Positions 1 through 64,000 of a DNA stretch of 64,000 nucleotides are shown here, one piece after another (within the stretch, counting starts at the first letter, position 1; each line of letters starts with the position of its first letter). Both the position numbers and the translations under genes were made by a program. The notes below the pieces were generated by a model. It ran no database searches. It saw only the letters and a program-made list of their open reading frames with translations, and was not told the DNA's origin. The stretch comes from Pisolithus tinctorius (Eukaryota; Basidiomycota; Agaricomycetes; Boletales; Pisolithaceae), in NCBI GenBank assembly GCA_024663395.1, contig JANFAH010000006.1, positions 1,922,001-1,986,000 of the forward strand, read 5' to 3'.

Positions 1-1414
1 GCAGGAGGCAGTTCTGGCGGAAGCGCTGCAAGCGTGGCTGCAGGCATCTGCGACGCGTCAGTGACGATGGATGTCGGTACACCGCGCGTTGTGCTCATGA
101 ACTATTTCTAGGGCTCTTGGTACCGACACTGGCGGGTCTGTGAGACTTCCCGCATCATACTGCGGTGTCGTGGGCTTGAAACCATCCTACGGTATTATTA
201 GTCGGTTGGTTTGATTACCCTCGTCCTTTCCACAGTTTCGCCTACCACACATTCTCAGTTGGGGCGTCATTTCCTTCGCAGACAGCCTTGACTGCGTCGG
301 AATATTGGGGAAGTCCGTCGGTATTGTAAAACGCGTATTCGGTGGGTGGTTTGAGTCCAGTCAAGGCGTTCACTCATGTAGATTTAGACACGGTAGCAAC
401 GTACGATCCCCGGGATCCCACTGCGGCTACTCCTGACTTGCGCGAGAGAGCATGCCAATTCAATAGCCCTTTTCTCTCTGTCACGACCTCAACGCATCAA
501 CCCCGTTCATTAGAGGGCCTTCGGATCGGAGTTCCTATCGAGTACTTCCCCTCAGAACTTGATCCTAGTATCGTCGACGTTTTGCGCACTGTTCTCCGTC
601 GTCTCGGAGAAGCCGGCGCAGCTCTTACATCGGTCACCGTTCCTGCAACACAGTATACGCTTAGTGCATACTATGTAATTGCGAGCGCGGAAGCCTCTAG
701 TAACCTCGCCCGCTTCGACTCCGTCCGGTATGGTATGTCGTGATCTTCGTATTTTCTAAATAAAGGGCGCAGGCGCTGACTTGCCTGATACATTGCCTGC
801 CCATCCTGATACACTGATGCACGAGCAGGACTTCGCACCGCGCCACCACCTGGAGCCAACACCTCGAAATCCAGTGATGTATTTGCCCACTCACGTTGCG
901 CTGGTCTTGGAAAAGAAGTTCAGAAGCGTATTTTGCTCGGAACATACGCCCTCACCGCCGAGTGAGTGCTTGTCGTAGTACTTTTTGTTGTGTTAATAAT
1001 TCTTTCTTTTCTTTCAGTGCTTTTGATAACTATTTCTTGCAGGCTCAGCGTATCCGCGGGCATGTCAGAAGAGACTTTGACAGAGTGTTTCGCCATCCCT
1101 GCGCCCTGTTGGAGCGGCCATTTCCTCCTGAGGATGGTGTTGACGTCTTGCTCCACCCTTCCGCCATTCGCACGGCACCTCCACTTGATAGAAGGGCGCA
1201 GGAAAGTCATAGCGGTGGTAAAGCTGCTCTCGGCCTGAGTGAGTATTTACAAGATATTATGACTGTGCCTGCGTCCCTTGCTGGGCTTCCTGCGCTCAGT
1301 ATCCCTGCTGGGACAGGGGCTGATAGATGGCCAGTAGGCGTAAGCGTAGTTGGCCAGTGGGGATGTGACAACCTCGTGATGCATGTCGGGAAGGCAATCG
1401 AAGAGCTGTGCTGA
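1..1414 (+). CDS. HER2: Glutamyl-tRNA(Gln) amidotransferase subunit A, mitochondrial (5' partial)
   Basis: Amidase-signature enzyme of the mitochondrial GatCAB-type complex; releases ammonia from glutamine to convert Glu-tRNA(Gln) to Gln-tRNA(Gln). The window opens inside the signature: GGSSGGSAA (cis-Ser) followed after one intron by [13 protein letters not shown] (nucleophile Ser). Further matches are a YDPRDPTA stretch, [22 protein letters not shown] and a C-terminal [21 protein letters not shown] block typical of GatA. Exons read from splice signals and frame: 1-56, 112-204, 259-341, 382-732, 829-961, 1018-1414; every junction keeps the frame. The N-terminal part with the catalytic Lys lies outside the window. 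No break seen. Family assignment is firm; the exact orthologue (GatA rather than another amidase) rests on recalled sequence. Confidence 0.93.
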
Positions 1415-1958
1415 GAAAACAATTCCTTTGTTCTGTCCTTCACTCCTTAAAGTAAGCGCGAGAAATTGGACTAGGGGGATTGTAGGGGGAAGTATATCTT
1501 GTCACTAGAGTGGTGAATATGAGTGTGCTCTGCGGGGACTTGATAAACAGGTAGATGGATGGTGCGGAATCCATCGTCAGCCCATATTAGTAAAGGAAAC
1601 AAGGACATTAATAGATCGGCAATTATGGGCTCACGACACACCCGAGGTGCGCACCTTGCCTTCCGCAAAGGGACCGTGCGCCTTCCACATTCGAATGATG
1701 CCGGCGTGGGTCTGTAAGGGCCTAGGCTTTTCATTTCGAAGACGTCACGTGACCGGCAATGAAGATCTCATTGCGAACGAATCTGATTAATTCTTGCAAC
1801 TAATCTCAGGTGGACACCATTCCACCGTCCTCTGGATCATCCAGCAGACATGGAGGGCAGGGTAATCACCAGGTCGCCCAGCACGTTTTCCGCATCGGCA
1901 CTCCGTGAGAAATTGACACACCTAACCACCTCTCCGCTACGCCCAGTTGTCTCGCTTC
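1415..1958. other. Intergenic, GatA 3' side / DGAT2 promoter side
   Basis: No open frame here has coding character or family resemblance. It should hold the GatA terminator and the DGAT2 promoter; no clear TATA box was recognised. Confidence 0.6.
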
Positions 1959-3688
1959 ATGCTTCCATCGAGTTGCGTAATAGTCTATAACTCGGAAAGA
2001 TCATTGCTCAAGGCATCTTTCACTCACTACAGCTTTGTGCCTACCAAGATACCGCGAAAACGCAGGTTGCAAACGTTGGCAGTTGCCGTCTGGTCCACAG
2101 TAATTATAATTTCCGTCTCCCTGTTTTTGTATCTCTGGTGCGCCCCTTCCTGATTACTTTGTTGACTAAAGATTAGTTACGAGCTAAAAAATGAACATAG
2201 TTCGATACCCGCCCTCTGGCCTTTTATCGCAGTATATCTCATCTGGATGTCGTGGATAGATAAGAGCCCTGAACATGGCACAAGGCTGAGCCCATGGTTC
2301 CGCTCCCTGAAATTATGGCGGTACTTTGCTGAATACTATCCTGCATCGTGCGCAGTACTTGTCTGGTGTCCGGTGCTTGTGTTGCTGATGCCCTCTGTAT
2401 GCTCGCAGACTCTTGAAAGTGAGTGCTTCCCTCTAAAGCTGGAGTAGTAGTGACCGGTGCTTCTCATGCAAGGAATGTGATCTTCCCCCCGATCGCCCAT
2501 ACGTATTCGGGTATCACCCTCATGGTCAGTGTTGCCTTTACGGACTCCAGATCAGCGCTTTTGATGAGCAAATGCAGGAATTATCGGAATGTAAGAAGGT
2601 CGCCTAATTAATCAGAAGTGCGTTGTTTTACCGAAATCACTTTCTAGGGGTGCTCTTGCTACCTTTGCAACCGAAGGTATATACTTGGAATCAAAGTTTG
2701 GTTTACTCTAACAATCATCCGCGTTAGCCACCGGGTTCTCCGCGGCTTTCCCGGGTATCCGACCGCATCTTCTCACCCTTACTAACAATTTCGATGTTCC
2801 CGTGTACCGAGAGATTCTTGCAGCCCTCGGAATTAGCAGTGTTTCCAAGCGGTCCTGCTCGAACATTCTAAAACGTGGACCAGGGGAGGCAATCACCATT
2901 GTCGTAGGTGGCGCAGCCGAGAGTTTGAGTGCACGTCCGGGTACCGCAGATCTCACTCTGAGACGGAGGTACGACCTTCAACCCTCCCGGTGTACCTTCT
3001 TTTGACTTGCCGCTCTTCAGACTTGGATTCATCAAGGTTGCTATCCAGCACGGGTATTCTGTCTCTGCCTAAGTTCAGGCCAATAGGCGTTGACACGAAC
3101 CTCTTTTCCCCGTAGCGCTGACCTTGTTCCTGTATTTTCTTTTGGAGAGAACGACGTATGAACTTTATGACTTCTGTTTTCTCCCCGCCTCACCGTGATT
3201 TTCTAGATATACCAGCAGATGGCCAATGAAAGAGGCACCACGATCTACGCCCTGCAGAAGAGGTTCCAGAAGATGTTTGGGTTTACCCTACCGCTTTTCC
3301 ATGGACGGGGGCTCATGAATTGTACAATGTTTTTCCGAGGTCACGTCTTACGATTGATAGCTGATGTATAACGTAGACAACTTGGGGTTGCTCCCCTACC
3401 GCCGCAGAATTGTGTCTGTCAGTGAGTCTACAGTTTGCATACCCATCTTCTTCCCTCTCTTATCCCCTTTTAAGTCGGCTGCCCGATTCATATCGAAAAG
3501 TGCGAGAAACCCAGCCTAGAAGAAGTGACACGAGTACAAACGAAATATATTGAGGAACTCACCAGGTGTGTAACCTCCAAATTTTCGTGCAGCACCATCG
3601 ATCGAGCTCCTCTTTGCCTAGAATATGGAACACATATAAAGACGAGTTTGCAAAAACGCGAAAGAGGGAACTCAGCATTATTGATTAG
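1959..3688 (+). CDS. DGA1: Diacylglycerol O-acyltransferase type 2 (DGAT2)
   Basis: Transfers an acyl group from acyl-CoA to diacylglycerol, the last step of triacylglycerol synthesis, at ER/lipid droplets. Thirteen exons were read: 1959-2137, 2201-2347, 2409-2418, 2473-2524, 2578-2590, 2648-2676, 2728-2968, 3021-3053, 3116-3155, 3207-3321, 3377-3421, 3475-3565, 3622-3688, giving 353 aa with frame kept throughout. The N-terminus has hydrophobic segments (RRLQTLAVAVWS onward), then RYFAEYYPAS, DRPYVFGYHPHG, GALATFATE, SKRSCSNIL, VVGGAAESL, PVFSFGEND and FHGRGLMNY, all DGAT2 hallmarks. The catalytic HPHG (about residues 127-130) spans the border of a 13-nt exon, and a 10-nt exon lies just upstream. 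The start ATG at 1959 is the first in frame, but the first 30 residues are not conserved and an extra 5' intron is possible. Confidence 0.93.
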
Positions 3689-4019
3689 GACAATACAACC
3701 TTGGCACGTAACAGTTATTTTCTTCAAGTTTAACATTAGCGTACGTATGTAGTAAGCGTAACGAAGCGGACTCTATACAATCGACATCACAACTAGTATT
3801 ATTGTAGTGTCAGCCATTGAAGTTAGAATGTATTCATATGGATGGATCACGCTTGAATATGGAAGAAATTGTAGATAGGCTGCAACATGTCGAAAGCCAT
3901 CAGACACCAAAGGAGAATGCATGAGTTTCGCCATGCTCGTCCTGGCGAACACTACAGACACGTGAATAAGATTGGTTTTGCACCTGCGGCAAAGCGCCCG
4001 CCCGCCTGTAGATATGGTC
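3689..4019. other. Convergent intergenic region
   Basis: Lies between the 3' ends of DGAT2 (+) and the tubulin cofactor B gene (-). No supported gene; it should contain both terminators. Confidence 0.6.
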
Positions 4020-4933
4020 CTAGATCTCTTCGTCATCAAAGTCGATCTCTTCAACAGGAAAGTCTCCAATTTTAACTCTGTCTGGGCGTACGAAAACGCC
4101 ATAATTTGGACGACAGGTGAAATATCGTTCCCCTTGAACACTTTCGAATGCGAATGAGCATTTGTACAGCTGAAGAGGCGTGTCCACTCACGATCCGTCA
4201 TTGCGACCGATCGGCTCATCATACTCTACACCGACCCAGACACCGGTCTTAGCGAACTTTGTGGGTCCGACAAAACGCACCGTACCGCGCTTGTGCAAAC
4301 CTTCCTCAGTAGACTCAACTTCGCATCGCGCACCGATCGGGATGTTTACTTGTGGCACAGGTGAAGGTGATTCGGACGGCGGGGCAAAGCGACCCATCTT
4401 GTGTTGTTGCTTGTAGGCAAGGACGGTGTCTGAAGTATGTCAGTGTATGCCAGAGCCTCGCGGGGGAACACCTAAACCTGTTCTTTTGGCGTAAGCTTCC
4501 TCGCTAAGTTCAAACTTTTCAACATTGGAGGTATCAGACAGCTGCCCAGTGAAAGACGTCGAAGGGTTGGTGTCTATAACCTGCAGGGAAGGAACAACGT
4601 GTCAATCCTGCGAGAACGGTGCACCTGGACGGCCAGATTACCTTGAGGGTCTGCAAGTTCGACAGGCTATAGTATCCAAGTTGTTTGGAGTCATCCGTAA
4701 GCTGCGCGATCGTCTGGCCATCGTTATTTTCGACCACGATCTTCTGATTCTGCACTGGAATACCCGTGATGAGCTCGAGCTTTGCCTGTGTTGCGATGCT
4801 AGATGATCAAGTACATCATCATGCGTGTACCTCAAACAGGTACCTTGAGCTGTTCGACAGTGATGTGGAGATCGAAACGCCGCTCCGAGCGCGTATCCGG
4901 GGATTCCACAAAGACGTTCACGATGGTTGACAT
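4020..4933 (-). CDS. ALF1: Tubulin-folding cofactor B (CAP-Gly protein)
   Basis: Cytosolic chaperone that binds alpha-tubulin during heterodimer assembly with cofactor E. Five exons on the minus strand: 4844-4933, 4642-4785, 4478-4580, 4192-4429, 4020-4140, giving 231 aa in frame. The N-terminal ubiquitin-like domain shows [18 protein letters not shown] and [15 protein letters not shown]. It is followed by a linker ([23 protein letters not shown]) and a CAP-Gly domain with [29 protein letters not shown] and NYGVFVRPD. The C-terminus [10 protein letters not shown] is the acidic EEY/I-like tail usual in the family. The start is the ATG at 4933, 88 bp from the divergent thioesterase start codon. 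No defects. Confidence 0.95.
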
Positions 4934-5021
4934 GTTCTGGGAAAAAGGGAGGCGGGCAAGCTCAGCCCCTTCCTCCGTACATGTCGGGTTACCATATTTG
5001 TGGTTATAGCTGACATCCAAC
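4934..5021. promoter_or_regulatory. 88-bp bidirectional promoter/5'-leader interval
   Basis: Only 88 bp separate the start codons of the divergent cofactor B (4933, -) and thioesterase (5022, +) genes, so both promoters and leaders must overlap here or extend into the neighbouring gene. No TATA box is evident. The thioesterase start choice is strong because it fits both frame and targeting peptide. Confidence 0.6.
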
Positions 5022-6078
5022 ATGCTTTCAGGATGCGCCAGACCTCGTCTTTTGCGAGCTCGGCTGTGTCTGGACAAAGCGTTCCTCAGCGGCTCTTCGA
5101 TAGAGGTGGGCCTGAGGACTTGCACAACATGCATGACCTCTTCTAATATGTACTACGTTCACCGATAGTCCCTCCAAGCGGCCTTCAGAAACCCATCTTC
5201 CCCGTTCCACATACCCCCAGGCGAAACAGGACCGGCATCACCAGACGACCCTCCACCGTCTTGTGAAACCAACCGCTTTGATCTCCAACAGGACACTGAC
5301 CCACATGGCGCGTTGCCCGCGGAACGGGCCGAAAAGGCACGGGAGGCTCTGATATCCATGGGGTGCGACGCAGATACCCTGTGGGAACAAAGTATTGTCT
5401 GGGGGTATCATGACGCATTCAGGCAAGAGTATTCTCTAGAGCTTCCTTAGGCTTTTGCTGACAGTCCGACGATACAAAAGGCATGTCAATAATGCTCATT
5501 ACTGTAAGAACGGTCTCTTAGCAGTATGAGGATTAGTTCTGAAGTTCCCAAACGAACACAGTGCGCTTCATTGAGTCGGTGAGTCTATAATCTATCTTTC
5601 GTACCTCGGCGGCCATGGGGATTACTTGGATGGCGTAGGGTCGTATGCAATGGGCCATGAAGTTAGGGGATATCCTCGGCGGAAGGGAACGTGTCGACGC
5701 GATGCTTGCGGGGAAAGGCGTATCCCTCATCTTGAAGTCCATTAATATCAACTTCAGAAAACCAGTCACTTTTCCCGACACGGTATCTGCGATTTCTCTA
5801 CCGTGAATTGGGATCCACCCCACTGAACCATGTTGCAGCTACTTGTCGGTCACAAGGCCATAGTGTCGTCAAGCCGCACTCAATTCCTGCTGAATGCTGT
5901 CCTATACTCGTACGCACAACAAAAAGTGGTGGCGGATGCTGAGGGTGTTATTGTCTGGTACGATTACGACCGGCTGAAGAAGTGCGATCCGGGTGATGTT
6001 GTCTGGAGGGCTCTCAGAGATGGCATGGGGGCTGAATACAGGGAAGGTATCGGACGTCCATCCTGTCGGTTAGTCTAG
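5022..6078 (+). CDS. 4HBT-type (hot-dog) thioesterase-like protein, probably mitochondrial
   Basis: Six exons: 5022-5105, 5169-5422, 5481-5503, 5562-5578, 5639-5782, 5839-6078, giving 253 aa. The hot-dog hallmark is built across three exons: GYHDAF, then RHVNNAHY, then LRFIESGRM, the active-site helix pattern of the YbgC/4HBT_2 family that hydrolyses acyl-CoA or other thioesters. Later strands read GVSLILKSININFRKPV and NAVLYSYAQQKVVADAEG. The N-terminus (MLSGCARPRLLRARLCLDKAF) is Arg-rich and almost free of acid, as in a mitochondrial presequence (inference). The second intron has a GC donor (5423) with a normal AG acceptor. The last 20 residues are less family-like, so another small 3' intron is possible. 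The substrate is unknown. Confidence 0.82.
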
Positions 6079-6235
6079 ATACGGTATTATGTGCACTGCC
6101 CCAGTACACAGTGGAAGGTTCACGAAAGGATGGTGTGGCGTGGCTGGACGCGCGGCCTCTGCAGTCGCCTTACAAAAGCTGAAAACGAGTGGAAACCAAT
6201 GATCTGCCTGACACTCTCCCAACCAAACCAGCGTG

Positions 6236-9100
<2,865 letters not shown>

Positions 9101-9540
9101 CGGATTGCTTCGCTCGCATGCCGCGACGTTTGTCGTGGTTTCCGGCTTTGAAATTCTTGTATAATCCCACTCCTCGAAGGGTACTGTACTAGACATCGCC
9201 ATCATGGTTTGATATGATTTCGAAATTCTACATTGTATCATAGGAAAAGCAGTAATATAGCACACTCATTCCTAGTGTCATATTCCCGAATGGCCCAATG
9301 AGTCGATCACTGGGTACGACATCCTAATAATGCATGCACTGTATCCTAGTAGTGTTCAACGAAAGGCTTGCGACCACAAGGGGATCTCCTACGTAATTGT
9401 GTCAGGGAACTCTGACTGATCTACCCCAATGATTCGTTACACATTACCAAGTTTTCACTTTAACATGGGGTGAAACCATGCAAGATGGAATTACCTGAGT
9501 GTTGGCTCTACGGCACCGTTCCTGACGTACTTTTTGGGGT
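9101..9540. other. Intergenic after CDC48
   Basis: Presumed CDC48 3' UTR (T-rich stretch and polyA-like sequence about 9150-9260), then AT-balanced sequence without a supported gene. Confidence 0.5.
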
Positions 9541-10215
9541 CAGGTTCCAAGGCCAGACAGTGTTTTACTCCCCCAGGAAGCTATAAAGAACAAGAAACTT
9601 GCCACGTTCAGCAGAGCGGACGCGGACCACCTTCTCTCGCCGAATAATAATCCATCCGAATCGTACCACTCCCAACTGTTTCCGTATCCCACCTACTTCG
9701 AGTATCTTCAGAGTAATGCAGTAGAAGAATTCCAATACACGTCGCAGTGCCCAAATAAGCTTGTCTTGTTTGGTACTCTTGCTGGTCAGCCTACTCGTAT
9801 CAAATTTGTCGGACATTGTTCGATGGATACCCACCGGTTCTCCGTATCACTGGAATGTGCATCAACCCTCTGCGGCTTCAACGCGCTACATGGGGGGATG
9901 GTATATGGTGGTGATGGATTCACTGGATGGTTACGTGCAACTGTATGATGTCCTTGTTGACCCGCCTTGATTGGTTACGTGGTAAAGGCTATGTTCACGG
10001 TGACATTCGTAGTACCAGCATTATGGGGTTGCGATTTGACATGACAAAGTTCATGTCAATTGATTTTGACCGGAGGGGCGCGGTATCCCCTCAACGTGAA
10101 CAGAGAAATCTAGCGTCCTGCAGGCGCAGTCGACGGGGTTCTCATCGAAGCTCAGCATGCTGTGGACATGCTGAATAGTATAATCGCGAGTTTCGAGAAG
10201 GGAAGCAAGTGTCCA
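9541..10215 (+). pseudogene. Broken kinase-like gene (FunK1-type, basidiomycete)
   Basis: Reading the plus strand in shifting frames gives pieces of the kinase-like family expanded in mushrooms. One open piece ends NKLVLFGTLAGQPTRIKFV and runs to a stop at 9948. A shift then gives MVVMDSLDGYVQLYD, and another frame gives GYVHGDIRSTSIM (the HxD catalytic-loop equivalent) and MSIDFD (DFG equivalent). A final shift gives RYPLNVNREI, a TAG stop, then EAQHAVDMLNSII. At least three frame changes and two stops make it non-functional. Assignment to FunK1-type kinases is from recalled motifs; a kinase of another fungal expansion is possible. It lies at the border of the mobile-element nest. Confidence 0.65.
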
Positions 10216-10934
10216 GAGCATGCTCAGATACGGAGGAAGAATGCAGACCAGCAAAAACCAATTGTCCGCGGCTGACTGAGTCCGAGGTTCGACGGGTAGT
10301 GCTAATTAGTTCGGAGCTATATGAGTATGACTTACATATAATAGGGGCTCTGTGACCCAAAGCTAGGTGCGGTGTGCAATGAGCATGAACAACGAAGGCT
10401 GGGGGAATAGGACAGGCAAGTTCGCTTCCTTACCCAATGGCTCGCCCCTCTGATGCTATTGACATCACAGGTAGATGTTCACCAAGAAGTGATTGAACGT
10501 AGACGAGCGAAGGGGGGTTGACCGTGTTATGGTCATAAAGGGATCCAGCACGTACACCGTGGCATGACCTGTGAAATTTTGAAAGATGCAACTATGTAAC
10601 AGTGACCACGATGGTGACAGTCCAGTGCGAGGTACGGCTTACATACGTCTCCTCCCTACGTTCCGCACAATTCCACGCCAGTAGAACCACATCAATGAAC
10701 AGATCGTCGGCCTCGAGTTCTTCCTTGAAGGAGACGCCGGACACCCGCACTTGAATAGACGTATTCACTCCTTTCTCAACTTTTGTCTCCCCATACATGA
10801 TGAAATGCATATTCGATGTTGCAGTCCATGAGTCTCTGAAGAACGACTGATGCTGCACCTTTCACTGTCACTGCTGGAAGAACCTCCACCCCTAGTCCAC
10901 CCGTCGTACAACTTTGAAATCAAGTAGTTGAGTG
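10216..10934. other. Unassigned spacer beside the nest
   Basis: A minus-strand open stretch at 10592-10858 (88 codons) has some protein-like composition (FKEELEADDLFIDVVLLAWN) but no recognised family and no conserved splice context. Otherwise nothing is supported. The old KDZ2 transposase reading stops being recognisable near 10,934, so a deletion or rearrangement border probably lies here. Confidence 0.45.
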
Positions 10935-11053
10935 AAGTTTGCTGTGGTTAGCATTGGCCTGATTGATAGCTCTATGGTTGTTGCATGGTGATTTCTGGCC
11001 ATTGTATGAGTGCTTGAATGATGGAAAATGTCAGATATATGTACCTCTGTGAC
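10935..11053 (-). pseudogene. KDZ2 transposase, detached downstream fragment
   Basis: On the minus strand, an AG acceptor at 10,995 is followed by KSPCNNHRAINQANANHSK, the segment that follows the first catalytic motif in KDZ transposases (the intact copy here has STCSNHRAINAAN). It is the continuation of the half gene at 27,470-28,750: both parts carry the same 7-bp flank, and together they restore the codon and a GT donor. Beyond about 10,934 the similarity ends, so the catalytic core of KDZ2 is lost. Confidence 0.8.
11047..11053. repeat. Target-site duplication, left copy (CTGTGAC)
   Basis: Identical to 27463-27469. Joining the flanks at one copy restores the KDZ2 reading (PHVTE then a GT donor), which supports it as the insertion duplication. 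Confidence 0.85.
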
Positions 11054-11165
11054 CAGACCCTTCAGTCACATGTAATCCAGAAAGTGGGTCATCCAACATG
11101 CACATTTGGTCCTGAAAGTGGGACTAACTGACATCGGCCTATAGACCCTGATGGTGGATAGGCTG
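11054..11165 (+). repeat. Terminal inverted repeat, left
   Basis: Matches the reverse complement of 27,345-27,462 with scattered substitutions and one small indel. Shared blocks include TTCAGTCAC, AAAGTGGGTCATCC, ACATTT, GTCCTGAAA and GGGACTAA. The inner limit is approximate. Confidence 0.8.
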
Positions 11166-11179
11166 ACATGTTGGAGGGA

Positions 11180-11828
11180 GGTTGGCCGACCTCACTGGGG
11201 GATGGATCCACACCCTGGAAGTGGTGTCGGCCGACCTCACTGGGCGATGGACCCACACCCTGGAAGTGGTGTCGGCTGACCTCACTGGGGGATGGATCCA
11301 CACCCTGGAAGTGGTGTCGGCCGACCTCACTGGACGATGGACCCACACCCTGGAAGTGGTGTCGGCCGACCTCACTGGGGGATGGACCCACACCCTGGAA
11401 GTGGTGTCGGCCGACCTCACTGGACGATGGACCCACACCCTGGAAGTGGTGTCGGCCGACCTCACTGGGCGATGGACCCACACCCTGGAAGTGGTGTCAG
11501 CCGACCTCACTGGACGATGGACCCACACCCTGGAAGTGGTGTCGGCCGACCTCACTGGGGGATGGACCCACACCCTGGAAGTGGTGTCGGCCGACCTCAC
11601 TGGGCGATGGATCCACACCCTGGAAGTGGTGTCGGCCGACCTCACTGGACGATGGACCCACACCCTGGAAGTGGTGTCGGCCGACCTCACTGGACGATGG
11701 ACCCACACCCTGGAAGTGGTGTCGGCCGACCTCACTGGGCGATGGACCCACACCCTGGAAGTGGTGTCGGCCGACCTCACTGGGCGATGGACCCACACCC
11801 TGGAAGTGGTGTTGGCCGACCTCACCAC
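11180..11828 (+). repeat. 45-bp tandem array A (about 15 units)
   Basis: Unit core GTGGTGTCGGCCGACC followed by TCACTGG and a variable GGGGATGG/GGCGATGG/GACGATGG, then ACCCACACCCTGGAA. Variation among units is mostly at the GGG/GGC/GAC position and ATCC versus ACCC. The period is a multiple of three, so several frames stay open on both strands; these are not genes. The core GTCGGCCGAC is a perfect palindrome shared with array B. Confidence 0.95.
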
Positions 11829-12109
11829 CTGGAAGTAGGGTTGGCCAAACCCTGAAAATTCCCTTGGCATAATCAATTGCTTGTCAATTTAGATGTTACC
11901 AGAAGTATTGACTCTGATGACACTTCCAGATGGACATACCCCCTGAGACCAGTGTTGGCCAACCTCACTGGGGGGTGGCCTTACCCCCTGAATCCATGGC
12001 CATTCTTCACCTCCAGGTGATGTCAGTGATCTCACAGGGTTTGAAACTTGCAATGAGCATGGGTAGCCATATATAGGGATCCTTTTGATTCACACCATCT
12101 ACAGTTTAT
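11829..12109. other. Spacer with degenerate array units
   Basis: Contains decayed core copies (for example GTTGGCCAACC near 11,955) and the 3' flank of the accessory gene. No gene seen. Confidence 0.6.
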
Positions 12110-14488
12110 TTATAGACCAAGACCCAGAGCTCTCTTGGTTGGTTGACGAGCTCTAGTTGATTTCTTGCTTGCCTCTTCACCCTCCTTTGCCATCTTCTGA
12201 TCAACATCCCCACTGCCTCCCCTTTTTCTTTTCCTCACATCCTTTCTTGTATTCTGGGATTCCTTCATGCCACCCCCCTGGGTGGGACAGGAATCCCCTG
12301 CACTGACCCCAGTTGTTTCCTGTGCACCAATCCCTCTGCTTGAGCCACCAGAATTCTGCTGCAGTCTTGCAACTACCAGCCCCACTGCACCCATAACATC
12401 TTCCCCCTTGTGGATATCAAGACCTGAGCCTAGCAAAAAGCCCAGATTAGCAGCTTCAGGGTCATCTGATTCTATGTCCTGTGCTCTTTTGCACTCCCTC
12501 CACAACAAACCAAATCCCAGTACAATGGTAAGACCTTTTTGGGTGGATGCAAACTTTTCACTTTGCAATTGATACAGTGCCTTCCAGAAGGAATCCCCAT
12601 TGCCATGCATCTCCTGGGGCAAATACTGGGCACTCCAGGCCCAAGATGCCCAGACAGGCAGGTTGACTGGTCCAGCATCAGGTTCCTGTACAAAATGTTT
12701 GTTAACCTGGTATTTGAAGAAAGTTTATCACTTACTGTCTCTGGCAAGCCATCTACAAGCTCAACAAGTTCCTGGTACCTGGGCATGATGCAAAGGGACT
12801 TTAAATATTTCACCCTGTCCCCATTGGCATGACAAGCAGGGCTGGATTCATGAGGGGTATCTTCAGATGGGGCCCTCCCAGAGTCAAGGATATCCTGGGC
12901 CCCTGATGAAGTTGCTATAGGGGTCATACCAGCCCCACCAATTTCTTCCCCTAAATCTGAGGGCTTGGCCTCCACCCCAGCTTCACTGTCCTCCCCAGGG
13001 CTCATCCACTCTCTCTTTTTGGATGGGGTTTTCCTGTTCCAGGGCCTTCCCAATGGCTCGTCCTCCTTTTTGCACTTGATGAATGAAACAATCACCTTAT
13101 CCTCCTCCTCTTGGGAATTCCAATGATTCCAAAGCATCCACATGTCGGCCTTGGTCCATTTTGAAGGATCTTTCATCATGAATCCTTCTGGGATGGAATC
13201 GGAACTCAGATACTCCAAATGGGACTTGATAAGCAGGCCCCAGGGAACCTTGGCCTTGGGCTTCCCTGTAAACTTTGCTATGTTTCCAACTTCCATCAAC
13301 AACTGTAGATGCACTTGACAATCAAGAACATACCATAGGCAGCCTGGAAGACCATTCTTGCCAAACTCTGCTGGACCTTGAGTTTCTGACCAGTCCAAGC
13401 TGGTACCTCTGGGTTTCCTTCATCATCCAAGGCTATCTCCACCTTTGGATTCTCATCATTCAAATCTTCCTCAGCTGAGTATGGAATCAACCTAGGTACA
13501 CATATTACATTGATCACCAATGTTTATCACTTACCAGCTTCAGTCAAAAGATAATTGGTTAACATTTGCTCTCCCTTTAGAACCCAATCCTTGGTGGGCT
13601 CTGAAGACTCTGAGAAGGCCTTCTTCCCATCAGGGGGTTGTGTTTCAAAGCTAGGTTTCTTCATTAGCATTGGATAGACAAGGTAAAGGGGAACCTACAC
13701 TGCCATCTTGATCTGAGAATCAGTAGTCTCATGAGCCAGAAACATCACTATATTTGACCCCATGGTCCTCCTGACTGTTTCAATAAAGTCTCTGGCCATG
13801 TTGGGAAAATTTTTTCTCCTGTACCTGAATTATTGCATGATTAGTATAAGACATTTGAAGTAGACCAGCACTGACAATTCATGAGTTTCTTTTGGAGCTC
13901 CCAACTTATTCCACTTGGAAGCAGCCCTCCCTGCTTCAGCCTTCTTGTCATCTGCAAGAGACTCCCACCACTGTTGGATGATTTTGGTCCTCTGACCTAT
14001 GGTCTTGGGGTCCTTGGTGTCCCTCCTCTCCCTATCATAGGCATCCATGTCCTCTTTGAAGAGCTGCTGGGAGGCAGTAAAATCAGTGAAGGGTTTTCTG
14101 TAATTTCCAGCCTTGGTAGGTCTGGTCCTCTCCTCTCTGCCATCCTCATCCTCACCAGTCCCAGGCTGCTCCTTCCTCTTGTCTGTTGCAGCCAGGATGC
14201 TCTCAATGATGTGTTCCTCATCATCCTGGTCTTCAGGGTCTAGTTCTGGCAAAAACACCCTTCTGATGGCCTAAATACACTTGAGATATGTGAAACTTGA
14301 TGAAAAAGATACCCTACCACTCTCAAGTTCTGGGGCAATTCCACAGATCCTGAAGATGCTTGCTGAAGGATCTGGGATTTCACATCAGCCAGGATCTGGG
14401 CCCTGAGGTCAGGATTCCCTCGGGCATCTGTGTACTGCTCCACATAGGAGGACAGCAGATCAGAGTAGACTTCAGACCAATCAGCCAT
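12110..14488 (-). CDS. KDZ-associated accessory protein (copy 1; one in-frame stop)
   Basis: Minus-strand multi-exon gene starting MADWSEVYSDLLSSYVEQY, then acidic/charged segments (EDQDDEEHIIESIL), a helical block (FKEDMDAYDRERR, IIQQWWESLADDKK, RAASKWNKLGAP), KNFPNMARDFIETVRR, KVEIALDDEGNPEVP, a domain with KWTKADMWMLWNHW, and a long Ser/Gly-rich linker. It ends in a basic tail (KRKRGG, KSTRARQPTKR) like a nuclear-localisation region. The same order of blocks occurs in the gene at 29,401-31,960 beside the other KDZ transposase, so it is a transposon family gene, perhaps DNA-binding (inference from basic tail and helices). A TAG lies in frame at 13695-13697 (after QIKMAV, before VPLYLVYPML), consistent with CAG to TAG. 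I do not recognise a named domain. Confidence 0.7.
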
Positions 14489-14721
14489 GAGAGAATAAAA
14501 TCAGGGGGATAATTAGCAGCACAGATGATGGAGGTTGGAAGCAAGGTGAAAATTTTTCAGCCTTTCCCAATTTAGGCAGGAGGTTGAAGTTTTCGGCCAT
14601 CACTCTTTTAGGAAAGGTACCATTATGGTATGATTGTTTTGATGTATTTGCTATTCACTTTGATTCAGATACCAAGTGCAAAGCAAGGGTAATCGGAAAA
14701 CTATACACATATACCCATGTT

Positions 14722-17700
14722 CTAAATACAATCCATTTGTTTACCTTGGAACATCAATTGGGCCTTTTTGGAAAAGTCAGTCCACATCACTATCTGCTTA
14801 TGAGCATAAGCCTTTTTCCCTGGTTCCAACAATTGTAGAGCCCTTTTCTCCCATATGTCCTTCTGGAACTCAAACCATAAGATGGCCCAAACCATCTCAT
14901 GCCTCACCAATGACAATTCTTCTTTCCACCTGTCCCTTCTTGCCCTTGCTTTGAGCCAGTTGATCCTGTAAACTGCCCCACAATTTATTGGTGAGATTTT
15001 TTTGAGTAGTATTAACACTTACACTCCTCCATTAAACCCCCCTTCTCAGCATTCAGTTGACCCTGTTCACCATCCATCATCCAAAACCATGCCATTTTGC
15101 TGGTTCCCTGCCCAAACCGGTTCTCCTCTGTAACATCCTTACTCACTGCCAGGTCCTGGGGCTGAATAGCCTGATATCTTTGTCCAATCTCTTGATTGGG
15201 TTCCAACTGGAGAATGGCCTGCCTTGCCCTCTGATAACTTCTGACCTGCTTGTTTATCCGAGCCACCACTTTTTGGATGTCCTGCTTGGTTCTTGTACCT
15301 TCCCTAGTTGATTGTGCACTGCGGAAGTTCTGTCTGTATAACATTGCCTTGTGTCCAAGGTTGGTTCGGAGCTGGTCTAGACAATCATTAGCTTGCCCAA
15401 TCCTGAGTTCCATTTCTTCTTTGAGGAGGTCATGAAGGCCAAGCTCCATCAGTTTGGTTGCTCCAATGGATGAGGGCATCCATATACTCATGAGCTCAGC
15501 AGGTAGCTCCTCTCCTTCTTCTGTAGCCTCCCAATCCTCATCATCTTCCCAGTACTCTCCATTGTCATCAATTTCTTCACCTTGCCCAAGGAATGCTGGA
15601 TCATCCTGGGGTATGAAGACATCGTCCACCTCCAAACCTTTGAGAAATGCCTGGCTGGTGCCATGGAATTTGTCAATCCTGGCAGAAAGTCTTTTTCTTT
15701 TCTCTGAGACTTTGATTTCTTGTCTGGTAGACATGTGGCTCTGTCTAAGCTCAGATCTTAGCTGGTCCCTGCAGGTCTGGTTAGCAACCTATTGCTTCTG
15801 GAAACCACAGACCATACTGTGCATCCTCTATGCTAATTCCTTCCACAAGCCAAGCCACAGAACCATGGCTCCCTGGGGACACAGGTGGATTTTTCATGAG
15901 CTTTAACTGCACTTCACCCATGGTAGGGGCTACAGGCCATCAGACATGCCCAGGGTTTCTTAGGAACATACTGACCTTTTTCCCCTTTCAACAAATAAAT
16001 GTCTAGGGAATCACCTCGATTTGCTTCTGCCTCAAGAACATCCGACTCCCATTGGGCAAGTTGGCCAGGGTCTAGAACAGCTGTCAACTGCTCATATGCC
16101 TGATTCATTTCTTCTAGGCACTTGTGTGAGGTCTTGTATTTTTTCAACAGTGCAGGAACTGAGATGTACAGGGTAAATTAACTTCTCTTTGAAGAAAAGG
16201 TCTCTCACCCATGTTGACAATTTTTTTCCAGTTAGAATCTCTCATATGGTCATCATACACTTCTTGTCTGTGGGCCTGAGTCATAGACCTTGCAGTGGGA
16301 GAGATCTTATTGAATGGAGCCCACAATGTCTCCAAAATTTCACCATCCAGATGACCAGCACCCTTGATAAAGTTGAGGCTATATCTTGGAAAGCAAGAGA
16401 GTTTGTGGGCAGCAAGATGAAACTTCCCCACAGCAGGAATGATTTCCAGGGAGGGAGGGAGATGGAGAGAGCAGCTGGATTTTACCCGACTCTGGAAGTT
16501 AATACTCCACTGGCACCCAACATCATAAATGACAAGGGCCTTTGTGATGCTTTCTGAATGATAATCAAGAGCACTGCAGATGGAGTAATCTGTGTTCATG
16601 TACCTAGCACAAAATGAGTTCCAAAGGCTTCCAGTACATCCATCAGGTCCACTCACTTTTCCCCTTTCTGAAAGTCCACCACAGAATGGGGAACAAAGCA
16701 ACCATGCCGAGCACAGGCTGTGGCACCAATCCCAGTGGACCGGAGATTGGACTTGTTAATATTAGCAGCATTGATTGCCCTGTGATTGCTGCAGGTGGAT
16801 CTCTACCAGTACAGTGGGTCATTTAAACTCCATGACCTTGGGACAACTCACCTCCTTGTTATCCAAAGACTGCTCAAGATGGGCCTGGTAGGGCTTTTCA
16901 GCAACCATGTAACCAGTTCCATCTGATAATGACACATCCAACTCAGGCTTGTTCATTTTCATATGCTGAGCAGTGAAGTTGCCATCCATGACATATTGCC
17001 TCATTATGGTATCACTAAGGGGGGAGGGGAGTTAGAAATCAAAACCCTACAGATTATCACTCCATACCTGTCATATCAGGTTTTCCAATCTGGAGGTAAA
17101 TTAATACCTGGTTGTGGGCAGGCAGGACAAAAGAGTGCAAGTTCTCCTTGTCTAGGATCTTGTTCTTTATCATGACCAAAGCCAAACCATTTCCTATGTT
17201 TCAAATCCCTCCACAGTCTGGAAACCCTCATCAGCTCTCGGTACCTGTCCTAATTGGAAATGAATGCATTAATAGAACCCCCTAAGAGCAAATAGTGCAT
17301 GGCACTCAACTGGTATACAGTCAGGAAATGCATTGTTGGTGAACCTCTTCAGCTTCTGATAGAAACTCATAGCTGAAGTCTTGCATTCCAGGGCATCAAT
17401 GAGAAAGTGATTAAGAACATCAAAGGTGAAAGCAGTCTTGGGCTTTGTTATACTGGCTGGAAAGAGTCTTTCCCTGAGTAAATCAAGGTGCCAGTCCATT
17501 GGATCTGACCCAGGGCAATTGCACCAAGAAATCTCATGAGTGAAAATTCCTTCTGTGTGCACTATGGTCATTTTTGATCTGAAGGATCTCCTGCTACCAG
17601 AGGTTAACATGGAGGCTACAGGATATGACTGCCATTGACCTGTAATTGGGAGGCCCTTCCCCAGAAGTATAGCCCAACTCCTCTGAGTCTGGATCCTGAT

Positions 17701-18322
17701 TCTGTCTGTTTTGAGGGCAAGGACGACCCCCATGGCCAATGTGCCAAAGGAACCCAAGTGCCATCAAAGAGGTAGCCTGGTAATGAGTAGCATTCCATCT
17801 TTGTACCTTGTGGAATGGAAGATTTTGATGCACTTTCACAGCACAAGGACCACACCAGGCATGCACACCAATGCAGGACATGCATCTGATACTTCCTTCT
17901 GCCTGACAGCACTGCTCACATATCCCCCCCTTAGCCAGCTGCTCTCCCTCGAGAATGACTTTGAGATATTCTGCTCTCCAAGGCAGCCATTCTCTGATGA
18001 AATCATTTTGACTCTAGGGGATAATTTAGCCAATGCAGTATCAGGCAAAACTTCCCACCTTGGTAACCCTCCTAGTATTTGGGGTATCTTCCTCATCATT
18101 CCAGTCCAAGGTAGGCATGTCAAAGGAGTCTGGGACAACATTTTGGGAGCCTATTGTCCTGGGGGTCCTTGGAGTTGAAGGTTGACTCTGAGATGGGAGG
18201 TAGAGGTGTCTAGCATCCACCTCCTTGTAGGTGTCCTTTCCTCTCCGGGTTTTAGTGACTTCAAATTTATACAAACCTCCTGCAGAGCTTTTGCCAAGGA
18301 CTTTGGTTCTACGACGACACAT
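14722..18322 (-). CDS. KDZ transposase (CxC2 type), copy 1
   Basis: DNA transposase with an RNase H-like fold. Minus strand, many introns. Starts MCRRRTKVLGKSSAGG, then QNDFIREWLP and a CxC2-type zinc region (GGICEQCCQAEG, CMSCIGVHAWCGPCAVKVH). This is followed by LLRERLFPASITKPKTAFTF, DRYRELMRVSRLWRDLK and FCPACPQPGINLPPDW. Core motifs are MDGNF (first Asp, about 16,985), ATACARHGCFVPHSVVDFQ, LVIYDVGCQW (second Asp) and DGEILETLWAPFN (catalytic Glu). The C-terminal part has MELRIGQANDCLDQLRTNLG and AWFWMMDGEQ and ends near 14,722. One TGA is in frame at 17076-17078 just before a GT donor (after DWKT); unless splicing avoids it, this copy is disabled. Family assignment is strong; exact exon ends were not all fixed. 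Confidence 0.88.
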
Positions 18323-18466
18323 GATTGAGCACAGGAAGAGTCAAAAGCAAGGTTTTCAGCTGTATTGAAAATTTTTCATCCCCAAAACAACACCACACAA
18401 GTCCAGAACAAGGTTATCAAATGTATTTAAAATATTTGTACCCAAAAATTGCCACTAAAATGTGTT

Positions 18467-19840
18467 TTAAGTGTATCTGACAGCCAACCCAAGAATGTCC
18501 TTTTGGGTAGTCCATGCTGGTCTTGTGACCTTGAGTCGGTCATGTACTTTGTCCTTCATATAATGCACCAATGCAATTCTTTCTCCCTTCTCCCACTTTG
18601 GCACAGAATGTTGAAGGATTTTTCCTGATAGGAAAATCATGGTGCCTGGGGAATAAGCCAGTTCGGCCCCCAGATCTGGAATAAGGAATTTAGCATTGTG
18701 AGAACCCAGGCTCACTAATGAATCCAGAAGGGTTGGGGTGGATGTGACATCTCGGTGAGAGGGAGTTTCCTGATTGACAATAATATCAATGTTGGTATAG
18801 ACCGATGGCCAATCCAGGGATATCTCATTCTCCACCCTGCCAGCCTTGGCCAACATTGCTTGATCACCAGCCCTGGCCATATCTGGCAATGAGACCTTTG
18901 CTATATTGCTCCAGAAGTGTTCCACATAAGAAATCTTGAGCAGCCATTCCCTATTGGCTTTCTGTTTGAGGGATGTGCTTTGATAGAGTGTATCAACCAA
19001 CCTCTTTAAATTTGTCAGCCCCTACCATGGAAATCACAGCACCTGGACAAACCTCATGAGCCTGTTGGAATGTGGCAGGAGACATGGAAATCCTGCCATG
19101 TCCATACATGACTTGGTCAACAGGCTGATGCTTATGGCCATATCGTTTGTTAAGCTTGCTTTTGTCTTTTGGCTTGTTCTTGGGCTCAGTCTGAAGATTG
19201 TCTTTTATGGAAAGGAGAAGGGAATTGAGAAGTTCCTATGATATAAAAGCTGTAGTGAAGGGTTGTCAGAGAATGAAAACACTCACTATCCGTGCATCTG
19301 GGACAATACCAGGCAGATACCATACTATCACCCTGCCATGCACATCCAGAACTGTGGCAGGAGCATTGATATACCCAATTTTTGGGTTTTCAAAATGGAT
19401 GGTCCTGTCCTTGGCATGCACCAATGGTTCAGAAAACCTGTCTGCATCCCAATGCAACACATCTATTAAGGGTCAGACTTGGATCACTTGGAATTGTTGT
19501 GGAAATCACCTACAGGGATTGAGGATGGCATGTGTAATGACTGCGGATGCCAGCCTAACTTCCAAAGATGTAATAGCATCTGAAGTTAGACCAGATTCCC
19601 CTTGCAATGTTGCCCTGACTTGGGTTAACTCAGCCAAGGATCGAAGTCTATTATCCAACTAAATACATAGCAAGTGTAGCATCACTGCTTATGGCTTACC
19701 TTGGCTTCCTGAGCTGGTGATTTGAGAAAATAGAGCTGGAAGAGATCATAGGGACTGTTCCAAAGGCAGCCTTCAGCATTCCAACCACCATTGTATGCAG
19801 GGAATCATCCATGATGATGTGGGGGGTGTTGGAAAAGTCA
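18467..19840 (-). CDS. TET/JBP-family 2-oxoglutarate/Fe(II) dioxygenase, copy 1
   Basis: Probable 5-methylcytosine (or thymine-type base) hydroxylase of the fungal TET/JBP expansion that travels with KDZ transposons. The last exon (about 18467-19021) holds the double-stranded beta-helix: HRD (Fe ligands), LIPDLGAELAYSPGTM, SGKILQH (third ligand) and GERIALVHYM with the 2-oxoglutarate-binding Arg, then KDKVHDRL. Upstream exons give APATVLDVHGRVIVWYLPG, the N-terminal strand block also seen in copy 2, and KRYGHKHQPVDQVMYGHG. All catalytic residues expected are present and the last exon is open. The 5' end (near 19,840) and two internal exon borders were not fixed. It lies 145 bp upstream of the transposase start on the same strand. 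Confidence 0.85.
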
Positions 19841-20325
19841 AAGGAAAATTTTTCAACCACAAGAAAAATAGTTAAAAATCACTCAGTACATAAGTAGGAA
19901 GTTATTCTCCACAAGGGACCTTGCTTGACTTGGGGGAAGATCCAGAATCCAGAAACCCAACCTAGTCTACTAGATACACCATGTTTCTTGAAACATCTAG
20001 TCATGTAAGCAGGGGCCTGGAATGGTGCAATCAAACTCAGCAGCAGTTGAACTCCAAGTCAATCCAGTCCAGCAATCTCTTGAGCATCATGGGAAACCAT
20101 GGAACACCAATACTAATCTAGCAATCTAGCAACATCCAACAGCTAGGAACACATCCAGACAGCATTTGAAGGGAAGATGTTGGGTTGCTAGTAATGCCAT
20201 TGGCAAGCTCTTGAGCATCAAAGGGAAACCTTGCTTAAGAAGATCAGCCATGGAACACCAGTGCTAATCTAGCACCATCCACCAGCCAGGCAGACTGACA
20301 TGAAACAATACACCAAGTCATTTGC

Positions 20326-20393
20326 TAAGGTTAGGGTTAGAAGCAGACTTGCATGAAGAAATACACCAAGTCTTATGCTAGGGTTAGGGTTAG
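20326..20393 (+). repeat. Short telomere-like TTAGGG runs
   Basis: Two runs (20326-20340 and 20379-20393), each with about two and a half TTAGGG units, inside a duplicated segment of about 53 bp. Too short to show a former telomere. Confidence 0.6.
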
Positions 20394-20856
20394 CACATGC
20401 TTCATTCAAAAAAAGAAGCATAGATTCCCACACAGCATTCAAATCCAATCAAAGCAGTGACATTTACAAGGTCATACATAAATTCAACTACAGTTACAAT
20501 TTCAACTACAAAGGTATAATGGTTTCATAAGAAACCAAGGCTTGCCTGCATTCCAGAGGGGGCCCTCCTCCAGAAGTACAGTTGGGCCAATAAAAACCGA
20601 CCTCAATTCAACCAAGTTCCCAAAAAAGCGCACAAAAGCTGATAACAAAGATCCTAAAAACACATTAGCATCAACACAACTTTGCAAAGTTCACATACCT
20701 GAGGTGCACTCTTTATTCACCAGGAGTCAAAGATAAACAGCTCTAGAAAGTTTATGTCAGTACAACATAGATTATACAGAAGTTGAATACTCACTACACC
20801 AAAGCCTGACCAACTAGCTACTACCAATATATACTAACACATACCACACAAAAAAA

Positions 20857-20976
20857 CGTCATAGGCTGACCCACACAGGTGGGTACAGACCAAATAAAAC
20901 GTCATAAGCTGACCTACAATGTAGGTACAGACTAGCCCCCAGATCCCATGAGCTGGCCTACAATGTAGGCACAGAC
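20857..20976 (+). repeat. Three hairpin repeats (GCTGACC..GGTACAGAC)
   Basis: Three direct copies at about 20857-20890, 20900-20932 and 20945-20976. Each contains an inverted repeat: CCCAC/GTGGG in the first, CCTACAATGTAGG in the second and third. Compensating pairs (ACC..GGT in unit 2, GCC..GGC in unit 3) suggest the hairpin matters. Confidence 0.7.
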
Positions 20977-22124
20977 TATTCCCCCAGACCCAACATATTA
21001 CCCAACAACCAAAAATTGCGCTGGCCAAGCACAATCTAAGGTCAAGGGTAGCCCCTCCCTACATCCTGTAGCTGCAGACTACAGTCAATAGTGAGGCACC
21101 AAGGATGCTGCAAAGTAACGGTAATCAAGTAATGTGAAAATTCTGGGATCAGAGGTGCCACTTACCTTATGACAGCCGAGACGACGGGCTGAGATAAAAA
21201 TGAAGATGACGTAGCACAGAAAACGGGAAAGAGAGAGGGGGAAAGGGAGATGGAGATGGAGGGAGAGGGAGGACGACGGAGGGGAAGCGTCACATCGCAG
21301 AGAAACGCAGTAAGGGAAAAAATATGCCACTGACTGGGGGGGATTTATATACTTGAGTCTTATGTACTGTTGTTTGGCCACAGTCCAACTAGCGAGGTCG
21401 CCGTCAATGTCACGTTCTCGGCCTCAGCGCGTGTTCAGTTGCCGTGAGTGCCGGCAACTTCCTCTGAGTCAGTACTGCGTGTCGTACTATACATCGCGAA
21501 TAGCGATGTCATGTGACTCCACTGTCACCGGATTCGGCTTCTATATACTAAATACTAAATGTTCGCTTGACATTCTCGTAATTGCATTGTCGAGCCGAGC
21601 AAGCACTCCCTCGTGCCGTTGGCTGAGCGGTAGTGGTGGCTTACCCTTGGGATTTCACAGAAAATGTATTGTAGTAGCACTACTGGATCATTTAATACAT
21701 GTAGTCACTTATTGAAACCGGAAATCGGCCTAGCGGCGATGGACCACTCCGTATATAGTCCTACGTAATGTTCCAGAGACGCATCCGAAGTACGGGTAGA
21801 CACGTGTGATAATCATGACAGCCGTGACGTTGTTCATGTCACAATTAAGGTTGTGTCCAAGATTATCATAGGTCTCACTACGTGACCTGTCCAAAATCGA
21901 GATCTGTGCATCCGAGTATCCGGATTGACACAGTCTTTTACTCCTCTCCTCTTGCCACACAGTGTCTCCCTCACCGACCGTCGTTGCGTTATCCCACTCT
22001 CTGGCCCCGCTGCGTCTCAGCGAAATTTTTGGTATGTCGTCGTCCTCTGGATCTCTCGCGCCTCTCCCTCTCTAAACACAAAATAGGTACGTCGTGCTGT
22101 GTCTCCCTTCAAAAAAAAAACAAA

Positions 22125-23395
22125 AAAGGTATGTTGTCGAACCTCTCATGGCTTCAACACTCACATCACACACCAGGACGCTGCCATTCTTCTCAGTCTA
22201 TTGCGCGTTGTTCAGTGTCCCATACTACTCACAAAGCCCGTTCATTCAAAAAGAAGGTAAGTAGCTCGCAGCGTCCCTCTACAACTCACAAAACACCCCC
22301 CTCCTCTCGCCGGGTCTCATCCAAAAAACAGGTATGTCATCCCAGTGCGCGGCGTCTCTCTACCACTCACAGAACACCCTCTTGCCTTGTCTCATCCACA
22401 AAACAGGTATGTCGTCCTACTTCCCAGCATCCCTCTACCACTCACAAAAACACCCCCTTGCCGTGCTTATCGAAAAAAAAGGTATGTCGTCCCAACTTTG
22501 CGGCGTCCCTCTACAACTCACAGAACACCCCCTCGCCGTGCCTTATCAAAAAAACAAAAGGTAAGTCGTCCCAGGTCGCGGTGTCCCTCTACCACTCACA
22601 GAACACCCCCTCGCCGTGCTCATCCAAAAAAAAAGGTATGTCGTCCCAGCTTTGTGGCGTCCCTCTACAACTCACAGAACACCCCCTCGCCGTGCCTTAT
22701 CCAAAAAAAAGGTAAGTCGTCCCAGGTCACGGTGTCCCTCTACCACTCACAGAACACCTCCTCGCTGTGCCTCATCCAAAAAAAGGTACGTCGTCCCAGC
22801 TCGCGGCGTCCCTCTACCACTCACAAAACACCCACAGAACACCCCCTCGCCGTGCCTTATCAAAAAACAAAAGGTAAGTCGTCCCAGGTCGCGGCGTCCC
22901 TCTACCACTCACAGAACACCCCCTCGCCATGCTCATCCAAAAAAAAAAGGTATGTCGTCCCAGCTTCGCGGCATCCCTCTACAACTCACAGAACACCCCC
23001 TCGCCGTGCCTCATCCAAAAAAAAGGTACGTCGTCCCAGCTCGCGCAGCGTCCCTCTACAACTCACAAAACACCCACAGACCACCCCCTCGCCATGCTCA
23101 TCCAAAAAAAAAGGTGTGTTGTCCCAGCTTCGCAGCGTCCCTCTACAACTCACAGAACACCCCCTCGCCGTGCCTTATCAAAAAAAAAAAGGTATGTCGT
23201 CCCAGGTCGTGGCATCCCTCTACCACTCACAGAACACCCCCTTGCTGTGTCTCATCCTACAAAAGGTATGTTGTCCCAGTTCCTGGTGTCCCTGTACCAC
23301 TCACAAAACACACTAGTAGGCTATCAATTCATATCTCCCTCCTGCCACACTGCATCTCCCTTGCTGTGTCTCATCCAATAAGGTATGTTGTTGGA
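22125..23395 (+). repeat. Pyrimidine-rich tandem array, unit about 77 bp (about 16 units)
   Basis: Units read GGTATGTCGTCCCAG or GGTAAGTCGTCCCAG, a GCG-rich stretch, TCCCTCTACMACTCACAGA, ACACCCCCTCGCCGTG, then CTCATCC or CTTATC and a run of A. Unit length varies with the A run and with short CACAAAACACCC insertions. Every unit puts AAGGTAAGT or AAGGTATGT (a perfect 5' splice-site consensus) after the A run. All three plus frames stay open for long stretches because of composition, not coding. Confidence 0.9.
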
Positions 23396-23676
23396 CTTCT
23401 ACTTCATGGTGTCCAGATGATACTTACATATCACCCTCTTTGGTCTGCTTATCCAGTGCCCAGTGTTGTGTAGTTGCATACATTGGCTTGTCTTTTCCAT
23501 AAATATGTAGATATCCATCCCTGCTGCATGATATATGTACTAAACTAAATGCATTTATTGTTATCTTACTGCTTGTCCCCTACACCTTCTGTGTCTTGTA
23601 AAGATAATAAGGTATGCTACTGTTCCCTTCTGTGTCATGTTGCTGCCACTCACTAATGTTGGCATAATACACTCAG

Positions 23677-25264
23677 ATGGTGAAGACCAAGCAGACAGCT
23701 AAGAAGACCACTGGGGGTAGAGCTCCCAGGGTATCTCTTGCTGGTCTGAAAGCTAGGGAAAAACATGCTGCCAAGTCAAGCAAGGCCCATGCTAGGAAGG
23801 CCCCTGTTGCCAAGAAGAGAAGGATGAGGAACTTGGCAAGTCTCTTTTTATATTCCATCCATCTTTCTAACATTCTATGCAGTTCTGTGTGATGTGCAGG
23901 GATGGAGGGACATTGTGGCCTTGTGATCAGGCAGGATGCAGAAGGGTAGTGTGTAACAAGTGTGTTGTAGTACCTGAGGATTGCCTTGCAGAGGTCACCC
24001 AGCTTCCTGTGACCTTCAGGTGTGTTAACCTCCCTTTTATGAATTAATTCCATTGACTCAAACTCTGGATGAACTTCAGGTGTGTTGCCTGTCATTGGAA
24101 AATGACAAGATTTGAAAGTCCTCAGCCCTATTTTGTAAGTGCATATTGCCACCCCAATCACTTCTAACTCCAAGTACAGGGCTTCTACTTGTCAGGCAAG
24201 CCAGTCCTGAAACACCCTCTTGTGGTCATTGGGGGGTTTGAGCATGCCACCACCTCTGAAGTGGCTGGTAACTCTACTGCCATTATCCACCTCCACCTTG
24301 AGTCTCTAGAGCTTGGCCATGCCCCTGTGCATATCCTTCACACCATGTTGCAGGGATATTTCAGACAAGACACCTACCACTTCTCACAACTGTCCTTCAA
24401 CTTTGCCACTGAGGAGTCCAGAGCTGCCTATGACACTGCAGCATCAAAGCTAGCTTCAAGTCTGACTACCTTTGCTAAGGTAGTCATTTTCCTTACTACC
24501 CATACTGATGAAGACAGGGGGGATCTGTTCTCTGGAATGGAGAATAAGGTTCCAATAGCCACAGAGGTCTTTGAGGTAAGTCACCATTGTTTGACTGTCA
24601 CTCCCATCTGACCAGTTGCAGTTTCTGCAAGGCCTTCTGTTACCCCTCTCCAACATTGTCAAGGGTGGAGACCTCATCTTCTTTGTATGTGGTTCTACTG
24701 TAAGGAAGGAGCAGAGCTTCCAAGGACTGAAGGCAGCTGTGCAACAGTAGGTTTTCTTTCAATGTTGGTGGTTATGGCTGACACCATATCAGTTTCAAGC
24801 CAAGGTCCATGTTGCTTTTTGATGCTGAGAGACTTCAACTAGTCACCACCATTCCCTTCCTCATGAGTGTCCTTGACTCCACCCTTGTTCAAGGCTTCCA
24901 TGTCCAAAGTGCAGTCAGGTATGCCCTGAATGACTGTGGTATGTTGGGTAGGCACTCCAACATCATCCTGATGTTGTGGCAGGAGAAGGTAGTGGTGGAG
25001 AAATTTGTCTGGACTGACAAGTTCATCAGGCCTTGGGGACAACAATTGCCTGCCCAGTGCCCTCAGTGTTATAGCATTCAGAAGTGGGAAGCTGGTTGTT
25101 CAGGGCAGACTTATTCCTATGAGTGCAAGAATCCTGGCTGTGGGAAGGACACACAAGGCACATCTCAGCCTCCCCAAACCTATACTATCTGCATGTCCAA
25201 AGGGGCTACCAAACTGACACAGGGAAAGGGGCAAACATCATCCTGGCTGTTGGAATCTTTGTAA
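23677..25264 (+). CDS. Histone H3-tail mimic / PHD-like / caspase-like / Zn-ribbon protein
   Basis: Six exons: 23677-23835, 23883-24019, 24080-24134, 24180-24575, 24622-24746, 24793-25264, giving 447 aa in frame; the first intron has a GC donor. Residues 2-22 (VKTKQTAKKTTGG then RAPRVSLA) align without gaps to H3 residues 1-21, keeping K4, K9, T11, G12-G13 and A15-P16-R17. A basic linker (KSSKAHARKAPVAKKRR) follows with no histone fold. Residues 55-103 form a cross-braced zinc pattern C55-x2-C58, C67/C72, C77-x2-C80, C100-x2-C103, as in PHD fingers. Residues about 118-355 resemble a caspase/CHAT fold: LTTHTDEDRG (His225) and DLIFFVCGS (Cys272). The C-terminus has CPQC (380, 383) and C402/C407. 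It is transposon cargo, opposite in strand to the transposase. Function unknown; the domain calls beyond the H3 match are inference from motif order. Confidence 0.8.
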
Positions 25265-25624
25265 AATACCCTACCTTGATACATATGATATGCATGTACT
25301 ACAATCAAAAATAGCTGCTTTGTGTTTTCAAATTTCATATGACATTGAATGTTCAGAAAAAAAAGTAATTTCCTGCAGGACAATTCCTCCTTAAGTACTG
25401 ATACACAACTGAGTAAATTTGCGCAATGTTAATTCCAATACAATGGCCAGATTGGTAGAGTTAACTTCAATACCACAGGATAAGGATAGGATATAGGATT
25501 TTTCCACAACCATGTGGGTTCAGCCAGCTAACTACCAAGGAAGTAGTGTACTGAGTAATAAGATTGGCCAGCCCCACTAACCCACTAGCAAGATATTGGT
25601 CTTTCTTGCAAAGTGTCTGCCCAA
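25265..25624. other. Spacer between H3-mimic gene and array B
   Basis: AT-rich 3' flank of the gene, then sequence grading into the array. No gene seen. Confidence 0.6.
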
Positions 25625-27345
25625 CCACAACTCCAGGTCATGGTTCATTCCCCCCAGCCACATCAGCTGACCCCACTGCCAGGACATCATCCCTTCCCCC
25701 AGCCATGTCAGCTGGCCCCACTTCCAGGTCACTAATATATCCCATAGCTGGTTTGGCCAACCCCACTTCCAGGTCACTAACGTATCCCATAGCTGTGTCA
25801 GCTGACACCACTTCCAGGTCACTAATTCATCCCATAGCTGTGTTGGCCAACCCCACTTCCAGGTCACTAATCTATCCCATCTGTGTTGGCTGACCCCACT
25901 TCCAGGTCACTAATTCATCCCATAGCTGTGTTGGCCAACCCCACTTCCAGGTCACTAATCTATCCCATAGCTGTGTTGGCTGACCCCACTTCTAGGTCAC
26001 TAATTCATCTCATAGCTGGGTCGGCCGACCCCACTTCTAGGACACTAATCTATCCCATAGCTGTGTCAGCTGACCCCACTTCCAGGACACTAACCTATCC
26101 CATAGCTGCATTGGCTGACCCCACTTCTAGGACACTAATCTATCTCATAGCTGTGTCAGCTGACCCCACTTCTAGGACACTAATCTATCTCATAGCTGCA
26201 TCGGCCAACCCCACTTCTAGGACACTAATTCATTCCATAGCTGTGTCGGCCGACCCCACTTCCAGGACACTAACCTATCCCATAGCTGCATCAGCCGACC
26301 CCACTTCTAGGACACTAATCTATCTCATAGCTGTGTCGGCCGACCCCACTTCTAGGGCACTAATTCATCCCATAGCTGTGTCAGCTGACCCCACTTCTAG
26401 GACACTAACCTATCCCATAGCTGCATCGGCCGACCCCACTTCTAGGACACTAATCTATCTCATAGCTGCATTGGCTGACCCCACTTCTAGGGCACTAATT
26501 CATCCCATAGCTGCATCAGCCGACCCCACTTCTAGGGCACTAATTCATCCCATAGCTGCATCGGCCGACCCCACTTCTAGGGCACTAATTCATCCCATAG
26601 CTGTGTCGGCCGACCCCACTTCCAGGACACTAACCTATCCCATAGCTGCATCAGCCGACCCCACTTCTAGGACACTAATCTATCTCATAGCTGCATCGGC
26701 CGACACCACTTCTAGGACACTAATCTATCTCATAGCTGTGTCGGCTGACCCCACTTCTAGGACACTAATCTATCTCATAGCTACGTCGGCCGACCCCACT
26801 TTTAGGGCACTAATTCATCCCATAGCTGTGTCAGCTGACCCCACTTCCAGGACACTAACCTATCCCATAGCTGCATCGGCCGACCCCACTTCTAGGACAC
26901 TAATCTATCTCATAGCTGTGTCGGCTGGCCTCACTTCTAGGACACTAATCTATCTCATAGCTGTGTCGGCCGACCCCACTTCTAGGGCACTAATTCATCC
27001 CATAGCTGTGTCGGCCAACCCCACTTCCAGGACACTAACCTATCCCATAGCTGCATCGGCTGACCCCACTTCTAGGACACTAATCTATCTCATAGCTGTG
27101 TCGGCCAACCCCACTTCTAGGACACTAATCTATCTCATAGCTGTGTCGGCCGACCCCACTTCTAGGACACTAATTCATCCCATAGCTGTGTCGGCCGACC
27201 CCACTTCCAGGACACTAATTCATCCCATAGCTGCATCAGCCAACCTCACTTCCAGGTCATCAATCCATCCTATAGTCATGTCAGCCGACCCCACTTCCAG
27301 GGAAGTTGATCCATCATCCTGTGACATAGGCCGACCCCACCTTCA
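25625..27345 (+). repeat. 45-bp tandem array B (about 37 units)
   Basis: Unit: GTGTCGGCCGACCCCACTT, CTAGGACACTAAT, CTATCTCATAGCT, with alternations (cTAGGACAC/CCAGGTCAC; ATCTAT/ATTCAT; TGTGTC/TGCATC). Period exactly 45 bp, the same as array A, with the shared core TCGGCCGACCYCACT, but inverted relative to its element end. The long open frame at 25883-27427 is this repeat, not a protein. Confidence 0.95.
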
Positions 27346-27462
27346 CAGTCCAGCCTACCCAACCCTAGGGACCACCGGCCGATGTCGGTTAGTCCCAGTT
27401 TCAGGACGAAATGTACATGTCGGATGACCCACTTTTAGGACTACAAGTGACTGAATCATGTG
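27345..27462 (-). repeat. Terminal inverted repeat, right
   Basis: Reverse complement aligns to 11,054-11,165. The outer end is fixed by the 7-bp duplication at 27463-27469. Confidence 0.8.
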
Positions 27463-27469
27463 CTGTGAC
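27463..27469. repeat. Target-site duplication, right copy (CTGTGAC)
   Basis: Direct repeat of 11047-11053; see there. Confidence 0.85.
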
Positions 27470-28750
27470 ATGGGGAGTGGCCTGCAGGTATGCCTGATAC
27501 TCGGAGTCGGAGACCATGTATCTGCATCCATCCATCATCTGCACCTGGTCTGCTGGATGCCTGTCATGCATATGTTTGGCTTTGAAATTTCTGTCCATCA
27601 CCAGCGTGCGGGCATATTTCCAGCTTCAGAAGGTGAGCGGATGGTGAGTGAGTCGATTCTGGCCTCTCACTGATTCAAATCTTCTGTCAGGTCGACATTG
27701 ATACCCGGCTGTGGACATGTTGCGCAAAATAACGCTAGGTCACCTCGCTTGTGCGTGTCTGTGCATTCCAAGATGCTGCTCCATTTCATCAGTTTCAGGA
27801 GTCGCCATTGCCATGCGACTCGCAGCAACTCGCGGTACCTGTCCTGTTTGCATGAAGTCATTAGACTGGTTAGTAAAGACAATTTTACTACGATCACTTA
27901 CTGGAACCAAGTGAGGAAACATGGCAGACGTGATCTGGCGCAATTTGCTGTAATAGTTCATCCCGGTTGTCCTGCATTCAAGGTTGTCTCTCACGAAATC
28001 ATCCAAAACTGCAAATGTAAACATAGTGCTGGGTTTTTCGAAGGTTGCAGGAAATAACTTCGCTCGGAGTAACTGAATTGGGTAGGCTTCGGCATCTTCG
28101 CATTGGCACCAACGTACTGGGATGAAATGCACCCCGGTGACATCGACCATGGTGAGATATTTCGACCCGACAGGTCGCCGCAAGTGGGGTGGCATATCAT
28201 CCACGTCTTCCCATTCCTTTCCATCAATTGGGCAGGTCCCGCTAGCACAACTTGCACTTGGCAGATCCGATGGACAAATTGCTCCACTGTGCCTGAGATG
28301 GAGCTCAGCCCCTGTCTATGGCCCGCTTTGTGATTGTCACCCGACTTCATGGACTGATCTCTCACCATGTGCAATGCTGATTCCTCAAAGAAGTTCCCTG
28401 CCCATTGCTGGACTCTGTGGAACAGCAAGCCCTGATGGGTAACCCTGCAGCATTCCTTGCAGAACAGTGGCTGGTGGATGCAATCAGGACATCTGTAACC
28501 CCCTTCCGCTCCGCACCTGGCACAGTTCTGTGGCTTGGGGGGTGCTTCCAGATCCAAAAGGACCTTCATGAATTCCTCCTTGTGTGGAAGCCACTCTCAG
28601 ATATAATCATTCTGTGTCTGACAATTGGAGTGAGCTTGGTTGTATGCCAGAAGGATGTCTTGGCACCTTCTTTCGAGGTAACTGTAATGGCTCTACAGGT
28701 GGGGCATCATTATCATGTTGCATGTCAAATGCATCCTCAATGGGATCCAT
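27470..28750 (-). pseudogene. KDZ2 transposase, N-terminal half, interrupted
   Basis: Minus strand. Starts near 28750 (MDPIEDAFDMQHD), then QNDYI, an in-frame TGA (28597-28599, where copy 1 has Arg), EWLPHKEEFMKVLLDLE, and the CxC2 zinc region (NCARCGAEGGYRCPDC, FCKECCRVTHQG). Next come LLRAKLFPATFEKPSTMFTF, DRYRELLRVAWQWR, FCATCPQPGIN and MDRNFKAKHM with the first catalytic Asp. The reading ends TPHVT exactly at the inserted 16.4-kb element; the next exon is at 10,935-10,994. The rest of the core is missing from the window. Clearly a KDZ transposase, clearly dead. Confidence 0.87.
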
Positions 28751-29400
28751 GTGTGGCTTGGAAGGAGATCAAGAGTGCTTGGATGGGGAGGAGCAGGGAA
28801 AATGGACAGAGGAGGTGGCATCTAGTGGTGTAATTGCCACCTCTACTAATCTCGATCTGCACCTACCACTTGTTGTCCGAGTCTTAATCTGAAGCTGCTT
28901 GACTCGATGGCCAGGGGTATGGCCAATCATTCACATATGCTTTCCTCCACTGCGTTTAGCCATATCTATGCTGTTGACAGTGAACTATGTATCTGTTAGT
29001 TGCTGGTAGGAATGACCATGATCTCTTTACTACTGTTTCACTTTCAGCTCACAGATCTCAATGTGATGCACCAGATCTTTGGTATCATTGCCCAATGAAG
29101 GTGATTGGGTGGCTCCAATTTCGCCCCCGACCTAAACCCAGCAGCTGCCAACCTTATTGGGGTAGGAATAGTCAACGGAATGAATGCAATTGGTTCGCTT
29201 GCTGGATGTCAAGATTAATGGCCCCCGAAGCGCCGATAATTAATGGGGGAAGATCACCAAAAGTCAATCGGCAAGTGGGCAGATGCAATGGGGATGCGAT
29301 TTGGACAATGTCATGGATACCAAAGTGCATTGGATTAGTCTATTATAATACTTAATGCAATAATGTTGAAAGATACCCACTTTCCATTCCAGATATCAAC
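28751..29400. other. Divergent interval between KDZ2 and accessory gene 2
   Basis: Should hold promoters for the minus-strand transposase and plus-strand accessory gene. An open frame at 28987-29355 shows no family character and was not called. Confidence 0.5.
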
Positions 29401-31960
29401 ATGGATTCACAATATGACGAAGACAACGGCTACAATGATAGTGGCCTGACAGATCTCGATGATGGTGGTAGCATCTTCAACCAAGGCACAGAGCAGTCAG
29501 TCATTGGGGATGAGGACCAGGAGAGTTTTGACATAGATGAATTGGAGGTCTTGGTTCGAAGACAGAAGGATTGGAAAGAGTCTGGAAAGACGAAGAAGCC
29601 GATGATCTTGCAGTCCATATTGGGAGAGCTGCACAAATTAGAAAAAAACAGGGAGCTGTTGCATGCAGAAATGCAGCTGAAAGCGGGGGTATGTGGCTGC
29701 AACTATGGATGCCTCTTCCATGATTAACACGTACCTGGTAGCTTGTCACCTCTTGGTTGAAGAAGCCACTGCATGCACGGAAGCCCTGTATTACTCTCCG
29801 GTCCAGACACAAGTACTCAGTGCGGTCGGTGGTTTGGGAACTATATCATGACCGTATCCAGTGGAAGCTGGCTGCCATGAGAGGGGAAAATGAGGATGGT
29901 GAAGGAACCAGGGCAATTGGGGTGTATCAGCAGGCATTGACCTTGGTCATACAAGAGGACCTCTCTGACGAGCAGCTGGCAGCAGCACAGGACATAGCCG
30001 ACAAGTGGAATGGAATGGAAGGACCCACCCCCGAAATGAAAGCCAGGTGCGTTGTCAGCTGTGAAGATCGTCACTGAAGTTGCAAATTGATGTGAGTGCA
30101 TAGAAATGCAGTGAAATATGGGTACAAGTATTGCTGAAATTTCGCAGAAGAGATGTGGCAGTACTGCGGCATGCGGGTGGTATGCATTGCAGGTTGGAAG
30201 AATGTGGAGGGCAGCATCGAAGCATGCACATAAGTGCTGATACTCAGCCAGCATTGTAGCAGAACACTGATCCTCCGCAAGAATGGACTTCAACTGAGAT
30301 ATTGCCGATGGAACTGCGTTTAATGAGATCCGCAACCTAGAAGGGTCCTGGCGGGAGTACCTTGGTGAAGCATTCGAGGAGGACGGAATATCAACTGACG
30401 AAGACGACCCCCACACTGAAGGCAGTCTGCGGAAGAAGACGGTCTGCACCGTTAAAGTGGATCCCATGACTTTGGTTATGGATGCAGATGGGACCATATC
30501 CATCCCTGAAATCGAAGGTCTGACGTGCGATTTGCTGCAGAAAACAGTGCGCGGGTTCCTGACAGCACACTACAGTGAGTGTCAGTTTTGTATATGCGGC
30601 TTCTTCTGATAGGCAATGTTAAGGACAAGCCTGCGGAAAAGCTACTGCGGCTGTCCCATTCAAACAGCTCAGGTCACATCAAATCGAAATGATTGCAGCA
30701 GAGTATCTACCTGCCAATTTTTCCTTCACAGGTGACCCTAGTCATATGTCGGTGTCAGCGGCAACACGGCTGTTGAGCTTTTGGCAGCAACAGCAACAAA
30801 CTAATCCAGATGATGTGTTCACCTTTCACAAGTGGTTGGATCGATTTGGGGAGTTGCACTCCCCAGTGGACGGCAGAATTCATCCACTAAAAATCGCAAG
30901 GGACTGGCGATCAAGGTCTCGGACCCCTGTGGCCACTCGAGAGGGATCGAAGGCGCCCGGCCAGAATACCAGACCATCGGGCATGGCAGGAAAGGGAAAG
31001 GGAAAAGCAGATGCAATTCCAGCAGATATTCATCAGACTGACGTAGGTATTGTTCAACAGACATCCCCCGTGAGCCACCCGATGGGACGCATGTCTGGCT
31101 CGAGCCAACATCACCGTAGCCAGATTAATTCCACCGGCAATACATCCCGCAGAATGCGTCTTGTTGGCAATACGATCATGCCTGACACCACCTCAGAGGG
31201 TGAAGATGCTGAGGATGAAGTGGAGCAGTGGTCAAATGGCCCTCACACTGCAACTCCCTTCCTGCGACCTATGGCTGTGCACACCTGGCCAGCCGTCGAG
31301 CATCAGCAAGCGACCCATAAGTCGCGCAAGAAAACACCTTTGCCTGTCACGTTGGTAACAGCAAGCCACGGTCCCAATGCTGATCAGGATGAGGAAGGCC
31401 AGTCCGAAGGGAAAGCCTCGGACAGCGTAGATGACATGGAGGAATTGCCTGCATTGGCTTGCAGGAATCGAGGTCAGCCCCATTGTCATTGGAGAGATTG
31501 GATATTAAAATGTTCTTCAGATATAATTGGCCAGATCAAAGACCGCTCTGCAAATCAAGGCGATGATAGCCTGCACAGTTTGCCATTGGCAAAAAACGCA
31601 TCGACTGTTCCAGATCGATGCCAATTGAAGTCAGCAGATGGACGGTTGAGGCCATCTTTGAAAAGCAGCCGAGGTCCACAAGCTACTAAGAACCCATCCG
31701 CACATGCGGCCGCAGCAGCCCCAAAGAGCGGACCATCACGCACAATGCAGAAAGGCACAACTGACGGTAAATCGTCCAAGGGCACGCCAGCCAAGACCCT
31801 CGGAGATGGAATGGGAGATGCCATCTGGAAATCACCTCAGGTTCGCAAAGCACCTGCCCGGCCAGATGCTGATGTCCTCTCACCTCCATCAAAGAAATCA
31901 CAGAAGCACAAATCAGCTGCATCCCCTGGGCCAGCTGGCAAGAGGCGACAGATACAGTGA
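29401..31960 (+). CDS. KDZ-associated accessory protein, copy 2 (possibly degraded)
   Basis: Starts MDSQYDEDNGYNDSGLTDL; then a helix (ILGELHKLEKNRELLHAEMQ), DIADKWNGMEGPTPEMK, NFAEEMWQYCGMRVVCIAGW, DPMTLVMDADGTISIPEI, MIAAEYLPANFSF with WQQQQQTNPDDVFTFHKW, a long polar linker, and a basic tail ending SPGPAGKRRQIQ. Block order and several residues (K-W-N before G-P; N-F before hydrophobic helix; D-G-x3-I/V-P) match copy 1 at 12,110-14,488. Exon joins were not fixed one by one, and some joins have stops close by, so it may be a pseudogene. It lies in the older element. Function unknown; nuclear and DNA-binding is a guess from the tail. Confidence 0.6.
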
Positions 31961-32546
31961 TATCAGATGGAATATGTATTGGAAGCTCTATACTGTGAGA
32001 TAGACGTGATCATCTTAGTTTAGGTAGTCACTGTTGGAATGCCTATGCTAGAGGCCCCCTGGGCTCTGAAGTGGCATATCCGCGCTATGAGCTGCCAAGG
32101 AATCTCAGTCCAACGAACCTTTTCAACGAACAGACAAAGTTCACAACGATGATCTCATCAAAATGAACACGGTACAATTTCAACCTGGAATATATTTCAG
32201 GCGGCAGGGGCATACCCAATTTACGCGCTGCAGCTGCACGACACGCGGGGCTCCCACCTCGCGTATGGCATTCCCACGGTTTGAAATTGATATTGCGAGT
32301 GCCAACACCTTCTGATGGTGAAATTACTGAGTACTCTCCCATCATGGTGGAACAATCACTGCGCGGCGTTCATTTCAATCCTGGAGGTATGGTTCGCACC
32401 TTGTTCCACAGTAATCTCACTAATCATTGGTAGTTCAGATCCGTTGAATCGAAGCCAGAGGGGACAATCCGGGAACTGCAGACCCGTCGCAGAGCGATCA
32501 CAGTCGAAGAAGACATCAATGACCCGCAAGCTACGGTGAAAAAACA
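31961..32546. other. Possible 5' exons of the proline-rich gene
   Basis: Plus-strand pieces read protein-like: DGEITEYSPIMVEQSLRG before a GT at about 32,386, and EGTIRELQTRRRAITVEED in another exon (about 32,440-32,530). They could precede the proline-rich exon at 32,547, but frame and start were not fixed. Confidence 0.4.
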
Positions 32547-34438
32547 ATGCAGGATCCAGTGCCACCCCCACCACCCCCATCTGCAGCCGCCTATTCAAAA
32601 GACCATCTCGTTCCACCCCCCCCTCCACCATTTGAGACCGCTTTCCCAATGGAAGAGCTCCTTCCACCTCCGCCACTGCCTTCGGACACCGCTGAGGTCG
32701 CAGCCAAGCCAGAAGAAGTTCCACCACCACCACCGCCTGCTGAAGATATTGAGGATGAGGACACGGACCGTCCGCCACCGCCACCATCATCTGATGACAA
32801 CGAGTCTGCCGATGACCTTACCCCACCTCCACCTCCATCATGCGAGGACTGTAGTATGTCAGATGAGCCAATCCCACCACCGCCTCCACCCGTGGATGAA
32901 TCTGACTCTCGCAGTTCCATTGCATCGCCCACCGGTACGTTGAATCGATTGTTCATGCATTAGATTGGCCCCCTCATCGCTACAGCAATGGAAACAGAGG
33001 TAGCTTTGGCCGAACTACTGCCAGCTGAAGCTGAAGGTAATCATTCAATGACTGATGACATGAAGTCAGCAATGATTATCTGAAATTACAGATACTCGAT
33101 TCTTGGCGGCTGCAGTTGCTGTGCCACAACATCTGTCGCCGGAAGATCAACCTGACGTATTTGCGCACACAGAACGGAACCGACTGCAACGAACATTCCA
33201 GGATTTGTGTTCTGCTTGGATTGGTAAGGTTCATGACGTTTCATGAGACTAGTTACAACAGCTGACATGGTACAGGGCATGATCTATCTGATGAGGAGAA
33301 GACGCAAATGGAGATGGACGGGTTTGTACATCCTGGAGCTGACGTTGTGGGTAAGCATTCAGATAATGTTGGGACAGCCGGGTTGACATCTGAGCAGTAT
33401 ACTGGGAAATTCATCGACTGAGACTTGATCATCGTCCTGTGCGGTATCATTTTCCCTTTGTCCCGCATGAATGGCATGATAGGGTGATTGCAGATGGAAT
33501 GTCCCAGATGGCAACTGAATTCGCATATTCGGTAGCACGCTGGATGGACCTTCTTGAAGAAGGCGACAGGTGCCTGGGTCAGCTAGACGATCTAGAAGAG
33601 TTCCACGATCCATTTGTTTCGTTAGGCCTCCAACGCTATGCAGGACAGCCGCGAAATCTCGCACGAAACTCAGTAATGGACATGATTGTCATGTACATGG
33701 CTTGCCAAATCAATACTGCAGTGCGGCACCTGACCCAGCTGCCGAGCACCGCTCACTGGCCTGAAGACTGGTATCAACATCTGCGCATTGATATGGTGAG
33801 TTTTATTTCTAGGCAGATGTTCCCACTTTTGTACATTTATCCAGGGCACCCTGGACTGTCTCATTCCCATTGCGGTCACCCAGAATTGTTATCGGCCCCC
33901 GCTTCCCGCCGTGTACATCTTACATCATATGGGCGGATGGACAGAAGCAACCTTCCGCGATGCTTTGTTTCAAATTCCTGAGGCGCAGATAACTGATTTC
34001 ACCTATAGCATTATCGAGCTGCTGCCTCAGTGGTCTCCGCATCCAGATACCGATGGCGGCTTTGTGTTGCCTTGGTGGTTGAACAGCATATCCAACTATG
34101 CAAGCGAGGCTCGGGTCCTGTGTTCCGACGAGGTCCAGACTATCACCCAGAGGTACTTCACTGTAGGGGTTCTGAGTTGTCCAGTTTATATGTGAGGATG
34201 ATGATACTTTGCTCAGGATCTTTGGCCATTGCAAAAGTCCCCCATCAAGGATCGCCTACATGGGGTCTTGGACGCCCAGGTAAAGCGGTATAAGAACAAT
34301 GCACTGAGGGTAGAGGCGCTGCTCCCAGGTCTGATGGCCGAAGTCGAAGAATTATTTGAGCGGCTCAACTGCATGGCTCAGATGTTGGGGCGGTACCGCA
34401 AACCCAACACATGCATTGTATGTATGGATGGAAATTAA
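32547..34438 (+). CDS. Proline-rich hypothetical protein in the older KDZ element
   Basis: The first recognised exon carries seven runs of four to six prolines separated by acidic spacers (for example EDIEDEDTDR, DDNESADDL). Later exons give AVAVPQHLSPEDQPDVFAH, GHDLSDEEKTQMEMDGF, RYHFPFVPHEWHDRVIADG, DMIVMYMACQINTAVRHL, HMGGWTEATFRDALFQIP and ALLPGLMAEVEELFERL, mostly helical. Borders such as the GT after ASPTG (32,935) look real, but not all joins were fixed. Not recognised; no equivalent is seen in the 16.4-kb element. It could be element cargo or a captured host gene; proline runs may bind profilin, WW or SH3 domains (inference). Confidence 0.5.
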
Positions 34439-34508
34439 CTTGTATTACCATAGCAGATATACATTTGTCTAGGACTTCTCCTAGCAATACCTTAACTCTC
34501 GTCTACAT

Positions 34509-35750
34509 TTATGTGGGACCTGCACACAGCTCTGTCGCAATATCCAATATATGCGGCCCACAACATAGTGGGATGTCTACATACTGATGCACGTTCTCTC
34601 GCATGTAATATGCAAGGCATGCCTGATTGCCGTCTGCGCTATCGACCTGATGAACCAATGACGCTCCTGACATTGCGATTACGGTGCCTGAATTGTATCG
34701 GAACCGCATTCCCAGCTCTGGGACAACAAAGTCCAGAGGAGTGTAGCGTCCAACTGTCAACAACGTATCCAACCATACCTTTCAGCCATTCATATCTTTA
34801 TGAAGGGGAGACTTCTGATTTACCATTAATGACATGGAACTGTAGACACTGTTCCAGATTGGCAATACAGCCTGCATATCCTTGTCTTGCCGTGTGACTG
34901 CCATTGATCTGAGTCGCATGAGTGCCTCCCGCCCGTGTAGGTACATTTTTGGGTGCATGATTTGCAATGCACCCAATAGAACGGCATGTAGCCCAGCCAT
35001 GCTATCCAGCCATTGACAGGTCTCATTTGCTCCCGACTTTTCTTTTAAAAGTAGCGATACTTCCGGGTGATGTGAAGGGTTGCTGGGCTGTCAGCAGAGT
35101 TACGAGAGTGAAATCATCTTCGAATGGATAATGACTCACCCCATGCCCTTGCTGAAACCATGCCAGTGAGAGGTCGATGGCGCCTTTAAGATCTGCGGCT
35201 GGGCAAAAATGGTTGGAATCATGCCGCCAGCCACCTGCCCCGTTGGACTTCACGCTCCGCGCAAGCAGGATACTGAGGTTGCCCAACGAATTCCAAATCT
35301 CAGCCTGATGGGATCGTTAGCAAAGTGCGGGATGCCCCATTCAGTTTGCCAACCTGATATGCCTCGCCGAACGCATTCGGTAGATACCACAGGAGGATGT
35401 TTCCCTCTTTGTCAATTACCGCTGCTGGACGGTCGATTTCCACATAACTTGAACGGTCTGCGATGACATTAACGTCCCACATTTCCTCGACAACGACTGG
35501 GAATTTCTTAGCCTTTCAAATTTCATGGATAGATGGACTGACTGCATTCACGATATGCCTCGACTATGACTGGCAAAATGTGATCTGCTTCGCACGCTAT
35601 CTGCAACGGAATCGATACATGCGGGAGGGCGCGTGGGCCACCAATGACCTCCTCACACAACCGGGACACCATGTATGTAGAGACGCAGTCCATCAGATCC
35701 ATTTTCCAATTACCTGGGAGGCTTTTGGGGCTTTTTAATGGTGTCATTGT
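34509..35750 (-). pseudogene. TET/JBP-family dioxygenase, copy 2, decayed
   Basis: Minus strand. Upstream block AAVIDKEGNILLWYLPNAFG aligns with copy 1 (ATVLDVHGRVIVWYLPG). The catalytic domain shows NQKSPLHKDMNG (HxD), FVVPELGMRFRYNSGTV, MSGASLVHQ (third iron ligand) and ACLAYYMRENVHQYV. A TGA interrupts it at 34782-34784 right after HKDMNG. The 2-oxoglutarate-binding Arg (GERIALVHYM in copy 1) is Gln here (GNQACLAYYM; CAG, as from CGG). Both changes predict loss of activity. The 5' limit is approximate. Confidence 0.78.
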
Positions 35751-36619
35751 ATGGTGTACAAGCGACAGATCGTTGGATCAAAATTCTGAGATCGTTGGCA
35801 CAGGCGGACAATGAGACGAATCAGTATTTGAATTACGGAAACGCCGGGCACCTGATGTATTCTCAAGCATCAGGAAGGAAATCGAAGCTATCGATGGTAA
35901 TGATATTGCACATTTGAATTGTTGCTATTGTCCAGCATCATGGATGTACCTGCACGACAATTCCATCTTTACAATGTTTGTATATGCCCAAGTTGATATA
36001 TCATGTGAGGCAGGTGCCCTTGGTCGCAATATTATGAAAACAGAGCTGATGTGAACCCACTTGTTGACAAATCCAGTGCAGATACCAGTCCCAGCATTCA
36101 CAGCATCAGTTGGCAAGTGTCACTGGGCCTTGATATTCAGTGCATTGTCGGGTTGGCCATGTATGTGAGGGGATGCTACTTTGGATCCGCCCACCGGCCG
36201 CCCACAATGTTGCCAGAGCGGCATTTGACTGCATTGTCACTTGGACCTTCACAATCAATACACAAAAAATGTCGCAAAGGCATTGCAATTCACTGAATAC
36301 ATTTCCTTCACTTGCAATCTCCATCTCTATTTGCGGGGAACTTTCACAAAATGTCTGAGACGAATGACAGGTCCATCCATCGAGCAGGCCAATATCCACC
36401 ATCTGGTGGCCATGCCTGAATATCTATGGGGTCCAGGCACTCTTAATTATGGCGTTAGGCTGGTTGTGATGGGTTCTCATGAATTGCAACTGCCCGGACC
36501 GTTCCATACAAGGTCCCTTGCTGCTGTTGCCGCGTTCAACCATCATGCAATTGATGATCCGGCTCATGCATTTTGTCATCATCCAGAACATGAACCATAG
36601 GCATGTGTATAACTTTCAA
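35751..36619. other. Unassigned interior, older element
   Basis: Several short open frames on both strands, none with recognisable motifs or splice context. Nothing supported. Confidence 0.5.
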
Positions 36620-37760
36620 TGAATGCCATGTTGCGTAGATGAGCCTGTTCATTCATTGTGCCAGCATCTGCTGCATAAATTCGTCAGCCTGGAGATAAGT
36701 TGCGCAGGTTTCGACGTCACACCGTCAGGCCCGCCCAAATGTTATGAAAGCACACGCCATCCATGCGATGGGCTTTCCCACTCGATTCTCCTGGGTCAAG
36801 ATGGCTTGCTAGCGGCCCTCCATGTGTTCAAATGGATCCGCCAAACCAACATCGGGCCCCCCATAGGTTGCGCCACATGCGACATCCCATCGACAGGCCC
36901 ATACATGGCCTATGAGAGCACCCACAACATTGCTCACAGCCCTCCTCATCTGTTTCGACAGGTTCAACATTTCTTCGACAGGCCCGTCGATGCCTTACGC
37001 CGGCATCTGCAATATACTGCACGGCACTGCCCATCCATTTTGACGCGCTCAGAAGTCCATGCATGCGCCCGTCCATGGGTTGTGACAGTGTCTGGAATTT
37101 AACCGTCAGGCCTGCTCATAAGTTGTGACACATGCGACATCACTTTTATGGGCCCGACCGTTTGTTCCGACAGTACCATGTATTCCCAGGACGGGCCTGC
37201 CCATTAGTTTTGACGGGTTCAACATTCTTTGGACAGGCCCGTCCATGTATTTTCACAGCACCCACCCCGCATGTGACAGGCCCGCCAATAGGTTTGATGG
37301 ATGCAATATCCTTTCAACGGGCCTGTCCATGCCTTATTACAGCACCCATCCCACATATGACAGGCCTGCCCATTAGCTTCGATGGGTTCAACATACCCTC
37401 GTTGGGCCCGTCCATTTGTTGTTGCAGCATCTGCCCCCGAAATGACAGGCCCACCCATATGTTGGGACAGATGCGATATCTTCTGGACAGGCCTACCCAT
37501 CAGTTTCTACGGGTTCAAAGTTTCTTGGATGGGCCAGCCCATGGGTTGGGATGCCCTCTACTTTGATGATGACAGGCCTGCGCATTAGGTGCCGTGGGGC
37601 AGCACATCCTGCCACCAGCCTGCCCGGGCCTGCACATACATTGTAATATACTTGTCACGGGCCTGCTCATTTGCTGCTGTCACTCTAGGCCTCCGGGCCT
37701 CTTCATATGTTGTGACTTAATTAATTTGATGGGCCTGCATCGGGCTCTATGTGAGTAATG
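36620..37760 (+). repeat. Degenerate tandem array, unit about 85 bp
   Basis: Recurring blocks GACAGGCCCGCCCAT, RGTTTGACGGGTTCAACAT, GGGCCYGTCCATG, then ACAGCACCCATCCC. Two units near 37,280-37,450 align over about 85 bp; copies toward both edges are more decayed. About ten to twelve units. The open frame at 37132-37566 is the repeat. It adjoins the helicase relic. Confidence 0.75.
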
Positions 37761-38060
37761 GTAATTTGGCGCACAGGCTACCCATGTGTTGTGACTAAGC
37801 TGACTACATGGGGTCTGCCATCGACATCAAATGCAGGAAGGGGTGAAACGTAGTGGGTAGATGCAGCACGACAGAGCGCCTCCCTGTTGTCGTCTTGCAC
37901 TGGCCAAGCCAACGTAGCATCTTTGATCACACGCAGATGAGAACGCAGATTTCATACAAGAGGGAGACACAAACCAATGTGGGAGATGTCGTCTGGGTCA
38001 TCATCCTCGTCCTTTTTCTATATATCACGAGAGATCAGTTGTAATCAGGTGCCGACGACA

Positions 38061-39244
38061 CTGAGGATTGTGAAGACTGGACAGCCACTCTCTCTGAGGT
38101 GGACCTTGTGACATTCCAATGCGATCAACTTTCAGCACGAGAACAAGCTCACGCAAAACAGGCTATTGCCATAGCACTGCACTATGGGGTGTTCACTGCC
38201 AGACCCCCCACCCTGCCTTCAGATAATTATTCATATCGAATAGCTGTAGGAGGGGACGTACCTCAACTGGAAGGATGGATGACCGCCATGCATGCCATGG
38301 TGGATAGTGCCAACCAAAACCAGATGTCTGTCATGGCCGACGATGAAATGGACCAGGGCAGTGTCATCAAAAACGTTGGCATGACAGGCATAGAAGCTGG
38401 AGGTGCCTACATGCTTGCACAACTGGTGGGTGATGAAAACAGACTTGAGCCAACTGATGTGGATGACCTGTTAGAAGATCAACGGCAAGCCTACGACATC
38501 ATCGACTGGCACTTACAACAGTTTGTCACAGGTGGGTGTCCTGATCAGCTGCATATGATCATTCCAGGGGAGGATGGTGTTGGCAAGTCGAAAATGATAC
38601 AAACAATTATGGACAATTTTGCCCACCGAGGAGTTAGTGGTATGCTTGTGAAAGTGGTGTACACAGGCATTGCAGCGTTGGTGATCGACAGCAAGACTTT
38701 GCACAATATAGGTACGGTCACTCGGTGTAATCCATACGGTGTCTAAGGGAGTGCTCACAGGCATGATACCGCTAAACAGTGGAAAACAATCAGCTCAAAC
38801 AATTAAAAAGCTGGAAAATTTCTGGCATGAGAAAGCCTATCTTATCATCGATGAAATGTCGATGCTATCTCGACCCTTCCTGGCCAAACTTTCCAACATC
38901 ATCTGTCACACACGAACAGGGAGTGACGCCACATTGACTGATCTTCCGTTTGGAGGGCTGAACGTTATCATGGTTGGCGATTTCCATCAATTCCCGCCCA
39001 TGGCGACCAAAGCATCCACACCATTATTTTGGCCATGTAATGTGGAAAATGATACACACAAGGAACTTGTCAGATGTCATATCTATGAACAGTTTGACGT
39101 CGTCGTCTGCCTAAAGACACAGGTGTGAGTCACCGATGTGGGCTGGTGCGATCTCCTTTGCCACATCCACAACGGATCCTGCAGCAAACATGAGATAAAT
39201 ATGCTGCGGGGACTTGTCCTGGAAAATCCGACCTGTCCACCGAC
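38061..39244 (+). pseudogene. PIF1-type helicase, N-terminal part (split gene)
   Basis: Superfamily 1B helicase related to PIF1 and to Helitron helicases. Reads LSAREQAHAKQAIAIALHYG, DDLLEDQRQAYDIIDWHL, Walker A PGEDGVGKS, KVVYTGIAALVI, an intron at about 38712-38760, MIPLNSGKQSAQTI, Walker B LIIDEMSML, MVGDFHQFPP and CSKHEINMLRGLVL. It stops at NPTCPPT where an LTR-like sequence starts; the same reading resumes at 51,189. The 5' part, where a Rep/Helitron-type N-terminus could lie, is replaced by the 85-bp array, so a Helitron origin is only possible. Confidence 0.82.
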
Positions 39245-39287
39245 TGTCATAGTCATGCCTCGACCCCGGCCAGACTCGGCCTCGCGC
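39245..39287. mobile_element. LTR-like insertion (about 526 bp), left 43 bp
   Basis: Begins TGTCATAGTC exactly where the helicase reading breaks. The other part is 50,706-51,188 and ends TACTTGACA, so the ends are TGTCA..TGACA. Flanks CCGAC (left) and CCAAT (right) fit a 5-bp duplication with two transitions; using the left copy restores PPTDFSTLPW in the helicase. Confidence 0.75.
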
Positions 39288-41104
39288 TGTCACACACCAA
39301 AGGTGTTGTGGACATGGTTACAGCTGACTCTGCCTAACTCGTTGACGAGTTGTGCACAATGCCCAAGCATGCAGATGAAGACTAAAGGCCTCATGCGTAG
39401 AAAGACTGTTGGACGTGAACAGTCATCCTTCGCACAAGAACGAGTCATCGGTGCTAAAGAGAGAAGAGGAAGCGAGTTAAGCGCGCATTAAAAGTTTTTA
39501 GCGCCCGTGTACAGCATTCCGGTTTTCGTCGTATCTCTGCCGTTTCCAAAGATATCAACTCGGTTCACATACTCGCTTAAAGTGCTCAGCCCCACGATTC
39601 TTCCTTCCAAATTTGGAGAGGATCCTCGCACCCTGCGCGTTTCTACAGCACTCCATCCATCAAACGCTCATTTCGCTAAGTCCATCAATCATGGCCACCT
39701 CTTCATCAGTCATCTCGCTTGTCTCATTTGCCAGAGACAGTGGCTACGTATATCTGCCAGGCATTCCCACCAGCTTCCGTCCTGAAGCCCCCTGGTTCAT
39801 CCCATCATTGTCAGCCCCATCTCATCCCATGCAGCTTGGTCAGCGTGTTCTCCTTGTCAGTATGACTTCCAGAAGGACGTTCTTTGGTCGCCTCAGGTCT
39901 GTCACTCGGTTAGAAAGGTCTTATGTGGTCGTTTCAGTCTCCCCGGTTGATGAAGCATATGGATCATTCCTCCCTGCTCCCTGCACCGTCTTTATTCCAA
40001 TCTCGTCCATCATTCTTCCTGCATTGCGACAGCTGCAGTATAATCTACTGTCCTCCAGCCTCCCTGATCGCATTCATGACGAGTATGACATGCATCTTGC
40101 CTTCTTACTGCAAGATCCAGCAGAAGACGTCCCCCCTTCTCCTCCTTCTCCATCAGAGCCCCATTCATGAAGTTTTTGTTAACTTCACTGAGAGGATGGA
40201 AGGGTGGGAGACGCAATCACGTATGCTCTCATTGCCCCACAGACCCCCAACGCCCTAGCCCCCTTTGACACCTGACTCATGCCCTTCAATTCTGGAATTA
40301 ATACTTCCCTATCTGGAAACACCATCCATCTGTCATGCCATCTTTGGATCTAGAGATGTCTCCGCCGAGATCTAACTTGCATCGCCACCCCCTAATGTGA
40401 TATCAGTGCGCTTACTCAGTTTCTGATTCTATTTGACTCATTTTGTGATATTTTGACTATCCTTGACTCGTTCATTGCCAATACTTACCAATCCTCTTTG
40501 CTTGCTTACTTATCGTTTCTCGCTTACTCATCATGATTACTCAGTCCTTACTCATTACTTACCAGGTGTTTGTGCCTTGTTTGTCACAAGCTGTGCTTCC
40601 CCCACAGTATATAAACCCCCATGTACTTAGCTACCCACAATCAATCAGAATCAATTCAGAAGCAATCCAGAAGTCAGCTCAGCTCAGCATATCTCGTCAT
40701 CGACAGTTGAGGCTCATTTGGAAGAGTCTATCTGTCTTCATTTATATCATTGTATCATCAGTGCTTAGTCAGCAACCTCTTGTTTAGTCATCCATCCACT
40801 CCTGCGTAACTCGTCATCGACTTGTGCCAGGAGCACGTCCTATCGAAATCCATTTACTCCCAAGTCCTTTCAGCTGAACACCCCTGCTCTGTTCAGCATC
40901 CCCTTCTCAATCAGCGTTCATTCATCCTCTCCTGCGTAACTCATCGACGACTTGCGCCAGGAGCCCTCTACTTGAAGTCCCCCCCCCACACATTTAGGTT
41001 TCTCTGCACTCCAGGTTCCGCGGAGGCAAACCACCACTCGCTCTTATTTGTCTTTTGTGTTGGATTTGTTTGGTTTTCACCAGCATTCCTCACTTTGACT
41101 CACA
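39288..41104 (+). repeat. Gypsy 5' LTR
   Basis: 1,817 bp; TATATAAA near 40,608 is the likely promoter box. Compared with the 3' LTR only about four substitutions were noticed, all transitions (near 39,354, 40,028, 40,936 and 40,943). Contains short open frames identical in both LTRs, not called as genes. Confidence 0.95.
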
Positions 41105-41106
41105 TC

Positions 41107-41124
41107 TGGAGCCCACCGCGAGGG
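41107..41124 (+). other. Gypsy primer-binding site (candidate)
   Basis: TGGAGCCCACCGCGAGGG starts with TGG two bases after the LTR, as needed to pair with a tRNA 3' CCA end. The tRNA was not identified. Confidence 0.6.
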
Positions 41125-41204
41125 GTGGTTATTCCTGGATCAAGAACCCTGCTCGTTCAGCCTATTGAAACTTGTCTCTAAAACCCACTTGATATCTTGC
41201 TACT

Positions 41205-44200
41205 ATGTCATCCACCATCCCCACTATCTATCCTCCTACATCATCAGCAGTTCCAGTGGCTATGGCTGCTCCCCCTGCTCGCTCTGTCCTCACTATGCCC
41301 TTGCTTGGCATGAAGTCTGCCCCTGAATTATTCCAAGGAGACCATACCCATGTTCGCTCCTTCTTGGACCACTATGAACGTCTCTGTGCCTACCACAATG
41401 TCACTTCTGACCAGGAAATGGTCGAGTCAATCCTCCAGTATTGCAATGCTCGTGTTAGGGAGATTATTGAAGGAATGGCTCACTACTACACTCCTGATTG
41501 GGCTAACTTGAAGGCTGATCTCCTCAAGTACTTTGATGCTGATCTATCAGATGAAAGGTTCTTTGAAAGGCATCTCAAGAGCTTTGCTTTGGAGTCTAGG
41601 ATGCAGCCCATTATGACACTTCAAGACTTTAGGGCTTACAACCGTGGCTTCATTCGCATTGGAGGTTGGTTGAAGAACAAAGGAAGGATCTCGGTTGACG
41701 AATATAATCGCTACTTCTGGGCTGGTTTGTCCCCAGTCTTTCGTGGCTTGGTTGAAACTCGTCTCAGGACAAAGGATCCCAACCTTGACATCAGCAGGCC
41801 ATTCCCCTATGATGATGTATGCCAGTCAGCTGAAGAGGTTCTTCGCCGTGATCGCTTTGATGCAGATGACCTTGACTTCCTTGGCCCTCATGCTGCCCCT
41901 GCTCCTCAGGCTCAGCCTAATGCTTCTCATCGCTCAGATGGAAGAGATGACAGTGTTCGCCCTCTGCTCCCTTCCCATGAAGCCAGAAGAAACCTTGAAA
42001 ATTTGGAGAAAGAAGGTCCTACTGCTCGCAAACAAGATGAGGTTGAGACCCTAATCAAGTCCCTCTCTCGCATGTCACTCAGTGACCCAGACTACTCCCT
42101 CCTCTACTATCGTGCTATCAAGATGGATCCTGATGCTGCAAAGGTGCTTCGTGCTCCTTCCCTTCGTCCTGCTCCTGCATCTACTCCTGCATCCACTGCC
42201 CCTGCTGCTACTTCCTCATCCCAGACCCGTCCTGCTAGGAGGACCATCACTTGTTATGGCTGTGGTGTTGAAGGCCATGGTGTTGAGAGTTGCCAGGCCA
42301 TTAATGATCTCATTCAGAAGGGTTCTTTGGCACGTGATGAAAACCATCGAGTCATCTACCCTAATGGACAGCGCATCTATCGCAATGGAGAAGAGACTAT
42401 CCTTCAAGCCTATGAGCGCACTAAAGCTGCTGCTCAGCCTGCCAATGCAGTTCGCTTTGTTATCCATGAAGAGGCCGAAGAAGAGTCTAGTGCCGAGATC
42501 TATGAGTTGGAAGAAGAACCCCTTGTTGCTGCTGTGGATCGCTCTAACAAGGTTACTAAAGAGAAGAGAAAGGCTGTCTTTGACAGTGTCCTTGTCCCAC
42601 CTCGTTCGCATGGCAAGGAGAAAGAGACTCAAGAACCAAAGCCTTCATCCTCTGCATCCATCCCTGCTCCACAGAAAGCACCACTTGCCCCTGCCTTTGT
42701 ACCAGTTGACATCCATCCCGCTGTCTTTGATGGTACTAGAGATGATGCTATCATGGAAGATGCCTCTGTCCCAAAGCCATCTGGTCAAGCCACTGAATCT
42801 GCAGACAGGTCTAAGAAATCCAAGCCCCCTCCTACCACTTCCCTGTCTTCATCACTTTCGCAGTCTGCCAACTCTAAAGCCATTGTAGAGCGCATTCTTT
42901 CTACTCCCTTGACTGTATCTGTTGGGGAGGTCATTGGATCATCTAGGGATGTTTCTCAGCACCTTCAGGAGCTTATGCGATTCAAGAGACAGCCCCTGGC
43001 TCAGCCAGTCAAGTCTGTTACTGCTGTTGAAGGAACTCCTCCTGCATCCTCCTACTTGGCCTTGACTTCTAGCCCCCTCATCACTATCAATCTGACTTGC
43101 AATGGTCGTCGTGTAACAGGTGTCATTGACTCTGGATCTACCCTCAATGTCGTTCGTGCTGGTATAGCCCAGTCAGTCATTCGCATGCCCATTGATATGT
43201 CGCAGACCATCAATATGCGAGATGCAAAAGGAGGTGTCTCTACTCTGAAAGGTCTGGTACAGGATGTCCCTCTCTTCTGTGGTGCTGCCAGGACTTGGAC
43301 CAATCTATTCGTTGCCCCAGACACTAATGCAGGCTTTGATCTCCTCCTTGGTCGTCCTTGGGCTCTTGGGAACTCGGTTAGCATTGTTGAAAGAGAGTCT
43401 GGAACTTATGTTGTCTTTGGAGCTGATTCAGATCGCCCCCTGGAGATGTGTGTTACTGAAGGCCAGCTTGGGTCTGTTGCAGATACTCTTATGGCGACTC
43501 TAGAGCCTGTCCATTCTCAGCAAGAAGCTGATGAACCTATGAGAGATGTAGCAGTTGGTACCCCTCATCATGTTTCACCCATTGTCTTCGCTCCACCCCC
43601 ATCGACTTCGCAGTCACCCCCTCAGTCACTTGATTCTGCTCTGCTATATCCTGAATCACCCCCAGATGGGTTTGATGTTGCCTCAGCCTTTCCTGTGTTC
43701 CATCCCATTCCAGTCCAAGCATTCCCACCTCCTACCAGTCCCTTTCCTTCGGAGTTTGTTGGTCAGCTTACTCAGGAGTTACAGTCCACTGATGTGAGTG
43801 GATTGGAGGATAGTCCTACCCTTGCCCAGATTCGTCGCCAGATCAGAAGAGAAGAGCGCCAGTCACTTGTCTCACTTCTTACTAGCCTTGCTCATCGCAC
43901 TCCCCATCTGTCCTCCCTTTATCTTGACTCAAACCATGCACTTGCTGGAGAAAGAGGTACTGATGAATCAGGAGTCTACTTCCAAGACTTCCTTATGCTT
44001 GATGTTCGCTTAGTCCGACAGGTCCCTGCCCCACTTGAGCATTACCATGAGCTTGAAGGTTCTGCCTATGTCAGGTTCTATCCTCGTCTACACCCACAGG
44101 CATCTCCCACTCAGAGCAATGCATCTCCACCTCCAGACCTGCCATCTAACTCGAGTCTACCTGCTTCACACGTACTTTCTAATGGCATTACTGCTCCGCC

Positions 44201-45146
44201 TCAGACTCCCTCTCCTCCATCCCCAGGTCCAGTTATCATTCAGGAAGAGCCCACTGATGGTTCCCACCAGGCATCACTTCTGTTCTGTAGAGACACTGTC
44301 ACTCCAGACTCTGAAGCTACGTTCTCCATCTTCAATACTTCCTACTGTGGTTCAGTTGCCCCTACTTCCCATGATGCTTGCCATGACTCTCGGTTCGCGC
44401 AACTCGGCGACGAGTTGTGCAGGGATCCATATGCGCCCAGTCCATCCACCCATCATCAGTCTGCGCAACTCGATGACGACTTGTGCAGCCATGTGCAGTT
44501 GCCAGATTCATCCTCAGATATAGGTCATGACTCTCAGTCCACGCAACTCGTCGACGAGTTGCGCATGTCCCACCACTTGTCCAGTCTGTCCCCGGATATA
44601 CCCACCACACTTTCGCCACTTGACTCTGATATGTTCAACACTGGTGTTGGCTCTTGCTTCTATCTGCCTAGCCCATCCTTGCTTCAGTCTGCACAACTCG
44701 ACGACGACTTATGCAGGCATCAGCATTCATCTAGTTCAACTCTTCCTATGCCATTGCTACCCTCAGCTCCCCAAGCCATGTCTAATGCTGCCGTTGGTGA
44801 AGAGTCAGTTGCCATGCCAGAGCCTTATAGCAATGTTGTCATGTGTCGTACCCCTACTGGATGGATTGCTCATTTGCAAGAAGCTGCAGAGGACCATTCA
44901 GGTGAGGTGGATGAAGAGGACACAGGTGCATTCCCAAACTCCAGTCTTCATATCCTTGCCAGTGCAGTCAGTTTTGCCTCAGCCTCAGCTCATCCTCCCC
45001 CTTTCGAAGCAGTTTCATACCCAGACCACTTTCCTGCTTCTGCTTCCTCAGATTCAACTCAAGACAGGTCCAGTGATCTTTTCGGATGTGTTCCTCCACT
45101 TTCTCCCATATCTCATCATTTATTTCTCCAGTTCTTTGAAGATTGA
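41205..45146 (+). CDS. Gypsy Gag-protease polyprotein
   Basis: 1,313 codons. The N-terminal capsid region (FQGDHTHVRSFLDHYERL, WANLKADLLKYF) is followed by a CCHC zinc knuckle CYGCGVEGHGVESC, a charged linker, and a retroviral-type aspartic protease with VIDSGSTLNVVRAG and DLLLGRPW. A long Ser/Pro-rich C-terminal region carries four copies of a QLDDDLCRH-like peptide, each encoded by the palindromic AACTCG..CGAGTT motif. The start ATG is 100 bp after the 5' LTR. No stops. The 45146 stop lies after the point where the pol frame becomes usable. Confidence 0.92.
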   Translation: MSSTIPTIYPPTSSAVPVAMAAPPARSVLTMPLLGMKSAPELFQGDHTHVRSFLDHYERLCAYHNVTSDQEMVESILQYCNARVREIIEGMAHYYTPDWANLKADLLKYFDADLSDERFFERHLKSFALESRMQPIMTLQDFRAYNRGFIRIGGWLKNKGRISVDEYNRYFWAGLSPVFRGLVETRLRTKDPNLDISRPFPYDDVCQSAEEVLRRDRFDADDLDFLGPHAAPAPQAQPNASHRSDGRDDSVRPLLPSHEARRNLENLEKEGPTARKQDEVETLIKSLSRMSLSDPDYSLLYYRAIKMDPDAAKVLRAPSLRPAPASTPASTAPAATSSSQTRPARRTITCYGCGVEGHGVESCQAINDLIQKGSLARDENHRVIYPNGQRIYRNGEETILQAYERTKAAAQPANAVRFVIHEEAEEESSAEIYELEEEPLVAAVDRSNKVTKEKRKAVFDSVLVPPRSHGKEKETQEPKPSSSASIPAPQKAPLAPAFVPVDIHPAVFDGTRDDAIMEDASVPKPSGQATESADRSKKSKPPPTTSLSSSLSQSANSKAIVERILSTPLTVSVGEVIGSSRDVSQHLQELMRFKRQPLAQPVKSVTAVEGTPPASSYLALTSSPLITINLTCNGRRVTGVIDSGSTLNVVRAGIAQSVIRMPIDMSQTINMRDAKGGVSTLKGLVQDVPLFCGAARTWTNLFVAPDTNAGFDLLLGRPWALGNSVSIVERESGTYVVFGADSDRPLEMCVTEGQLGSVADTLMATLEPVHSQQEADEPMRDVAVGTPHHVSPIVFAPPPSTSQSPPQSLDSALLYPESPPDGFDVASAFPVFHPIPVQAFPPPTSPFPSEFVGQLTQELQSTDVSGLEDSPTLAQIRRQIRREERQSLVSLLTSLAHRTPHLSSLYLDSNHALAGERGTDESGVYFQDFLMLDVRLVRQVPAPLEHYHELEGSAYVRFYPRLHPQASPTQSNASPPPDLPSNSSLPASHVLSNGITAPPQTPSPPSPGPVIIQEEPTDGSHQASLLFCRDTVTPDSEATFSIFNTSYCGSVAPTSHDACHDSRFAQLGDELCRDPYAPSPSTHHQSAQLDDDLCSHVQLPDSSSDIGHDSQSTQLVDELRMSHHLSSLSPDIPTTLSPLDSDMFNTGVGSCFYLPSPSLLQSAQLDDDLCRHQHSSSSTLPMPLLPSAPQAMSNAAVGEESVAMPEPYSNVVMCRTPTGWIAHLQEAAEDHSGEVDEEDTGAFPNSSLHILASAVSFASASAHPPPFEAVSYPDHFPASASSDSTQDRSSDLFGCVPPLSPISHHLFLQFFED

Positions 45147-48100
45147 TTTGTATGTCCCCTCTTGTACTTATAGTTGTTCTTGTTCTTCGTCTGCTCACTT
45201 TGACCGAGAAGTCGTTAAACTCCTAAACCCACATATATCATTTCTTTGCTCAGATACTCCTGTAACATCACTTACTATGCCTCCTTCAGTTTCAAGCTTC
45301 CAGAGCTCTTTTTATCTTGATGTCTTCTCTTCTTCGTTATCTAATCCTTCAAAAGCACCAGATCCCCTTCCTATTCAGAAAACTGAAAAACAGCTTCACT
45401 TTTACTATTCCCTATCTGACTTTCTTGATTTGTTACGTTTTAGAAAAAGCCTTGCTACAGATACAGAAGACTCAGCCGATGAAACAGGTCAGCCGGTGTA
45501 TGGAGCATACAAGCGCGTCGATCGTAAAGTCAAGCCAGTGCCTGGAGTCTATCCAGAGGATGCTCGAGTCCATCGCCAGTTTCCAGAAGACCCCCTTGCA
45601 TCACTCACACCTCTCACTTGTCACCCTCCTGTGTTCATTCCCACAAGGAAGCTTACTCAAGAGCGCCTTACCTCCATGAAGATTAACGCTGATGGCTTTC
45701 TCTGGCCAGAAGAGGAAAAACTTTTTTCGCATGTCATGAAGCTTAATGAGCGTGCCTTGGCGTTCAATGAACCGGAGAGAGGAAACTTTCGTTCGGACTA
45801 TTTTTCGCCTTACATCATTCCTGTCCTGCCGCACGAACCATGGGAGTTTCGTAACATTCCAATTCCCCCTGGCATACGAGAACATGTCATACAGCTTCTT
45901 CGGGAGAAGATCGCCGCTGGTCTCTACGAGCCGGCCCAATCATCCTATCGCTCCAAATGGTTCTGCGTTATGAAAAAGAATGGCAAGATCCGTATCATTC
46001 ATGATCTACAGCCTCTGAATAAGGTTACCATTCGAGACGCTGGTGTTCCACCAATATTGGACGACTTTGTGGAGCCGTTTGCCGGTCGTCAATGCTACAC
46101 AGTCTTTGATCTATTTTCAGGATTTGATGCACGCCAACTCCATCCCGATAGCCGAGATCTGACATCCTTCATGACGCCTCTTGGCTTACTGCGCCATACT
46201 GCCATGCCTCAAGGCTACACCAACTCACCATCGGAGTTTCAGAATTGTACAGCTTTCATTCTACAGGACGAAATCCCTCACGTTGCCAACGTTTTCATCG
46301 ACGATCTGCCAGTCAAAGGCCCTGCAACCCGTTATGAAGATGCCGATGGCAATGCCGAAACGTTACCCGAGAATCCTGGCATACGTCGCTTCATTTGGGA
46401 ACATGCTGTAGACGTGCATAGAGTCATGCATCGGTTTGCTCATGCCGGCGGAACGTTTTCTGGCTTGAAATCTCAGGTCTGCCAGCCTCATGTTATCATT
46501 CTTGGTCAAGCATGCCATCCTCATGGTCGCTCTCCTGACGACCACAAGGTGAAGAAGGTCGTCAACTGGCCAACGCTCACTACGCCCAAAGATGTTCGCT
46601 CATTCCTAGGTCTCTGTGGTACTGTTCGTATCTGGATTGCGAACTACTCGCAGTTGGCTCGCCCACTCGTTGACCTCTATCGCAAGAATGCTCCGTTCAT
46701 TTGGGATCAGCCCCAGCAAGATGCGTTTGATGCCTTGAAGCTCGCCGTCTCATCTGCTCCTGCCCTTCGCCCCGTTGACTACTCATCTGACCTGCCAGTC
46801 ATTCTTTCCGTTGACACCAGTAACATCGCCATTGGATTCGTTCTCTCTCAGTATGATGAAGAAGGTCGCAAACGTCCTGCTCGCTATGGCTCACTCCCCA
46901 TCAATGAACGTGAATCTCGCTACAGTCAGCCTAAGCTCGAGCTCTATGGTCTCTTCAGAGCACTTCGTCACTACCGTCTATATCTCTATGGCATTCGTCA
47001 TCTATGGGTAGAGGTTGATGCGAAGTACATCAAAGGTATGCTCAATGATCCAGATCTTCAACCTAACGCTACTGTCAATCGCTGGATCGAGGGTATACTT
47101 CTCTTTGACTTTAAGCTCATTCATGTCCCTGCTGTTCGTCACCGAGCCCCAGATGCCCTTTCCAGACGTCAACCTACAGAAGAGGAGTATGAAGAAGGCG
47201 AAGCTGATGCAGAAGAAGCTGATGAGTGGTTGGAGAGTTTTCTTTTTACAGATGCCCATCCATCTTCAGTCAGCGCAACTCGTCGACGACTTGTGTGCGG
47301 GTCCACATATGCCGTTACCCTCCCTTCATTCCTTTCCAGTGATACGTCTCAGGATGTCCTCTTACGTCGAGTCCTACACTTCCTTCGTACTACAGAACTT
47401 CCCCCATTCCCTTCCAACACTGCTCGCAAGCGCTTCATTCGCAGGTCCCTTCAGTTCTTCCTTCGTGGAGACCAGCTCTTTAAACGTCGAGGTCCCCATC
47501 CTCCAGCCAAGGTCATTTTCGATCCCCATCTCCGTGTCCAGATCCTCAGTCATGCTCATGAAGAACTCGGTCATCGTGGAGTTTTTGGAGTCTTTCATAC
47601 AGTCAGACAGCGCTTTTACTGGCCTCAGATGTACCAGGACGTTGCCCATCATGTCCGCTCTTGCCATGAATGCCAGGTCCGAAGCACTCGTAAAGCAGAG
47701 GTTCCCATCACCGTTTCTGCTTCCCCCAGAATCTTTATGAAGGTCTACGTCGACGTCATGCTCATGCCAAAAGCACGTGGTTATCGCTATCTTGTCGCAG
47801 CTCGAGATGATCTTTCCCTCGCTGCAGAAGGTCGTGCTCTTCGTCATGCCAATGCAGACAGTCTCGCTAAGTTCTTCTGGGAAGAAGTCTTCTGTCATTA
47901 TGGTGTTGTTGCCCAGGTTGTCACTGATAATGGCAGTGAGGTCAAGGGCGCCTTTGAGAAACTCATGAAGCATTACTCCATTCCCCAGATTCGTATCTCC
48001 CCGTATAATTCCAAGGCAAATGGAGTTGTAGAACGTGGTCACTTTGTTATCAGAGAAGCTATCATCAAAGCTTGTGAAGGAGATCTTTCCCTTTGGCCGT

Positions 48101-48762
48101 CCAAGGTCCATCATGCATTCTTCGCAGACAAGGTCACTACTCGTCGCTCCACTGGATTCAGCCCCTACTTCCTGCTACATGGTCTTGATCCTGTCCTGCC
48201 TTTTGATCTCTTCGAGTCTACCTGTCTCGTTGAAGGGTTTTACTCTGGAATGTCGTCTCAAGAGCTTCTCGCACTTCGCATTCGTCAGTTGGAAAAGAGA
48301 GAGGAAGATATCAATGCCGCTTTCACTACTTTGCAGAAGTCTCGTTTACGCTCCAAGGGTCAGTTTGAGAAGAGGTATGCTTTACGGTTGATGAAGTCAG
48401 CTTATGAGCCAGGAGATTTGGTGTTGGTTCGCAACACACAGATAGAGAAAGAACTGGATCGCAAGTCAAAGCCACGCTACCTTGGTCCCTATGAGGTCGT
48501 TCGTCGCACCAAGGGAGGCTCCTATGTCCTTAAAGAACTCGATGGCACCATTTCTGCTCGAGGTGTTGCAGCGTTTCGGCTCATTCCTTACTATTCTCGC
48601 CACACTCCCTTACCCAGTGTTATGGAAGAAGAAAGAGATGAAGAAGAGGATAATAACAGCAGTAACGATGACGACAGTGATGATGATGACGATGATGAAG
48701 ATGAAACAAATGATGAAAACAAAGACACCAATAACGACTACGACTCAGACGACTATTCATGA
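44527..48762 (+). CDS. Gypsy Pol: reverse transcriptase, RNase H, integrase
   Basis: Open in the +1 frame from 44527; real pol sequence starts after about 45,150, so expression probably needs a +1 shift within the 620-bp overlap. RT motifs: RIIHDLQPLNKVT, FDLFSGFDARQL, MPQGYTNSP and VFIDDLPV (FIDD in place of YxDD). RNase H: VILSVDTSNIAIGFVL. Integrase: HHCC finger (HEELGHRG, CHECQVR), catalytic Asp in VYVDVM and VTDNGSE, Glu in GVVERGH, then a GPY motif (YLGPYEVV). No chromodomain; instead a tail of about 40 acidic residues (EDNNSSNDDDSDDDDDDEDE). The RT, RNase H and integrase motifs look intact. Confidence 0.94.
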   Translation: MTLSPRNSSTSCACPTTCPVCPRIYPPHFRHLTLICSTLVLALASICLAHPCFSLHNSTTTYAGISIHLVQLFLCHCYPQLPKPCLMLPLVKSQLPCQSLIAMLSCVVPLLDGLLICKKLQRTIQVRWMKRTQVHSQTPVFISLPVQSVLPQPQLILPLSKQFHTQTTFLLLLPQIQLKTGPVIFSDVFLHFLPYLIIYFSSSLKIDLYVPSCTYSCSCSSSAHFDREVVKLLNPHISFLCSDTPVTSLTMPPSVSSFQSSFYLDVFSSSLSNPSKAPDPLPIQKTEKQLHFYYSLSDFLDLLRFRKSLATDTEDSADETGQPVYGAYKRVDRKVKPVPGVYPEDARVHRQFPEDPLASLTPLTCHPPVFIPTRKLTQERLTSMKINADGFLWPEEEKLFSHVMKLNERALAFNEPERGNFRSDYFSPYIIPVLPHEPWEFRNIPIPPGIREHVIQLLREKIAAGLYEPAQSSYRSKWFCVMKKNGKIRIIHDLQPLNKVTIRDAGVPPILDDFVEPFAGRQCYTVFDLFSGFDARQLHPDSRDLTSFMTPLGLLRHTAMPQGYTNSPSEFQNCTAFILQDEIPHVANVFIDDLPVKGPATRYEDADGNAETLPENPGIRRFIWEHAVDVHRVMHRFAHAGGTFSGLKSQVCQPHVIILGQACHPHGRSPDDHKVKKVVNWPTLTTPKDVRSFLGLCGTVRIWIANYSQLARPLVDLYRKNAPFIWDQPQQDAFDALKLAVSSAPALRPVDYSSDLPVILSVDTSNIAIGFVLSQYDEEGRKRPARYGSLPINERESRYSQPKLELYGLFRALRHYRLYLYGIRHLWVEVDAKYIKGMLNDPDLQPNATVNRWIEGILLFDFKLIHVPAVRHRAPDALSRRQPTEEEYEEGEADAEEADEWLESFLFTDAHPSSVSATRRRLVCGSTYAVTLPSFLSSDTSQDVLLRRVLHFLRTTELPPFPSNTARKRFIRRSLQFFLRGDQLFKRRGPHPPAKVIFDPHLRVQILSHAHEELGHRGVFGVFHTVRQRFYWPQMYQDVAHHVRSCHECQVRSTRKAEVPITVSASPRIFMKVYVDVMLMPKARGYRYLVAARDDLSLAAEGRALRHANADSLAKFFWEEVFCHYGVVAQVVTDNGSEVKGAFEKLMKHYSIPQIRISPYNSKANGVVERGHFVIREAIIKACEGDLSLWPSKVHHAFFADKVTTRRSTGFSPYFLLHGLDPVLPFDLFESTCLVEGFYSGMSSQELLALRIRQLEKREEDINAAFTTLQKSRLRSKGQFEKRYALRLMKSAYEPGDLVLVRNTQIEKELDRKSKPRYLGPYEVVRRTKGGSYVLKELDGTISARGVAAFRLIPYYSRHTPLPSVMEEERDEEEDNNSSNDDDSDDDDDDEDETNDENKDTNNDYDSDDYS

Positions 48763-48884
48763 TTTCCCTTTTTTCATTTCTTACGATACTGATTGCCTGT
48801 CATTCCTTCATTTTCTTTTTGTTTTCCCTGGGTTCCCTGCATTGGTCGCAATCGGGGACGATTGCATTTCTTCTTGCCGGTGGA

Positions 48885-50701
48885 TGTCACACACCAAAGG
48901 TGTTGTGGACATGGTTACAGCTGACTCTGCCTAACTCGTTGACGAGTTGTGCGCAATGCCCAAGCATGCAGATGAAGACTAAAGGCCTCATGCGTAGAAA
49001 GACTGTTGGACGTGAACAGTCATCCTTCGCACAAGAACGAGTCATCGGTGCTAAAGAGAGAAGAGGAAGCGAGTTAAGCGCGCATTAAAAGTTTTTAGCG
49101 CCCGTGTACAGCATTCCGGTTTTCGTCGTATCTCTGCCGTTTCCAAAGATATCAACTCGGTTCACATACTCGCTTAAAGTGCTCAGCCCCACGATTCTTC
49201 CTTCCAAATTTGGAGAGGATCCTCGCACCCTGCGCGTTTCTACAGCACTCCATCCATCAAACGCTCATTTCGCTAAGTCCATCAATCATGGCCACCTCTT
49301 CATCAGTCATCTCGCTTGTCTCATTTGCCAGAGACAGTGGCTACGTATATCTGCCAGGCATTCCCACCAGCTTCCGTCCTGAAGCCCCCTGGTTCATCCC
49401 ATCATTGTCAGCCCCATCTCATCCCATGCAGCTTGGTCAGCGTGTTCTCCTTGTCAGTATGACTTCCAGAAGGACGTTCTTTGGTCGCCTCAGGTCTGTC
49501 ACTCGGTTAGAAAGGTCTTATGTGGTCGTTTCAGTCTCCCCGGTTGATGAAGCATATGGATCATTCCTCCCTGCTCCCTGCACCGTCTTTATTCCAATCT
49601 CGTCCATCATTCTTCCTGCATTGCAACAGCTGCAGTATAATCTACTGTCCTCCAGCCTCCCTGATCGCATTCATGACGAGTATGACATGCATCTTGCCTT
49701 CTTACTGCAAGATCCAGCAGAAGACGTCCCCCCTTCTCCTCCTTCTCCATCAGAGCCCCATTCATGAAGTTTTTGTTAACTTCACTGAGAGGATGGAAGG
49801 GTGGGAGACGCAATCACGTATGCTCTCATTGCCCCACAGACCCCCAACGCCCTAGCCCCCTTTGACACCTGACTCATGCCCTTCAATTCTGGAATTAATA
49901 CTTCCCTATCTGGAAACACCATCCATCTGTCATGCCATCTTTGGATCTAGAGATGTCTCCGCCGAGATCTAACTTGCATCGCCACCCCCTAATGTGATAT
50001 CAGTGCGCTTACTCAGTTTCTGATTCTATTTGACTCATTTTGTGATATTTTGACTATCCTTGACTCGTTCATTGCCAATACTTACCAATCCTCTTTGCTT
50101 GCTTACTTATCGTTTCTCGCTTACTCATCATGATTACTCAGTCCTTACTCATTACTTACCAGGTGTTTGTGCCTTGTTTGTCACAAGCTGTGCTTCCCCC
50201 ACAGTATATAAACCCCCATGTACTTAGCTACCCACAATCAATCAGAATCAATTCAGAAGCAATCCAGAAGTCAGCTCAGCTCAGCATATCTCGTCATCGA
50301 CAGTTGAGGCTCATTTGGAAGAGTCTATCTGTCTTCATTTATATCATTGTATCATCAGTGCTTAGTCAGCAACCTCTTGTTTAGTCATCCATCCACTCCT
50401 GCGTAACTCGTCATCGACTTGTGCCAGGAGCACGTCCTATCGAAATCCATTTACTCCCAAGTCCTTTCAGCTGAACACCCCTGCTCTGTTCAGCATCCCC
50501 TTCTCAATCAGCGTTCATTCATCCTCTCCTGCATAACTCGTCGACGACTTGCGCCAGGAGCCCTCTACTTGAAGTCCCCCCCCCACACATTTAGGTTTCT
50601 CTGCACTCCAGGTTCCGCGGAGGCAAACCACCACTCGCTCTTATTTGTCTTTTGTGTTGGATTTGTTTGGTTTTCACCAGCATTCCTCACTTTGACTCAC
50701 A
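48885..50701 (+). repeat. Gypsy 3' LTR
   Basis: Copy of 39288-41104 shifted by 9,597 bp; nearly identical, indicating a recent insertion. Confidence 0.95.
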
Positions 50702-50705
50702 GCGC

Positions 50706-51188
50706 TCACTCAGTCCAGCCTCGGCCTCGCCAATCCCGTATCTCCAGTTGGTCTAGTGCGGTAGACACTGCTTTGCAGTGTCTGTCATTTCGGTTGAATC
50801 CTGCCCGGTCGTGTCCCCGGTCCACTCTGTCCCGGTCTCCGTCATCTTAGTCACATCTTACTAATACTTCCCTTACCAATCATCTTAGCAATCCTTGCGA
50901 GACCGGCATTACCAGTCTCCGTACTATGGTTACTTCTGGTATATAAACTCGTAGATACTCGGCCTGTACTCCTTAGTCTGAAATCAACTAAGTATCTCTG
51001 ATAACCCCGCCTTGGCCTCGGACTCGGACTGAGATCCACGCAAGGGAATAGCGCTGTATCTTCAGTCGCTAAGTCCAATCAGTCCAACTACCTGTATCCT
51101 CGACTCCTCTCCTGATCCCGACCCCTCGGCCTCGTGCCTGCTTCGGTCTCCAGTCCGGCCTCAACCCGGACAATCCCCGTACTTGACA
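50706..51188. mobile_element. LTR-like insertion (about 526 bp), right part
   Basis: Continues the 43-bp piece at 39245. Contains a TATATAAA-type box near 50,940 as in an LTR promoter, and ends TGACA. No coding region. A solo LTR is the best reading; a small non-autonomous LTR element is the alternative. Confidence 0.7.
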
Positions 51189-52064
51189 CCAATGGACTTC
51201 AGTACCTTGCCTTGGAAGGATACTGTACTGGTGACCCTGCGGCATGCCGTGCAAATTGAGTGGAATTCAATGACTGCCAAAGAAAGAGTGAACATGGAGG
51301 GTTTATCACTCATTAGTTGTCCTGCTCAGGACACTATAGGTGGATGAGCACTCACCTTACAAGAGAGGTTCACTGTGGCCGCCAACCCAAAAGGTGGGTG
51401 AGGTCACAATCGACAGGAGCAAGGAGGGCTGTCAAATGAGGTGGTGCTTGCCATTGGCATGCAAGTCATGGTCATGTTCAACATTGCAACCGATCTCGAC
51501 TTGGCCAATGGGGCACGAGGCTGCATGGTTGACATTGTACTTGACTTGAGAGAGAGTGCCATCAGCTCTGAGAAGAATGTGATTCAATTGCAATATCCTC
51601 CTCTGTATGTGCTGGTGGAGATGAAACGTACCAGGGTGAATGCACTGGAAGGACTGCGTGGAGGCATGCTGCCAGTGACACCAATCTCTAGAATGTTCAC
51701 CATCACAATGGCAGCAGGCAAGCAATCAACAATCAGCCGATTGCAGTTGCCGATAACACCAGCATATGCATTTACGGATTATCGCGCGCAAGCTCAAACA
51801 CTCGAGCATTGCGTAGTCGACATCGGCACGCCACCTAGTGGTCAGTTGACTCCGTTTAACGCGTACGTGGCACTCTCGCGTAGCCGCGGGCGTGAGACGA
51901 TCCGGCTGCTAAGAGACTTCGACGTCCGACTGTTCACTCAGCATCCTAGTGAATACTTGCGTAGGGAAGACGAGCATCTACACAAAATGGATGAAGAGAC
52001 AAGGGAATGGTGGGAGCAGACAAAGACGACAGAAGGGATATATAGACGAATAGCGACTGATTGA
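51189..52064 (+). pseudogene. PIF1-type helicase, C-terminal part
   Basis: Resumes the reading with DFSTLPWKDTVLVTLRHAVQ, then VLAIGMQVMVMFNIATDLDLANGARG, TPAYAFTDYRAQAQTLEHCVVDIG and NAYVALSRSRGRETIRLLRDFD, the final motifs of PIF1-like helicases. Two in-frame TGA codons (51345-51347 and 51399-51401) sit at places where an Arg would fit, as from CGA. The gene was therefore dead by insertion and by nonsense changes. Confidence 0.82.
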
Positions 52065-52525
52065 TGGTAGATAACGACAAAAATACACTTCGGTCTACTT
52101 CTGTACTAATTGCCCTTGCCTTGCCTGGCAACCTTTGCCTTGCGTGGCAATGGGTGGTTGGATGGAGCAGTCGCGACTGGTGGGTTTTCCCGGGCGGAGT
52201 CGATTGACTGGCATGTGCGCGGATGTCGAAAAAAGCGTCTCACATTTCGGGCTGGAGTGACCTTGTAAACAAGGTGACATCCATAAAAAAGGTGCCTGCT
52301 GTCCCCGACGGCCCTATGCTCTAGTTTTGGCAAATACAGGGTAATATGGTCGTCAGGAAAACAACAAAATACTTTCGGTACTTTTTCCCCCCTGCCGCTG
52401 TAATGATAAGCAGCGAGTGGATCTCTCCGCATGGCTTAGGCCGTGCGAATTTTGCTAGGTTTCGTCTTGATGTCATGATGCTATGCACGTACCTGAGAGG
52501 TGCCGAGTAACTCCCTCCTTCACAA
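52065..52525. other. Border of nest / promoter of P-loop gene
   Basis: Imperfect repeats of TTGCCTTGC and GGCAATGG near 52,110-52,160; no gene. A Helitron 3' hairpin with CTRR end was looked for and not found with confidence. Confidence 0.5.
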
Positions 52526-53304
52526 ATGTCGCAAATTCCGCCCCTTCTCGGTGATGGCCATGGCCGATACCGCGTTCACATAGTGGGGAACAGCGGTCAG
52601 TGCCTCGACCACAAGCGCTTGCCTAATTGCTAACGTGTTGTAATATTGTCAGGCGCGGGCAAGGTGAGAAGCGCCCGCTGCCCAATAGCTTTCTTTGATT
52701 ACATGTCCTCCTGGTCAGTCCACACTGGGTGTGGAGCTCGCCTCTATCCTTGGTGTGCCGTATATCCCGCTGGACCCTCTCTTCTGGAACCCGAACTGGA
52801 CTCCAAGCACTCCAGAGGAATTCCAGGTCAAAGTTTTAAAACGCCTCATGGAAGATGAGAGAGGCTGGGTGGTCGACGGTAACTACGGATCCAGACTCGG
52901 GGACCTCGTTACGGAGAGAAGAACAGACATCGTGTGTATGTATGCAAGCGTTATTGGTCCTACGGCTGCATAGAACGCCTGCTCCAATGACTTTTGCAGG
53001 GTTGGATCCGCCGTTCGTGCTATATTTCGCCCGTCTCGTCGTACGTACGCTGCAAAGGTTGTTCGGCCTCAAGGACAACTGTGCACCTGGATGCAGTGAG
53101 ACCCTAGCACACGTTTTCCTATCGAAAGAGGAGAGTATCCTGTACTGGGCGATTACCCACCATTCAGTCGTGCGTCGCCGAGAAAGTGAGAATCTGCAAA
53201 GGTGGGGGGTTCACGTGGGAGGGAACATGAGGCGCATCGGAGGTTGGGGAACAGAGCTCAAGCTGTGGAAACAGGCGGTTGTGGACATGGTCAAAGGAAT
53301 GTAA
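52526..53304 (+). CDS. Adenylate-kinase-like P-loop NTPase
   Basis: Exons 52526-52595, 52653-52663 (11 nt), 52719-52935, 53000-53304, giving 200 aa. The Walker A GNSGAGKST (residues 21-29) is assembled over three exons, the middle one only 11 nt (GCGCGGGCAAG). LGVPYIPLDPLFWNPNW, WVVDGNYGSRLGDL and TDIVWLDPPFVLYFARLVVRTL match small kinase-like proteins of the FlaR/topology-modulation type seen in bacteria and fungi. The acceptor substrate is unknown. First host gene after the nest; intact. Confidence 0.85.
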
Positions 53305-53901
53305 TAGTCCATGTCGATAGCTGCATCGGCGGCTCATAACAATATTAGCAGCGCTCGAGATACTTATGTAGTGTGCTGCAACTTACTCTTGAAAAGGGGT
53401 CCCTTTGCGGCCTGGGGTAACCGACTCGTGTGTTACTCAACAGGCTGCACTGAATTTATACCCTAGTAGCGTAGTCAGCTTATCCAATCCAATCCAATAA
53501 ACATGGGCCTATGGTATAGTACATACCAGCATCCTATAGCTTTTCCTGTCCACACTACCAAACCTTGTTTTCGTGCAATCTGTGGAGGCGGTGGAGAAGA
53601 GGACGAGGACCGATTGATAATGAAATCAGACTATGTGCTTCAGACAGCTCGTGAACCAACTTACAGGTACTTCCTCGTCTTTAGCCACAGAAGTGGGAGC
53701 GGGCGCTGCTGGAGGCGGAGACGGTATGACGGAGGCGGAGGCGGGGCGTTACTGGCTCAGGCCCAGGCTCGGGGATAGAAACAGGCTCAAGTCCTATTTG
53801 TGGGCGGGTGCCAAACGGAGGGAGAGGGGGAGGGAGAGGGAGAGGGGGAGGCTAGGTCAAGACGTGTGAGTGAAAAAGAAAAGAAAAGAAAAACGACAGA
53901 A
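53305..53901. other. Low-complexity spacer
   Basis: Near 53,700-53,890 a strongly purine-rich stretch (GGAGGCGGAG and GGGAGAGG repeats, then AAAAGAAAAG). No gene called; on the minus strand proline-rich pieces (PAPTSVAKDEEVP) may be remnants of the ABP1 linker. Confidence 0.5.
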
Positions 53902-55314
53902 TTAAACACAGGCCGGAGGCGGAGGCGCCGCCTCTACCTCTGGATCGCTGGCCGACACAGAAACAGTAATTCCTACTGCCGCGCCTCTGATAACCACTGA
54001 ACCTACACGGGAACCAAACAGTCCAGAAAATGCTGTGGGAGCAGGTGATTTCCAAGAGGCAGCCTTGCTCCGTTGTTCCTCCTCCTCTGCTTGCCTCTTC
54101 GCTAGAGCCTGGCGCCCACTCCAGGTAAGCTTCTTAGGCCCTCCGGAGGGTGCACTCCTCACAACGGATGCCGCTTGTGCCTCTTGTGCCCGGCCTTCGA
54201 ACGGCTTTTTGAGCTTTCCAGGGGAAAGCTTAATTGGAATATACGCCGTCTCCTGGGAGAAAGGCACAAAAGTTGCAAAACAAGGGTCTGGATCCTTTTC
54301 CGCAGACTTTGTCGGAAGGTTTGATGAGGCGAGGGCAGCATATGTCTATGACAAGGTAGTCAATTTTGCTGTGCATATTACGAACAGGAACTGGATCGTT
54401 ACCAAAGGGCCGGCTCAAAATCAGTTGATATTGTAAGAGGACGAGAAGAAACCGGGGGAGGAAACGGAGGTGTGGCGGGAGTGCCTTCTCATGTATCGGC
54501 AGGTGCCCTTGTTGCTGCGATAGTCTTGGATGTAATTTGGCATCGTCGTACAAATAGTGGGACGGGAAGCCCTCGGGACCGCAGGCTTTAGTGCCGGTGT
54601 TGTAGCTGCTGGTCTAGGTGCCAACGATTGAAAGGGAACAACAGAAGGGTTTGGCGAAGGAGGCGCCTTCCGTATTGCTCCCATATCCGGCCTACCAACT
54701 GGCGTGCAGTTTATCCCAACAGGTGCGATCGGTTCAAATTCGCGCGCCTGCTCATCGTGAGCAAAATACAAGGCACCAGGAGCCGCTTCGAACCGCTTCA
54801 TAATCACCAGTGGAGCAACGTCCACCTTCGAAGAAATATCAGGATGACGAAGAGGAAATTGCAACGACAGACCTCGTAACGAGCATTGACGACGACGTGA
54901 GGTTCTCATAGGAGGCTGACTACAGAACTTGAACGCGTAAGGAAGAGACCTTTCTTCATCTCCGGAACGCCATCACCACACCAGTTGATCTGAACGAATT
55001 TGACCAATCGGTTCTAAGACGACGGTGCAGATAACAGACAAAATAACTCCAAGTGTCCGTTGGATCACTGGCATTAGGGTCAATAGCCCTTGCGAGTGCA
55101 TAATGGATCCTTCGGAATGCGTCAGTTTAACTCTACTGTGCGATGGGCGGTTTGCTTACCTGCCATTGGAGAATTCCTCGGCCAGTTCCCCGAGCCCGCC
55201 GTCGCCGGTAGATTGAACTTTTAAATTTCCACCTCTGTCGTACGTCAAAAGTGCCCAATCGATGTCCTTTCCAGCGACGATCTTTTGATACGTGTCGCTG
55301 ATTTCTCTGCTAGA
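53902..55314 (-). CDS. ABP1: ABP1/drebrin-like actin-binding protein, SH3 not found
   Basis: Actin-binding protein of cortical patches. The minus strand gives an ADF-homology domain over three exons: SSREISDTYQKIVAGKDIDW and GGLGELAEEFSNGR; IHYALARAIDPNASD; KFVQINWCGDGVPEMKKGLF. Then follow VDVAPLVIMKRFEAAPGAL, FEPIAPVGINCTPVGRPD, and the conserved linker KKLTWSGRQALAKRQAEEEEQ. The reading ends in EAAPPPPACV with a stop near 53,902. The C-terminal SH3 domain(s) normal in the family were not found on this strand down to 53,300. The first coding exon is uncertain (MNFDLE at 55673-55690 before a GT is a candidate). Several internal borders were not fixed; the gene may be truncated or a pseudogene. 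Confidence 0.7.
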
Positions 55315-55860
55315 CTAGTAGTTCACTTATAAAGATATCAGTCCCGCATACCCCGCATACAACCTTGGCTCAATATGTTAAACTGGGATAAAAAACCTGG
55401 AGGTCAACTTGAACACCGTCTTCCACAATAGAAACTGCACTCAGGTTGTGTTTTTTGTCACAAGCTCCCCCATTCAATGGGGTGCATACCCAGACCCCAC
55501 CAGCAACAGAGGCTGAGTTCGGGGCAGAGTCTTGTCATATGACGAAGCTGCCCCAAACTCGGTCCTGTGGCTGCTCCCGGATGGCACCCAAGCTTGGCAA
55601 GTGGGAAGCCAATGCAAAGTGCAGAAGTTCGTCGTACTATCTCGTACTTAGTAGCACCTCAGCTATACTGACCTCGAGGTCGAAATTCATGTTGCAATTC
55701 GGCATTCCGCCGAAAGCACTTGCCCCTTTGGGTGTATGATTGTCCAGTTTCTGCGGTGAAAATATAGTTGCCGCTAAGCTTTGTCATCGCAGCCTCACAG
55801 TGAGCGGTGAGCACAGGGTACTGAAGCACTGACGTCCGCCGCTTGCTGCCACTCTCAGCG

Positions 55861-57794
55861 ATGGCAAGGCCAATTTCGACTGGGTTCAAGACAGGCCTTG
55901 CCTTTTGGTTGTCTAGCCAGGCATCTGTGGTATACGGGCACAAGCATGAAGGGAACCTCACCGAGGAAGAACTACACGCTCCGATAGATTCTATCTTATG
56001 GATGCACATGGCCCTCCAAGCTGTTGTCTGGGGAATTATCTTTCCAATCGGTATGGTCTTTGGTCTTAGTCGAAGCCGATGGCACGTCCCTACGCAGGTG
56101 CGCACCTTTCCCTGGCCGGCTACGAGCTTCGTCGTTTCACCATGTCTCATACAGAGCGTCGGGTTTGCCTTGACCTTAGGTGGTATCTTCCTTGGGCACG
56201 CTCATGGGGGTCGCCAATTCCGCCACTCCATGCACGGATCTATTGGCTCATGGATCGTTGTTCCAATATTCACACAGCTCATCCTCGGCATCTACCTCAA
56301 ACTTCACATACACCAAGAGACGCTTAGACCGTACGCCGTGCGTGCGCATGGAATCCTTGGACGCTTATGGCCCATATTAGGTTGGGTGCAAAGCTTGTTC
56401 GGAGTCATCGTTCTCAGGGACTTGTGTGGCCCAAATGGTGCCGGTCAGTGTGCGGCACATTACATCATGGTGAGTATCGACAGTTACGACTTAAGAGTGT
56501 GCCGACACCCCAGGCTCAGGGAAGCGCCTTCATCGGATACGGAATCATTCTTTCTTTGGTGCTTGTTCTGGGCGAAAACTGGGTCCGCAGAAGCGGGAAG
56601 AGTCCCGAGTGGTGGGATTCATGGGTGATTATGCTCTGGGTCCGTTTTCTGCTAGCCCCTTAGTCGTTTCATCCCGTTTTGACGTCCTTCAGGGCATTGT
56701 AAATACTTTCACTGAGCATTGGGGCGGTGCATGGTCCGTGAAAGATTTACAACATACGTACGTTGCACGCTCCTGAGCGTGTCCAAGCCTTTTGACTCTC
56801 CAGGCTTTTTCTAGCGTACTGGGAGTTCTTTGGTGGACTGGTGGCGCTTTGGGCATATTCCTTTCCCGGAACAATCAGGTAAATCCATGTCTGGTTCCGA
56901 TCCTAACCCAATCACTCATTGAACTCGCAGAGAAATGTCATTCCGGCGCTAATGTCCGTGCTTCTCCTCCCGAAGTTGTGGTAACCCTGACTAGTTCCGC
57001 AGCATCATACTTACAGGTTGGGCGATGTCTGATCACGTCCAAGCTCTCATGCTCTCTACCAAAGTGAGTTTGTTTATTGCTAAAACTATGGCACTCGATT
57101 GATTCAGGGCCCAGGTTCATGCGGTCTTTGGTTATACTCTCATTCTCGCTGGAGTCACTCGTATGATAGAAATCTGTTTCTTACCTGCCACTCTTCACAC
57201 CGCAGGGTCATTGGAAGACAATGATAGTGAACATACTCTGTCACCATCGCAAGGTGTTGTCACGTCACAGATAATAGCAGCTCGAGCTTTCCGCCATTTG
57301 CCACCTTTCGTAAGTCGCAGTCACTAGCCATGAACTAGGGGTTGCGTTTAACAATCGCGTTACTAGTTGCTCGTTGCTTCTGGGTATACGCATTTTTGAC
57401 TTGTAGATGAGACACGGTTGTTAATGATAAAACTAGGTTCCTGTTCATGTCTGCCACAGACGAAGAACTCGAAGTAGCAGACGACGCAGGCCTGGATCAT
57501 GTTACGTACATTCTTGGCATGTACAGGTGAGTACTAGGCATGCTTGTCGTTTCCACTTCTCTGACAATCATCAGCATTGCATTTTTGCTGTATCTTTTTA
57601 CACTGTTCCTCTTCCACCTATACGTGACGACGGGCCAAAACGCCAACTCAATACACGCGGGAAGAGATATAATCTTCTCAGCCCCTCCAAACGATGGGAT
57701 TGAGCTCACGAGTCCACGGGACGCCTCCAAATGGTATTCTCGTGTCCCTCGAGAAGAGCGTCCAGTGCATGTCATTGGGGAGGTCGATGACTGA
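55861..57794 (+). CDS. YTP1: YTP1-like multi-pass membrane protein
   Basis: Eleven exons: 55861-56097, 56155-56469, 56520-56639, 56693-56757, 56815-56878, 56931-56953, 57003-57063, 57115-57309, 57367-57383, 57437-57526, 57575-57794, giving 468 aa in frame. The N-terminus is hydrophobic (signal or first membrane segment), then a DUF2427-like part with WMHMALQAVVWG, GMVFGLSRSRWHVP and GHAHGGRQF. The Ytp1 part follows with VRRSGKSPEWWDSWVI, TFTEHWGGAWSVKDLQHT, LGVLWWTGGALGIFLSRNNQ, ILTGWAMSDH and MSATDEELE. About ten membrane segments with several His. The function of the family is not established; some place it near cytochrome b561-type proteins. Divergent from the ABP1-like gene. Confidence 0.9.
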
Positions 57795-58242
57795 CCTTAT
57801 TGATGAGAAATACACCATTCTGTTGTCCTCAGCTTGTGCATTTGCGCGTACGGTAATTACTTATTAGTGGAGGTTTCCCCCTTCGTATTTCAATGTGTTT
57901 CTTTTTTTGCGGATTTAGTAATTTGGCTTCAAAGATCATCGGGCACAAAATGCCTGGCTGAGTGATGGCTGATGTTTTCACCCGAAATTTTGAACGGTTA
58001 GAGTGGCTACTGCACAATCAACGTTCACGGCGGCGCAACTATTGTGTAGCTTTGTGGTAGTGGTTTCGGCCGTGCCTGCTATTACATGAATTGTACAATG
58101 TGAGTGCGCCAGTTATTAGGTCGGAGCACTCGGTTAATTCGGACGCCGCAGTTGTGCCGCAGTGACGCAAGTGCCGGAAGCAACGAAGTTCCCCACACTG
58201 AACAGGGGTAAGCTGCAATTCCAACCAGTTCTTACAACACCC
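57795..58242. other. Intergenic, YTP1 / FMP52
   Basis: Holds the YTP1 3' end and the FMP52 promoter. An upstream in-frame stretch from 58162 has no ATG; FMP52 starts at 58243. Nothing else seen. Confidence 0.6.
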
Positions 58243-59257
58243 ATGTCGTCCCGTAAATCTGCCCTCTTACTTGGAGCAACCGGCGCTGTGGGGAAGAAGC
58301 TCCTAGCAGAACTTCTTGCGCATGACGAATGGTGCAAAATTGGGGAATACGGGAGACGAGTGACGGCACTCGAGAACCTCCCTCCTGGTCAACGAGAGGG
58401 TAGACTGGAGCAGAAAGTGATCGACTTCGAGAACATCGAGGCAGCTGGGTTAAAGGATGGCCAGTGGGACGTCGTTTTTGTCACGCTCGGTACGACGCGT
58501 GCACAGGCAGGGAGCGCGGAAATGTTTGAAAAAATCGATAGAGAGTGTGTAATCTTTCGAAGCCAGATTAATATTGACTTCCAACCTTGTTGTTGAACGA
58601 ATTTCTTCTTCTGCTTGTTATCACAGATACGTCGTCAACGCATGTCGAGCCGCCAAGTCCGATAATCCTGCATTCCAACAAAGGCTCGTGTATCTTTCTG
58701 TAAGCTAGCCACTTACCCGCCTATTGTCCATACAAATCACACACCCTTCTTCAACAGTCTGCTGGAGCCAGTGCAACTTCCCCATTCCTCTACCCCAAGT
58801 CAAAGGGTTTAACTGAGCTTGCACTCGCTCGGCTTGGGTATTCAGACACTATAGTATTTCGTCCGGGCTTCCTGAGAGGTGCAGAACGTCCTCAAAAGAG
58901 AATCGGTGAGACACTCTTGGGGTATGTCGTTTTATTCTCTCGGGTCAGGTGATGGTTGCGTACATGTCAATTTCCCAAGTTACCTGACAGGCGCACTCTC
59001 CCATGTAACTGCGGACCTCGAGATCTGGGTATGTTGTTTTTTTTGGCGTTGTACTACCTTGGCATAGGACTTTCTGACAATGCAAATCTCTCATGCATTC
59101 CACACAGATCCCAGTGTTGGCTAGGTCTATGGTAAACGCTGGACGACTCGGGTCTTCTGGCTTGCCTCCTGATGTCGGTGCAAGCAAGGCAGGGGAGGAC
59201 GGTGCTAGGTTCACACTTCTGGGCAACAAGGGGGCCAACATTTTGGGTCGAATTTAA
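58243..59257 (+). CDS. FMP52: FMP52-like NAD(P)-binding protein (TIP30/HTATIP2 relative)
   Basis: Exons 58243-58544, 58627-58699, 58758-58921, 58980-59028, 59108-59257, giving 245 aa in frame. An atypical short-chain dehydrogenase: Rossmann glycine motif GATGAVG (residues 11-17), DVVFVTLGTTRAQAG, YVVNACRAAK, LVYLSSAGASATSPFLYPKSKGLTE with the Tyr-x3-Lys pair, and VFRPGFLRG. Yeast Fmp52 is found at the mitochondrial outer membrane; the substrate is unknown. The start is the first ATG, just before the Rossmann strand as usual in the family. Intact. Confidence 0.9.
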
Positions 59258-59694
59258 TGAATCTGATAGTACCAGAACTTGCTGATGATGTATGATAATT
59301 GAGGAACCCTCACGTAGCAATGTGGTTGATACGACAACTAGGGGGTGTGGGGCCTGATTGACCGAACTTCGTCACCTCCATGTCGGCACCCACATCCTCG
59401 GGAGAATGGTCTTGCCTATTATATGATAATACAAGAGACGCTCATGGGTAGTAGCTGTGATGAAAAGCGACGAGTACGAAAGTAATGAGTAAAGTAAGCG
59501 TAGATAGCGCGTATTGCATACATAAGAGGTCAGAAGCTCAGGATGAGAAACGAACAAAAAAAGGGTAGACCAAGGATCGTAATCATTAATGAGGGACTCG
59601 TTCGAAATTTCAAGTTACCGAGTTGACCAGCAGTCTCAGTCGAAACCACTCCGAAGTTCCAATCGCCCGTAGAAACCGCAGAACCCAACACCTT
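59258..59694. other. Convergent intergenic region
   Basis: Between FMP52 (+) and the coiled-coil gene (-). Nothing supported. Confidence 0.6.
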
Positions 59695-61904
59695 TCAATC
59701 TGCTGCAGGCAGGAAGCTCCCCTCTTCGTCCTCCTCCTTCATCTTGTAGGCTGGTAAAGTGCTCGCGGAGTAATGTTTCGAGCTTGTTGCCTGCGACAAC
59801 CTGCGGAGGACCGAACTCGCCCTACTAACAAACGAGCGCGCGCCATCATCATGATAGGTTAGACGCCCACGGGCGGAACCTGGTCTCTCCGGCGCCACCT
59901 CGATTCGGTCGTACAAGATCATTGGGGTGCAAGGGCCTGGATCAGAGTTTGAAAAACTTGTAACCAGGTTACTCCGTGTTTTGTGATATGAGCGAATATT
60001 TGGCGACTGGGAAGTGCATTGTGGCTGCGACGCTGGCGACGTGGCACGCATTGGCAGCGAACGGTTGTTCGAAGCAGAAATCTCAGATAGGGGTGGACCA
60101 GGAAGCACAGATTTCGGTACCGGGTGGCCTGGGAATGGATCAGTAAGACGAAGGATATTTAAAGTAAAAGCTGAAGGAACGTACGCTTTGGGAGCCACTT
60201 TCGTAGGGGCCTGACGAACTCGTTGGAGACATTGCCCATGTCGAGGAAGGAGTGTCCATGTAGATTGTCTGGCAGCGCTGGTACGGGCGGCTGACTTGCA
60301 GATGGAACCGCATTGGACGGTGCACGAAGATTTCTCGGTAGCCGTAGACTTGCATTGGAGAGGGTGCGACTTCGCACCCGTGCGGCGGAAACGCGCGAGA
60401 GACGGCTCTGCGCATCAGAACGCTTGCTCCGTGTAGATTTTCCGGACTTGGAAGACCTGATGGATTTGGAATCCGAATTGTTTATACTTGGGATTGTTGG
60501 GCTGAGGAGGACTGCTTTGGAGGCAACGGCAGTAGCGGTGACGCCAACTAACTGTCCAATGTCGGTGGTGACAGTGAGATCCTCGAGTGTTTGAGTGTTG
60601 TCAATGTCGGACTGGTCAGCGCCTTCCTCCGATTCGTTGCCTGTATCATTCTTTTCTTCCCATTCGTTGTCCGCATCTCTCTTTCCCTCAGACTCGTTGT
60701 CCGCGTCGCTCTTTTCCTCAGACTCGTCCATATCACGATTTCCCACCGACTCGTTGTCCATATCATTCATCTCCTGCAACTCGTTGTCTGTGTCGTTTAT
60801 TTCCTTCAACTCGTTCTGTGTGTCAGTGTTTCTCTCCGGTTCATTGCATGTTTCAGTCCTCTCTTGTTTAATGTTGTTCGCTGCCCTCAAAGCATCGAGT
60901 TCGGCGGCAACTGTTTCTGCCTCCTTCCACGCTTCTTCGAGCTCGTCTTCAAGGTCACGTATTCTCGTTAACGCGTGCTTCAGTTCTCCAGCCTGACGTT
61001 CGCACGCCTTGTTGAGCTTGCGCAAAGCAAGGCTGAGCGCCGAAGACCAGTGTCTATTTTTCAGTGAAGACAACTGTGTCTGTTGATCCATTGCTTGCAG
61101 GATGGTAGACATCTGGGTATCGCAGGATGCAATGGAAGTAGCGAGTTGTGTTACTAGACTGCCCATCGCGTTATCTTTGTCATATTCGCATCCATTGGGA
61201 AGTGAAGCCACCATGGAGTTCAGAGCTTGCATAAGCATCGTTCGACGGCCAACCTCGAAGCGCCATTTCCCCTGCGCCTCAAGACGTTGACTGTCCAGAC
61301 GTTGCTCCGCTTCCATAATATCTGTATCGAGAACCTGTAAGGAAAGGAGGCGGATGAACGATTCTCCTGCACTGAGACGGATTGCTCTGGAGACTATTTC
61401 TTGAAGCTCTGATGATGTGAACGTCCACTGGGCGGACTCCAGAGAAAGACTCTTCCAAGGGATAGGAACGGGTTCGAATTTGATCACAGGGGGTGGTGGG
61501 AGAGGTGGTGGGACAAGGAATGACCCTACAAAAGTCTTTGGTGCCGTAGAGGACTGAGCCGGAAGGTTTCGCAGTGTCGAATCTGGCAATGGGGAAGGTG
61601 GTGATGAGGGTATCTGTACGGCAGCGTCTACCATACGAGGGGTGATGCTGATGGATGGATCGACGGAAGCCGGGGGTATCTCGCGAGCAGGCGATGTGGG
61701 TCTGCTCAGGACGCTGGGCGAAGGGAGAGTCGATGTTGGTGAGGAGCTGCCGTCAGCTGGGCTACCGGGACCGGGGATAACCACATCGACCGAGTATTTC
61801 GGATGGGTGCCTACTCTTGGGCCATATGGAACACGAACGGGCCTGTCCCGCAGGGGTGGCGTTGGCCTTCGCGAAGTGTGCTCTTCCTGGACGACCCTTT
61901 CCAT
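59695..61904 (-). CDS. Hypothetical coiled-coil protein with acidic repeat
   Basis: Two exons on the minus strand, 60285-61904 and 59695-60210, joined by a 74-bp intron (GTACC..CAG) that restores the frame, giving 711 aa. Starts MERVVQEEHTSRRP; the N-terminal 150 residues are Pro/Ser-rich and disordered, then PPPLPPPPVIKFEPVPIPW. A helical region (about 180-360) with ALRKLNKACERQAGELKHAL and DLEDELEEAWKEAETVAAEL looks like coiled coil. A run of ten-residue acidic repeats follows (pattern D-x-D-N-E-S/L), then a Ser/Arg-rich part (SIRSSKSGKSTRSKRSD). Not recognised; it could be a cytoskeletal or nuclear scaffold. A longer open frame upstream (to 61982) has no ATG. Confidence 0.7.
60600..60850 (-). 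repeat. 30-bp imperfect tandem repeat inside the coiled-coil gene
   Basis: Plus strand shows GACTCGTTGTCC and related blocks about every 30 bp, coding for about eight ten-residue acidic repeats. In frame with the gene. Confidence 0.75.
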
Positions 61905-63304
61905 CGTAGGGGTTGACGGGGAGATACGCTGGAGATTGGCAAAACAGCCAGAAGGGTCTCCCAGTCGATGCACAAATAGCACGACTTTGGGCGCTCATAA
62001 CTTATGTTACAAGTCCACACACCCACCCGGCTGGCCACGGAACCAGTGCAAAGCTCCTGCATCGCAAATTTGATTACGCTCAGCTTATCACCATTCAGCA
62101 CACTTTTGACAACAGGTCTACTAATCAAACTTTTATGGCCTGCCTTCCAACTTCAGGTGCGGTCAACCCCGCGGAAGCGAATTTGGACCGTCGGACTCAC
62201 CCATGACTCACCATCATGATGAGCGCCGTTGCAGTGTAGTAACAGCCCTCCAAAGCAATGATGAAAAGGTATATGTCCGCTTTTGATAATCTAACCAACC
62301 GTTTCAAATTGGTACTACACATATCACTGCCGCAGGTAGCTGTGAGCACTCCCGTCATATCTTGGTATCGTCAGCCTTATCTCACACCATGTAATTCAAA
62401 CTCCAGAATCCAGCAATTTCGTCATCTCCACAGGCCAGACTGGCACTCAGAGTTCCGGACATTGGTTTGGACGGTTAGATTAGGGAAGCCTGTGAATCCT
62501 TGGAACCAGGGCCGAAAAAGTAAATGACCGAAGTTGTTTTTACCAATATTCGAGAACGTCTGGAAGCACTCCCACGGCGCTGGTAATATTTCATGAACAC
62601 GCAAGAGCTCTAAAAATATTTTTCTTTGGGTTTCATCTAGGAGACTGATGGGTACTTTACCCAACCATGCACTCCGCGCTTTTTGTCCATATCGTCGTAC
62701 CGTTTCCTCGTGGTTACCATCCTCGATTCCTCATCTATGTCGTTCTGGGACGAAACAAAAAGGGCGGTCGCTCTGACACCTTTTTAGCGTACTTGGGAGG
62801 ACGGGGAGATGGGCGCCGTACTTAGTACATCCGTACCGCCTGCTAACAGTCAGAGGCATCAGACTTACGTCAAGTCATGTCCCCAAACTTATCCGCAAAA
62901 TCCCAAGGCAGCATAACAACAATGGCCCGGTCTCTAAGCTGGGCGAGCCAAAAAGTCACTGAACCTGAATCCTACATATACCCGTTGACTAATGAACCAA
63001 TCCCCCCACATCCCTCCAGCTAGTTGGTGGCTGACTTTTGTATACAACAATTCTGGCATCTTTACATCGAATGTTCACAAATGGATTCACGAATGACCAA
63101 ATCCCCCGGACTCTCCGGACGTTAAATTTACGGCGTGCCGCTTTTGCGTTGGTACAACTTACGGATCCATCAAATATCTTGGTGGTTACTTGGTGTGTAC
63201 TGCACATCATCGTGCCCCCCAGATCTCTTTGCAGAGCGCTACTGTACATCGCGTCATAAATCTACACCTTCCTCAATTCTGGTCGTCACACCCCCTAACG
63301 CCGA
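61905..63304. other. 1.4-kb gap without a supported gene
   Basis: Promoter side of the coiled-coil gene, then AT-balanced sequence. Short open frames (for example 62258-62527 and 63038-63259) show no family character. Contains the 3' end of the UBX gene at its right edge. Confidence 0.55.
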
Positions 63305-64000
63305 CTACGAAGCTATGAGGACCTATTAACCGGATGAGTTTGTTAATCGTTTCCTGGGGCGAAGAAGCATACCGCTGATGGGGTTAGGCCCAACTCCCGC
63401 AAAGTTTTGTTGAAATCAGTGCGAGAAAATGTTTTCCTAGGGGGTGCAGTGTCGGAAGGGGTGTTCAAGGGATAAGTAAAACAATGCACGCATACCTCGG
63501 GAATTGCTGCGTAAAGCTGACCGTTTCCACGCTCACGGAAAGTGTTTGCGCAGCAACGAACTCAGCGACGTCGTGTAAAGCTGTCAGGGGTCCATCAATG
63601 TCAATTTTAGACTAGTTTACATCGGACGCACTGGAGTCACTGGGTAGCGTCGTAGTGTATGGAGTGCCTCCACTGGCCAAACGAATCTGCAGCCGCGTAT
63701 CTTTGAAATCCTTACCAGCTACACCACTGGACGATGATGCCGCTGCAGCTGGTGAGGGTGTAGAATTGCTGGTCCCAGACTGGCTGTCGACTATGGGCTT
63801 GCCTTCACGTAGAGCCTTCTCACGAGCAGCTTTCTCTGCCCGTGCTTTTTTGTCGGCTTCAATTTGGGCCTTGATTGCAGCTTTCGCTTTCGCATCCTCC
63901 GCCTTTTCTGATAATTGTGTGAAAAATTGTGCACGATGCTGGGCCACTTGAAACCTACCCTTCCGTTTTTGCTCAGCCTCCTTAATCATCTCTTTGGCCT
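63305..64000 (-). CDS. UBX-domain protein (UBXN1/SAKS1-like), 5' end outside window
   Basis: Minus-strand exons 63632-64000 (continuing past the window), 63496-63580, 63373-63436, 63305-63322. A charged helix (AIKAQIEADKKARAEKAARE, KALREGKP) precedes a UBX domain: TRLQIRLASGGTPYTTTLP, SDS joined to TLHDVAEFVAAQTL, VETVSFTQQFPRKTFS, LRELGLTPSAVLIAS. UBX domains bind the Cdc48/p97 N-domain. The donor at 63631 (GTGCGT) gives the family-consistent join and avoids the TAG at about 63,612. The expected N-terminal UBA domain would be beyond the window. Confidence 0.88.

Follow-up and report, generated by a model that had tools for sequence, protein, structure and literature searches.

A KDZ transposon of Pisolithus tinctorius encodes a protein with a conserved histone H3-tail mimic, a PHD finger and a predicted caspase-type fold

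In a 64,000-nucleotide stretch of Pisolithus tinctorius DNA (hereafter the window) we identified a KDZ transposon that encodes a protein whose N-terminus copies the tail of histone H3 and is followed by a PHD finger and a predicted CHAT/caspase-type protease domain. The H3-like tail is under constraint between genera. On the basis of sequence comparisons we propose, tentatively and with somewhat less than an even chance of being right, that this protein may act as an accessory anti-silencing chromatin protease of KDZ transposons, its tail engaging host proteins that bind the H3 tail.

The gene lies on the plus strand, where six exons within 23677-25264 join in frame to encode 447 amino acids followed by a stop codon. 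Exon 1 (23677-23835) encodes the initial Met, the H3 tail mimic (residues 2-22) and a basic linker and is followed by a GC donor, while exons 2 (23883-24019) and 3 (24080-24134) encode the first part and the end of the PHD finger. The CHAT/caspase-like domain starts in exon 4 (24180-24575), which covers its first half with His225, and continues in exon 5 (24622-24746), which carries Cys272; exon 6 (24793-25264) encodes the end of the fold, a C-terminal zinc ribbon (CPQC...C...C) and the stop codon. The six exons and the GC donor, which the original prediction had proposed, agree with what is found in other copies. Inspection by eye places a GT donor at the position of the window copy's GC donor in subfamilies B and C. 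Moreover, the 1705-nt 'lgn' contig of homologue P0025 carries the whole frame without insertion at any intron position, and the 1505-nt contig of P0027 carries an intron-less frame with all but the C-terminal end, finishing in an unrelated C-terminus. We infer that these two contigs, whose source is shown only as 'lgn', are transcripts in which the tail exon is spliced to the PHD exon. Together with the GT-donor intron they rule out the possibility that the exons were misjoined.

We also considered an upstream start codon, which would make the tail internal. Such a start is favoured by several gene models of P. orientalis and P. tinctorius that extend upstream of the tail Met and by the 14 aligned homologues without Met at position 1 (for example P0041, P0058, P0061 and P0072); against it, position 1 is Met in 104 of the 118 homologues aligned there. 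In 102 of the 104 sequences aligned with Met at this position, residue 2 is A, V, T or P, which as second residues permit removal of the first Met. Since residue 2 is nearly always one of these four, the N-terminus of the mature protein would correspond to that of H3.

Residues 2-22 align to H3 residues 1-21 with 14 of 21 positions identical and four conservative changes; the alignment and the conservative changes are as previously described, and the number of identities, given as 13, is corrected here. When the tail was shuffled 300,000 times, at most 11 identities to H3 were obtained. A phmmer search with the whole protein against PDB chains gave 133 matches at E <= 10, of which the best 60 (lowest E 0.0024) belong to H3 or its tail. 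Chance similarity to H3 is ruled out by the shuffles and by the conservation of the tail between genera. The gene was likewise rejected as a genuine H3 gene: the four H3-type loci of the genome (L022-L025) differ from it, and the three with a normal start have an intron after Q19 (by eye). That no histone fold follows the tail, as originally noted, is consistent with a Pfam search of 49 members, in which four families reached E <= 0.005 and PF00125 was none of them.

The tail is also the part of the protein that homologues share best. Tail and body were compared in 12 chosen homologues, six of which, from Suillus and Boletaceae, were used to rank windows along the protein. Against these six, the first 21 residues form the best conserved of 427 windows of 21 residues, whereas identity is 41-47% in the PHD finger and falls to 25-35% in the protease core. 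The outcome named beforehand as refuting the original proposal, a tail that homologues do not keep, was thus not observed. Residues were then counted in 140 of the 141 proteins, leaving out the true histone P0141 and taking as denominator the homologues aligned at each site. In H3 numbering, K4 is kept in 109/120, Q5 in 110/121 and K9 in 109/120 (about 91%), and R17 is kept in 104/121. Position 8 is K in 65/120 and R in 43/120, position 10 is often V or A, and position 18, a K in H3, is V in 91/119. Because R8 is more common as K, position 10 is variable in this way and K18 is mostly replaced by V, the kept epitope looks centred on K4 (K4-Q5) and of the H3K4 type. The idea that the tail lures H3K4/K9 machinery is thus retained for K4 and weakened for K9, and a K9-methylation lure as the main role was downgraded, R8 being more often K and position 10 free. 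Finally, subfamilies A and E have 14 of 21 tail residues in common, yet 11 of those 14 codons differ; therefore it is the amino acids and not the DNA that are conserved.

Diverged tails are present in the same genome (MARTKQTAKKVTGGHAPRLNL and MPRTKQTAKKSNGGVAPRVTL, and the degenerate MVRTRSSTKNAKGGSASRVSI). In the subfamily of L018 and L019 the tail has degenerated to MV[RH]TRSSTKN[AT]KGGSASRVS while the body is still recognisable, which makes this subfamily a natural test of the outcome without K4. The P0115 lineage keeps residues 1-9 and has lost TGG..APR (...AKPAKL). The most distant relatives have no K4 and keep other H3-like parts, namely SAKKSTG..APR in Abortiporus and APRK.L in Dentipellis. 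The H3-matching residues that survive are not the same in all relatives, a pattern suggesting that the tail was captured from H3 and did not arise by convergence. By eye, exon 1 of host H3 codes to Q19, near the end of the mimic's similarity; this fits exon capture, although it is no proof of it. Some tails depart from H3 in ways that we count against the anti-silencing explanation: canonical H3K4 pockets use A1 and R2, where the window copy has V1 and K2, subfamily D carries K4R and Q5S, and K4 is missing from the two most distant relatives, Dentipellis and Abortiporus. As a separate observation, P0141, from an ENA contig, is a true histone H3 variant that also has R8K in its tail (MAPTKQTAKKSTGGKAPR) and is unrelated to the transposon protein.

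The C8 PHD-like zinc pattern behind the tail is confirmed by the homologues, each Cys being kept in 68-91 of the 80-105 sequences aligned there, and an alignment of 13 chosen segments places eight zinc ligands in PHD order. A profile of this region searched against PDB finds PHD/ADD fingers, including those of CHD4 (E 9.7e-8) and ATRX (E 1.2e-6). The Pfam PHD model is matched weakly, by 4 of 29 members at E <= 1 with a best value of 0.0018, and the Pfam family with the largest number of members matched at this threshold is CK_II_beta (13 of 29, best E 0.0011). The finger shares the C-x2-C ... DGG-x-L ... zinc pattern with the PHD/ADD fingers of CHD4, ATRX, AIRE and BHC80; unlike them it has an all-Cys ligand set, and the mimic's own tail resembles the ligand. 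The C-terminal zinc ribbon, examined in P0025, has a weak NCBIfam zinc-ribbon match (E 0.00082) that lies below the cut-off of that model.

In the central domain, the proposed caspase/CHAT context of His225 and Cys272 is upheld by conservation and by structure prediction. His225 is kept in 130/134 and Cys272 in 126/129 of the homologues aligned at these sites. A caspase-type alpha/beta fold is supported by AlphaFold2 models compared with VIA-align, and weakly by plain Foldseek; the VIA-align family list is incomplete, so that absence from it excludes no family. In the P0025 model, His261 follows the strand 253-259 and Cys308 follows the strand 302-306, which places a candidate catalytic pair at the ends of core strands. 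Neither CHAT, Peptidase_C14 nor caspase is among the four Pfam families matched by the 49 members at E <= 0.005. The models thus support a predicted clan CD (CHAT/caspase) protease fold with a conserved His/Cys pair. As for the tail, residues 1-10 are disordered (mean pLDDT 36) and residues 11-20 reach a mean of 77 in a second model. No tail bound in the PHD finger was seen in the AlphaFold2 models; with only residues 11-20 placed, at moderate confidence, the suggestion that the protein is autoinhibited by binding its own tail in the PHD finger does not find support in these predictions.

The gene sits in a complete element of the KDZ type, a group reportedly defined in a 2014 PNAS paper. The element is 16,409 bp long (11054-27462), starts with CAGACCC and ends with CATGTG, and is flanked by the 7-bp target-site duplication CTGTGAC on the left (11047-11053) and on the right (27463-27469). 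Its borders were set with the C2 copy (both ends) and the C19 copy (left end only), which match at 93-99% and whose flanks are unrelated beyond the borders in the pieces compared; by eye, a different 7-bp duplication, TACCAGT, borders the C2 copy. The terminal inverted repeats are imperfect, 49 of the 60 outer bases matching compared with at most 26 in shuffles. Subterminal 45-bp tandem arrays lie at the left (11184-11825, 14.3 copies) and right (25716-27301, 35.3 copies). On the minus strand, opposite to the mimic gene, the element encodes a multi-exon ORF2 (12110-14488, located by tblastn of P0074/P0075/P0129), which has no Pfam match at E <= 0.1; part of a KDZ transposase domain (16144-16755, PF18758, E 1.9e-28); a CxC2 cysteine cluster, associated with KDZ transposases (17269-17763, PF18803, E 5.3e-24); and a TET/JBP dioxygenase domain (18467-19021, PF12851, E 3.2e-9, 36.7 bits against a cut-off of 34.9). 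The borders, the duplication on both sides and the two Pfam domains agree with the earlier description of a KDZ element that also carries a TET/JBP gene. A 75-76-bp tandem array (22266-23311, plus strand) lies 5' of the mimic gene, and a donor-like GGTATGT and an acceptor-like CCCAG occur within its units. Gene models of P. orientalis (for example P0001-P0005) give the mimic protein a long N-terminal extension spliced from many such units, which is probably an annotation artefact.

TET+ Kyakuja DNA transposons of Agaricomycotina carry a KDZ transposase and a TET/JBP gene, and the Laccaria Kyakuja families have a 7-bp target duplication and 5'-CA..TG-3' ends and are said to be without inverted repeats (Kojima 2025, PMC12730594, in the portion of the article available). 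The window element shares with them the two genes, the length of the duplication and the type of ends (CAGACCC..CATGTG). Unlike the two Laccaria families as far as that portion describes them, it has imperfect inverted repeats, as well as subterminal arrays, ORF2 and the H3-mimic protein. Because inverted repeats are present and the placement rests on the target duplication and the ends, we call it only Kyakuja-like. In its available main text the same article does not mention caspase, protease, peptidase, PHD, Pisolithus or Suillus.

The window contains further probable mobile sequences. A second CxC2-bearing KDZ-type frame (27740-28596, minus strand, by Pfam) lies directly past the right end of the element; lying outside the element, it is therefore part of another insertion. 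In the list of open reading frames, near-identical open frames at 39502-40170 and 49099-49767 are LTR candidates around long gag-pol-like frames, and the interval 39502-49767 is probably an LTR retrotransposon. Helicase-like pieces on either side of it (38045-38746 and 51402-52064) may be a single gene that it has split.

The P. tinctorius genome (92.5 Mb in 221 contigs) holds some 40 close copies of the gene and several old subfamilies. Searched with exon 1 at E <= 10 it gave 57 matches, 42 of them, the window included, at 87-100% identity; the others are further pieces, diverged subfamilies and the four H3-type loci. Among exon-6 rows covering query residues 216-372 (or 217-370) at >= 96% identity, 36 of the 40 are open. 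The set of 140 homologues, which includes some fragments and doubtful gene models, extends through Boletales and comes from several Pisolithus species, Suillus, Rhizopogon, Boletus, Lanmaoa, Butyriboletus, Chiua, Melanogaster and Paxillus, with distant relatives in Dentipellis and Abortiporus. Linkage was scored for 52 of the 57 exon-1 rows (leaving out the four H3-type loci and the second piece of one locus) against 42 KDZ, 25 TET and 39 ORF2 rows among the matches listed, the KDZ rows having been found with the element's own KDZ piece as query. In subfamily A, KDZ lies divergently upstream within 25 kb in at least 36 of 44 rows and within 10 kb in at least 29, TET lies within 10 kb in at least 21 and ORF2 within 15 kb in at least 26. 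Among the matches listed, 8 of the 44 subfamily-A rows have no KDZ within 25 kb and 7 of the 8 diverged rows show no such linkage, both of which we count against the anti-silencing explanation. The remaining diverged row, C42 of subfamily B, has ORF2, KDZ and mimic in the same order and at similar spacing; compared with the window type it is 82% identical in KDZ, 71% in ORF2 and 53-55% in the body of the mimic. The kept order in C42 and the subfamily-A counts bear out the predicted linkage to the transposon. In addition, the mimic protein and a relative of ORF2 are fused in one gene model of Suillus plorans (E 1.5e-11 to window 14153-13875), so that the partnership may extend beyond Pisolithus and ORF2 may work together with the mimic.

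Among 11 of the some 44 subfamily-A copies, pN/pS is 0.57 overall, from only 36 synonymous and 71 nonsynonymous differences. By part, low values are found in the tail (0.19, from 4 synonymous and 2 nonsynonymous differences), the PHD finger (0.30) and the C-terminal part (0.31), and values above 1 in the protease part (1.09) and the linker (1.39). Selection among the copies is weakly indicated by these values, and those of the protease part and the linker are counted against the anti-silencing explanation.

According to this explanation, removal of the first Met would expose an N-terminus resembling unmodified H3 around K4. The PHD finger, putatively of the H3K4me0-reading type, would take the protein to chromatin, where the H3-like tail would engage host proteins binding to or modifying the N-terminus of H3. 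The CHAT/caspase-type protease would then cut whatever is brought close, be it a silencing or chromatin factor of the host or histone H3, and the TET/JBP protein of the same element would, judging from its family, remove DNA methylation. Because the tail has remained H3-like longer than any other part, it is probably read by an unchanging partner, such as proteins that bind genuine H3. Self-binding alone would be insufficient, because the tail stays H3-like while the PHD finger drops in identity and the two could drift together; as far as the alignments go, such a tail beside a diverging finger is accounted for by a partner that has genuine H3 among its ligands. Since TET/JBP is carried by the same element, resisting silencing would be the simplest purpose. 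A related version, 'bait and cleave', in which the copy of the H3 N-terminus lures H3K4 readers or writers to the fused protease for destruction while TET/JBP strips DNA methylation, we regard as doubtful; if true, one mobile element would attack both silencing layers.

The tail could instead work within the protein as a chromatin-gated switch, lying on its own PHD finger or protease in the off state and being displaced, in the on state, by genuine unmodified H3 or through modification of the mimic K4. The finger resembles those of CHD4, ATRX, AIRE and BHC80, which read the ARTK sequence of the H3 tail, competition with real H3 would likewise hold the tail H3-like, and the better-placed residues 11-20 (H3 10-19; pLDDT 77 compared with 36 for residues 1-10) may pack on the body. 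This reading appears unlikely to us, however, as AlphaFold2 leaves the K4 part (residues 1-10) unplaced, conservation is much higher in the tail than in the finger it would bind, and the linker varies widely in length. We give a smaller probability to a protease that clips the N-terminal tail of H3 and whose own tail would be cleaved by the enzyme itself or resemble a product, with a cut for example after R17. R17 and V18, both conserved, could serve as the cleavage site, basic P1 residues are known among clan CD enzymes, and clipping of H3 tails has precedents in yeast and animals in the partly available literature; against this, R17 is lost in the P0115 lineage that keeps residues 1-9.

A recruiter resembling SNAG proteins is improbable. 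Its tail would occupy an LSD1 or COMPASS-type pocket and bring the enzyme to the element's chromatin or titrate it away, with a separate role for the protease. The N-terminal position and the small second residue are those of SNAG, but K4 is kept and not replaced, as in a substrate rather than a blocker, and the protease is left unexplained. The recurrent gene order with KDZ and ORF2 speaks for a transposition cofactor, whose protease would process the transposase or ORF2 while PHD finger and tail direct insertion to chromatin of the H3K4 type, with RAG2-type PHD targeting as a precedent; this we consider very improbable, the mimic diverging faster between subfamilies A and B than the transposase does. 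Scarcely credible, finally, is an inert relic in which H3 exon 1 was fused by chance and kept by recent copying only: the end of host H3 exon 1 near the end of the similarity would suit it, but it is opposed by the preservation of the tail between genera despite codon turnover, by the intron-less contigs and by the number of open exon-6 rows.

The anti-silencing explanation has analogues among known systems. VANDAL transposons encode VANC anti-silencing proteins (PMC5735166 and PMC10398659, as partly available). The likeness to VANC, as described in those portions, would be one of analogy, a transposon-encoded accessory protein acting against silencing as we propose here. We know of no sequence or domain relation between the two. 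SNAG domains at the N-terminus of SNAI1 and GFI1 mimic the H3 tail and occupy LSD1 (PMC5896174, from the available part). By analogy with that description, both are N-terminal H3-tail mimics on zinc-finger proteins; here, unlike there, some 20 residues of H3 are matched, K4 among them, and the mimic is borne by a transposon and followed by a PHD finger and a protease-like domain. Among viral and cellular histone mimics, which are short ARK-type motifs, are influenza NS1 and, in partly available sources, the automethylation sites of G9a/GLP. Like these, the tail is a short H3-like segment meant for chromatin proteins; unlike them it is K4-type, N-terminal, encoded by a mobile element and combined with a reader and a protease-like domain. 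With SAVED-CHAT, C11 and caspases the protein shares a predicted fold and a conserved His/Cys pair; it differs from them in having no Pfam caspase/CHAT match and in being fused to a PHD finger and an H3 tail on a eukaryotic transposon. A Pfam family covering the mimic protein was not found, NCBIfam matches are weak, and a description of a protein with H3 tail, PHD finger and caspase fold was not found in the literature searched, the coverage of which is incomplete. Each part of the architecture (H3 mimic, reader and caspase-type fold) is known alone; to our knowledge no known system unites in a single protein of a mobile element a near full-length H3 N-terminal tail, a reader of chromatin and a domain with the caspase fold.

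As the tail has stayed H3-like while the protease core diverged, the host factor that it engages can be tested for with a 20-residue peptide. If the anti-silencing explanation is true, the protein would be a eukaryotic transposon weapon directed both at DNA methylation and at proteins of chromatin, which might be one reason why KDZ elements with TET genes have spread through mushroom genomes. The conserved H3 copy in other mushrooms suggests an undescribed way for a transposon to engage the host gene-silencing machinery.
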